This document shows, in pieces, positions 1-64,000 of a stretch of 64,000 nt of DNA. Within the stretch, counting starts at the first letter, position 1, and the number at the start of each line of letters is the position of its first letter. The notes under the pieces were generated by a model. That model saw only the letters and a list, made by a program, of their open reading frames with translations, was not told where the DNA came from and did not search any database. Source of the DNA: Loxodes magnus (lineage: Eukaryota; Ciliophora; Karyorelictea; Loxodida; Loxodidae); contig CAMPDV010001546.1 in NCBI GenBank assembly GCA_946699065.1, positions 1 through 64,000 on the forward strand, in the 5' to 3' direction. The position numbers and the translations under genes are program-made.

Positions 1-3000
1 CTTACTTTATTTCTTCACTTTTATGAATTTTTGAAATTCCTTTATCTCAAATCATACTTTAGAACTGAAATTCTATCTCCTTTTCTTACCTTACTTCTTC
101 AATTTTCATAAATACTCTTTTTACTTCTAAAAGCATACTAATTAAAACTGAAATTCTATCTCCTTTTCTTACTTTACTTCTTCAATTTTCAAAATACTTA
201 TACTTCTCAAAGCATACTCCTTAAAACTGAAATTCTATCTCCTTTTCTTACTTTACTTCTTCATTTTTCATAAAACTTATCTTCTTTTAACTTCTAAAAC
301 ATACTTCTTAAAACTGAAATTCTATCTCCTTTTCTTACTTTACTTCTTCACTTTTCATAAATACTTAGTAATTCTCAAAGCATACTCCTTATAACTGAAA
401 TTCTATCTCCTTTTCTTACTTTACTTCTTCACTTTTCTAAATACTTATTACTTCTCAAAGCATACTCCTTAAAACTGAAATTCTATCTCCTTTTCTTACT
501 TTACTTCTTCACTTTTCTAAACACTTAGTCTTCTCAAAGCATACTCCTTAAAACTGAAATTCTATCTCCTTTTCTTACTTTACTTCTCAATTTAATAGAT
601 AAATACCTTCTTTTATCTCATAGCATACTCCTTAAAACTGAAATTCTATCTCCTTTTCTTACTTTACTTCTTCACTTTTCTAAATACTTATTACTTCTCA
701 AAGCATACTAATTAAAACTGAAATTCTATCTTCTTTTCTTACTTTATTTCTTCACTTTTCTAAATACTTATTACTTCTCAAAGCATACTCCTTAAAACTG
801 AAATTCTATCTTCTTTTCTTACTTTACTTCTTCACTTTTCTAAAATCTTTATTACTTATAAAAGCATACTCCTTAAAAATGAAATTCTATCTTCTTTTCT
901 TACTTTACTTCTTCACTTTTCTAAATACTTTATTACTTATAAAAGCATACTCCTTAAAAATGAAATTCTATCTCCTTTTCTTACTTTACTTCTTCAATTT
1001 TCAAAACTCTTTTACTTCTCAAAGCATACTCCTTAAAACTGAAATTCTATCTTCTTTTCTTACTTTACTTCTTCACTTTTCTAATACTTATTACTTCTCA
1101 AAGCATACTAATTAAAACTGAAATTCTATCTTCTTTCCTTACTTTATTTCTTAACTTTTAAGAATTTTTGAAATTCTTTTATCTAAATCATACTCCTTAG
1201 AACTGAAATTCTATATCCTTTTCTTACTTTACTTCTCAATTTAATAGATAAATATCTTCTTTTGTCTCATAGCATACTCCTTAGAACTGAAATTCTATCT
1301 CCTTTTCTTGCTTTACTTCATCAATTTTCAAAACTCTTTTTACTTCCCAAAGTATACTCCTTAAAACTCAAATTCTATCTCCTTTTCTTACTTTACTTCT
1401 TCAATTTTCAAAACTCTTTTTACTTCTCAAAGCATACTCCTTAAAACTGAAATTCTATCTTCTTTTCTTACTTTACTTCTTCACTTTTCAAATACTTATT
1501 ACTTCTCCATCTTACTCCTTAAAACTGAAATTCTATCTTCTTTTATTACTTTACTTCTTCACTTTTATGAATACTTGTAATTCTTTTATCTCAAATCATA
1601 CTCCTTAAAACTGAAATTCTATCTCCTTTTCTTACTTTACTTCTTCAATTTTCAAAACTCTTTTTACTTCTAAAAGCATACTCCTTAAAACTGAAATTCT
1701 ATCTCCTTTTCTTACTTTACTTCTTCAATTTTCAAAACTCTTTTTACTTCTCAAAGCATACTCCTTAAAACTGAAATTCTATCTTCTTTTCTTACTTTAC
1801 TTCTTCACTTTTCAAATACTTATTACTTCTCCATCTTACTCCTTAAAACTGAAATTCTATCTTCTTTTCTTACTTTACTTCTTCACTTTTATGAATACTT
1901 GTAATTCTTTTATCTCAAATCATACTCCTTAAAACTGAAATTCTATCTCCTTTTCTTACTTTACTTCTTCAATTTTCAAAACTCTTTTTACTTCTAAAAG
2001 CATACTCCTTAAAACTGAAATTCTATCTTCTTTTCTTACTTTACTTCTTCACTTTTCATAAATACTTATTACTTCTCAAACCATACTCCTTAAAACTGAA
2101 ATTCTTCTTTTTCTTACTTTACTTCTTCACTTTTATAAATACTTGTAATTCTTTTATCTCAAATCATACTCCTTAAAACTGAAATTCTATCTACCTTTTC
2201 TTACTTTACTTCTCAATTTAATAGATAAATACCTTCTTTTATCTCATAGCATACTCCTTAAAACAGAAATTCTATCTCCTTTTCTTACTTTACTTCTTCA
2301 ATTTTCAAAACTCTTTTTACTTCTCAAAGCATACTCCTTAAAACTGAAATTCTATCTCCTTTTCTTACTTTACTTCTCAATTTAATAGATAAATATCTTC
2401 TTTTGTCTCATAGCATACTCCTTAGAACTGAAATTCTATCTCCTTTTCTTACTTTACTTCTTCACTTTTCAAAACTCTTGATACTTCTCAAAGCATACTC
2501 CTTAAAACTGAAATTCTATCTCCTTTTCTTACTTTACTTCTTCAATTTTCAAAACTCTTTTAACTTCTAAATCATACTTCTTATAACTGAAATTCTATCT
2601 CCTTTTATTACTTTACTTCTTCACTTTTCTAAACACTTAGTAATTCTCAAAGCATACTCCTTAAAACTGAAATTCTATCTCCTTTTCTTACTTTACTTCT
2701 TCACTTTTCTAAATACTTATTACTTCTCAAAGCATACTCCTTAAAACTGAAATTCTATCTCCTTTTCTTACTTTACTTCTTCACTTTTCAAATACTTATT
2801 ACTTCTCAAAGCATACTCCTTAAAACTGAAATTCTATCTCCTTTTCTTACTTTACTTCTCAATTTAATAGATAAATACCTTCTTTTATCTCATAGCATAC
2901 TCCTTAAAACTGAAATTCTATCTCCTTTTCTTACTTTACTTCTTCACTTTTCTAAATACTTATTACTTCTCAAAGCATACTAATTAAAACTGAAATTCTA

Positions 3001-4330
3001 TCTTCTTTTCTTACTTTACTTCTTCACTTTTCTAAATACTCATTACTTCTCAAAGCATACTAATTAACACTGAAATTCTATCTTCTTTTCTTACTTTACT
3101 TCTTCACTTTTCAAATACTTATTACTTCTCAAAGCATACTAATTAAAACTGAAATTCTATCTTCTTTTCTTACTTTACTTCTTCAATTTTCTAAATACTT
3201 ATTACTTCTCAAAGCATACTCCTTAAAACTGAAATTCTATCTTCTTTTCTTACTTTACTTCTTCACTTTTCTAATACTTATTACTTCTCAAAGCATACTA
3301 ATTAAAACTGAAATTCTATCTTCTTTTCTTACTTTACTTCTTCACTTTTATGAATACTTGTAATTCTTTTATCTCAAATCATACTCCTTAAAACTGAAAT
3401 TCTAGCTACCTTTTCTCGCTTTACTTCTCAATTTAATAGATAAATACCTTCTTTTATCTCATAGCATACTCCTTAAAACAGAAATTCTATCTTCTTTTCT
3501 TACTTTACTTCTTCACTTTCATGAATACTTGTAATTCTTTTATCTCATAGCATACTCCTTAAAACTGAAATTCTATCTCCTTTTCTTACCTTACTTCTTT
3601 AATTTTCAAAACTCTTTTTACTTCTCAAAGCATACTCCTTAAAACTGAAATTCTATCTCCTTTTCTTACTTTACATCTTCACTTTTCTAAACACTTAGTA
3701 ATTCTCAAAGCATACTCCTTAAAACTGAAATTCTATCTCCTTTTCTTACTTTACTTCTTCAATTTTCTAAACATTTAGTAATTCTCAAAGCATACTCCTT
3801 AAAACTGAAATTCTGTCTCCTTTTCTTACTTTATTTCTTCACTTTTAAGAATTTTTGAAATTCTTTTATCTCAAATCATACTTCTTATAACTGAAATTCT
3901 ATCTCCTTTTCTTACTTTACTTCTTCAATTTTCTAAACACTTAGTAATTCTCAAAACATACTCCTTAAAACCGAAGTTCAATCTTCTTTTCTTACTTTAT
4001 TTCTTCACTTTTATGAATTTTTGAAATTCCTTTATCTTAAATCATACTCCTTAGAACTGAAATTCTATCTCCTTTTCTTACTTTATTTCTTCACTTTTCT
4101 AATACTTATTACTTCTCAAAGCATACTCCTTAAAACAGAAATTCTATCTTCTTTTCTTACTTTACTTCTTCACTTTTCTAAAATCTTTATTACTTATAAA
4201 AGCATACTCCTTAAAAATGAAATTCTATCTTCTTTTCTTACTTTACTTCTTCACTTTTCTAAACACTTAGTAATTATCAAAGCATACTTCTATCTTCTTT
4301 TCTTACTTTATTTCTTCACCTTTCTACTTT
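1..4330. repeat. T-rich ~80-bp minisatellite array
   Basis: Roughly 55 tandem units of about 75-82 bp fill this stretch and continue past the left edge of the window. Each unit has a well-conserved core of about 48 bp, recognisable by CATACTCCTTAAAACTGAAA and CTTTTCTTACTTTACTTC, followed by a more variable 25-35 bp segment. The variable part falls into a few classes (CTAAATACTTATTACTT, AATTTAATAGATAAATACC, ATGAATACTTGTAATTC, CAAAACTCTTTTTACTT) that recur in mixed order. The plus strand is almost all pyrimidine plus A. Short open frames occur in it, but they are low-complexity by-products of the repeat and I do not treat them as genes. Function is unknown; it lies downstream of the minus-strand WD40 gene at 7-8.8 kb. 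Confidence 0.9.
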
Positions 4331-5117
4331 TTTAATAATTTTTTTTTTCAACTGCTTAATTTAATATTTCATTTCTTTCAGTAAAAATTGATTTCCTTTT
4401 TTTAATTACTTTTTCTACTTCACTTTATTTCAGAATTTCAATTTCATTTTTTTTTATTTTATTTTTAGTTAATAATTTTTTAACTTTTCATAAATGTGTT
4501 CTTTAAACGTTTTTGTTTTCTGATTTTTTTATTTTTCATATTATTTTATTTCAAATTTTTCTTTTATAATTTTTTTTCTCCTTTTTTTGAATAGAATTTT
4601 TTTTTTTTTTATTAAAAAGTTTTAAACTTTTTTGTTTCAAATTTTTTTTTCTTTATTTTACTCAACATACTATTTAAATCTTTTCTCATCTAAATATTTT
4701 AAATCAGAAAATCGCAATATGAATTCTTCTTTATGAATACATTTCTTTTCTTCTGAAATCTTTGTAGACCTTTTTTTTTATATAAACTTCTTTTTTTTTT
4801 TTGCTTTATAAAAGTTTTTTTTCTTTTTTTATTCAATTTTATGAAAGCTTATATTAGTTAAAGTTTTTTTTATTCTTTGTTTTTTTTATTTTTGGTTTCA
4901 TTTTTCATTATTTTTTTACTATCTTTTAAATTTTTTTAATCCCAAAATTTTTCTTCTTTTTATTCCGTTTCCAAAATTTCCTTTATGGTTAAACTTTTAT
5001 CAATAAGGCCTTTTACATTTTCCGCATGTTTAAACATTTTTGTTTATTTCAGATTTCTCATATACATTTAACAAATCAAAATCCGTTTTTAAATCTCTTT
5101 CTTCAAATTTTTTAAGT
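4331..5117. other. T-rich spacer, no gene seen
   Basis: Low-complexity T-rich sequence between the minisatellite and the first repeated module. A similar stretch follows the WD40 array at 28291-29010, including near-identical phrases around 4930-5020 and 28830-28900 (for example TTTAATCCCAAAATTTTT-like and CTTATCAATAAGG-like segments). No coding region, RNA gene or element was recognised. Confidence 0.6.
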
Positions 5118-6240
5118 TTATTCCGTCCGAAAAAAGTCCTGCAGTGTAAAAAGCTGAGCAAAAAAACAAAATTATATTTTTCACGATTTAATGCTGAGCA
5201 TGAACTTATTTCTCTTTTTTTTAAATCAACAAAAAATTATCATTACCCAAAATCAAAAAAATATTACAACCCATCTCAAAAAAATATCACAACCCATCTC
5301 AAAAAAAATAGCACAACCCAAAATCAAAATTTTTTTACAATTTTAATTTTGGAAACATTTTTTTCAAATTTTATTCCTTTCTGACCTATTTTCATACCGA
5401 TTTCCCCCAGTTTGTTCCGTCCGAAAAAAGTCTTGCAGTGTAAAAAGCTGAGCAAAAAAACAAAATTAATTTTTTCACGATTAAATGCTTTAAATAATCT
5501 TATTCGCCTTTCGATTAGCTCTAAAAAATCAAAAAAAAGTATGACGAACCCAATTCGAAAACATCTAAGTACAACCCAAACTCAAAAATTTTCAAAGTCA
5601 ATATCAAAATTTTTAAAATCCAAAACCAAAAAAATAAGCCAAAATCAAAATTTTCTAATCCAGTATTTAAAATTTTTAAAACCAAAATCAAAAATTTTTA
5701 AAACCAAAATCAAAAATTTTTAAAACCAAAATCAAAAATTTTTAAAAGCAAAATCAAAAATTTTTAAAACCAAAATCAAAATTTTTTAAAACTAAAACTA
5801 AAATTTTTTAAAACTAAAACTAAAATTTTTTAAAACTAAAACTAAAATTTTTTAAAACTAAAACTAAAATTTTTAAAACCAAGATCAAAATTTTTTAAAA
5901 CTAAAACTAAAATTTTTAAAACCAAAATCAAAATTTTTTAAAACTAAAACTAAAATTTTTAAAACCAAAATCAAAATTTTTTAAAACTAAAACTAAAATT
6001 TTTTAAAACTAAAACTAAAACTAAAACTAAAATTTTCAAAACCTAAATCAAAAAAAGTAACAAAAAAATTTATTCACATTTTTTCAAAAACCTTTTATAC
6101 TTTAAAAATTGTTCTTGAAAAAATTTATTCCTTTCTGACCTCATTTCAATCCCGAATTCCCCCAGCTTGTTCCGTCCCAACTCAGCCCTATAGTGTAAAA
6201 CGCTGAGCAAAAAAAGGCTTTCACACTTTTTGCGAATTTC
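5118..6240 (+). repeat. Three dispersed copies of a GTCCGAAAAAAGTC module
   Basis: A conserved module of about 60-90 bp occurs near 5118, 5410 and 6165. It starts with TTCCGTCC, continues through AGTGTAAAAAGCTGAGCAA, and in the first two copies goes on to a TTTTTCACGATTTAATGCT-like tail. The same module appears at 29012, 29286, 29429 and 29826, in the second spacer block of the window. The segment TTGCAG...CTGAGCAA can form a short bulged hairpin. A structural or regulatory role downstream of the WD40 genes is conceivable, but nothing in the sequence shows one. Small open frames across these copies have no recognisable product. Confidence 0.65.
5680..6045. repeat. AAACCAAAATC / AAACTAAAACT short tandem repeat
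   Basis: A run of about 18 units of roughly 20 bp, built from TTTTTAAAACCAAAATCAAA and TTTTTTAAAACTAAAACTAA variants, lies between the second and third module copies. A shorter relative is seen at about 29640-29720. It is simple-sequence DNA without coding character. Confidence 0.8.
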
Positions 6241-7027
6241 AGGCTTCTATCTAATGAAAAAAATTGGAAGAAACTTTGTCGAAACTTTTTACTATCGCAA
6301 AAAAAAATGTAATAATAGAAATTACTAAGAAATAATATAAAAGCACATTGCACTTGCTGAAAAAAACCTTACTAAAGTTGCTAGCACAATGAAGTAATAA
6401 AACTTTAAAAAAAAAAAGTTCAATTTCTAAAAAAAATCTGCTAGCTGCTTAGAAGAAAAACTTCTTTGTGAAAATCTTATAACTCAAAAATTTTTCTGAC
6501 ACTTTTAATAAAAAAAACTTTGCCATAAACTCTTATAACTCAAAAAAATTTTCTAACCCTTTTAAATAAAAAAAACCTTAAAAAAATAACTTCAGAAATT
6601 TTCCGAACTTTTCATTAACCATAAAAATTTTCGTAAGATCTAAAACCAGAAATTTTTTCCAAACTTTTTAATCAAAACTCTTTATAAAGTCTTAAAATTT
6701 CAGAAATTTTCTACTTATAATAAAAATTCTTAAAATTAAAACATATAGAAAATTAAAAAAAATAAACGAAATTTATTTTAATACTTGCTTTTATTTAAGA
6801 TTTGTAATTAATCTTTTGAAAGAAAATAAATGCATATATTAATTTTACATAACCTTTTTTATAAAACTTAATTACAAAAAAAATCTTAAATTTTAAATAG
6901 ATAAATTGATATAAACTTTAAACCTTAAAAACACTTGATGTAAAATAAATAACTAAACACTTAAAGAATAATTAAAGTAATACTTAAAGTAAGACTTAAT
7001 CGAAAAAAATGTTTAATTCAGACTTGC
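6241..7027. other. 3' flank of the WD40 gene, no gene seen
   Basis: AT-rich sequence between the last module copy and the stop codon of the minus-strand WD40 gene. It presumably holds that gene's 3' UTR. Nothing else was recognised. Confidence 0.55.
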
Positions 7028-8818
7028 TCACAACGCTATCCTCCATTTCCTCAAAACCTTGTCCTCACCACCCGATATTAACCACTTGTTGTCCACACTC
7101 TAAGCCAATGGCCATACCCAACCAACATGCCCAGTCAATGTCTAAATACACTCACCCGTAGTAAAATTCCAAATTCTTATTGTCGAATCATATGAAGCCG
7201 ATATTATATAACCATTATCCGAAGTTATTAAAGCCTAGTTCACACATTGAGAGTGCCCGACCAAAGTCCTCAAACAGCTTCCAGTCTGGAAATCCCAGAC
7301 TTTTATCGTCCTATCATAACTTGCAGAAACAATGTATTTCTGGTCCAGAGAGATCGCTACAGATCAAACGTAGTCCGCATGACCAGTTAAAGTCCTCAAA
7401 CAGCTTCCCGTCTGGAAATCCCAGACTTTTATCGTCGTATCATAACTTGCAGAAACAATGTATTTCTGGTCCAGAGAGATCGCTACAGATAAAACTCCGT
7501 TCGCATGACCAGTTAAAGTCCTCAAACAGCTTCCCGTCTGGAAATCCCAGACTTTTATCGTCGTATCATAACTTGCAGAAACAATGTATTTCTGGTCCAG
7601 AGAGATCGCTACAGATAAAACGTAGTCCGCATGACCAGTTAAAGTCCTCAAACAGCTTCCCGTCTGGAAATCCCAGACTTTTATCGTCGTATCATAACTT
7701 GCAGAAACAATGTATTTCTGGTCCAGAGAGATCGCTACAGATCAAACTCCGTTCGCATGACCAGTTAAAGTCCTCAAACAGCTTCCCGTCTGGAAATCCC
7801 AGACTTTTATCGTCGTATCATAACTTGCAGAAACAATGTATTTCTGGTCCAGAGAGATCGCTACAGATCTAACGTAGTTCGCATGACCAGTTAAAACTTA
7901 ATCTAAAATTAATGAATTACCGTAAGATTTGTCATAACTTATTTGATATTTTACTACACTCTAAGTTTCATTCACTACAGAATCATTCAAACCTTAGCCT
8001 TTAGACTCATTAAACGTCACGTTCGTTATCTACTACTAGTCCTAACTCTTATTACAGGAAATTTTACTTAGTAACTAAGTTAGATTATTTTAAGCATCGT
8101 CTAACCTGTCAAACAACTCTCTTACTTAAACGACCTAACTCTAATTAACTCCACTAACCACTTTCTCTATACTCACTTATATCTCAGAAACTATCTACTC
8201 CTTCAAAATTACTTAACTATTGTGGATTTCTTAAGTCGTATTCTTTTTCTACTATTAATCCATAATCATCATATAACTCTTATTGCTATCCTAAGAAACT
8301 TTATTCAATAGCTAAGTAAGATTCATCTCAACTTTGTCTAACCTATTAACCAACTACGTGGCTTAACTAACCTAACTAGCACTAACACTTCTAGTTACAT
8401 TCTCAAGACTTACTTTAATATCTTGTCTTTCTTACACTACTATTCTCTTAACTTCACTCTATATTTATTTAGATATGTCCTACATATACTCACTCGCTAT
8501 CGTAAACTTATTATCCTAACTCTATTGTATTTTGTCCAATTTATCCATCATTTGTTACTAAATCTACTTTAAGGTCTCTTATATGCTTAATACTTGAAGC
8601 TTATTTTAGCTCGCACTAATCTTCATTTCCTCCCAATCCTCCTTAGTAACCATTGCAAACTAAAAATAGAACTAAATCGACGAGATGATTATCATAATAA
8701 CTAAACAAACCTTGACTAACTTTCATCTTGACTCTAACTTATATTCTCTTTGAAGCCTAATACCATTGTCATAACGTACGTAATCTCCTTCTTAGTTATT
8801 TTGCTAACTATTCCCCAT
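7028..8818 (-). CDS. Membrane-anchored coiled-coil protein with seven-blade WD40 propeller
   Basis: Read with TAA/TAG = Gln and TGA = Trp, this is one uninterrupted frame of 597 codons from an ATG (MGNSQQNN...) to a TGA at 7028-7030. Residues about 34-55 form a hydrophobic segment (LVKVCLVIMIIISSI), probably a signal anchor. Residues about 60-300 are Gln-rich heptad-like coiled coil with an internally duplicated phrase (RLDKVEMNLTQLLNKVS and RLDDAQNNLTQLLSKIS). From about residue 305 there are seven GH...WD-type blades: five nearly identical 42-residue blades (core [15 protein letters not shown] and [15 protein letters not shown]), then two diverged blades, ending VLRKWRIAL. Seven is the usual propeller number. 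The five similar blades differ mainly after GH: NYVR, NGVW, DYVL, NGVL, DYVW. WD40 propellers bind proteins or peptides; the partner here is unknown. In-frame TGAs sit where W is expected. No intron is needed. Confidence 0.85.
7270..7895 (-). repeat. Five 126-bp WD40 blade repeats inside the gene
   Basis: Five tandem 126-bp units encode the near-identical blades of the WD40 gene. They are nearly identical in DNA, including synonymous sites, so they were homogenised recently or are under gene conversion. The same unit makes up the 21.7-28.3 kb array. Differences cluster in a 12-bp window between GATCGCTACAGAT and GCATGACCAG (plus-strand orientation); the unit nearest the 3' end also has a few scattered changes (for example SYDRT instead of SYDTT). 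Confidence 0.93.
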
Positions 8819-9284
8819 TTTTTATTATTTTAACACATTTAATTCCTTATATTCGCATGCGACGAGAATTTTACAAAATTGTAACATAATTATTTTAAAT
8901 TATTTTATAAACTTTTTATTATGAATATAAATTATCATACATTTATTTACTTTATAAAATAATTACTTTAAAATTTATTACAACTACTAAAATAATTGTC
9001 AATATAATCATATTTACAACCTTCATATATAAAAATTAAAAGAAAATATAGAAGAATAAATTTAAGAAAAAGCGAACAAAATTATTAAATTAAAATAATA
9101 TTTTAAATACTTTAATTTATTTTACTAACCTAAGTAAAATTATCATAAATTTTAACTATTTTAAGAAAATTACACAAACATAAAATATGAAAAAAAAACT
9201 AAACTATTAAATTAATTATAATAATTCTTTTTATATAAAAATAATTATAAATAAAAAATACGATAGAAACTAATTTTTATCTTC
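8819..9284. other. 5' flank of the WD40 gene, no gene seen
   Basis: AT-rich upstream region that should contain the promoter of the minus-strand WD40 gene. No distinct promoter element can be picked out by eye. Confidence 0.5.
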
Positions 9285-9563
9285 TTTATTACATTTTCTG
9301 GTTTTATGACTAAGAAGAAATTATTTTCATGTCACTGAAAAAATTTCTGCTCAGAGACATTTTTGAAAGAACACTGAATTCATGCTTATCCATTTTTAGT
9401 AAGAATTTAGAAAACTGGCTGCTCATAACGATGGATCTTCATAGTAGCTGTGCCTGGAACATAACGGGCTATCTCGTTATATTCTTATAAAGCGAACGTT
9501 GGGTTGTCTAACTGGAAATGAATTTCCAATCCCAAAAAATTATTTTATCTAAAATTAAATAAT
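9285..9563 (+). mobile_element. SINE-B copy 1 (old, diverged)
   Basis: Diverged relative of the elements at 34372-34676 (inverted) and 40194-40506. Shared landmarks in order are TTCTGGTTTTATG, TGGCTGCTCATA.CGATGGA, AGCTGTGCCTGGAACA, CGTTGGGTTGT and a terminal GGAAATGAATTTCC hairpin followed by AT-rich sequence. The 5' part is shortened compared with the other copies and no target-site duplication is evident, so it is probably an old insertion. Confidence 0.7.
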
Positions 9564-11070
9564 TAAAAATAGCTTAAATTTACTTGACATAAATAAATAA
9601 AAAATATATATCATTTATAAATAACAAGATTTCTTTAAATAAAAATAAAAAAATTTAAATTAACAAAAATAATTATTTATAAATTTTTTTTAAAAGAAAC
9701 CTCTTAAATCATAAAAGATTAAATAAACTAAAAGTAAATAATAAAAAAGTTTAGAAAACAATGTACTCACTAAATTAAATATACTAAGAACCAAATTATA
9801 ACTTAAGATAAACTTAACATTTAAGACTTTAGTAACTTTCTCATTATTTTTTAGTTTTTTTTGAATTTCTAATATTTTTTAGAACTTTTTTAAGATATAA
9901 GATAAAAAATTAAATAAATATATAATAGACCATTCTTTATCATACTCTTTTAATCGAAGAAAAAAATAGATAAAAATGTTCATATCAAAAAAAAACTTGA
10001 CAAAATCCAAGACTAAGAGATGAATTAGTTGATGAGATAACTACTTTGAAATATCTAAGATAATTTAGCAAATCAAGATTAAATTAAAAGATTAAACATT
10101 ATAAAGTAGAATGAAAAAGGAAAATTCTCATTAATAAGTATCAATAGGTAATTAATTTCCAAATAGATTTGAAAAAAATACATAATAGAATTTTGAAGTA
10201 TATGTTTATAAAAATTTATGAAATCTAATATGTTGTTTATTTTCAAAAATTTAAGTTAAAAAAGATTAAAAGATTATAACTAAACTCAATAAGTGTATTT
10301 CTATCAACAGAAATCAATTTACTTATAACTTTAAATAAATATAAATCTAATTGAAAAAAATACCAAGTTTATATTTTATTAGATAAATATATATATATAA
10401 ATTGATAACTTATTCCATATGCTTTTTCGGAGAAACTATTTTGGAGAAATTCAGATATTACAAAGTAATAAAATATTATACTATCTTTATTCGAAAATTT
10501 AAAGAAAAAACATTTTATTTTTTAAATCATAAGAAATTAAAACCATTTTTCACATACTCACTTCTTTAAATCTTCTTCCTACAGTTCTAGTATGTCCTAT
10601 TACTAAGAAGAAAATATAGAATATATATATTAAAGATTTATATAGATAATATTGATTTTATAATTAATTGGATTCAATACTGGATGAGAATTAAATTTAA
10701 AATAGAGTACATGTGTCTTTACTAATTGTTCTTGATTTAATTTAAAAGAAATTAACTACTTTACCATGCAAACAAAAAAGTATATCCTTTAAAAATAATA
10801 AATATAATGAAAAAAATTCCTTAAACTTAATCAATTTTCTATTTATTAACTATAAATTCTGCAGTTTAAATAAACAATAAAAAAAATTTCGACAAGGTTC
10901 TTTTATTAAATTGCTTAGATATATTGCCAAAGATCTTTATTATATTAGTTGAATCATCTTCGTAGAAGAATAGTTAAAATATAAATAAATTTAGCAATAT
11001 TTATAAATATCAAAAAATGTTCTATACCATATAAACTATAAGAATAGATAAATAAATATTATTTAATAAA
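9564..11070. other. AT-rich intergenic DNA, nothing recognised
   Basis: No gene, RNA or element with recognisable similarity was found here. With TGA as the only stop, frames stay open by chance, so open frames alone are not evidence of coding. Confidence 0.5.
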
Positions 11071-11455
11071 AACGTAACACCTCATTGGCGTGCAGCTCTT
11101 TCAATATTAATATTTAAAAAAAGTTCTCATACTTCTTGTTGTCATTTTAGCTGTTCAATGAATTACGTCAATTTCTCTAAATGGAGAATCCGATTATTAA
11201 AAAATTATTCTTGGATCTTGAACCAAACGCTTCAGTCTTCTTGAATAAGATCAAAATAAGAATTAGTTATTAAGTCACTAGCTGGCCCGTCAGTCAAACT
11301 TTCATACTGTTAATGAGAACCTTCGTGCAAGTTTGACTTATTTCTTCCGTGTTTGTCCACTCTTCCCTGTGGTTGCAACTAGTGCGAGATTACTCGTAAT
11401 GCAGTATACACAGCACCAGATTACCTTCTAGTTCTCCTGACCGAAGTCTATATCT
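11071..11455 (-). mobile_element. SINE-A copy 1 (minus, diverged)
   Basis: Inverted, diverged copy of the ~400-bp element seen at 37781-38184 and 49360-49764. Shared landmarks (minus strand) are GGTAATCTGGTGCTGTGTAT, ACTGCATTACGAGTAATCTC, TGAAAGTTTGACTGACGGGC, GAAGACTGAAGC and the tail AAAGAGCTGCACGCCAATGA. The 3' stem-loop is eroded here (GTGTTACG replaces GTGCTACGCG), and an ATTTATT-type tail follows, which fits an older copy. Confidence 0.8.
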
Positions 11456-13050
11456 ATATTTTATATATAAAATAAATAAGAAAGTAGAAAGGTTTATTAA
11501 ATAGAATAATTAAGCATTTACGATAATAGTAGCAAAACTATAAGATTGTTTAAGGGACTTAAAGCTAACAAGATAAGATTATAGTTTATTATTTTTATAA
11601 ATTTCCAGAAATTCAGTCAATAATATAGGAAGAAGAAATAGTTAAGTCTTAGAAACTATTGATCAGTAAGTTCTTCAATATCAATGAATTTTATTTGCTA
11701 TATTGCAACAATAAAAATTAATCCAAACTTAAAAATATTTAATTTGAACAAACTAATAGATGAAGTAAAAAATTTGCTTATTCAAATCCTTAGCGATTTT
11801 TTTTTTAATAAAGAAGCTACAATTTCATAAATGATTTAAAGTTCAGCTGCATGAAAGCCTCTAAGTAAATAAATCGGAGGCGCTACAATTAAATAAGCTA
11901 AGAAAATCTTGAATTTATTAAGATCTTTGCTAAAGAACTGTAGCCAATTAAGCTAGTAGGCTGACTTCATCTTACTTGCAAGTTTCTAAAGCTATATCTA
12001 CAATAGTTGCATAATAGGAATGTAATAAGTATCTATAAATTACTTATAAAGTCTTATTAAATACTTTTAGATAAGTATTTTTATCTTAGTTAATACAAAT
12101 GAATTACTAAGACAAATATTATATGAGATTGAGATTTATTAATAAGCTTTGTATCAAAATTAATAGAAGTATAACATTTTTTTTGTGAAGATATGATTGC
12201 TAGCTGTTTTATTAAATAGTAAACGTATAAAAATACATAGCTTTTAAAAAAATAGAATATAGCTGAGGATAGAGTTATTTAACATAAAGGAAGATATTGA
12301 GTAAGATTATTACTTACATATATTCTATCAGATAAAAATCGTTCGCATTATATATACTTTGAACATTTTTAAAAGAATCTACTAATTCACATTTATGATT
12401 ATTAAGATGATTATTAATTTTTAATATTTTGGAACAAATAAGATCTTCCGTGTTGTTCAATTTGAATATCCTTGAATGAATATAATGGAGATTTTTCTTC
12501 TAATTAGTTTCTAAAAAAAGAGGAAGCTATATAGAACTAATTTATTCTTAGTATTCATAGATTTTAAACTCCTACCAAGGCAAGATAATTGTTCAGATGA
12601 GTTACTTCAAAATCTTGGAACCAATTAGAAACTTTTCTAATTATTAGAGATAAATCAATAATCTCAAGATCATAATTTCGCCAATCTTTTGATTATTCTA
12701 CGATAATGACTTAGTAATTAAGAATAGAAGGCTAAAATCAGGTTTATAGTTTACTTAAAAACTAGAAGTTAATTTTGAATTTATTATTTAATTTTCTAAG
12801 TTAAGAGACTCTTTTCATTCTATTTTAGATAATCGTTTCTTTTTCAAATTAGCTTGAGTTTATTTTGCTTCTTTAAGTTTTTTTATTGACTAACTTTATT
12901 TCACTCAAGAGCTTTCTGAAAATTGTGTCATATTTTGAGACGGTAAAAATCTCTTAGCTCATTAGCTGTGACCAAGAGTTTTTTAATTTAAAAAAACCAT
13001 TTAAAATTTCAAAGGTTAGAAATTAAATCAAGGAGGAGAAAAAATTACAT
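11456..13050. other. AT-rich intergenic DNA, nothing recognised
   Basis: No gene or known element recognised on either strand. Scattered less AT-rich patches (for example around 11870-11890) do not form a recognisable product. Confidence 0.45.
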
Positions 13051-13857
13051 ATGACTATTGTAAGAAAGCTATACTGAGATTTAGAAGTAACGAACATAAG
13101 AAATTTGCTGCTTGAAAATCTTACAACACAACATTCATCTCTAAAAGATGAAATTATAAGTAAAAAAGATGAGAAAATTCACAAAAAATAGAGACCAAAA
13201 GTAATTGCTGAAAATAGATGTTTATATACATATGCAATCAATTAAATCCATTTTAATGAAAAAACTCCTTTGTATTAATAAAGTTTTATCTAAATTAAAA
13301 TAATTTATTTATCATTCTGTGCTTTTTGAAGAGCTATATACACTTACTATAAACTTATTCCTCTAACTTATAAACAATTATATACATCCTTATCAAGTGA
13401 CAAGAGATATATTTAAGATACTAGCAACAGTGTTTTTTAATTTCAGAGAAGTAGGTTAGAAAAACACAAGCATGATGTTATATTATTAGTACATCTTTAG
13501 TTTTCCTTATTACAAGACCTTATACTAGAAGCCAGAATAATCAAGATTAAGAGAAGATGATTGTAAATGAGTAACTACCATGGTGTAACTTTTAATTGAT
13601 TTACTTTCGCATAAATTTTTGAAGCTTCTCTGCTTGTGTAAGCTATTATACATGAATGAGGAATGCAAATCATTATAAAGGGTTATTAGTAAAATTTAAA
13701 CTGTCTGCTTTTACAATAAATCTAAATAACTGCTCGATATCAGAGCTAAATGCCTTTCTTTTAAAACAGAAATTCGAGTCTTCTGAGTTCTTCTACTTCT
13801 ATTCCACTACTTTAGGAAGGATTTGTAAAATAAACAAGAATAAAATATTTTAATAGT
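13051..13857 (+). CDS. Hypothetical open frame, uncertain gene
   Basis: With TAA/TAG = Gln and TGA = Trp a frame of about 269 codons stays open from an ATG at 13051 (MTIVRKLYWDLEV...) to the end of this stretch. It is basic and rich in I, K, L and Q. I recognise no family. Another frame at the 5' end reads CDYCKKAIL-like and could be a remnant of a Cys-containing protein, so the true frame is unclear. A long open frame is weak evidence in DNA this AT-rich with a single stop codon. Treat as a candidate only. Confidence 0.2.
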
Positions 13858-16661
13858 AAAAAGCTTAAAATTGAAAGCGAACCAAACTCTTTAATTATAT
13901 AATTAAATTTAATTAAAAAAGACTTAATAGAATAATAAAGAACGAATAATAAGCTTCTAATGCATATTATAATAGATATAAAGAAATCTTTTTTAACTTT
14001 TAATTTATAGCTAATGGTAATTAAATTTATAAAAGCTTTGCTTTATTTAAATTATACAGAAATTAATTTAGATGGAATTATTCATTTAATTTAGAATAAT
14101 TTTTGAAGCTTCTTTGGTTTTTTATTTATTATGCCTTGAATTTTTTTAAATAAATTAATTGTTGAATATTATTATTTTTATGAATATTAAGAATAAAAAT
14201 CACATAAAACCTTGATTGAGTTAGTTTGTATAAAATAGCAGCATCCTTTCATTTATGATAATCACTTAATATATTTTAGGTTTTGTATACCTTCTACTAA
14301 ATTATTATTTAAATTAAATATCTAAGATAATTTCACTTCTTTGCTAAAAAATTGTATTAAATCTTCTTCTTATTTTACAACAACAATTTCTTTCCTTATA
14401 TCTGATTTAATCAGTACCAGGTGATTACCTTTAGTTTCTTATATTGATATTTGCTTGCTGCATTTATATATTTTCCCTTCTAACACTTTTATAATTCTAT
14501 GCTTCTATAAATTATAAGACTTTATATCATTTTTCATTATTCATAAGAAATTAAATTTAACTATAAATATAAAAAAGCCTTATAATAACTAAGATATTTT
14601 TACTAGCTTATTTACAAATATGAACTTTTTATTAAAGTCAGTTGCATATATCATTATAAATGAATATACTTTGAATTAACAACTTTCTTTTCTTATATTT
14701 AAAAATTTTTATTTTAATAACTTTTAATTCAAATCATGTAGTCCAAAAGTTCAAATCATGATTCACTCTCATTTTTTCTTTTTCTCACTTTTAAAAATAT
14801 CTTTCTTTTCTTATTTTTATATCTTAACACTTAAAGCTATTTTTCTATCCTTTTATTTGATCTATTTTAATCTACTTACTATTTTTATATTGGCTAGTAG
14901 CTCTTTTGTTATTAGCTATCTACTAAGGATTTTTCTAATAAAGTTGATTATAATTAATAAGAATCTTCTTAAGGATATTATATCTCTTGAATGGTTTTAA
15001 GTTTTCTTTCTTCTTTTATTTTTTCCTCTTATTTATTGGTATTTCTATATAATTAAATATAATACCATTATACCAAATATTTCATCTTTCTGATTCCCTT
15101 CACATTCCTCTTTATCCAAAATAGATCGGAACTTTAAATTTAAAAATAGTTTTACCTTTCAAATTCATTAACTGAATCAGTGCTACTAAGATTATTTTAT
15201 TTAATTAAAACTCAAACCTTCTTCTATATCTTATAGTTTTCATTCAGTTTATTCAAAAATTCTAGGACATCAAATAGGAACTTGTTTCTAGATTTAATGC
15301 AACTTTTACTCTAATTTTTTCTTTTTCGCTTCTTATATTCCCTTTATATATCCTTTATCATTACTATTATACCAAATTACATTCATAAATATGTTATTAT
15401 ACTTGATAGCACTATTATTGCTAAACCCATCTCTTTAGATATTTAGGTATTGACTGAAGAAATAGCTCTGTTTTATTACTAATCTAGTGAGTAAATATAG
15501 AAATTGAAGAAAAACAAAGTTATTAACCAAAACTCTTATAGAGCCCGGAGTAAGTTAAGTAATTTGGATTAAAAAGGTTTACTCTTTATGATATACAGAA
15601 GCATACCTAAACTTAATGATATACTAAGAATAATTTGAGTTAAAGGTGTCTAGTGTAATCTAACTAAGATAACTAATAAAAGTAATCTTCTTAGCAAAAA
15701 TAAGGGATAAAAAATTAAAGCTGCTTTCTCATATTTTAGTTCATCAAACAATGAAAAATACTTTCAAGTATATTTATCAAAAACTTCCTCCTAAATTAAA
15801 GTTTATCGTTTGCTTTGCTTTTTAAAGTAAAGAAATTCTTTGATATAAAGTAAAAAAGTACTACCAATGGAACTTAAATGATCTATATAAAAAAATTACC
15901 AAACAGAAATAGGCAGCTAATGTGTTTACTATGCATCATTAATTTTTAAAGTTGGAGAAAACTATTTGAAGAATAGAGGAATATGATATTTAAAGGTTAA
16001 ACATCAAATAAAGAGATAAGGGAAGTCGATAATTTAAGTATTTTTATCTAATGTTAGAAAGTTATTTAATGCAGAAATACCTTTACACTGGATTTAGTAA
16101 TATGTCTAAAAATAAAATGATAAGAGGATAATGAAATTTACTATAGAGTTTTCTAAAAATGCATAAGTTTTGTGACCTATATTTTTTCATTTAGCTTTTT
16201 CAACTTTTTATTTCAAATTTTCAAAGTCAAAATTTTCATTCAACTTTTTGATTAGGCTTTGACTTTGTTCATATTAACAGGTAGATAAAATTTCTGGTTT
16301 ATTAACTTGAAAATAAGCATTTGATTAAAAAAATTCATTTATAAGCATATACTAAAATAAATTTCTTGAAGAAGCGCTTTCAAATATAACTAGACCGACT
16401 GAAGAGATAGCTCCTGTAGAGATTGATCCTATATTATGTATTTATTAGTTTTGTTAAATATTTTCTTTTTATTAATCTGTTATATCAAAACTATCTATCG
16501 ATATTTCATTTTAGCTTTCTATTTCTTCTTAAAGATTATTCTAAGTTTATTTTACTTAGTTTTCTGAATTATTGTCTTATTCTTATTCTTATTCTTATTC
16601 TTATTCTTATTCTTCTTCTCTTTATTCTTTTTTTATATTTCTTTTTTCTCATAAATATTAT
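13858..16661. other. AT-rich intergenic DNA, nothing recognised
   Basis: Contains T-rich low-complexity stretches (around 14760-15000 and 16160-16260) and a CTTATT microsatellite near 16575-16612. Short hydrophobic frames here are composition artefacts. No gene recognised. Confidence 0.5.
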
Positions 16662-19010
16662 TCACTGAAATCTCAAACGCTAAAAACATGAGTAGCAAGT
16701 AGTTCCATCTTCTGAACATTCTCTGCAATTTTCTATTATTTTGCTACAGAATTCATATATTCCAATTTTTCATTTATCTTATTTTGTAGCTGGACACTTC
16801 TCTAAACATTTATTTTATGATAACTTCTGATTTTTACATTTCAAGCATTTACCTTACTCACAAGAAGTACAATTCTAATGTATTTCTTAGCATGGCTTAC
16901 AAATATGATCTTCGTCTAAATAAAATCCACTTTAGCATTCTCAGCATTGCTTAATTTTGGGATGAAATTTAAAACAATTCTCTATCTATAAATTGCAAGG
17001 TTTACAAACTTGATCTCACTCATAATCTTATTCTGTTTGGTCGCATTTTACTTTACATTTGCTTTGTGAAAGATATAGTTTTTTACATTATAAGCAAACA
17101 TTTTCATCTTAACAAATAGCACAATCTTGTATTATTTCTTCGCATGAAACGCTTTATTTCCTTATAGAAAATGATTTCTGAAGCATTTATCACATACTAG
17201 CTTTTCATTATTCTCGTGACATAGTTTACAATCATTATCTTTATCTACATCTTATTCGTATTTGGAGTATTCATCTACACACTCATTTTATGATAACTTC
17301 TTATCACAAAACTAGCAAATATTTTAAGCATCATAGTAGTAATTTTTTAAGCATTCATTTACATATTTGTTTTTTTGAATTTTTTAAGGAAAAAAGCATT
17401 TATAACATTCTTATCCATTTTAGGAGCAAAAATAGCAATCTTAAATGCTTGCAGAGCAAGACTCACATTAATGAAAATCGTTTATAAAATATCCAGCTTT
17501 ACAAAGCAAGCATTCAATTCCATCTTCAGTACATTCAATATAATTACCTAAAGCAAATTACATAATTAGCATATTCTATCACCATCCTTATCTTATTCTG
17601 TACTAGGACATTAGCTGAACTTTGCTTATAGAATATTCTAACTTTCATGGATTAACACATTTATTACTAATAGTTTCTTAGTTAATACATACTTTACAAT
17701 TAATATCTTAGCATTAATTGCATTTACAATCATTTCCTATATAATAGCCATCTCATCCAATGAACATTCTAAAAATTTGATAAAACTTAAGAACATGGTT
17801 CACAAATTCGATCTACATTTATATCTTATTAAGTAAAAGGACATAATTCTATGCATTAGCCAGAGTAAAGATATTTAATCGAACATTAAATGCAAGCAGA
17901 TATATCAGAACAAGTTGCTCAATCGATAAGATAACTAGAACATAAATTATAAGTGTTACTCATAAGAAAATATCCTGGATCATATTATGTGCATATTGTT
18001 CCAGCTAAATTGCATTAAAGACAGTTAGGAAGAGCTACATTACATAATTCACATATATAATCTCCATCTATATCTTATTGATTTGAAGAGCAGTCAGCTT
18101 AACAAATTCCATCTAATCTAAGATAATAAGGCGATAAGCATGATAAGACAAGTTAACCCATCAGTACAATTTTAACAGTTAGTCATGGTTTATGAGCACT
18201 TCTAACAAGTAAAAGGATTAGAACTTTTTCTTCAAGAATCTGAGTTTCATTTGCAAGTATAATCATTTGCGTCTAAATAATAATTCGTCCTACAAGCTCA
18301 GCAACTATTAGACCCAATACTTGAGCAAGTTAAGCATTTTGGATTACAATTTTTAACATATGAATTTATTAGAGGAGAAGTACAATAACCCGTAAAACAA
18401 GACAAAACACAGGAAATTAATTTAACAAGACTACTAAATTCTTAATCAGTAAATCATTTGTTATATCCCCAATATCTTAAATCTAACATTAATCCAATAA
18501 AAGGCTTGACGAGCTAAGTATATTATCCAATTTCCATAGAAGATGCAGAATTTAATAAAAATCAATGTACACCAGCGCTCGCAGATGTACATAATATAGT
18601 AGTCTACCAATAGTATTGTGTATTATAGCATCATAAAATTTTTGATTAATTTGCCATTTGAAAAAGGCGGAAGTATCAAATATTACATTAAAAATAATGA
18701 TTTATTTACCCATAAAGAGATGAACCTAACCAAAATCATGCAATCTAACTTTTGCTTTCATCCTAATTTACTAAAAATCTCGATCAGTCATTTCCTGTTT
18801 GAAACAATATAATATTGCTTACATATAAGTTACTACAGATTTAATTTTAGAATCAACCAGTTACTTCTCATGAAGTTATGAATCCACACTAGGATCATAA
18901 AAAAACTACGCATATGTAGCAGTTATTGCAGAACCAGTAAATTACATAGGATTACTAGCGTCTAAGAGTTAAAGGTACAAAGAATTAATAGTTTATAGAA
19001 AAGCTAAGAT
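16662..19010 (-). pseudogene. Cys-rich furin-like-repeat surface protein gene, frame-broken
   Basis: Minus-strand translation (TAR = Gln, TGA = Trp) gives long runs of evenly spaced cysteine pairs typical of ciliate Cys-rich surface or variant-type proteins. Examples are CNPKCLTCSSIGSNSCWAC, CELCNVALPNCLQC, CIECTEDGIECLLCKAGY-like and ENCRECSEDGTTCYSC, ending at a TGA at 16662-16664. The Cys pattern moves between frames at least four times: near 18135 (an extra base within CTTGTCTTATCATGC), two shifts near 17720-17780, and one near 17170 (AAAGCGTTTCATGC, where a base seems lost). None fits a ~20-nt intron as well as those in the 53-61 kb gene. Single-base indels suggest a decayed gene or assembly errors. 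The N-terminal part (upstream of about 18600) is less clear and the start is not defined. Confidence 0.65.
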
Positions 19011-19495
19011 TATTAGAAGCTAACACATTTTATCTTTAAGCTATCTACTTAGAAATAATTAAATGAAGAAACTTTAATTTTATACTGGTAAAATAAAAAC
19101 TTAAAATATTGAGAATTACATTTTTTAAAGAAAGAGCATCAGCTTCACAATAAGCTTAATGAGTAAACTTTTGCTTTTTTCTTCTAATCTTCTTACTTTA
19201 AAAATTATTTAACCTAAAAATTATTTTTTTCATAAGTAACTAAATTCATAAAAATATTGTCATAAAACTAAAATATCTACTTTTAACTTCTAGGAATTAA
19301 AAAATGTCATCATTGACTTTTATAAACCAAATCATATAAATAAAATTCCTCAATCAGTCTTAAAAGATGAGAAGAGAAAAAGCTAAAGTTTGTGAATAAA
19401 TGAATAAAAGTGATCAATCTCTTAGAAAACAATGTGTACAACATTTACATAATATTGCTTTAAAAGATTTTTTTGATAAATAAATAAATAAATTT
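19011..19495. other. AT-rich intergenic DNA
   Basis: Upstream of the Cys-rich gene; nothing recognised apart from a TAAATAAATAAATT-type tail that belongs to the adjacent SINE-C. Confidence 0.5.
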
Positions 19496-19980
19496 GATTA
19501 TAGAGCGCGTAGCACTCTCGTTGGTGCGCAGCTCTTTAAAAAAATGTTTCATACTGACAAGAATGTTTGTTACTGATAAAATTATCAGATACTGATAAAC
19601 CTTGTTCAATACTGGTATAATTATTCAGTACTGATAAAAATGTTCAATACTGATATAATTTTAGAATACTCGTAATCTTTAATACTTGCTGGAGGTCCAA
19701 GGACATGGCAGGATTGTGTCTCATTGCATCACCAAAGCAGAGGACGACATGTGTCGATTATGGGTACTTAAAATCCACCCCTGATGAAGTTCACAATATT
19801 ATTTCTTTTTCGTTCCAGAATAAAAAATAAACTAAGCCAAGCCAGTGTCGAAGGTCTAAGAATCTTATGTCTCGAGGTCAAACCAAAGTAGAGGAAGACA
19901 AAGTCGATTATGGGTACTTAACTTAAACGACCTCTGATGAAGATGACCTTGTTGTTCATCTTCGAACAACTATGGCGGTT
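19496..19980 (-). mobile_element. SINE-C, dimeric body with shared LINE-type tail
   Basis: On the minus strand the element begins near CCGCCATAGTTGTTCGAAGA and ends with the tail AAAGAGCTGCGCACCAAC...GTGCTACGCGCTCTATAATC followed by (TTTA)n. That tail matches SINE-A and the LINE at 32905, but the body is unrelated to SINE-A. The body holds two related halves, each with GTACCCATAATCGAC, a CTTTGGT-like segment and CTTCATCAG. Between body and tail is a run of short TTATCAGTACTGAA-like repeats. No product is expected; it should depend on a LINE for mobility. Confidence 0.75.
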
Positions 19981-21678
19981 TTAAAAAATATATATAATAA
20001 TAATAATATCTCCCTTCAAAAAAAATGAATATAAAAATAATTAAAAACACATAAAAAAATAAACATAATTTGATCTAACTAACTATAAAACAAAAAGAAT
20101 TTAAGAAAATAAGCAATTAAGATAAGTTTATAATTTCATAATCATAGCTTTATTGACATTAGTAGTTAAGTGTTTAATTAAAATTTGTTAATAATTAGAG
20201 AAATCAGCAAAATATAGTGGTTCTTTGTATTTTATTTTATAATCATTTAACTCTTCAAAAAGTTAAAATTTCCTTTAAAGTTTATATTAGATAATTACTT
20301 TAGAAAGAGAGTAAAATTAACTAATTTTCTTAGAAGTTATTGCTACTCTGATGGTATTACTAAAAATAAAAGGAAAACTAAAAATTTGCAACGAAAAGAG
20401 AGAAAATCATAATCTAAATAAATCTATAGCAAGTTAAAAAAATTTTTGTTAGGAGAACGCAATAAAAAGTTAAAATAGTACTAACAACTTCTGATGTCTT
20501 GTAAAAAATAAGCTTAATAATTAGATAAGCATATTAAAATGATACTAACTTGAAATAATATTCTAAGTATGCTTATTTCACAGCTTTTTAAAATTTTCAA
20601 ATTCTATTTTAGGTTTCTGCAATTAAAAAAAATAAACATTAGGACTAACTACTAAAGATGACTTTAATTTTAGTTTTCAGAAATTCATAAGATTAATTAT
20701 GTTCTTCTTGCCAATCTATTTATTTTAATTGTATATAAAATTTGAAATATTTGATAAAATCTTTTGGCAACTCTTAAAAACTTTTCTAAAGTTAACCGTT
20801 TCTCTTATCCTAAAACAGGATAAGATAGTGATGATGATAGACTCTGTAAAAGTTGTAAGGAAGTACTAAAAGAATATTTTTGGCATAGAGAAAAAAGAAT
20901 TTTATTTTCTTAGTGATAAATGGTTTTACATTAAAAAATACAGTAACGTAAGTTATAATAAATAAGTATTGGAGATAAAAAAATTAAAAAAAAAATTAGT
21001 CAAATACAGATGTCTCTACTTAAAAATTTAAAAAAAATACTGTGCTATAAGAATTTCAAAAAATATTAATATATATCTTATCCATTGAATAATCTGTAAA
21101 ATCAAAAAAATTTAAATGAATGCAAATCGATGCTTGTAACATAAGTAAAAAAAAATATATTTAAAAAAAGTGCAGTTTTTATTAAAAATAATAATTAAAG
21201 AAAACAGAAAAATTTGAAATTGTAATATATTAAATAATATATTTATAACGAAAAAGTTTCTTTCTTATGAGGCAAAAATCAATAAGCATCTTACATTTTA
21301 CTTTAAAAAAAAATCAAGCAAATTTTTTTAAAAATTGAGATAAAATCGAAATGTAATCTAAGCAAAAGTTAGATCTATCTAAAGTGAAAAAAAATCAATG
21401 AATCTTTGAAAAAACACTAAAAGAAATACTTAAAAATCTTCAAAATTTTAAGAAAAAAAAATACAGTAATAAAATTGAAGTATAGATAAATCAGACTAAA
21501 AGTAAAAAAAATAAAAATAAACAACAAAACTGTAAAACAAGTGCAAACTTATTTGTAATAAAAAAGCAAACCTATCTACGCAAAATTGGTTTTGAAAAAT
21601 ATAAATAAAAAAAACATTAAAAAGAAGAAATAAAGTATACAGATAAAAAAAAAGTATAAGATCGAAAAAATTTAAAAA
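19981..21678. other. AT-rich intergenic DNA, nothing recognised
   Basis: No gene or element recognised. It directly abuts the 3' side of the WD40 array. Neither diverged terminal blades nor a clear terminator is present at the junction. Confidence 0.5.
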
Positions 21679-24600
21679 GGAAATCCCAGACTTTTATCGT
21701 CGTATCATAACTTGCAGAAACAATGTATTTCTGGTCCAGAGAGATCGCTACAGATAAAACGTAGTCCGCATGACCAGTTAAAGTCCTCAAACAGCTTCCC
21801 GTCTGGAAATCCCAGACTTTTATCGTCGTATCATAACTTGCAGAAACAATGTATTTCTGGTCCAGAGAGATCGCTACATATCTAACGTAGCTCGCATGAC
21901 CAGTTAAAGTCCTCAAACAGCTTCCCGTCTGGAAATCCCAGACTTTTATCGTCGTATCATAACTTGCAGAAACAATGTATTTCTGGTCCAGAGAGATCGC
22001 TACAGATCAAACTAGTTCGCATGACCAGTTAAAGTCCTCAAACAGCTTCCCGTCTGGAAATCCCAGACTTTTATCGTCGTATCATAACTTGCAGAAACAA
22101 TGTATTTCTGGTCCAGAGAGATCGCTACAGATAAAACTCAGTTCGCATGACCAGTTAAAGTCCTCAAACAGCTTCCCGTCTGGAAATCCCAGACTTTTAT
22201 CGTCGTATCATAACTTGCAGAAACAATGTATTTCTGGTCCAGAGAGATCGCTACAGATAAAACGTAGCTCGCATGACCAGTTAAAGTCCTCAAACAGCTT
22301 CCCGTCTGGAAATCCCAGACTTTTATCGTCGTATCATCACTTGCAGAAACAATGTATTTCTGGTCCAGAGAGATCGCTACAGATAAAACGTAGTCGCATG
22401 ACCAGTTAAAGTCCTCAAACAGCTTCCCGTCTGGAAATCCCAGACTTTTATCGTCGTATCATAACTTGCAGAAACAATGTATTTCTGGTCCAGAGAGATC
22501 GCTACAGATCAAACTCAGTTCGCATGACCAGTTAAAGTCCTCAAACAGCTTCCCGTCTGGAAATCCCAGACTTTTATCGTCGTATCATAACTTGCAGAAA
22601 CAATGTATTTCTGGTCCAGAGAGATCGCTACAGATCAAACGTAGTCCGCATGACCAGTTAAAGTCCTCAAACAGCTTCCCGTCTGGAAATCCCAGACTTT
22701 TATCGTCGTATCATCACTTGCAGAAACAATGTATTTCTGGTCCAGAGAGATCGCTACAGATCAAACGTAGTCCGCATGACCAGTTAAAGTCCTCAAACAG
22801 CTTCCCGTCTGGAAATCCCAGACTTTTATCGTCGTATCATAACTTGCAGAAACAATGTATTTCTGGTCCAGAGAGATCGCTACAGATAAAACGTAGTCCG
22901 CATGACCAGTTAAAGTCCTCAAACAGCTTCCCGTCTGGAAATCCCAGACTTTTATCGTCGTATCATAACTTGCAGAAACAATGTATTTCTGGTCCAGAGA
23001 GATCGCTACAGATCAAACGTAGTCAGCATGACCAGTTAAAGTCCTCAAACAGCTTCCCGTCTGGAAATCCCAGACTTTTATCGTCGTATCATCACTTGCA
23101 GAAACAATGTATTTCTGGTCCAGAGAGATCGCTACAGATAAAACGTAGTCCGCATGACCAGTTAAAGTCCTCAAACAGCTTCCCGTCTGGAAATCCCAGA
23201 CTTTTATCGTCGTATCATAACTTGCAGAAACAATGTATTTCTGGTCCAGAGAGATCGCTACAGATAAAACGTAGTCCGCATGACCAGTTAAAGTCCTCAA
23301 ACAGCTTCCCGTCTGGAAATCCCAGACTTTTATCGTCGTATCATAACTTGCAGAAACAATGTATTTCTGGTCCAGAGAGATCGCTACAGATCAAACTCCG
23401 TTCGCATGACCAGTTAAAGTCCTCAAACAGCTTCCCGTCTGGAAATCCCAGACTTTTATCGTCGTATCATAACTTGCAGAAACAATGTATTTCTGGTCCA
23501 GAGAGATCGCTACAGATCTAACGTAGTTCGCATGACCAGTTAAAGTCCTCAAACAGCTTCCCGTCTGGAAATCCCAGACTTTTATCGTCGTATCATAACT
23601 TGCAGAAACAATGTATTTCTGGTCCAGAGAGATCGCTACAGATAAAACGTAGTTCGCATGACCAGTTAAAGTCCTCAAACAGCTTCCCGTCTGGAAATCC
23701 CAGACTTTTATCGTCGTATCATAACTTGCAGAAACAATGTATTTCTGGTCCAGAGAGATCGCTACAGATAAAACGTAGCTCGCATGACCAGTTAAAGTCC
23801 TCAAACAGCTTCCCGTCTGGAAATCCCAGACTTTTATCGTCGTATCATAACTTGCAGAAACAATGTATTTCTGGTCCAGAGAGATCGCTACAGATCTAAC
23901 GTAGTCGCATGACCAGTTAAAGTCCTCAAACAGCTTCCCGTCTGGAAATCCCAGACTTTTATCGTCGTATCATAACTTGCAGAAACAATGTATTTCTGGT
24001 CCAGAGAGATCGCTACAGATCAAACAGTTCGCATGACCAGTTAAAGTCCTCAAACAGCTTCCCGTCTGGAAATCCCAGACTTTTATCGTCGTATCATAAC
24101 TTGCAGAAACAATGTATTTCTGGTCCAGAGAGATCGCTACAGATCAACGTAGTCCGCATGACCAGTTAAAGTCCTCAAACAGCTTCCCGTCTGGAAATCC
24201 CAGACTTTTATCGTCGTATCATAACTTGCAGAAACAATTTCTGTATTTCTGGTGACCAGTTAAAGTCCTCAAACAGAGACTTTTATCGTATCATAACTGC
24301 AGAAACAGATCCAGAGAGAACGTAGCTCGCATGACCAGTTAAAGTCCTCAAACAGCTTCCCGTCTGGAAATCCCAGACTTTTATCGTCGTATCAGAACTT
24401 GCAGAAACAATGTATTTCTGGTCCAGAGAGATCGCTACAGATAAAACTCCGTTCGCATGACCAGTTAAAGTCCTCAAACAGCTTCCCGTCTGGAAATCCC
24501 AGACTTTTATCGTCGTATCATAACTTGCAGAAACAATGTATTTCTGGTCCAGAGAGATCGCTACAGATAAAACTCCGTTCGCATGACCAGTTAAAGTCCT

Positions 24601-27600
24601 CAAACAGCTTCCCGTCTGGAAATCCCAGACTTTTATCGTCGTATCATAACTTGCAGAAACAATGTATTTCTGGTCCAGAGAGATCGCTACAGATCAAACG
24701 TAGTTCGCATGACCAGTTAAAGTCCTCAAACAGCTTCCCGTCTGGAAATCCCAGACTTTTATCGTCGTATCATAACTTGCAGAAACAATGTATTTCTGGT
24801 CCAGAGAGATCGCTACAGATCAAACTCCGTTCGCATGACCAGTTAAAGTCCTCAAACAGCTTCCCGTCTGGAAATCCCAGACTTTTATCGTCGTATCATA
24901 ACTTGCAGAAACAATGTATTTCTGGTCCAGAGAGATCGCTACAGATAAAACTCCGTTCGCATGACCAGTTAAAGTCCTCAAACAGCTTCCCGTCTGGAAA
25001 TCCCAGACTTTTATCGTCGTATCATAACTTGCAGAAACAATGTATTTCTGGTCCAGAGAGATCGCTACAGATCAAACTCCGTTCGCATGACCAGTTAAAG
25101 TCCTCAAACAGCTTCCCGTCTGGAAATCCCAGACTTTTATCGTCGTATCATAACTTGCAGAAACAATGTATTTCTGGTCCAGAGAGATCGCTACAGATCA
25201 AACTCCGTTCGCATGACCAGTTAAAGTCCTCAAACAGCTTCCCGTCTGGAAATCCCAGACTTTTATCGTCGTATCATAACTTGCAGAAACAATGTATTTC
25301 TGGTCCAGAGAGATCGCTACAGATCAAACTCCGTTCGCATGACCAGTTAAAGTCCTCAAACAGCTTCCCGTCTGGAAATCCCAGACTTTTATCGTCGTAT
25401 CATAACTTGCAGAAACAATGTATTTCTGGTCCAGAGAGATCGCTACAGATCAAACTCCGTTCGCATGACCAGTTAAAGTCCTCAAACAGCTTCCCGTCTG
25501 GAAATCCCAGACTTTTATCGTCGTATCATCACTTGCAGAAACAATGTATTTCTGGTCCAGAGAGATCGCTACAGATAAAACTAGTTCGCATGACCAGTTA
25601 AAGTCCTCAAACAGCTTCCCGTCTGGAAATCCCAGACTTTTATCGTCGTATCATAACTTGCAGAAACAATGTATTTCTGGTCCAGAGAGATCGCTACAGA
25701 TAAAACGTAGCTCGCATGACCAGTTAAAGTCCTCAAACAGCTTCCCGTCTGGAAATCCCAGACTTTTATCGTCGTATCATAACTTGCAGAAACAATGTAT
25801 TTCTGGTCCAGAGAGATCGCTACAGATCAAACGTAGTCCGCATGACCAGTTAAAGTCCTCAAACAGCTTCCCGTCTGGAAATCCCAGACTTTTATCGTCG
25901 TATCATAACTTGCAGAAACAATGTATTTCTGGTCCAGAGAGATCGCTACAGATAAAACGTAGCTCGCATGACCAGTTAAAGTCCTCAAACAGCTTCCCGT
26001 CTGGAAATCCCAGACTTTTATCGTCGTATCATAACTTGCAGAAACAATGTATTTCTGGTCCAGAGAGATCGCTACAGATAAAACTCCGTTCGCATGACCA
26101 GTTAAAGTCCTCAAACAGCTTCCCGTCTGGAAATCCCAGACTTTTATCGTCGTATCATAACTTGCAGAAACAATGTATTTCTGGTCCAGAGAGATCGCTA
26201 CAGATCAAACTCAGTTCGCATGACCAGTTAAAGTCCTCAAACAGCTTCCCGTCTGGAAATCCCAGACTTTTATCGTCGTATCATAACTTGCAGAAACAAT
26301 GTATTTCTGGTCCAGAGAGATCGCTACAGATAAAACTCCGTTCGCATGACCAGTTAAAGTCCTCAAACAGCTTCCCGTCTGGAAATCCCAGACTTTTATC
26401 GTCGTATCATCACTTGCAGAAACAATGTATTTCTGGTCCAGAGAGATCGCTACAGATAAAACGTAGCTCGCATGACCAGTTAAAGTCCTCAAACAGCTTC
26501 CCGTCTGGAAATCCCAGACTTTTATCGTCGTATCATAACTTGCAGAAACAATGTATTTCTGGTCCAGAGAGATCGCTACAGATCAAACGTAGCTCGCATG
26601 ACCAGTTAAAGTCCTCAAACAGCTTCCCGTCTGGAAATCCCAGACTTTTATCGTCGTATCATAACTTGCAGAAACAATGTATTTCTGGTCCAGAGAGATC
26701 GCTACAGATAAAACTCCGTTCGCATGACCAGTTAAAGTCCTCAAACAGCTTCCCGTCTGGAAATCCCAGACTTTTATCGTCGTATCATCACTTGCAGAAA
26801 CAATGTATTTCTGGTCCAGAGAGATCGCTACAGATCAAACTCAGTTCGCATGACCAGTTAAAGTCCTCAAACAGCTTCCCGTCTGGAAATCCCAGACTTT
26901 TATCGTCGTATCATAACTTGCAGAAACAATGTATTTCTGGTCCAGAGAGATCGCTACAGATAAAACGTAGCTCGCATGACCAGTTAAAGTCCTCAAACAG
27001 CTTCCCGTCTGGAAATCCCAGACTTTTATCGTCGTATCATAACTTGCAGAAACAATGTATTTCTGGTCCAGAGAGATCGCTACAGATCAAACTCCGTTCG
27101 CATGACCAGTTAAAGTCCTCAAACAGCTTCCCGTCTGGAAATCCCAGACTTTTATCGTCGTATCATCACTTGCAGAAACAATGTATTTCTGGTCCAGAGA
27201 GATCGCTACAGATCAAACTCCGTTCGCATGACCAGTTAAAGTCCTCAAACAGCTTCCCGTCTGGAAATCCCAGACTTTTATCGTCGTATCATCACTTGCA
27301 GAAACAATGTATTTCTGGTCCAGAGAGATCGCTACAGATAAAACGTAGCTCGCATGACCAGTTAAAGTCCTCAAACAGCTTCCCGTCTGGAAATCCCAGA
27401 CTTTTATCGTCGTATCATAACTTGCAGAAACAATGTATTTCTGGTCCAGAGAGATCGCTACAGATCAAACGTAGTCCGCATGACCAGTTAAAGTCCTCAA
27501 ACAGCTTCCCGTCTGGAAATCCCAGACTTTTATCGTCGTATCATAACTTGCAGAAACAATGTATTTCTGGTCCAGAGAGATCGCTACAGATCAAACTCCG

Positions 27601-28290
27601 TTCGCATGACCAGTTAAAGTCCTCAAACAGCTTCCCGTCTGGAAATCCCAGACTTTTATCGTCGTATCATAACTTGCAGAAACAATGTATTTCTGGTCCA
27701 GAGAGATCGCTACAGATCAAACTCCGTTCGCATGACCAGTTAAAGTCCTCAAACAGCTTCCCGTCTGGAAATCCCAGACTTTTATCGTCGTATCATCACT
27801 TGCAGAAACAATGTATTTCTGGTCCAGAGAGATCGCTACAGATCAAACTCCGTTCGCATGACCAGTTAAAGTCCTCAAACAGCTTCCCGTCTGGAAATCC
27901 CAGACTTTTATCGTCGTATCATAACTTGCAGAAACAATGTATTTCTGGTCCAGAGAGATCGCTACAGATCAAACTCAGTTCGCATGACCAGTTAAAGTCC
28001 TCAAACAGCTTCCCGTCTGGAAATCCCAGACTTTTATCGTCGTATCATAACTTGCAGAAACAATGTATTTCTGGTCCAGAGAGATCGCTACAGATAAAAC
28101 GTAGCTCGCATGACCAGTTAAAGTCCTCAAACAGCTTCCCGTCTGGAAATCCCAGACTTTTATCGTCGTATCATAACTTGCAGAAACAATGTATTTCTGG
28201 TCCAGAGAGATCGCTACAGATCAAACTCCGTTCGCATGACCAGTTAAAGTCCTCAAACAGCTTCCCGTCTGGAAATTCCAGACTTTTATC
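21679..28290 (-). repeat. Giant tandem WD40-blade array (~52 units of 126 bp)
   Basis: About 52 head-to-tail copies of the 126-bp WD40 blade also found in the gene at 7-8.8 kb, in the same orientation. Each unit encodes [15 protein letters not shown]...[17 protein letters not shown]. Units differ almost only at four places: after GHA, [D/N/S], [Y/G/W] and, after V, [L/W/R]; and SAS[Y/D/S]D. There is no start region, membrane segment or diverged closing blade at either end, and both edges fall at the same point of the unit (GGAAAT.CCAGACTTTTATC). Several units are 1-2 bp short in the 12-bp variable window (near 22012, 22395, 23895, 24025, 24145, 25577), so the array is not one frame; the longest continuous part runs from about 25580 to 28290 (about 21 units). 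It looks like a silent reservoir or an expanded pseudogene fragment. Unit number may be affected by assembly. Confidence 0.9.
24225..24330. other. Scrambled unit inside the WD40 array
   Basis: One place in the array has a disordered unit: the CAATGTATTTCTGG segment is duplicated and rearranged, and fragments of the TTTTATCG and CAGAGAGA parts are joined out of order over about 100 bp. All other units are clean. This is either a real recombination scar or a misassembly point, and it separates the ~30-unit right block from the ~20-unit left block. Confidence 0.75.
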
Positions 28291-29011
28291 CTTCGCTGCG
28301 TCTTATAATTCTAGGCATTTATTTTAACTTTTTTTTATTTAAATAATTTTATATTTTCTCATAAAAAAGTTCCTTTATTTATTGTTTCATATTTTTCTTC
28401 AAATTCTAAATTAAATTTATTCTTTTCTCTTTTTTGTATTATTTTTTTTTATTTCTTTTTTAATTATTCTTTTTTCTGATTTTTTTCATCTTTTTTTTCC
28501 GTTTTTAATATGTTGATCTATTTTTTCACTAATTTGTTTTTAAAATTTTTTCATTTTTACATTTTAAAGATGCTATTTTAATTATTTTTTCAACTTGCGT
28601 TTTACAAACTTTATTTTTCTATATTGATTGAAAAATATAATCACATTTTTATTTTAAATGTCTTTTCAGTTCTTTTATTTATTTTGCAAATTTGTATTTT
28701 TTTTGTTTTATTTATAAAAAATTTTATTAGCTTTTTTTCTTAGATTTTTGAATTTTAATTTACATAAATTTTTTTTCAATTTTTATTTTTTTTTATTTTT
28801 TTTTCATTTTTTCACTATGTTTTTAAGTTTTTTTAAGTCCAAAATTTTTTTAATTTTTTCCATTCCCAAAATCTCCTGTAGTGTCAAACTCTTATCGACA
28901 ATTGGTTTTCATTTTTCGCATTTTGAAATTATTTTATTTTTATTCAAATATCTTCTATTCATTCATAGATCAAAATTCGTTTTTAATGCTCTTTCTTCAA
29001 AATTTTTTTAA
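28291..29011. other. T-rich spacer, second copy
   Basis: Low-complexity T-rich sequence similar in character and in several phrases to 4331-5117. It starts directly at the 5' side of the WD40 array and shows no coding potential on the minus strand that could serve as an N-terminal part for the array. Confidence 0.55.
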
Positions 29012-29890
29012 TTTATTCCGTCAGAAAAAAGTCTTTTAAGTGTTGAAAGCTAAGCAAAATTACAAAATTATATTATTCACGATTTAATGCTGAACATGAA
29101 CTTGATTCTCTTTTTTTAAATCATCAAAAATTTATCATAACCGAAAATTTAAAAAATTATTACGACCCAATTCAAAAAAAATAGCACAAACCAAAATCAA
29201 AAATTTCAAATCATTTTATGTTTTGAGACTTTTTTTTTTATTTTTATTCCTTTCCGAAATTTTTTCACCTCGATTTCCCTCACTTTGTTCCGTCTCATAT
29301 AGTGTAAAACTCAGAGCAAAAAAAGGCTTTTACACTTTTTTGTAATTTTGTAAATATATATATGACTTTCTGATTTCCAAAATACATTTCTATAAAAATT
29401 AAAAGTTCTATTTCGAAATTTTTTAAGTTTGTTCCGTCCGAAAAAAGTCTTGCAGTGTAAAAAGCTGAGCAAAAAAACAAAATTATATTTTTCACGATTT
29501 TATGCTTATAAATACTCTTATTCGCCTTTCGATAAGCTCTAAAAATCAAAAAAAATACCGAACCCAAATCTTACAATTTTGCACGACCAAAATCGAAAAA
29601 ATATCACAACCCAATTAAAAAAAAATTGAAACACAACCCAAAATCAAAATTTGCAAAACCAATATAAAATTTTAAAAACCAAACTCAAAAATTTTCAAAA
29701 CCAAAATCAAAAAAAATAGTCAGAAATTTTTTATTTCCATTTTTTCAAAACCCTTTTATTTTTAAAAATTTTTCTTAAAAAAATTTATTCCTTTCTGACC
29801 TTCTACTTATCCCGAAATCCCCCAGCTTGTTCCGTCCCAACTCAGCCCTATAGTGTAAAACGCTGAGCAAAAAAAGGCTTTTTTTATTTT
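29012..29890 (+). repeat. Four further copies of the GTCCGAAAAAAGTC module
   Basis: Copies start near 29012, 29286, 29429 and 29826. The last, with CCCCCAGCTTGTTCCGTCCC and AACGCTGAGCAAAAAAAGGC, is nearly identical over about 70 bp to the copy at 6150-6220. The order of module types parallels that at 5.1-6.25 kb, so the two spacer blocks are a duplicated segment. In both cases a minus-strand WD40 gene follows on the right. Confidence 0.7.
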
Positions 29891-30424
29891 CGCAATTTTC
29901 GGAGCTTCTAACTCATGAAAATTTTAACATGAAAGAAATTCAAATATAGTACACTGAAAAAATTCATTTTCGTAAAAAACACATAATGCAACTTAAAAAT
30001 AATAATAAGAAGATTAAACCAAACGTAACCAAAATTTATACAAAAATTAAACAAAATTGCACGAGCACATATCTCAAAAAAAATCTAATACTATACTAGA
30101 AAATAAAAAAAAACTCTAGTACATACTTAAAAAATTTTCCAACGCTCGAAAATTTAAACTTTTTTAGTCTAGTACATAACTCAAAAATTTTTACTCTATC
30201 ACATACTTCGAAAATTTCAAACACTATTAAAATTATTTAAAGAAAATAAAACTTAAAAAATAATATTGCAATTACTCTATCTATTTATTTTAAATAAATT
30301 TGACTTTAAATAATAAAACTTACTAATTTCAGAAAAAGACTTAGAAATTTTTTTTAAAATCAATATAATAGTAATAAGAAAAACAACTTGTTCAGTTAGA
30401 ATAAAGACTTAACAATTTTAAATT
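29891..30424. other. AT-rich 3' flank, no gene seen
   Basis: Between the module copies and the degenerate end of the RING/WD40 gene; nothing recognised. Confidence 0.5.
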
Positions 30425-32438
30425 CTTTAATGTAAAAACTTAGATAGTTAAACTCCATAAAGGAAATTCTCAACTCTTGATATACTACTTGTCCTCAGTA
30501 CTCATAATAGTATTGCTCGTTACGCAATTCTAAAATTATAAGCCATAGTCAGCATATACTTTGCTCCAGTCAGTCTACTAAATGTGGTAAATATGAACTT
30601 ACCTATTATTAGTTGTTAGTATCTACTCCATTCGATATCCTTCCTATGTTCTATCTTCTAATGTTGTAGTCTTTGGATTAAGCTTATCAATCAAATTAAC
30701 TTTAGTTACTTGATACCAACCATTAGTTGTCCTTTGATAATGATAAACTTCCTGTATAGTCAGAATTGTTTGAAACACAGACACATTATTCATTGTTGAT
30801 ATTTCAGATTCTTATTGTCTTGTCATAAGCTCCAGATAAGATATACTTGCTGTTACTCGAGAATATTACCGATAAGACAATTGAGGTGTGACCCGATAAG
30901 ACCATTGTACAAGACAGAGTTCGAGAGTTCCATAAACGAATAGTTTCGTCATGAGATCCAGTCATGATGTAAGCGGAATCACTGGATATAGCCACAGATG
31001 ATACATAACTAGTGTGACCACTCATGGTCTTACAGGTACCTGTCTTGACGTTGTATAGTCTAAGAGTAGTATCATCACTTCCCGATACGATGAAATTACT
31101 GTTAGGTGAGATGGCAACCGATGTGGCAACGTTTGAGTGTCCAGTGTATATGTGTGGGTGTTCGATAGAGATTGAAGTTAGGTTAGCACTAGATAGATTA
31201 CAGTTAATAAATTTGGAGTTACGGATGCTAGATTATGCGAGATTAGAGTTGGCGAAGTTACAGTTTGCGAAGGTGGTGTTAGAGATGTCCGAGTTAGTTA
31301 AGTCAAGTTTTTAGAAGTTTTAATTTGTGAATTAGAAAATCAAGTAGTTCAACATTTTTAGGGTGTTAGTAGCTATTTAAGATATTCCTTATTGCGATAT
31401 GCATAACTAAATTGTCTAAAATAACTTGACATGAATTTATTAGTCTGTTACTTATGCTAATTATAAAAGTATTAACGTTTAGTTAACCAATCCTGGTTTA
31501 CTTAGAGGACTTTAATTCAACGTTATTATATCTATATTCTCTTTCTTTAACTGATTCAACATCTGCTTTAGTTTTTCAAACGTTAGATTTGTGAAGTCCT
31601 AGATTATATACTTGTTAGCAATCTACTGTTTTTATATTTAGGGTTAGTCTAAACTTCTGGCTATACTGCAATAGTTGCTACTTAACAAATCTCATTTATT
31701 ACGTCAACTTGCTTGAAATAGTTTTATATTAACTTCTCTGCCTCATTCAAAGTTAATTACTACCCATTGGACTTCTAACTTAAATAACTGAAAACTTTGA
31801 ACATACATTACTAGATAATATTTCGTAAATTTTGTATTTTCATTTGCTAACTCTGATTTTTTTTAAATTCATCATAACTCTTGCAAGATTAAATTAAATT
31901 CTTATTAACTACTCTGCCTTAGATTTTATTAGTATTAACCCAATGATTTTTTTTAAAATTCACTTGCTACTTGCAGCTTAGACAAACGTTAAAGTAAATT
32001 TTTTATCTTATTATTTGTACCAGAAATCTAATCAGTTAAAATTTATAATATCTATTGAAAGAAGAAGGCCTAGATACTCTACATAAATTAAAAACTGACT
32101 TATATGACTTCTTTTATCTTGTTATGCTAACTTTATTTTTGAGTCTAATATCCCTGTAACAACTTATATTAATCTTTCATCTATACTTATTCAGTAGAAT
32201 AAAACTATTAATTTGTTGGTATTTGCTACTGAACTTGTAGTTAAACTACATATTCTTATAACTATTCAGGCTGTATGTAGTAAACTTGTTGATGAACTTT
32301 GCATTTGATTTCTTAAGTAAACTAAAATTTAGTTTTAAGACAATTTAAACATGAAATACAACCACAAGGTAATTGCTTAGACACTCGCTTGTCTTAATAG
32401 GATTGCTCTTTACAGTTTGAACACTGATTGTTATCCAT
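30425..32438 (-). CDS. RING-like / coiled-coil / pentapeptide / WD40 protein, 3' part decayed
   Basis: A single frame (TAR = Gln, TGA = Trp) opens at ATG 32438. Residues 6-49 hold a zinc-binding cluster C-x2-C-x15-C-x-C-x2-C-x2-C-x12-C-x2-H (CSNC, PCGCISCLNC, CKVH), RING- or B-box-like. A long Q-rich coiled coil follows. Next comes a pentapeptide-repeat stretch (LDLTNSDISNTTFANCNFAN and SNLAQ, SKFINCNLSSANLTS), read through an in-frame TAA = Gln. Then there are at least three WD40 blades (GHSNVATSVAIS, GHTSYVSSVAISSDSAYIMT, GHTSIVLSVIFSSNSKYIL). After about 30780 only a weak blade (SLSKDNQWLVSS) is seen. Another frame near 30430-30490 reads STEDKQYIKSWEFPL, resembling the C-terminus of the gene at 7 kb (SGGEDKVLRKWRIAL). 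So the 3' quarter is frame-shifted or carries an unrecognised intron. RING plus WD40 would suggest a ubiquitin-ligase substrate receptor; that is inference. Confidence 0.7.
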
Positions 32439-32904
32439 TTATAAAGATTAAAAATTAAACAAGTATATATAAAAAAAAAAACCTAAAAAATAACAAATTC
32501 AAAATTCAAACTATAACAAAATGAATTTTCTGCGAATTTATTAGCTTAGAAAAAAATGTATTTAAATAATATAAAAAATATTATTATAATAATGACTATA
32601 AATTAAACATTTTAGTACGATGGTTAAAAATAATATACTAGTGATTTTGAAGAATGAACAAATAACTAAAAAAATATTAGAAATTAATTAATCTAAAACA
32701 ATTTAAACAGGCATTCCATGAAAAAATGATTAAAAAATATATATATAAGATTTTAAAAAATAAATATCTAAAAAAAATAAAAAAATGGTGGAAAAACTAA
32801 AATTATTTTTATTTATCTCATAAAAAATAAGAGTAAGCATGAAACATCTATAATTACATCCACATCATCTTAAAAAATAATTTTTTTAATAAATAATAAA
32901 TATG
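32439..32904. other. AT-rich 5' flank, no gene seen
   Basis: Should contain the promoter of the minus-strand RING/WD40 gene. The right end has the AATAAATAATAAATATGGC tail of the LINE-Y copy. Confidence 0.5.
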
Positions 32905-32943
32905 GCTATAGAGAGCGTAGCCCCGCGTTGGTGCGCAGCTCTT
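32905..32943 (-). repeat. LINE-Y 3' stem-loop tail
   Basis: Minus strand: AAAGAGCTGCGCACCAACGC...GGCTACGCTCTCTATAGCC, then ATATTTATTATTTATT. AGAGC pairs with GCTCT and further partial pairing closes a loop. The same structure with compensating and loop changes ends SINE-A (38146-38184, 49725-49764, eroded at 11073) and SINE-C (19496-19538). In stringent-type LINEs such a tail is the reverse-transcriptase recognition site. Confidence 0.8.
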
Positions 32944-33965
32944 TACATATCTCAAAATATGTCAGTTTCTTCAAGTAAGCATTCAGGTAATAGAAATTCT
33001 TCTCTTATTAGTTACATATCTTCCTCAATTTCCTCTATATTATCTCTTGTTATTCTGTCTTCTATCTATCTACGCTTTATTAGATTTTTATTGCAAGCTT
33101 AATTTATTTTTTCTTACATACCTTACTAATTTTCATTTCTAATTATTTTCTTCTTGATCAAGCTTTTATACACTCATAAAAATTATCCTTTTCCTGCTCT
33201 ATAGTATTTTCCTATTTCTTTTTTCCTTCAATTTTCTTTTCTAAGTATCCTTTTTTTCTTTTTTCTAATATATCTTTGATATAATCTTTTATTATCAAGT
33301 CAGCTTTAGCTCTTTTTTGCTCTTCTTAGGTTCTAATGAAATTCTCGAATTTGGTTGTACCTTTTATTATATCAAATATTTTCATTCCTTATCTCTCTAC
33401 TCCTATTGCTCTTAGATTTCAAATACGCTATTATCTTCCTTCTCTGTATTCTGAACAGATTTCTATGATATGCCTTTCATTTTCTCTTGCATTGCTGCAG
33501 AAAGGGCATTAACTTGTCATAACTAGGTGTCTTTCTTTTAAGCAATCATTGCTCCCATTACATCTCGTTCTTATTCTAAAAAATGTAGCATATTTCTTCT
33601 TTTCTTTTTTATTATATCTCAGGTAATTGGGTGGTCCTACTGCATATTCATCAAATCATGTTTTTCTATACCGTAATGTTGTTATCATTTACTCCATTCT
33701 TTCACTATTTTTTCTACGTATATTTTATATTCTCAAACTGCATGATTAATGTTTCTTCCCTTTTTAATTATTTTTACCATCATCTATAAATATTTTTGTC
33801 CTCAATTTTTAATTCTAATTTTATTGCCATGCAATATTATTCAAATATAAAGTTCTCTTCTTTACTAAAATCGAACATTAAACCGTCTACTGCTTTTCCT
33901 TTATTTCCTATTAATTAGCCTCTTAATCTCAACGTTTTTTGTCATAGGTAATGTTTAAATTTCAT
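32905..33965 (-). mobile_element. LINE-Y, 3' part of a non-LTR retrotransposon
   Basis: Minus-strand translation gives the C-terminal part of a LINE ORF2-like protein. It includes WFDEYAVGPPNYLRYN, FFRIRTRCNGSNDC and the zinc-binding motif CPFCSNARENERHIIEIC (C-x2-C-x9-H-x4-C, the zf-RVT type found after LINE reverse transcriptases). A long charged helical tail follows that ends almost at the 3' stem-loop. The frame changes near 33725, so the copy is decayed and 5'-truncated; no RT catalytic motif is present. Its 3' terminus carries the stem-loop and TTTATT tail shared with SINE-A and SINE-C, which makes it the likely partner LINE family. Confidence 0.75.
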
Positions 33966-34049
33966 AAACTATATTTCGTGTTCTAACATCTCATTTTGCA
34001 TTTAAAAAGGGCATCTATGATTATTCGTAAAGATCTTCTCTATATTATT

Positions 34050-35600
34050 TCTAAATTTAAACTTTAAACTTAAAGAGTTTTTATACATCTATAACTGCAA
34101 GAATTGCTTCCTTTAATTATAGACATTGGTAATTTTTTTATTGCTTTTAATTATAATCTTGATCTTAACAATTTTAAATTACTTTAGTTTAATCTCATCT
34201 TTTATTTCATCCTTTTATGCTTTTTCCATTTCTAATAATTCTATTCTTATTGACATAAGTTTCTTGTGAAATATTTTTTAATCTAAATATTCTAAATAAG
34301 ACTTAAGAAAGGAGTTTATAAGACCTTAACCATATAATATAAGTCATCTTAAATCATAATTCCCAATCTTTAATTTAATTTCAACTAAAAAAGTTTTTGG
34401 ACCGGAAACTCCTTTCCGATTGCGCGACCCGATACTCTCTTTTAAAGGAATAACGGGGATATCCTGTTGTGCTCCAGGCACAGCTGCTAGGGAGCTCCAT
34501 CGCTATGAGAGCCAGGCTTTAAGCCCCTACCAAGAATGGATGATCTCGAAGACAACGTTCCCTTCAGAGAATGGCCCTGACCAGGACTTTCTGACGACAG
34601 AAACTTGTTCCTAGCCATAAAACCAGAAAGTGTTGTCACGAAGGTCATTCTCAGCTCCCACCATCTTTTCAATTATTAATTCCCAATCTTTTACAATAGT
34701 AAATATCTTATATTAGAATAGTATATTCATTTAAAAATGTACTCGAATGTATCATACTCTCCACACATACAGTAGGAATATCTATAGGATAGTGATGATC
34801 TTAAAGATATTTTCAAAGTTAAGGATTGGGTTCTAAATTAAATATAACGATAATTTCTTGTCTAAATTCTTTGTTCAACTTAGTGCAATTAATTACTGGA
34901 AATTGATTAAGATTACTAAACTGCTCAGTATAAATTTTAGCTTTTTCATTTTCTTAAACTTTTGAGTATCTGTTTTATAGAAATATTTTCTATATTATCT
35001 CTAATTGCTCCATCACTTATTTTCCTAGAAATTATTTGCAATATGGGATCACTTCTGCCTCATAACTGAAAACTGAGCTTAGGAAAGTTTTTAACAATAT
35101 TTTTGAATTATATGGTGTTAATCCCTTATTCATTGTTATTTTTCTCAGTATTCATATTTACATCTTTCATGCTGCTTCTAGTCTATTCTCCATTTGCTTT
35201 TCAAAACTTTTTAAAGCATTTACTTTACTCATTATAATTTGTCTAAAATCATATATACTTTCTACCTTTAGACTCCAAAGCTTTAATGATTCAAGCCTAT
35301 TGCCATGTTATAGCAAATCAAAGCCCATTTATCTTTTTCTTGATGTCTTAACTAACTTTTTACATTTTGATTCTATTTTAACTTTAGAATCATGTCCTAA
35401 AGCTTCATTACAACATTTTAATGCTTCATTCAATTTTCAAATCTCCCAATAGATTTCTCTTTATCGATATATTTCAACATGATTGATAATTTTCTTAAAA
35501 CAGAGTTATTGCTTTCTATTACATCTTATATTTCCCCTAATTATTTTAAATATAATTTAATCTTTTTAAAAGGCTCAACAATTTTAAGTGCTAGCTTTAA
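34050..35600 (-). mobile_element. LINE-X copy 1 (minus), interrupted by SINE-B
   Basis: Minus-strand sequence homologous at DNA level to the plus-strand element at 35650-37110. Key landmark near 34765: YCMCGEYDTFEYIF, a C-x-C...zinc motif of the kind that closes LINE ORF2 proteins. Downstream is the phrase EAILAVIDV-like (CAATTCTTGCAGTTATAGATG). It is split by the SINE-B insertion at 34372-34676, so the LINE copy is older than that insertion. The 5' extent is approximate and no RT core was recognised; probably a 5'-truncated relic. Confidence 0.6.
34372..34676 (-). mobile_element. SINE-B copy 2, with 15-bp target-site duplication
   Basis: A 305-bp, distinctly less AT-rich element flanked by a perfect 15-bp duplication TAATTCCCAATCTTT at 34357-34371 and 34677-34691. 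On the minus strand it starts AAAAGATGGTGGGAGCTGAG and ends with a GGAAAGGAGTTTCC hairpin and CCAAAAACTTTTTTAG. It matches 40194-40506 closely and 9285-9563 loosely. The duplication shows target-primed retrotransposition into LINE-X copy 1. Small frames on both strands here have no family. The body could derive from a structured RNA gene; I could not assign which one. Confidence 0.88.
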
Positions 35601-35649
35601 AAAAAGTTAAGAATGATCTTAATAAAAAAATGAGAAAATATGGTTTAAA

Positions 35650-37110
35650 GCTAATAATGAATAAATGATACAATTTAAAGATAAAAGTTAGACTTATAAA
35701 TAATAACTAATAATGTAGCTTCATAAGACAAAGTAACTAACTAGAATTTAATAATCATAGTTAAATGATATTAACAAGTATCTTCAATGCTATTTAAACT
35801 AAATAGCTTTATTAATATTTATAACCTAATTAACATTATTAAACATTGTTATAACCAGACTAGTTTGTAATTAATCATTTCTAAGAATTAATTAAAGAGA
35901 TAATTCAAAAATAGAGTTTAAACTGAAGTATAATCAGAGTTAAAAATAATAAGATAGTTATAAAATTTAAAAGATTCTAACTATATAAAACTAAGCAATG
36001 CTGATGATATAAGAAAGTAAGAGATAATTTAGTTTAGTATATTAGCTGTAAATTATTTAAAAACTACAAAAGGAGTAACTGGAGTTATGAACAGAATTGA
36101 ATCAAGCATGAGATTAATTTCAAGAAAAGCTTTTTAAGTAGCAACTTCAACATTTAATAATTCATGTTATATAGACCTGAATTGATTACCTTTTAAGCAC
36201 ATTATGGCTATAAAATTCCTCAGATTTTACTATAAAATGAAATAAGAAAGTATTTATTTTCCAAGATCAACAATAGGCTCATTAATATATGGAAAAAAGG
36301 ATTTCAATACTACGATTAAGTGTAGCAATTATCAGACTTTTATAATATCGAACTGCAGAATTAATAGAATAATACCAATCTTAAAACTTTTACTAAACAT
36401 ATAAGAGAAAAAATGCAACAATATTTCTACAAAGTAGCTATTAAAAAATTTATGAGAATGAAAACAGCTAAAGTATATACTGAATAATTTGGTAATCTTT
36501 AACAATTTCCACAAATTACTTATACTAAATTAAACAAATAGTATAGACAAGAAATTATCAGTATATATAGACTTAGAACCTAAACTTATAATTTCCGTAA
36601 GGATCTTTAAGATCGTCATTATCCCATTGATAATCCATATTGTATGTGTGGAGAGTATGAGACTTTCGAGCATATCTTTAAATATGTGTACTATTCTAAT
36701 ATAATGAATTGATTATCGGAAAAGATTGAGAATTATGACTTAAGGCACCTTATACTATATGATCAAGAATATATAAATTCATTTTCAAGGTCTAAATTGG
36801 AGTATTTAGACTTATAAATCAAAATATTTCACAAGAAGCTAATGACAAGGAGAATTGAGATTCTAGAAATGGAGAAAGCAAAAAACGAAGAAGTTAAAGA
36901 TGAGTAGAAAGAAGAACTAATTAAAGAAAAATGATGAGATGTAAACAAGATTAAAAAACAATTTAAAAACATTTACTAACGTCTATAATTGAAAGAAGCA
37001 ATTCTTGCAATTAAAGACGTCAAAAACTCTTTTAGTTTAAATTTATTAATAGATTCAAAAACCATTCTGATATAGAATAAATATAGAAATGTTTAATTCA
37101 GATTTAATTA
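35650..37110 (+). mobile_element. LINE-X copy 2 (plus)
   Basis: Plus-strand frame reads YRLRTQTYNFRKDL, then NPYCMCGEYETFEHIFK, followed by a Lys/Glu-rich helical tail (LEMEKAKNEEVKDEQ) and LKEAILAIKDVKNSFSL. The CxCGE.ET.EHI motif is the standard C-terminal zinc motif of many non-LTR elements. The copy is homologous to 34050-35600 in inverted orientation and the two meet head to head near 35.6 kb. It is AT-rich, lacks a recognisable RT core and appears truncated. Confidence 0.65.
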
Positions 37111-37780
37111 AAAAAATCTAAATTTATTAAAAAATAACTATGCTTAGTTTTATTGAAAAATAAATTAAGCAATAAAATTAAGAAAATTATATAAAGATAA
37201 AATATAAAGCATATTTAGTAGAATTTTATAAATTACCAAGAAGATATTTAGAATGCTTATGAAGCTAATAAATATTATTACTTAAATAGTAAAATCCAAA
37301 TACATTTAAAAATTATATTTGTAAATTATATATCTAACGATAATTTAAGAATTTTCTTTATTTTTTAATTAAAGTCCATAAGTAATTTAATGTGTTTCCT
37401 CAATTTTTAATTAAATAAATTATCTTAAGATTCATCTAAAATAATTTAAATCTAGTAATTTTTGCTAATTATTTTACATTTTTTACCTAACAAAACAATT
37501 TTTTTTTCTCTTTACGACTTTAGCCTGAAATTAATTTTCTGATCTTTCGCATATCTTATTCGTGATAAATATCTAATTATCTTTAATTTTCTATCTAAGA
37601 TGTCTTTTTAAATAAATATAATATCTAATTTTTTATTTACCTTATAAGTATCACATTTATCTGATCTATTTCATATAAAGGCTAACTCTTTTCAAATAAT
37701 CACAAAATATGCGTAAAATTTATAAAAAAGAACTTCCTTGTGATTTATCCTTTTATATTTAATTTATTAATATATATAAA
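37111..37780. other. AT-rich DNA, nothing recognised
   Basis: Between the LINE-X copy and SINE-A copy 2; no gene or further element recognised. Confidence 0.5.
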
Positions 37781-38184
37781 ATGGATGTCAGCCGTGAAAG
37801 CCAAATTAGTAGGTAATCTGGTGCAGTGTATACTGCATTGCGAGTAATCTCACACTTGATGCCACCACGGGGAAGGGTGGATAAGTTCTGTTGAGAGATA
37901 CCTAACTTACCCCGAGGGTTCTCTCTAGCAGAATGAAAGTTTGACTGACGGGCCTTTTAATTAATAACTTAATAACTAATTCTTATTTGGACCTTATTTA
38001 AGAAGACTGAAGCATTTGACTCAAGATTCAAGACTAATTCTAATAAGAAGATTCCCCATTTGGATAAGCTGAAGTGACTCTATGGACGAAAGAATGAAAT
38101 CAAGCTTTTGAGAAATCTTTTTTTAATATTAAATATTAATACTAAAAGAGCTGCGCGCCAACTAGGTGCTACGCGCTCTATAAT
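37781..38184 (+). mobile_element. SINE-A copy 2
   Basis: About 404 bp, much less AT-rich than its surroundings. It begins ATGGATGTCAGCCGTGAAAG and contains the imperfect hairpins CAGTGTATACTG and CCACGGGGAAGGGTGG, then TGAAAGTTTGACTGACGGGC. It ends with AAAGAGCTGCGCGCCAAC...GTGCTACGCGCTCTATAATC and an ATTTATTTATT tail. It is about 90% identical by eye to 49360-49764. No obvious box A/box B could be fixed, so whether the head comes from a tRNA or another Pol III RNA is open. A possible AT-rich target-site duplication (ATATTTAATTTATTA vs ATATTTATTTATTA) is too simple to rely on. Confidence 0.85.
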
Positions 38185-40193
38185 CATATTTATTTATTAT
38201 TTAAATATGATTTTTTATAATAACTAAATGTAAAGTATTAGGAACAAAACACTAGCACTCATCTAATTAGTAGTAGAAATATTTTATTACTCTACTAATT
38301 TTTAATATTTTAATATTCTGTATTAAGAAATTTTATTTTTAAGCTTAGAAGATTTTTAATTTAATGTATTAAATAAATATTTTGCTCAAAATTGAAGATT
38401 ATGAAAAAATTATTATAAAGAATTTAAAGTGCTTCATGAAAAGTAGCTTTATGAAAATTAAATTTTATAAAAGTATCTAGTGATCACTATCAAATATTTC
38501 TAAAATGTCTCTATACAAAATTTAACTAATAAATTAATAGCTTTGAACTATCTAAATAATTAAAGCATAAACTATTAAATTCTTCTTTGATAAATTTTAA
38601 TTACTATGATTCATCAGCTAAGTATCTTCTATAATTATTCCATTCTTTTATTTTAGGAAATATTATAGAATTAGAAAGAAAATTAGTGAAGAACGCTTAT
38701 ATATAGAAGTGAAAAGGTAATAAATGATTAAATTAAATTGTCAGATAATAATTTTAAATAAATATTAGCCTTCTTCTCTGTCTATTTCTTCTATTATTTA
38801 AAATAAACATTTAATTTAGTTATCTTTAAATATAAATAAAATATCCTAAGACTTTAAATATTTTTAAGAACTTTCTCTAAAGAATTTAGCTATTTAAATA
38901 GATAATGAAATATCTTAAGGAACAGAAAAAATTATATTTCTTTTAATTCGATAATTTACATTATTAGATTAAAAAAAAAGTTTATTTAAGTTTTGATATC
39001 TTTAGGCAGAAAATATTTAATTTAAACAACAATAATTAATAAACTTTATAAAATAAATTTTATCTTAATTGTAAATATGCTAGCGTTTATGGACATATTT
39101 TAAAAAATCTTACAAAAGATTATTCTCTTTCACTTACTTTTAAATTCATAAATAATGAAAAAAGTTGGTAAAATGTAAAAATAAATATATTATCTATAGT
39201 TAGATATTTATAATATATTTCTTTTTAAATTTTTTCTTAATATTTTATTTTAGAATAAAAGAGATTTATTATATCTTTCTTTATTTTTATTAAACTAACT
39301 ATTTTGAAAATTATTAAAGTCATAATTTTCCACTTTTTTGTCTTTAACTCATTTTCTATCTAATAATTATTTATATGGAAAATAAAATAATTGAAACACT
39401 AAATTTCTATCAAATTTCTTTGCTACAAATTTAGATTTATTTAAATTTAGAGACTCTTATTAAATTTTGCTTACCTTAAAAGCAATGCATGTATTATTCA
39501 TTGAATAACCTGATTATAATTTGTTATAACTCTTAATTATTTTTTGCTATTTTTTTCCTAGTAAAATAAAAATGTTTGCATATTTCAGATTTTATAACTC
39601 TTCAATTTTTTATTCTTTTAAAGAACATAATTTCTTAAGAGATATTTTATTCTTTGTGCAAACATCGTTCTTTTCACGTTTTAATTTAAGATTTACTTAT
39701 TTGCAGCCTCTCATCAATAAATCCAACAATCTTTGAGCTTGAAAATCAAATTAAAGAATATTTATCAGGACTTTTTTTCTTATTTCTACCAAATTTTTAA
39801 TTCAAAATATATTTCTTATGTTTGGCTTTTATTTTTAGTTAACAAATGGTAGTGTTGAGTCTTATGTTCTTAGAAATAAGTTTCTATTCAATCCTTTGAA
39901 TTATGTAGTTACATAAAAATTGTTTACTTTCCCCTTTGAATCTTCTTTAGTCAATCTAGGAAAATAAAATTATTTAAGATTTTTTAATGAGAAATCTAAA
40001 ATCTTTATTATATAGTTAGTTGCTAATACGATTAAAATTAGGTATCTTCATTTTAGAATCTATTTTTTATTTAAGAGCTTTTCCTTCTTGAATATCTGTT
40101 ATCTACTTTTCTTTTATTCTAATAATTGCTGTGCTTTAATTTCTTCTATGCAAAACTTATTTTATCTATTATTCTTTAAAAAAGTAGAATTAT
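38185..40193. other. AT-rich DNA, nothing recognised
   Basis: No gene or element recognised on either strand over about 2 kb. The last 18 bp (40176-40193) are the left target-site duplication of SINE-B copy 3. Confidence 0.45.
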
Positions 40194-40506
40194 ATAGTTG
40201 AAAAGATGGTGGGAGCTGAGAATGACCTTCGTGACAACACTTTCTGGTTTTATGGCTAGGAACAAGTTCCTTTCCTGTCGCTGAGAAAGTCCCTGGTCAG
40301 AGTCATTTTCTGAAGAGATCACTGTTTTTGAGATTATCCTCTCTTGGTAGGGGCTTGAAGCCTGGCTGCTCATAGCGATGGAGCTCCCTAGCAGCTGTGC
40401 CTGGAACACAACAGGGATCCCCGTTATTCCATAAAAAGAGAGCGTCGGGTTGTGCGATCGGAAAGGAGTTTCCGGTCCAAAAACTTTTTTGGTTGAAATT
40501 AATTAA
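40194..40506 (+). mobile_element. SINE-B copy 3, with 18-bp target-site duplication
   Basis: A 313-bp element flanked by TTAAAAAAGTAGAATTAT (40176-40193) and TTAAAAAAGTAGAGTTAT (40507-40524), an 18-bp duplication with one mismatch. It contains the same landmarks as the other SINE-B copies: TTCTGGTTTTATGGCTAGGA, TGGTAGGGGCTTGAAGCC, AGCAGCTGTGCCTGGAACA, then a GGAAAGGAGTTTCC hairpin and CCAAAAACTTTTTTGG. The near-perfect duplication implies a relatively recent insertion. Confidence 0.88.
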
Positions 40507-40524
40507 TTAAAAAAGTAGAGTTAT

Positions 40525-41598
40525 TTCTGCGTATCATTGAAGCTAATTAATTTGAACTTAGCATCCAAAAAGAACTAATATAAATATAGATATTAAAGCT
40601 AAATTACTTGTAGACTTAAATAATTAAATAGAATTTTGTAATTTATTTTTCTTAGTAAATAGATAATTAAGCTAAATTTAAATAAAATGATTTATTGCTA
40701 AAAAATTAAATTACTAAAAGTACCAAAAACATTAATATTTAATAGATTTTAGAAATAATTTAATCTAATAAGCTTGTATATTAAATAGAGTCTTAATCAA
40801 GAGTTAAATACATCATTATTTTAAAATACTTCCAAATTATATAAATTGAAATAACTTAAAAATCTAAAAAAGAAACTAAAAAGTTTTATAATATAGTTGG
40901 TTATGAATTTCTAATACATATAACTATAGAAATGTTTCTTCTTAATATTTTTATTCTTTAAAACAACTATATAATATGGCTAATTTCCTTCATTACTAAT
41001 CTCATTCTTTTTACTTTGCATTTATAATTTTATTAAATTAATAAAATTCCTAACTTCAGAAACTCTAAATCTTAAATTATTTTTATCTCAAAGTTAAAAG
41101 ACTAGTAAGATCTAACTTATTTAGGATAAAATTATATTTCTTTAATAATAATTTTCTTTCAATTTATCTTAACTCTATACGTAAAGGTTAGGCTTATTTT
41201 ATTTAAAGCTAAAACATAGAAGCATTTTATCAATCTTTATTTCTTATTTAGATTTGTTTTTTTACTTTTTTTAAATATTTTCTTATTCTTAAATTTTAAG
41301 AGAAAACAACAAAAATTAAAATTTTAGCAAAAGCAGACAAATATATTCTTAGTTTTAGCTATATAATTATTATTTAATTCTAAGTCCTTAAGTCAGAATT
41401 AGTCATATTATAATATTTTTTTAAGTTTAAAAATATTAAATATTTCTCTCTATAATTCAAATCTAATAAATATTATTAAATTTAAGTATTTAATCATTAA
41501 TAGTATAAGTTTGATGATTTAAAGGATTTTGCAAAGTTGAAATAAGTAAGCTTATAATTAATTAATAAAACTTATTTAAACTAAGTTTTAAAAAATCT
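40525..41598. other. AT-rich DNA, n
   Basis: No gene or element recognised between SINE-B copy 3 and the first zinc-knuckle element. Confidence 0.45.
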
Positions 41599-41614
41599 AT
41601 GAAAAAAAGCTTTA

Positions 41615-42446
41615 AAAAAAAATAAAAAGATGGAGTTGGAACAAAGGTTTTTTTATCGAAAAGATTACTCGTAATACTACTGATCAATCTTTCTAAAATT
41701 AACAAACACCAACTAAGATTTAAAAGAAAAAATATTGCTAAATATCTGAAGAAAAATAACTACCTGTAAAAATTTCTAAAAAGAGGCATGTATTTAATCA
41801 ACTAATGAATTAAGACAAGGAATAACTCGTGGAGATTATTTTCGACTACAACGATAAAGTCGAGAATCTCGAGCATTATGTTATCAGTTTATAACAAGAT
41901 TTATAAGATCATGTGGAAGATGAGAAGCCACACACTGAATTTGTTACAAAATAGTATATTAATAACAGACATCAAGAAATAGAATGCGATATTGTTAGAC
42001 TAGATGAATTAATGGGAATAGACTTTTAAAAATATGAAAATGCCTTTAGCAAGTTAAAGAAATTAAGCAAAGTTTAGATAAATTAGAGAGCTAATAGCCA
42101 TAAAAAAATCAAGATTCAATGATAATAGAAGAACAACCCATGACTTAAGAAAAATACTTTAAAAAAAAGTGCTACATATGTGGCAGTCGATATCATCTTT
42201 GAAGAAGATGCTAAGAAAATAAGGAAATTAGAAAAAAGATTTGAAATTAATTGACCATGTTTTATCCTTCCTCGGATGGTTAATTATGATGTAAGAAGAT
42301 AACTCCAAGACCGTTCGGAAAGCTCGGAAGTGAATTTGGGTGGAGACACCGGGGAATCCGAGACCCTGTAAAAGGTAATACAGGGGGTTATGGATCTTTT
42401 AAGGGAACATTCCATTAACCTTAAAATTTTTAATTTAATTTAATTA
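41615..42446 (+). mobile_element. Zinc-knuckle-ORF-only retroelement 1, 16-bp target-site duplication
   Basis: An 832-bp insertion flanked by a perfect 16-bp duplication ATGAAAAAAAGCTTTA at 41599-41614 and 42447-42462. It encodes a Gag/ORF1-like protein: an acidic coiled-coil-like region, then a CCHC zinc knuckle CYICGSRYHLWRRC (C-x2-C-x4-H-x4-C, W = TGA) at about 42170-42211. A less AT-rich tail with hairpins follows (CCCTGTA...TACAGGG, GGGAACATTCC) and an AT-rich end. There is no room for a polymerase. The reading frame seems broken about once or twice. It is a non-autonomous element; whether its ancestor was a LINE (ORF1) or an LTR element (gag) is undecided, but the duplication length and absence of end repeats favour target-primed insertion. 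Confidence 0.8.
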
Positions 42447-42462
42447 ATGAAAAAAAGCTTTA

Positions 42463-44013
42463 GAAATAAAACTTTATGTCCTATGAATTAAAATCTAATT
42501 TATTTTATAAAAAAGAATTGCTAAAAGTTTTGTTAAATGCTTCTGTAGAAAACTTATACTTTAATTTTATAAAAAAATAATGAAAAAAATAAAGTTTCCT
42601 TATAATTAATAGCTATCCATAATTAAATTTCCTATCTTTTTATATATATTTTGTATGTTTAGAATAATTAAAAATCTTAAAAAATATAATTCTAGAAAAT
42701 TAGTAATTTTAGAAATATAATTAGATTTAGAATTTATATTATCTCCTTTTTAAATAAAAAATATAATAATTTATTAATTATAAAAATATTTTATTATAGT
42801 TCTAACTTTTCTTATTTATAAATGTATAAATAAACAATTATTTTGTCTTAAATATATTTCTATGATCTCTTATGGAATTTTTCTAATAAACTTATCTGTA
42901 AATTTATTGTCTAAGAGCTTTTGAAATCATCTAGATTGTTCTTACATTGACTACTAAATAAATTTCTGACAATTCCAACTAAAATAACTGCTATAATTAG
43001 CTTTCTTTTTTAATAAATAATAAATGAAAAATGAAATAAAATTTGCTTTAATATTAAAAAAGGAAATAGCTAATATTAAATTGTTAAACTTCAATCATTT
43101 AAAATTAATTCTTAATAAAGTTTTATTAAATAAACTATTGCGGTATATTATTATTCTTTATCTATTCATTTATAAAATATTCATTTAAAATTGCTTTGTC
43201 TAAAATAATTATTTTATATATTTTATTATCAATTTTTAAATTTTATTTATTAATCAATTTATAAGTTATATATCTTTTTCTTTCATAGATTTATTTTTCT
43301 ATCTTTTGTTTTATTTATATATTAAGTAATATAAATATAGTTCAATTATTTTTTCATATATTAATTTATTAATTTAAATTAATTTTTTCTCATAAAGCAT
43401 TATACTTAACCATAGTTTGTTTTCACGAAATTTGAAAGTATTCTTCAATAAATATAAATCTATTATTTTTGCTATAATTTTAGTTTAATAGAATATTTAT
43501 AAGAATTTCATCTTAAATAAATTATTTTTAGATCATTTTATTCTAAAATTTACATTATTTTTTTACTTCAAGGATATTCCTGCATTTTAAAAAATTCAAA
43601 TTCCTTGGAAACCAAACATACTTTCTACTTTTATCTTTAAATAGTTACTAAATACTATTTTTATCTGATATTAAGAAATAAAGATACCATTAATGGATTT
43701 GAGCAAATTACTTTACGTGAGATTCTCCAAAGCTTTAATTTTCCTTCGACTCAATTTTTATGAATTTTTTTATAAATTTCTTGCTAAATGATTCGTGTCA
43801 GAAATATTATTTATATTTTTATGCAAAACGCTTTATTTAATTTTTCATATTTTAGTCTTATAACTTGATAGATTTTTTAAACTTCGTTAATTGAATTTTC
43901 TCTTGCAGAATAACTAATTTTATGTAGACTTCAATTATTTAAATACTAAAACATAAATTTTAGCTTAAAATCTTAGCAAAAAATAAATGTCTAAATAATG
44001 AATAATTTAAAGA
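42463..44013. other. AT-rich DNA, nothing recognised
   Basis: Between the two zinc-knuckle elements, which point toward each other. No gene recognised. Confidence 0.45.
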
Positions 44014-44029
44014 TACATAGTTTATTACT

Positions 44030-44903
44030 AATAATAATAATAATATACTTAAAGTTATTAAGGTTTTGCATTTCCTGGAATTTCGACCAGTTCCTGCGGA
44101 CATTTTTTTAAACGTGGGTGTGTTCCACGACCTTTTTTTAAAGTGGGAGGTTACCACTATAGACTTCCAAGTGGTCTTGCAAAGAGTTTTTATTTATAAA
44201 TCCCAGTTTGCGTTATCCATAGTTTGTTAAGTTGTCTTCATGTTCTTTTCTGCTCTTATTCGTTTATTCTCTTTCATTATCAGCAGTTTCTTAATAAATG
44301 ATTATTTGATTTGCAATATCAGCACAGTTTAATTTCTCGTTTTTATTTCGTTCTTTTTATCGATAGTTTATTTTCTATTTTTTCTGGTCTTTAAATGAAG
44401 TTCATATCGATCATTTCTTTTCCTGGATTTTATTCTACTTTTGAGTTTATTGGTGTTTTTTCAATTTCCATTTTCGTGTCATATTTAAAGTTTTATTGTG
44501 ACTAAGTTCAGAGTTGTTCTTCCGTTATCAAATTGCTTTGAATGAGCTGTCTTCTGAGTATTAATAATTCGTTGTTTCAATCCTCTATGCTATTCATTAA
44601 TTCCCTTATTTTTTCTCCTTAGTTATAAGCTATTTCTTCATACTTTGAAATTAATTTTTACATTTGATCTAATTAAATTTAAAGTTTTTGATCAGCTTCG
44701 TTCTTAGATTATCTTATCTCTATAGGTCCTACAATCACTTTACCTTCTGATGACGAGCTTGACTCCTCTCGTTGCTATTGTTTTTTCTAAATTTCTTTTG
44801 CCCCTTTTCTCTTTAGGTTTTTAAGTTAATTCTTTGAGAGTCGAAGAGATTAATCCATTTTTTTATTCGTAGATATGAATAAAACCTTAAGAAATAATTT
44901 TAT
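44030..44903 (-). mobile_element. Zinc-knuckle-ORF-only retroelement 2, 16-bp target-site duplication
   Basis: An 874-bp insertion flanked by a perfect 16-bp duplication TACATAGTTTATTACT at 44014-44029 and 44904-44919. On the minus strand it has about 45 bp of 5' leader, one ORF from ATG 44858, a structured less AT-rich end and a (TTA)n microsatellite tail next to the left duplication. No reverse transcriptase fits inside, so it must move in trans, like HAL1 or other ORF1-only elements. The duplication is perfect and the ORF looks whole, so it appears young. Confidence 0.85.
44055..44858 (-). CDS. Zinc-knuckle ORF1/Gag-like protein of retroelement 2
   Basis: About 266 residues from ATG to a tandem TAA TAA, read with TAR = Gln and TGA = Trp before that. 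Order: a basic, Ser-rich N-terminus; a heptad-rich coiled coil at about residues 60-125; a basic linker; a CCHC knuckle CWYCKSNNHLLRNC in the last third (both W codons are TGA); a basic Gly/Pro-containing tail (RPLGSLQWQP). It presumably binds the element's RNA. No in-frame TGA occurs soon after the tandem TAA, so either those TAAs act as stops or the protein runs on into the flank. It shares knuckle spacing and an RP.G.L motif with element 1. Confidence 0.75.
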
Positions 44904-44939
44904 TACATAGTTTATTACTTTAAATAATAAAGCAGGCTA

Positions 44940-47800
44940 TTAAAAGAGAAATTTTATTTTGAAAATCTATTTAGATTTAGCTTTACCATATAATTATCAA
45001 AGAACAATGCTATTACTTCTATTGCCTACTTAATTAAACTTATACTAAGATTTAAAGCTATTTACAATAAAAGCGGTGTTATTTTGGCCAAAGGCAGCAA
45101 AAAAGAAATTAAAGAAGAATTTTACTTTTAAAAATAAGCGAATAATTAGAAGTTATATGGAAATAAAACTATTGCAACTTCTTTAATTTCTTAGATCTGC
45201 AACAGAAATTGGCTATATCACAGAAAATTATCCAATAAATCTTAAGTCTTTCAGAATTTTTCTAAGAAATAATTAATTCTCTAATCTAGAGATTCTTTAG
45301 TGTTAGAAAGGCTTTATTTGTAAGAAATACTAAATATGTATTTCCTTTTTTCTATTTCACTTCAAATAAGTAAAGGAAATTATTATTGTAGAAATAATAA
45401 GATTCTCATAGATTATTTCTAAAATAATTAACAAATAAATATATTTTTTTAATTGTATATAAGCACTTAAATCTCTTGAATAATTTCCTTAAGCTGGCTA
45501 AAATTTAATTTAACTTATTTTAATTTTCTCTAATGAGAAAGAGTTATGATAAAGCAATTCAAAAGAAAAAACCTATATTGCCTAATAAATTTAATTTTTC
45601 GAAATAAATATGAAATAATAAATTTCTAATGCTGCTAATAGATGCCAAAATATCCAATCCTAGCTATCAACAAAAAATAAAAATAAATATCTTAAAAATT
45701 ATTAAAAGAATGATATAATATAGCTTCTACAAAGAGCTATATAAATAGGGTAAATAAAATTATGAAAGTAATAGACATTTTATTTATTAGAAAAGAAGTT
45801 AACTTTTATTTCATTTGAAATTGTATTTGCGCAATTCTAGGGATTCTAGCGCTTAAATTGAGGGATATTTATTTTATGAAGGAAATACTAAAAATAAGAA
45901 AATCTAAATAGGAAGAATTAAATTTTTTAAATAGAAAGTTTTTGTAAACTTACAGGAAAATCTGAATTCTAAAAATATTAGCTAAATATGCTTTATCTGC
46001 CCTTAATAATCAGCGTCAACTTTAATCTTCTTTAATTTAAAAATATTAATATCTATACATCGATAATTACTTAAAACTTTCTTTTTAGTTAATTTTATAG
46101 ATGTTAAAAATAAGTAATATCTGTAGAAGTAAAATATCTAGAATAATCATCTAAAAAAGTAATTATAATAGTTCAAATATATCTAGATATTTTTAAGATA
46201 ACAGAATATTTCTATTAATTAATAACAATATGCAAAAAGCTTTAATCTAAATATTCTATCTTTATATTAGTTTTTCTTATTAATTATTTACCATTTAATG
46301 ATAACTTTTTTCTTAAAATTGTAAACACTTAAAATAAGGTATTTAATTTTACTAAAGTTATTTACATTTTTGTAGTTTAGATATTATTGCATATAAAATA
46401 AATAGTTTAAAATTAGCTAAAATCAAAGTTACTAAAATAATACATCCTTATATTTTAATATCCTTTAATCTACCATAGAAAAATAAGGTTTGAGATGACT
46501 AAAATTAATTTTTTCATCTATTTTAAAAATTAGCTTACATTAATGTTTATATTTCGCTTCAATATTTTATTTAAGACTTAAGGAAATAAGTTACGTATAT
46601 TATAAAAAAAATTATAAAAATTTAGCTATATTTCAATTCAGTAAAAATTCATTTTTTAAAGAATTGATCTACTATCTCAAACTCTTTTTTAAGCCATAAA
46701 TTCTATTTAAACCTGTTATTAGCAATCTCTTTCTTAATTTACTTATAGATAAAAATTTTGAGCCACAAACTTCAAATAACTTTCAAAACTTATCCCTTAT
46801 TTGTTTAATGTAAGAGTCAATTAATTTTCCTGCTTCTTTAGAATAAAAATCAATAACTAAGAAAATTAATTTAAATTTTAGAGATATCTATTCGTTTTCT
46901 ATTTAGGAAGAAACTTGATTCTTTAAATTGATATAATATAAAATGATGTAAAATTAGAAAAAAAAAACTTAAAAATAAAATGCAATTAATGGATTTTTCT
47001 AATTTTTTATAAGTCTCTATTATCTTTTCTTCACTAGCCTCGGTCTTACTTAATTTAGTTTTTATTCGTTTATCATTTTTCTAAAAATATTTGAAAATAA
47101 ATAATATTAATAGATAGAAGTTAAGTTAGCTAAAATAAAGTTTAATGTATTTAAAAAAATCTGATATTATAATTTAGAATAAATAAATTTTTTAGATGAA
47201 GCTTTAAATACACTTTTTTCAATAATTCAATCCTTTATTGCTTTAATATCCATACAAATTCAATAGTTATTTTTGATAACCTATCTTAACTTTCTAATAG
47301 TAATTTAATTGAAATAGTTTTCAAACTTGGAAAGGATAAAACTTTATGTTTTCTTGGTTATGCAAGGATAAATTTAATTTTCAAATTTCTTAGCATTAAA
47401 TTTTAGATTGTGAACTAAATATTTCAAATAAATTACCTGTATCTTGAAAAGTTAACAAGATAGTTATGAAAAGAATCAATTTTTAAAATTTTTACTTTAA
47501 TATTCTGAAATAAATTTAATTTAAATTATTTTTTCTTTCTTTGGTAAATCTTTCATTTTTTAATTTTTATTCATAGCAAAAATTGAATAATAAAAGAGGT
47601 GAATAAATATTTCTATAAAAAGATTGAATAAACCAACATAGAAAAATTAAGAAAATGGTTGCAAGAGATTTAAAACATAAAGCTGATTTATATCTAAAAA
47701 ATATTAAAAATGTACAAAATTTATTTGAAGAATAATTGAAAAAATCTAAAACTCGCTTAGTCATGAAATAAAAAAATTTGTTATATTTATCATTAAAATT
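44940..47800 (-). mobile_element. Ty1/copia-like element, degraded fossil (approximate limits)
   Basis: On the minus strand near 46160 a frame reads ITFLDDYSRYFTS, the signature around the first catalytic Asp of copia-type integrases. About 53 codons further, near 46000, another reads LLRADKAYLANIF, matching the second Asp region (RADN..EYL..F). The spacing is right for a DDE integrase. No intact reading frame spans the region, no terminal repeats were found, and RT motifs could not be located, so it is an old and heavily broken relic. The limits are rough. Confidence 0.5.
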
Positions 47801-49359
47801 CTATCCTATTAAACATGAAATTAATAGTGAGCTTTAATCAAAGACATAAATTTTTAAGGATAAATGTTTTCGTAAAAAAAAGCAAACTCAAAAGACAAGT
47901 AAGAAAACAATTTACTAATTATATCACAGCAGCTGATTATATTTCTGATATATAATCTTATCTTCTCATTTTATCTTGAGGAATAAAACAGCAAAAAGAA
48001 TAAAAAAACTCTATGCTTGAAAAGAAAAAAATAAAAGACAGGAATTTAACTTAAGTCGAATAAAAGCATTAAATAACAAATAAAAGTTAACTGATTGCTA
48101 GAAAATTAAGTTGGACAATAAAGTTTGCTTTTAATTTTAAATTTACTAGAAAAGATCTTACAAGAACAAAATATTTCCTAGATAAAGTAATAAATAGTAA
48201 ATCTATAATAATATCATTCACAGTGAAAGAGAAAATTCATTTATGTAAATTTCAAATTGGAATTTATGAATACAACATTGAGGAGTAGAAATAAAATTTT
48301 TTATTTATTATATTCATAAAAGCAATACGAACGTATATTACAGATTTTTACGATTTATTTAAGAGTTTTTTCATAAATTGAGCTACAATCTTAATTCAGT
48401 TCAATGAATTAATTTATTTGCAAGAAAATATATTGTAATTTAGTTTTCTATCTTTAGAGCTTTTATTTATATTTACAGTTTTTTTAATTGAAATAATAAT
48501 TATTTAGAGAAAAACTTTTAGATGGATTCATAATTAAAATATGGAACTTTAAAATTTAATATATATAATTATGGAATTCATTTTTTAAACTACCTTAAAA
48601 AAGAATAATTAAAAAATAGTTATAACTATTCAATATTAATTGCAAATTAAATAATTCGATCTAGAAATTATATTTTATATCTAAATATAAATTATTTTAT
48701 ATTTAGAGAATATATTCATTAGTAAATTATAAACTTAGAATATAAATAATTTAAAAATCACATAATCATTTATTTTTGTAATTGGAAAAGCGATATTCCT
48801 TAATAATAATAGATGATTAAGAATAAAATATTGTTTCAATAAAAAATTAATTCATATATATTTTATTTTTAACCATTAAATACAATAAAAAGTTATTTAT
48901 AATTAAAAGATCTAAAACAAATTATGAAGATAAAGCAGTTTTATATATAAACAATAAATTATATTTCGTATTTTACTGTTTTTTTAGTTTTAATATTTCT
49001 AGTTTTTATAACTTTATTTTAGATTTGTTCATATCTTATTACTATTATAGCGATTCAATTATCTTTCTTTATTTTTCCATATATGATTATGTTGAACTAA
49101 TATTATTTTTTCACTGATAAATAGTAATAAAAGAAGGAAAAATTTACATAAAAAATAACCTTGATTATAACTTGATGAATATTAATAAAGATATTCTTTA
49201 ATAACTTGATTATAATTGTAAAAGTAGATATTTTAGCTTATTATAAATTTATGAGGTTTTATAGGCTTCAATTTATTTTTATTATTTCTTTGTTATTTTT
49301 TTGAAATAATACTAACTAATAATAGTGTCAATAAATAACTTACTATATATTATATAAAA
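47801..49359. other. AT-rich DNA, nothing firm recognised
   Basis: A plus-strand Lys-rich open frame at about 47560-48190 (KMVARDLKHKADLYLKNI) has no recognised family and may be chance. Otherwise nothing was seen. Confidence 0.4.
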
Positions 49360-49764
49360 TGGATGTCAGCCGCGTCAGCCAAACTAGCAGGTAATCCTGT
49401 GCAGTGTATACTGCATTGCGAGTAATCTCGCAATAGATGCCACCACGGGGAAGGGTGGATAAGCTTTGTTGAGACATACCTAATTTACCCTGAGGGTTCT
49501 CTATAGTAGTATGAAAGTTTGACTGACGGGCCTTCTAATTACCGACTTAATAACTATCTCTAATTTGGACCTTATTCAAGAAGACTGAAGCATTTGACTC
49601 AAGATTCAAGAATAATTTTTAATAAGAAGATTCCCCATTTGAAGAAGCTGACATGACTCATCGGAACTCTAGAATTTAACAAGAAGCATGAGAAGATTTT
49701 TTTAATATTAAATATTAATATTGAAAGAGCTGCGCGCCAATGAGGTGCTACGCGCTCTATAATC
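49360..49764 (+). mobile_element. SINE-A copy 3
   Basis: Second plus-strand full-length copy, same head (GGATGTCAGCCGCGTCAGCC), same hairpins and the same tail AAAGAGCTGCGCGCCAATGA...GTGCTACGCGCTCTATAATC. Differences from 37781-38184 are scattered substitutions, some in the stem region, giving roughly 10% divergence by eye. No certain target-site duplication because both flanks are TATATA-rich. Confidence 0.85.
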
Positions 49765-52700
49765 CTTTTTATATATTTATATGAATAAATTATTTTAATT
49801 GAAGTATCGACTGTTGATATGTTTATATTTGAATATCTTAAAATTAAAATTATTTTTATTTTATGTTTAATTTTAGCCATAAGTCTTGCTAGTAAAATAA
49901 AATATTATATTAGGGATTTTTATAAGGATTATTAAGTTAATATATGAGAATACTATTATTCCTCTTTATTATTATTATTACTAAAAATATTATAATTATA
50001 TCTTGCATATACTTAGTACAATCTTTTTGAAATAATTTAAATCAAGATATCCTCGTTATAAATAAGGAAACTTGATGCGATTTGTTATTTTTAAAGATAT
50101 ACTTGCAATTAAAATTATTTTATTTGTAGGATTGAAAGTTTTTTAATTTTCGTTGCTTTAATATTTCTACATATTCTAATTAATCAAGTTCTATTAAAAG
50201 GTTTTATAACCCTGTCCTATTATTACCTTAATGATTTCAACTTTTAGCAAGGGTTATAACTTAAATTAAAATCAGCAAATTTTAGCTTGAGAATCTGTTT
50301 TGGTTTAGAGGCTCATCCTTTCAAACTTATTTTAATGATATCTACTGATGAAAAGGCATTTACAATTATTTATAAGATTTCAGACTATTCTTTTGCTTAA
50401 TTTCAGTTTATTTTATTTAGACTTAATTATATATTCTTACTTATCCTTTCTTTTGTCTTTCGTAAATTATCTTTTCTTAAATTTTATTTTTCAATTTCCA
50501 TTTAATGAAATAAATTATTTTTTACCCTTTTTCATAGATTTTTCATTTTTTCTTTGATTAAATCTGATTTCTCTTTAATGATTAAGAGCTTCTTCTTTTA
50601 TTCCTTGAAGGCTCTTACTCTACGCAAAAAAAACTGATATTAGATCTATCTACACCAATTACTATTTGCTTTTAGAGAGTATTTTTTCTTGTTTAGAACA
50701 TATTTGTAAATGTATACTTATTCTTTTAATTTAATCTCACAAATCTTTTCAAACTTTCTGTCTTTTCATTAGCTGAAATAAATTTTTTTAGCATAAAAAT
50801 TTAATTTTTGCTAAATCGAATAATTTCCTAATGATTATCAATCTAAGCTGTTCTATTTTACTAGGTATTACTTACTTATTATTTATTTTTTATGCTGCTA
50901 CTCAGCTTGTACTAGTAGAAATAGGATTTTATATAAGGTTTTTAAGTATTCAAATTTGTTCTTTTTAAATTAGAATATTTTATTGTTTATTAAATAAGAA
51001 CTCTTTTTAATTAAAATTAGATTTATTAATAACCTTCAAAGTATTAAGTGATATCAGCAATATAGTTAACTATGCTTAATTAAACATTTGGCTTTATTTA
51101 AAGTTCTTTGAACAATCTTTTTTATTAATTATTATTATAGCTACTTCTTACATTAGCTTCTTTTCATCACTATTTTAATAATCATACTACTACTTTGCTT
51201 TTAGGATTATTAATTAAAAGAGTCAATAAACTAGCAAGAATATTTAGAATTAAGGCTTTAACGTGAAGAATGCTAAGATAAAGGCGATCTAAATGCACGT
51301 AAAGCCAAAAGATTGTTGTTTAACTTTTAACTTGTTCCCAGATATTTGCCTTTCTTTACTTCTTTTTATTTTTAGCTATTTCTTAAATTGGAACTAATTC
51401 TATTTCACTAAAACTGGTTTAAAATTAAAGAAAGCGCTTTTTGTTTTCAACTAAAAATTTAAAGTTAATTTCTCAATTTGATTTCAAATTCTAACTATTA
51501 TCTAATGATTTAGGCCTCTTCTATCAAAATTATTTTAACTCCAGAAAAATTTAAGGCTTGAATTTGTTTGCTTTATATTATTTAAAAAAATGTTTGCCTA
51601 TCTTAAGGCTTATATCTTATATTTCTTAGTAGCAATTTTAATAACTAGACATAAGGCTTTTACTGAATCTTTATTAGTTTAGTAGCTCTTTAATTTGGAT
51701 ATAGTGCGCTTAGAAGCAAATATTTTTCTAAATTCTAAGAGATAATATTTATAATCTTCTTTTTGAATATGCAGTAATTTAGATTTCTAGCATTAGGAAT
51801 CTCTATTACTCCTATATAGCTATATGTATTATGTAGTTAATAAAATCTTTAAGTTTAATTAAAGATATTTATAATGCTTTCTTTAAAGGATTATATTGCT
51901 TATAGGAGCAAAATACAAAATAAAACTTAATGAAATAGCTATTAAAATAAAAAAGAAATGCATAAACTTAATAGTTAACAGAAAGATAAAAGCAATAAAA
52001 TAAATAGCAACTAAATTACAAAAGTAAAAAGAATAAATCTTAATGGAAGTTTAGATACATTAGTGAAAAAAACTGAAATACGAAACTTAAAAAAATTCTT
52101 TAAAAAGGAGAATAAAATTTCAATTAATAAATAAAACATAATTTCTTGTAGAAAATCTAAGAGAGTAAAATTAAAGCTTAAAGAGTAAATCATAAAATAT
52201 CTGAATGAAAAATTTATTTATTAAACTTTACAAAAGATTCTATCGTTTTTATATCAATTTCATTTCTAAATCGAAACTTCAAAAATAAATTTGTTTTTTA
52301 TAATAAAAGAAGATAAAAGATAGATAGTTCAACAACGAATAAAAAAGAACTAAAAAGCGAATTAAAAGTCTTTTTTGATAAAAATAAAAACATAAAATAA
52401 ATTTAGATATACAAATATAGAAATATCAGAACATATCTAATAAACATAGTTAATTAAAATAATTTCAGTTTAAAATTTTCTTTGAATAATAATATAAAGA
52501 CAATTTCAAGAGATTCAAAAGTTGAGATAAATAACAAAGAAAAAAAAAGATTAAAATTTAAAAAAATTTGAAGATTTTGTAATCGAAACTGCAAAGAAAA
52601 AACACTTTGATTTAAAGTCTTAAAAGAAAAAAAAAATTAAAAATTAAAAAAAACAAGTAAAATAACTCAACATAAATTGATTTAATAAATTTAATCTAAT

Positions 52701-52983
52701 TTCAAAAAAAATTTAAAAAAATGTAAAATATTAACATAAACGATAAACGTTTAAAAAAGAAAAATAAGTAGTTCTTAAATAAATGAAGAGAAAATAAATT
52801 AAAAAAAATATTTAGAAAAAATAATAGCAGATTAAAATAAAAAATCTCATAAAAGAAAAATCTTAAAACTTGTTTAAAAAAAATTATTAAAAATAAATTA
52901 AAATTACATAGCTACATTTAAAAATATTGAGAATAAAACAAATAAAAAGTAATTATTTAAGAAAGATGAGTTATAAAGAATAA
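49765..52983. other. AT-rich DNA, nothing recognised
   Basis: No gene recognised on either strand over about 3.2 kb. A T-rich hydrophobic frame near 50348-50557 is a composition artefact, and 52.2-52.9 kb is A-rich low-complexity sequence upstream of the tRNA. Confidence 0.45.
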
Positions 52984-53056
52984 GCCCGGCTAGCTCAGTC
53001 GGTAGAGCGTCAGACTCTTAATCTGGTGGTCGTAGGTTCGAACCCCACGTTGGGTG
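52984..53056 (+). tRNA. tRNA-Lys(CTT)
   Basis: A 73-base cloverleaf. Acceptor GCCCGGC pairs with GTTGGGT (three G.T pairs), D-arm is GCTC/GAGC, anticodon arm TCAGA-CTCTTAA-TCTGG gives anticodon CTT, and the T-arm GTAGG/CCCAC has one A.C mismatch around TTCGAAC. Discriminator base is G, CCA is not encoded, and there is no intron. A T-run starts at 53057 (TTTT) and serves as the Pol III terminator. The A.C mismatch and several G.T pairs are slightly unusual but do not disrupt the fold. Confidence 0.93.
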
Positions 53057-53084
53057 TTTTTATTTTTATTAGTTAATAAAAAAA

Positions 53085-53154
53085 GAGAATCGGGACTTGA
53101 ACTCGGGACTTTCGAGTTATAGTAGAATATTCCAACCACTGGACTTATACAATC
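53085..53154 (-). tRNA. Degenerate tRNA-like sequence facing tRNA-Lys
   Basis: The minus strand has a box-A-like TATAAGTCCAGTGG and a box-B-like GAGTTCAAGTCCCG at tRNA spacing, with an anticodon-loop-like CTATAAC between (would read ATA). Acceptor and T stems contain several mismatches. It resembles a decayed tRNA or a Pol III promoter relic rather than a working tRNA; the acceptor type cannot be assigned. Confidence 0.45.
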
Positions 53155-53393
53155 TTTTTAGTGCAAAATTATTTCATATGAGTATCTTGTTATTTTTAAA
53201 AACATCAAACTTAGTCATTTCAGTAGTAAAGTAAATAAACTTGAAATCATAAGTTTTACAATGGCATATACAATGCTCTAATATTTTCAAATTAAATAAC
53301 ATTTATATTGTTTAACTAAGATTTTGGTCTAAAAATAAATTTGTAAAAAAAGATTTAATTTAATCTCAGAATATTTCCAGTTTATATACAGTC

Positions 53394-56300
53394 ATGATAT
53401 CTTGCTAAAGAGTAGAATACAATTTTTGTGACTTAGTATCTTTGCATTAACCAAATAGCTTCAAGAACTTTACTAATGGTATTTATTAACCAGGTTGTAT
53501 TGTCTATAAAGGACTAGCAACTTTCGAACACCCTTATCTTTCATTAGCTGAAGCTTTAGCTGAAGGAGTATAAAGGTAGTATGTAAAGATTTTATTATCA
53601 AGTGGAAGTAATATCTGAGCACAACTAGATGATGGATAAAGCTCAATGGCTCCTGAAGAAGCCACTTATTATTTTTTGCTTAGAAAAGCATTTTAAGAAT
53701 AAAAAAGCTTATACAAGTAATTTAGAAAACTTACTATCTAAGCACTTTACTGCTAAGATAATCTCAATACTAGCATTTCAAACTTAATATAATGTGTCTC
53801 AAATGATAAGGATAAAGCTAAAATTATATTTCAGAGATCTGATATTCAATTGACTGTTTATAAAGGACATCTTTAATTTTAGAATGTTGATTTAGAAATG
53901 AAACCATTCGTAAAGAATAGATAAACTAAAGGAATATATTGCTACTTTTTTGATTAATGAACATGCAATATTTGTATTTAAGGGTAATTTTTTAAAGAAA
54001 ATCCTTACATAATATAAGATGAATATGGCTATTCATGAAATTTTTAGTAGAACTTAAATTATTTTTCTTATGATATAGCAAGCGAATGTGCATAAAGCAC
54101 AAACTCCATTTTCAAAATAATAAAAGGAAAGTTGAGTTTCTATAATGTTTGACTTCATTAATTCACTAAAAAGAATAAAAATATATTGAATGCTAGTGCT
54201 GTGATTTAGAGTTCAATGATACAGACTTTTAGTTCCTGGAATCAGGAAACTATTTCATTAATATGTACTGTGAAGATAATAAACTTGGTAGTGGAAGTTT
54301 GAGATATAAAAGAGGAAAAGTAAGTCAGATGAATAACTTTCATTACCTAATCCTTGAAAATTACCAATTTTCAATTACCGATTTTTCTTTTCCTGGATTC
54401 TTGAAAGCAAACTAAGCAGATCTAATTTATATAGAGGGAGTGACTTTTGAAAGTAACTATATTTGGTCTAATTTATAATTGAACACATATAGTGAAATAA
54501 ATGACCTACTTGATATTTAGAACTGTAAGTATCTCTCCTTGGTAAATAGCATATTTTACAGAAATGTTTTATTAGATCAACAATGATAAAAATAAGCTAC
54601 CCTAAAAAGTTTAAGGAAGAGGACTTAAGTATACTAAGTATAATAGTTGATAACTGTACATTTGAAGAAAACTTTGCAAGTAAGAATGGAAGTGTAGGGT
54701 TACACTTGATACTTTCTGAAGATATTGCTAACATTTGGATTGATAACTCTAAATTTATACATAACACTGGAGATTTTTACTATAAATATGAAGGTATTTA
54801 GAATAAAGATACCTACTGATAATTCGCAACTCCATCTGTTATACTAATGACATATGATTATGGATAAATGCAAAAGTCAGAAGAAAGTGAAAAAGATAAA
54901 GAGTTTAGAGTTGAGAACTCGCTGTTCAAATAAAACTATGTAGTTTCTATAATTTGAGTAGTTAAGTATAGAAAGGTTTATTTCTATAATACTTCATTTG
55001 AAGAGAACGAAAGATATTCTGAAGAAAGGTTTAGAGAGTTTTCTCCAATAGAAAAAGTAATAATGAACTATGCTGAACTTTACTAGATTTTTGAAGAGTT
55101 TATTTGATAATCTTAATTTGATCTAAATGCAAGCAATTTAGATGAGTTAATAATACAGAAATATAAAGGTATGAATAGCAGTTTTGTAGGAGTTTTGAAT
55201 TTACAGGATTTAATGTGCAATGATTTTTAAGAATCGAATTTTGAGAAATAAGCCATTCTAGAAGAAGTTCGTATTGAGAACTGTAATTTCACTCATAATC
55301 ACATTATAGTAAGTGACTGGTTTTAAGCAAATATTATTGACTCTACAGTGCTTAAAGTTTTGAGTAGTCTCATATCCATTCAATCAGTCTGAAAGTTAAC
55401 GATAACTAACAGTCATGTAATGGAAAATTACAACGAAGGTGGAGGTGGAATAGTTATAGAGTGAGCTAAAGATGTGATGATTGATGGATTAAAAATGGGG
55501 AGGAACATAAATTTATTAGCTTAAGTTAGAGTAAAATTTTGAGGATAGCTAGAAATAAAGAATTGCATGTTGTTTGAAATGAACAGCCTATATAAAGGTT
55601 AGTTTGATGGAAGATATAGTAATCTTGCTTTGATTACTAGAGTATCTAAATAAAGTATAAGAACTCCAACTCTGAAGATTGATAACAGTTGGTTTTATAA
55701 TAATAAAGTAGACAATGGTGCAGCAGATTTTGGAGTAATGAATGATGATACGAATAAGTTAGTAGAAATAAATCTAGAAATAAGAAATAGCTAATTTTTG
55801 AAAAGCAAAGGAAAGGAAGTTTCTTGCTTTTTGCATATAAGGAGTTTGATTAAGTGGAAGTAGTTTGATTGAGGAAGTAACTTTAGCAAATTAATAATCT
55901 GAAATGTATTTCATTTATATGGAAAGCTGATAGTTTATGACACTGAATAAGGTGAACTTTTATAAGAACACTTTAGATAATAGATATGACTCAGTTACAT
56001 TGGTGATGGTTTGGAACAAATAAAATTTGAATTCAGTACTTCATCTAAAGAATTGCTGGTTCATTTCTAATAGATATATAAGTGATACTGAATAAGCAAA
56101 CTTAATAAGGGGTACTAGAACAAGTAGTGGGTAAGTTAGTATAGTAACAGAGAACTGCTACTTTTATAGAAATGCTGCTATAATTTTAGAAGTGAATGAT
56201 GTTAATTATACAGATCTAAATTCTTATTTCCATTTCAATTTTTATATCCAATCTTCATTACTGACATTCAAAAGTTAAATTGTATTACTAAAAGGAACTT

Positions 56301-59300
56301 AAGTAATAGAAAATGAATCAGAAGAAAGTTTGATAAAAATAGAATATTCTAATGCCTCATTTAAGCAGCTTTGCTTTTACAATAATCTAGTTAATAGATA
56401 AGGAACTATTTAGCTAGTTCAAATCAATATTGATATACAAGATTCTTTATTTATCCTCAATTATGCTCTATAGTAAGCAGCTGCTTTTGAAGCTTTATCA
56501 AGCTAGCTCAAATTTAGAAACACTAGCTTTATATAAAATTCCGTTGCTAAGTTTGTGGGAGTTATCTTAATAAGCGGAAGAACTTCAAAGGCTTAATTTT
56601 AGAATAGATCCTTTATGGAAAATACTGCTGCTATAGCAAGTTGTATATACTTGAGTCAGAACTCATAACTTTTGATGTCTAACTGCTTAGTAGCAAATAA
56701 CTTAGCAGAAGTAGGAGGATTCTTGAAGTCTGATAAATCTTAAATAGCAATTACTGATTCCAAGCTTATCAAAAATAAATCATATGAAGGGGCTGTTTTT
56801 CATATATAGATATCAGATATATATCTTAATCAGGTGGTTTTCAGTAATAATATAGCATCAAACTTTTGAGGAGTTGGGTTCTTAGAACTAAAGAGTAGCC
56901 TAGAAATGAAAAATTCAGAAGTTAAATACTGTGAAGCAAATGAAGGAACATTCCTCTTCGTTTAAAGCTCATTACTCTTAATAAAAGATTCGGTAATCCA
57001 TAGCAACAAAGCTTACTCTACTGGAATATTAAGTCTATTTACTTCAAAAAATTCTAATGAATTACATAATACAGTCATTTTTAATAATAGTGAGAAATCT
57101 TCCATTATTTAGGTATAGCAAAGTAATATAAGCATTCACTAAGTAAAAATGTTCAATAACAAAGCTAAATACTAGACTTCAGGAATTTTAGTTCATAATG
57201 CTTTTGTTTTAATTGATGAATCGCTTTTTGAAAATTAGCAGGCATATTAAGGAGGCTTTGTATTGGGAGAACTATAGTCAGTTATAGAAATTTATCATTC
57301 TTAATTTAAGAATGCAGAATCCTTATAAGGAGGAGCACTTTATTTGACACAATCAAATTTAGTCTTAAAATAAGTTAATTTTAGCAAATTAAAAGTCACT
57401 AACTAAGGAGGAGCTATTTATGCACTTTAATCAATCTTAAATGTACAGAAATCATTTTTTTATGATTGTGAATCTAGCGATTATGGGTCAGTGATTTATA
57501 TAATAATGTCTGAAATGTAAATAAGTGAGTGCATGTTGACAAGATATAGCAATACAGCTTTAACTCTCCTTGAATAGAGTATAGAAAATATAAATCCTTC
57601 AACTCCCCCTAATGGAAATAGTGAACAAGAATATGGATCTGCTATTTATTCTTTAAACTCAGTATTTAATATTTTCAACTGTTCATGCTATAACTAAAGA
57701 GCATTGTCAGGTTCATGCTTTACAATCTTAAATCATTAAGTATTATACTCATATTAGATAACCAACAATGCTTTTCACTAGAATATTGCTTTCAAATCAG
57801 GAGGAGTTGGATTATGTCAAAATGCAAATATAACATTTCATCGAAATATTTTTAAAGATAATCAAATTGAAGCTAATCCAAAATCTATTTCTAAGGGAGG
57901 AGCTCTTCGCTTAATTTGTGACTACCAATAAATATGTCAATACTTAATAGATAATAATACTTTCCTAAATAACTCCATTTTCAATGCATTAGGTGAAGGA
58001 GGAGCTATATAATTTATTGGTACTGTCCCGATATTTGTTCCTGATATTTATAGCTCAGAAATATGTTAACTGTTCTTAAATAACTCAGCCTTCTATGGAA
58101 ATCATATAGCTTCTTTCGCCTTTAATTTAAGAAATGATTCTATAGCTGACGTTTTAGATTATTGTACTCCAAGATAATTGACGTCTTTGTTGCCTGGATT
58201 TTCTATTCCTGAACATTTGATTTACATTACTGATTATTTTGGTTAACTTGTTAAAACTGACTATTACTCAACTGCGTAACTATTTTCAAATGACTCTCAG
58301 TTATCAGGAAAGACCAAAATATATGCAGCATTTGGTGTTTTTGATATAAAGGAAATAATAGTTTAAGCTAAGCCAGGAAGAATAGTTCACCTAGAAATGG
58401 AAACAAACTCTATAGATTTGTAGAATTTACCTTACAATTCTTAAGCATAAAATAATATAAAAATGCAGTTCTACATTAAACAATGTATGATAGGCTAAGT
58501 GCTTGTAGAAAGTTACTCATGCTAAAACTGTCTTCATGGATAATATTCACTCAACTCAAGTCACTTTACTTGCGAAGAATGTATCCAAGGAGCAACATGC
58601 TATGGAAGTAATTTAGTTACTCCTAAGCAAGGATATTGAAAAATCAATTTCACTTCAGAAATTATTCATGAATGTCCTTATTCAAAAGCCTGTTTAGGAA
58701 CTTTCTTGGATAGTAGTTATGTTAGTAGCTATCTAAAACTTACTGAAGAATGACAAAGAGAAGAGTTTATAAAAGGAATAAAATGAAAAGGAAATTGTAA
58801 AGAGGGCATTGAGGAGTTTTATGTGACGTTTGTGAATAAAACTGAGAAAAGAATGATTTAAATTAATGCTAGAAATGCTAAAAGCAATCTGTACTAATAA
58901 TAATTCTAATGATCGTAATATTTTCAGCTATTATTATATATCAGGTAAAATAATCATTGATTTCCGCTAGAAAAAAAGAATCTTATTACACTGTTTATTT
59001 GAAAATTCTAACTAAGTATATGCAATTTTCTGTGCTAATTCAAAACTTTAATTTCGACTGATCAGATACTTTAGTAGGCTTATTTCAAATAAATCGATAA
59101 TACACTTAGGTCAGTTCTAATATTTTTAGATCTGAATGCTTTTACTAAGAAGTAGAAAATAGATATTATAGCAAAGTAATTACTGTCACTTCAAATCCTT
59201 TTACAATATTAATCGCCACTCTTATTTTACTTGGTTTATATTCCTTAGGCCGAAGAAAAAGTTTCAATAAATCAGTGTTTATAACAGTAATGAGCGTTTC

Positions 59301-61017
59301 TTTTTTCTAAATTTACTCTAGTTTAATACTAACTATTTTTAGTGCTTTTAGTTGCTATTAAATATCAGAAGGCTATTAGGTGTTAAATGCCTATACAGAT
59401 ATTTAGTGTTGAAAGAATAAGCATCTAAAGTTTGTAGTAAGCCTTGCTTTACCTAGTCTGCTATTTTATGGGTTTTTAATTCCTTTGATTATAGTTTTGT
59501 ATCTACATAGAAACAGGAAGTTAATAAAGTCTTATTTACTCAAGTCTTAATTTGGTTTTTTAACAGTTGGATACAAAACTGAATTTTACTTCTGAGAGTT
59601 TGTTAAGATATACTAAATGTTTGGCATTTCCTTTGTCTTTGTATTTTTATAGAAGACTACACTCATTTTCTAGTTTTGAATGCTAATTTAAATTTTGATA
59701 GTCAGTATTTGGCTTCAATCTAAATACCAACCTTATGTAAATCAAAACCTAAATGCAATGGAAGCTAATTATATGGTCATTTGTGCTTTCATCTTATATA
59801 TCGGCATTTATTTTCAGTCTGGGTAAACATTCTAAATACTTGACTTCTCCACTTTTATACTACTAATTATATCTAACGGTTACTTCTTCTAAACTTGACT
59901 CCATTAAGTCATCATCTTATTTGGATAAGACTTACAGCTCAAGTCAATCAAATATTACTAGCAATTGACTTGCTAAAGAGGAAAAATATTCTTAATCCAT
60001 ATCATTGCAAACTGAGAGCAATAACTAAGCTAAACCTAATCCAAATCGCGTAAGTCTACTAAAACTAACCTAAAATCAGACTCTTGCTTAAGAAAAGCCA
60101 ATAGACATAAATAAACTTAGCAAGAGCTACAAAACTAAGGTAAGCAAATCTAACCTTTAAATAAGCCTAATACCAAACTATACCATCCATCTCAAAACCC
60201 TCAGCTAATACAAATCCTTTAATCAATAGAACTCTAGCTTATTAAGCATCTTCATTTACAAGATCTCTATTTCGCCATCGTCAACTATTTCTCTCTCCCA
60301 ATCTAAACTTATTGAAATCATAGAGTCAAGGAATTTCTCTCTAAATACCACCAAATGGAAAGCGATTACGAGCAACGGTAAGAAACTTAGAAAGAATAAC
60401 CATTTAATAGTCAAGATGAAAGACTAAGTACCATTAACTTTCAAATAGAAGGAAATCAAGATGAATAGATAAAATGAGAAGAAGATGAGGTAAGACAGTT
60501 TAAACTGAAGCACTAGTCTAAATAAATAAACCAGTAATCATAATGTATTAAAGTTAAACTGATAAAAAAGAAAAACATTAATACTCAAATATCAAGCAAG
60601 AGGAAGGAACTACAATTTTATGAATAATCGAAAGAAATTTAAATCATATAGGAAGATTTTGAAGAGGAATAAGAAGAAAACATTTATAGTTAAGTAAAGC
60701 AAGATTAAACGCTAGATTAGACTATAAATTTGGATTCTGATGAATAAGTTGGGGGAAATGTAGAATTTTTAAGATAAAGCTTATATAAGCAACTTAGAAA
60801 CATGAAAATACTACAATATTTATCTTCTTTTCATATTCCATTTAAAATTATAGCATTAAATTAGAACAATTATCCCTTCTATTATAATACGCTTTACAAT
60901 CTTGGTGATGTCGCTAATTATAACTCGCTCAGTTTATATTTTTAAATGCTTAAAAACTATTTTTAACAAAGAGAAAGTATCTTCTTAAATGTCTGCAGAT
61001 TAAAATAAACATATTGA
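53394..61017 (+). CDS. Giant ectodomain / Cys-rich / multi-transmembrane surface protein
   Basis: Read with TAR = Gln and TGA = Trp and with short introns removed, this is a protein of about 2,500 residues. From ATG 53394 to about 58400 lies a long extracellular-type region rich in short repeats of N-x-x-F/I with G-GA/GGG turns (SKGGALRLI, GEGGAIQF), resembling right-handed parallel beta-helix / pectin-lyase-fold proteins. About 58500-58700 is a Cys-rich segment (CQNCLHGQYSLNSS, CEECIQGATCYGSN, CPYSKACLG), then QCQKCQK just before the first membrane helix (SVLIIILMIVIFSAIII). About seven to nine hydrophobic helices follow to about 59930, then a polar Q/E-rich cytoplasmic tail. Many ciliate genomes carry families with this layout; function unknown. 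Examples of W-coding TGA: KFWGQLEIKNC and EEWQREE. The end at TGA 61015-61017 is my best guess. Confidence 0.75.
54196..54209 (+). other. Possible 14-nt intron or frame break
   Basis: The frame changes near here between KNILNA and FNDTDFQFLESGN. Removing GTGCTGTGATTTAG (14 nt, GT...AG) rejoins the two, as would removing GTTCAATGATACAG just downstream. It is shorter than the other candidates, so a frameshift is an alternative. Confidence 0.35.
54542..54561 (+). other. Candidate 20-nt intron
   Basis: GTAAATAGCATATTTTACAG, with GTAAAT start and TTTTACAG end. Its removal joins the frame ending DIQNCKYLSL to the frame MIKISYPKKFKEEDLSI, which then continues open for over 1.3 kb. Confidence 0.7.
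55933..55951 (+). other. Candidate 19-nt intron
   Basis: GTTTATGACACTGAATAAG. Removal joins HLYGKLI to VNFYKNTLDNRYDSVT and restores the frame for the next 2.8 kb. Confidence 0.6.
58832..58851 (+). other. Candidate 20-nt intron
   Basis: GTGAATAAAACTGAGAAAAG. Removal joins EEFYVTF to NDLNQCQKCQKQSVLIIIL, which restores a CxxC pair directly before a membrane helix and opens the whole multi-helix domain. Without removal the helix would be out of frame. Confidence 0.72.
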
Positions 61018-64000
61018 ATTAATGCTTATTATGATGATTATTTCATAAAGGACCTGTAGATTCTTCTAATTATCATTATTTTTCGAAATATAGCTTATAT
61101 AGAACACCCATAACAATTTAAATTAAAGTTAGTTTCTTATGAAATAGTAGGAGTAATACGTTCTTTCATTTGAATAGCTTTGAACTGAATTTATCTTGCT
61201 ATTATCCAGTTAAAGATATTTAATGTACTTTTATATACTTTTGTGATTTTATCGAATGAGATATGCTATAATCATAGTGTCCATTAATTTTTTCTATCAC
61301 TCAATCCTTATTAAAATCTTGCTATAATACCTATATTTTTACTTTATTTTAGTTTCCTTTAATATAAATTCTTTATAGATAAATGTGATATATTAAACTA
61401 TGTATAAAGCCTATATCTACGCTATAATCTTTTATTGCTTGATTTAAAATGCTTTAGAAACTGTTAACATATCTTGCTTTAAATCACCATGTATACATTA
61501 GGGAATTTCTAAATCTTTAGTATTTTCTCTTCTTCTAGTCTATCTTAACTTTAATATTTAACTTGTTGTATCTTTAATACTGCAAACGAGCTTCCACTTT
61601 TTTTCGTTAAAGAAATAGACCGAAATATTTCATAAAAATTCGAGATTGTAAATTAGCAGTTCTTTAGATCCAAATATCTTGGTACATGTTTATTCAATGT
61701 AGTCAATCTTATTTAATGCTTAACTAAATGTATCTTATGCTCAAAGTATTCATAACTTAGTGTTAGCTGCATTCTTATATGCATAAGATGTTTAAACCTT
61801 TTTATCATATCGATTACTGTTTGCTATTATTAAATTGCCTAGGTTTTCTATTTATTCCATCTTTGATCATTGTAGCATAATCTTAGCTTTAATTCTCTGT
61901 AATTTTATAATTGTTTGCTTTCAAGAGGCATCTTAGTCTGTCATTTTATAATTAAGAAGTAGCTTCTTCACTTTGATTATACTGCTTTATAAAAGTTTGA
62001 AAGGACTTTAATTATTATTTTATCTTATTCACCACTTTCTTCACTCTTCTCGTTTTAGGAATAGAAAGCCACAGCTAAATAGTAAATATCTTTATTAACC
62101 ATTCTAAAAGGCTTTTTTATCATAGTAGCAGCATTCTTTCCTTCTTACTCGACTTTATGTGATTCTTTTTAACTTTCATTTGATTAGTTTATTCTGCTTC
62201 AACTTTTAAAGAGCTTCTTTCTCTAAACTCTTCAACTCTACTCTTATAAAATCCAGACCAAATAAAAGAAATTGAAGTCTTTCTCTTTAACTTGTTATGC
62301 AAATTAAGGTTTGAAAGATATCAAAGGAGACTAAATAAAAGAATCGTTGAAGCTTATTATAAAAAAAGCATTAGCATTTAGCCTTTAAAAATAGTAGCAT
62401 TAATAAAGCTTATAAAGCTAAGAAATAGAGACTAATAACTTTAATTTGAGATTTACTTAGTAACTACTATATTATTACAGCTTATTAAAGCTTTAACTAT
62501 AAATAGTAAATACAAAGCTTATAAGGAGGTTATTTTATTAATTTCAGAAAGGAAAGATAATTATGGTATTATCTAACTATCTTTTTAGAATAACCAAAAT
62601 TAGTTTATTTAAGTATATTTTGTAACTTTATAAAGATAACTTTAGCACTTTTAAGATATATAGCTATAGTTAAGTATTCAAATATTTCGTTAACTTTTGA
62701 ATTATTTATTGTTTAACTTTATGGAATATTCTTATATTTATTAACCTTCTTTAAGCTTGCTAGCTATTATATTTTAAAGAGATTGATTGTGAAGAAGGAG
62801 TAGATTGAATATATCAATCTAGTATTTTTATTTTCTTATTTATTTTGTTTCTAAGTTTAAATAAATTTCTGGCAGTCATTTATCTTATGATCTACAATTC
62901 TTCTGAAAGTATTTAAGTTTTCTCTATTTTATCATTAGAAGGTTAAAATTTTAAGTTAAACGCATTTTAAGCTAAGTCTTCCTACTATCTCCTTTTTCTC
63001 GTTAAACCTAATTAGATTTCTCTTTCATTGATCCTTTTCTAGCCTTCTTATTAGCATATTTATTATCTTATTTAAAGTTTACCTATTTTCTTCTAAAATA
63101 GGGCTATTTAGATTCAGTTGAACGTTGCTCTTAATTACTCTTATTCCTCCTGTAATTTTATTTAAGTTTTTGAACCTAAAATTTAACAGGATTTTTATAA
63201 GCTCTGATGGAAGATTATTCTTCTGAATGTTCACTGTATAAGCAGTTAGCAATATTTCTTTATATGCCTTATTTTTAAGAGCTCTACATTTACCAGTTTG
63301 CAAGACTAAAATGCTTTTTATTATCTAATTGATTATAGGCATTCTTGAAATCAAAATAAGATCTCCCAGGGCTCATAATCTTGATACTAAATATTTCTAC
63401 CTTTAATTCACGAAGCTTTTTAAGTTTCTCATTTCTATTTTAGATTTTAAGCCTAGATCTTAGGGTTGGTATCATCTATGTTATTTATATATTTCTTCAA
63501 TTTTCAGAAGGACTATTTATTTCATTCTTTTGTTTAATCTTTCTATCCTTTTCCACAATCTCTTTCACTTTGAGGTTAAAATACAGTTTTATTCTACCTC
63601 TATTCATTAGCTCGATCCCTTTACATCTTGCAAGTTAAATTTTTCTAAAATGGTTTTACCTTTTTGCTCCTCATTTTTCTTTACTCTAATTCAGAAATTG
63701 AGATCATTTTAATTTTAATGCTTGCAATATCTGGAAAGATTTGCTCAAAAGTCTCTTTTGCTAATTTTTCTCCTTATTTAATACTTCTATTGACAGAATA
63801 TTAGTCTATGCTAAATAAAGCATGATTATTGATCAGCTAGAATCGCTTAAATTACTAGAACTTACAAATTTAGATCCTGTAGCTTTACCTTACTCTATAG
63901 AGTTTATATCTTAGTTTCTTTGTGGAATCTTACTAAATCTGTCTTAATATATCCAAATTCCAATTCTTATTAATCAAGAGTTTTCTATATAGGAGCTGTA
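61018..64000 (-). mobile_element. LINE-like reverse transcriptase remnants
   Basis: On the minus strand near 63300-63460 a frame reads RSRLKIQNRNEKLKKLREL and then SPGRSYFDFKNAYNQLDNK. The YFDFKNAY phrase resembles RT motif A of non-LTR elements (F/Y-D-F/L-K-K/N-A-Y/F). Downstream a Lys-rich frame (LQTGKCRALKNKAYKEILL, LIRRLEKDQ) continues in a different frame, and further Lys/Arg-rich helical sequence extends to about 61.4 kb. No FADD box is legible. The frame jumps, so this is a decayed copy; it continues beyond the right edge of the window. Relation to LINE-X or LINE-Y could not be established because those copies lack this part. Confidence 0.45.

Follow-up and report, generated by a model that had tools for sequence, protein, structure and literature searches.

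A stretch of 64,000 nucleotides from the ciliate Loxodes magnus (assembly GCA_946699065.1, contig CAMPDV010001546.1; the window) holds a gene for a WD40 propeller, gene 1, and a long tandem array of the same blade. The first-pass annotation had read the variable residues of these blades as a combinatorial recognition surface comparable to that of the fungal HET genes, with the array as a bank from which the gene exchanges blades. The locus raises two questions, namely whether the variation bears the mark of selection and what the array is. To our knowledge, allorecognition and innate sensing in ciliates are hardly described at gene level.

Gene 1, the blade array and the reading of TGA

The following features were delimited in the window.

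8653..7028, minus strand: gene 1, complete coding sequence with ATG at 8653 and TGA stop at 7030..7028, 541 residues
7895..8653, minus strand: residues 1-253 of gene 1, forming its N-terminal region, predicted to be helical, without a Pfam family, family-defining
7265..7894, minus strand: five near-identical 126-bp blades of gene 1, starting at 7894, 7768, 7642, 7516 and 7390
7031..7264, minus strand: blades 6 and 7 of gene 1, the last ones, divergent, conserved among paralogues
8654..21678, no strand: spacer of 13,025 bp from array to gene, its array-proximal kilobase 85% identical to the spacer of a paralogous locus (C402)
21679..28290, minus strand: tandem array with 52 WD40 blade units, in which codons 6, 7, 9 and 25 vary and seven units are off-length
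24170..24342, minus strand: rearranged unit of 173 nt inside the array

The basic description of the locus was borne out. It had named a seven-blade gene with five near-identical 126-bp blades, which carry exactly the combinations claimed (NYVR, NGVW, DYVL, NGVL and DYVW), and a same-strand array of ca. 52 units of the same blade ca. 13 kb off, for which 52 unit starts (28247..21781) were found beyond the 13,025-bp spacer. TRF places the array at 21679-28290, with 52.2 copies.

Pfam detects WD40 in gene 1 at 2.8e-77 and no second domain. With a seven-bladed propeller and a mean nucleotide identity of 96.7% among the five blades, gene 1 shares the fold and the near-identical blades of highly repetitive WD40 propellers. 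No NACHT domain was detected with Pfam in gene 1 or in three frames of the 3.3-kb upstream flank, which gave no domain hit of any kind, and no HET or other death-effector N-terminus was seen in gene 1 outside the WD40 region. The N-terminal region had no relative at E 1e-3 among 1353 candidates of the protein database, and its single NCBIfam match was far under the cut-off (E 0.013, 15.4 bits vs 80). PADLOC gave no match for gene 1, and the same holds for a phage search with another ORF of the window and for a blade 23-mer in viral contigs.

Of the 52 units in the array, seven deviate in length: five measure 125 nt, one 124 nt and one 173 nt. In the six short ones every indel falls within bases 14-25, inside or beside codons 6-9, and these indels may be real or may come from consensus mixing. 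Both ends of the array lie inside a unit, in AT-rich DNA; ATGs are present in frame upstream of it, yet TGA occurs between them and the blades. No convincing higher-order periodicity was detected in the array (best P 0.036 at lag 14, with 24 lags tested). The window also contains a second tandem repeat of 52 copies.

Every variable tryptophan in the blades of the window is encoded by TGA. According to PMC11441545, which presents a macronuclear assembly of 706 Mbp, UGA is the sole stop codon of Loxodes magnus and also encodes tryptophan; the reading of TAA and TAG as glutamine was taken from the same paper. Eleven genes of the family, described below, conform to the karyorelict nuclear code (table 27), in which TGA is tryptophan or stop: the N-terminal Trp 7 is TGG in three and TGA in eight, the canonical blade Trp 32, found in 66 blades, is TGG in 62 and TGA in four, and all 11 genes terminate at a TGA shortly past a KW(R/K)(I/L) motif. 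Because TGG and TGA alternate in paralogues, we assign the variable TGA codons as tryptophan. The same alternation rules out TGA as a stop there, with gene 1 as a pseudogene. In array units of nine contigs, TGA is found almost only at codons 1, 7 and 9 (660 of 668), and the scaffold tryptophan codons 19 and 32 are nearly always TGG.

Variable codons and probable selection on the blades

Codons were tabulated for 49 full-length units of the window (44 from the array, five from the gene), the truncated last unit and the seven off-length units being excluded. In agreement with the claim of four variable codons in near-invariant units, variation was found at codon 6 (AAC 29, AGC 10, GAC 10), codon 7 (TAC 24, GGA 20, TGA 5), codon 9 (TGA 25, TTA 21, AGA 3) and codon 25 (TAT 41, GAT 7, TCT 1), the remaining 38 codons showing four singletons in all. 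All eight columns with a minor allele in at least two units fall in these four codons; for random columns, hitting so few codons has a P of 4e-5. Codon 27 is invariant in the window array and varies once, in gene 1.

A WD40 search of the assembly (705,730,643 bp, 7843 contigs) placed the best 150 candidates on nine contigs, mostly in long arrays. Array chunks from eight of these (C512 was left out) and the window, again nine contigs, yielded 1261 units, recognised by GH, Asp 26 and Trp 32 only. Variants were counted when present in at least three units and at least 2% of a contig's units. As hot codons we used the seven of Podospora HET-D/E, a set adopted after counts with a partly data-chosen one. 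These seven codons showed 77 nonsynonymous and 3 synonymous variants, compared with 26 and 34 at the other 35 codons (Fisher 6e-13); when each variant was counted once overall, the ratios were 53:2 and 18:22, respectively (P 9e-9). Of the nonsynonymous variants beyond the set, 14 out of 26 lie in codons 1 and 2, so the hot codons do not coincide fully with those of Podospora. The neutral nonsynonymous share, determined from three consensus units, is 0.81-0.83 at hot codons and 0.75-0.76 elsewhere. Observed were 0.96 and 0.43, with P values of 3e-4 (vs 0.83) and 5e-7 (vs 0.74) that, like those of the other variant tests, are too small, since independence is assumed and variants in arrays are interrelated. 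If the hot codons were merely mutational hot spots, synonymous change would rise there too, but per codon it is lower at the hot codons (0.43) than elsewhere (0.97). The comparison of nonsynonymous with synonymous change, which had been proposed as a check, hence came out in favour of the claim, with almost purely nonsynonymous change at hot codons and mostly synonymous change in the scaffold.

The same codons recur on other scaffolds and in other proteins. The array on C272, whose scaffold is clearly different, shares these hot codons. Over the 1261 units the diversified codons 7, 9, 25 and 27 of the Podospora genes are all represented, with 7, 9 and 25 varying repeatedly in the window, and when positions 1-34 of 40 database WD40 proteins are ranked by variability, 25, 7, 9, 6 and 27 head the list. 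Both comparisons uphold the idea that the variable positions are those of the fungal recognition surface. A ligand-facing location had also been proposed; in a model of the gene-1 propeller (pLDDT 93-99 across residues 251-540) the hot residues are located in the d-a loop, at the start of strand a and in the b-c turn.

The published Loxodes assembly is unphased and Racon-polished, with haplotypes collapsed above 96% overlap identity, and its authors suspect misassembly of low-complexity repeats (PMC11441545). Array length, indels and hybrid codons could on this account stem from collapsed haplotypes or mis-mapped reads, which would agree with the clustering of the short units' indels in and next to codons 6-9 and with a codon-7 TGA that is readable as a TAC/GGA hybrid. 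We consider such an artefact very improbable, however: nine contigs show the same pattern, complete genes show it too, and it returns at a second locus that shares the junction (C402, below), and errors of this kind would not favour nonsynonymous change.

The gene family, exchange between loci and the nature of the arrays

At E 1e-3 the assembly contains 105 stretches that match the N-terminus of gene 1, distributed over 55 contigs; some lie in tandem clusters (C621, C553, C1367), and some are fragments or duplicate contigs. Ten of the 105, taken as stretches of 2.6-2.9 kb each, form together with gene 1 the sample of 11 genes, and all ten carry blades and similar ends. Eight genes have seven blades (the insertion-bearing first blade of L040 and L042 included), and one each has six (L036, whose frame is broken at hot codon 9), four and three. 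The seven genes with near-identical internal blades, a count that leaves out four of the 11, show nonsynonymous to synonymous ratios of 54:2 at hot codons vs 29:18 in the rest (P 8e-6). For 28 of 30 internal blades the nearest scaffold neighbour is in their own gene, 18 of these being tied with other genes. As candidate alleles, C978 and C1563 are uninformative, being 100% identical over the 974 bp compared. For a 32-mer taken from the blade scaffold, the assembly gave 5033 occurrences (860 + 4173), against 0 for the reversed control. One fused effector domain was found, a protein kinase (Pfam PF07714, E 1.7e-57) on C1503, followed by an apparent 20-nt GT-AG intron, a DQVFTGH junction resembling the DQVLTGH of gene 1, and blades running off the contig. 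Judged from sequence, gene 1 appears to belong to a large, genome-wide and diversified family of recognition type under concerted evolution.

Counted in scaffold nucleotides, the distance of the five gene-1 blades to their own array is 0, 0, 0, 0 and 1, compared with 9-11 to the consensus blades of C119, C1503, C620 and C4046 and 35-36 to C272. For four of them the window array contains identical 126-bp units (1, 10, 2 and 5 copies), and for the fifth it contains none; no exact twin of these blades was found in the other loci compared. The window-type scaffold is also present, with no mismatch, in the C978 gene, and a window-type 30-mer has 848 occurrences in the assembly. The blade order that gene 1 and the array have in common is a run of three, which was matched in 386 of 5000 shuffles and is not beyond chance.

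C402 is a paralogous locus with the same layout of array, spacer (13,040 bp, compared with 13,025 bp in the window) and gene. Its gene is a paralogue of gene 1, with N-terminal alignments 90-96% identical and blades 6 and 7 at 87%. The C402 array stops at the same unit base as the window array, after the last core strand, and over 1020 columns the first kilobase past it matches the window spacer at 85% identity. Six complete array units adjoining the C402 spacer have 1 scaffold mismatch in 630 nt to the window, and their hot residues (codons 6, 7, 9, 25, 27) are NQRGT, NYLDT, NYLWT, NYLET, NYLET and DQRET, which differ from those of the window. As the scaffold is near-identical and the flank has diverged by 15%, the scaffold has been homogenised between the paralogous loci, with the contact codons moving.

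In all four loci of which the 3' side was seen (window, C402, C1503, C9), the array lies 5' of the gene on the same strand; this count excludes C119, C6957 and C4046, whose arrays run to the contig end, as well as C1832, C272 and C620. On C1503 the array ends near 12 kb and the blades of the kinase gene are at 1-375, and parts of its spacer align with that of the window in the same order at 68-76%. The layout of C9 is given by 32-mer positions only, with four copies at 4187-4596 and the others from 16,426 on.

We favour, with a probability of roughly 60%, a WD40 family with helical N-termini in which partner-facing codons are under diversifying selection, the scaffold evolves in concert and the arrays act as a bank. 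Loxodes magnus would have combined a helical N-terminus with a mostly seven-bladed WD40 propeller, in which codons 6, 7, 9, 25 and 27 of the internal blades would face partners and diversify under selection, the rest of the blade being kept uniform by purifying selection and exchange between copies. Hot-site combinations would be reshuffled as blades, genes and long arrays recombine by gene conversion and unequal crossing over, so that each gene would present a mosaic binding face, and the array upstream of a gene would serve as its blade bank. The sequence comparisons show the family, the hot-codon pattern, TGA as tryptophan, scaffolds homogenised across loci and, at two paralogous loci, the order of array, spacer and gene. 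From these we infer partner binding, a role in self/non-self recognition and array-to-gene donation, the last of which is suggested by the homogenisation and not by an observed transfer event. The arrays are probably the bank. More tentatively, WD40 genes in their dozens, with an N-terminus that is either helical or a kinase, may act as combinatorial receptors whose blades come from banks located upstream and comprising tens to hundreds of units, conversion leaving a uniform scaffold with reassorted contact residues and thereby an adaptive-like self/non-self repertoire.

The arrays could themselves be giant coding genes of tens to hundreds of WD40 blades, with no bank. The 16.3-kb contig C6957 is a single frame, open at both ends, with 129 units spaced exactly 42 residues. 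Frame is kept at all spacings in the C6957 chunks (126/126), C1832 (153/153) and C272 (116/116), the scaffold variants are mostly synonymous, and the window and C402 arrays share the place of their 3' ends after the last core strand, all of which would favour this reading. However, the seven off-length units break the window array, as do shifts in C620 (120/125 spacings in frame), C9 (55/60) and C4046 (35/37). Moreover, no domain was found in the AT-rich DNA upstream of the window array, the TGA between the upstream in-frame ATGs and the blades may be stop or tryptophan under the karyorelict code, and two further arrays begin inside a unit. We regard giant genes as unlikely.

Less likely still is a satellite origin, in which WD40 exons were expanded into the arrays by unequal crossing over, the hot-codon diversity being inherited from the genes and having no present role for the arrays. 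Their abrupt ends inside units and the frame breaks in several of them would agree with such an origin, as would the tandem-repeat richness of the Loxodes genome described in PMC11441545 and the other 52-copy repeat of the window. A satellite evolving freely would be expected to diverge along with the DNA beside it, so the identical scaffold of C402 beside 15% flank divergence, with junction and spacer length conserved, speaks against it, as do the different hot codons of the two arrays.

Relation to known systems

The closest resemblance is to the HNWD/NWD genes of Podospora anserina (HET-D, HET-E, HET-R), in which the 42-residue units are near-identical per gene, vary at codons 7, 9, 25 and 27 on the propeller top and evolve in concert within and between loci, blades being homogenised even at pseudogene loci (PMC1805685, PMC2873952, PMC12222747). 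In Podospora, these four codons, numbered as here, are reported to be under positive selection (PMC2873952, PMC1805685). The Loxodes family differs in kingdom and genetic code, in the additional variation of codon 6, in the long blade arrays beside its genes and in the N-terminus, which in gene 1 is helical without NACHT or HET and in one other gene is a kinase. As the NACHT feature is absent, gene 1 was not filed under fungal HNWD despite the agreement at blade level. What stands of the proposed HET-like combinatorial surface are the variable codons, the nonsynonymous bias and the homogenised scaffolds; kinship to NACHT-WD40/HET genes was not supported. The diversification of the same codons as in fungal receptors, in another kingdom and in a gene without NACHT, would suggest repeated propellers as a convergent route to variable binding faces.

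Repetitive WD40 propellers are described as having young, near-identical blades with diverse interaction sites (PMC5587647) and as being locally repetitive, with adjacent divergent blades (PMC9218822); interaction-site diversity has thus already been described in general for such repeats. Of the 305 proteins in the former study, 86% are bacterial and fungal, unlike the ciliate host here. The latter survey gives a maximum of 47 consecutive blades and doubts this number for assembly reasons (PMC9218822), a doubt shared by the array lengths reported here, including the 129 units in one frame on C6957. Among open-licence PMC papers, no literature was found that pairs Loxodes or karyorelicts with WD40, and no report by title of hypervariable or allorecognition WD40 proteins in ciliates, Paramecium and Tetrahymena included. 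"WD40" is absent from the main text of the Loxodes genome paper (PMC11441545).

In Tetrahymena, WD40 is among the most frequent domains in species-specific genes, and LRR genes with arrays of 90-bp exons contain extremely many near-identical units that are shuffled between paralogues by ectopic recombination (PMC6564038). As described there, these exons are separated by introns inside genes, whereas the WD40 units are free of introns between them and lie partly outside recognisable genes. The Tetrahymena LRR exon arrays are the nearest ciliate precedent that we found.

In silent-cassette antigenic variation, a single complete gene is accompanied nearby by numerous partial copies of its variable module. 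The window and C402 may be analogous, as each pairs one complete gene with nearby incomplete blade copies. Unlike in cassette systems, the module is here a single 42-residue blade, and directed donation is something we only infer. The paralogous array-gene loci of one assembly make blade exchange directly testable with existing reads, and the repeat pattern is genome-wide, extending beyond the single window.

N-terminal domains joined to WD40 blades

On contig C1503 of the same assembly (positions 1-5000, piece L009), WD40 blades on the minus strand are joined to a protein kinase domain via an apparent 20-nt intron. The kinase is a second type of N-terminal domain found with the blade family of gene 1, the seven-blade gene of the window. 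Paralogues of gene 1 lie in tandem clusters on contigs C621 and C1367, the latter cluster holding four copies spaced about 9.6-10 kb apart.

The window itself carries another WD40 gene, or gene remnant, at about 30440-32400 on the minus strand. Its Cys-rich N-terminus, with the sequence MDNNQCSNCKEQ, appears RING-like by eye, and a weak pentapeptide-repeat match is also present. It has three clear blades, and a canonical blade Trp is encoded by TGA; past these the reading frame breaks down.

Third bases at codons 7 and 9

Across the array units on nine contigs, most variant codons at positions 7 and 9 have A as third base (TCA, TGA, GGA, AGA, GTA, TTA, GAA, ATA) and differ from one another in bases one and two. 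Because this A is mostly shared, Trp at these codons is always TGA and never TGG.

Duplication, other repeats and a tRNA gene

Window stretches 4791-6260 and 28697-29921 are 78-85% alike, and each lies 3' of a minus-strand WD40 gene. They are leftovers of a local duplication. The window also contains the following features.

Other repeats and tRNA gene in the window
45-4288: tandem repeat, 80-bp unit, 52 copies; a 324-bp period also scored
11073-11433, 37760-38221, 49336-49799: dispersed repeats of one family, 76-86% identical, with one copy in the opposite orientation to the rest
34370-34682 and 40187-40506: two copies of about 320 bp in inverted orientation, 89% identical
52984-53056, plus strand: tRNA-Lys (CTT) gene
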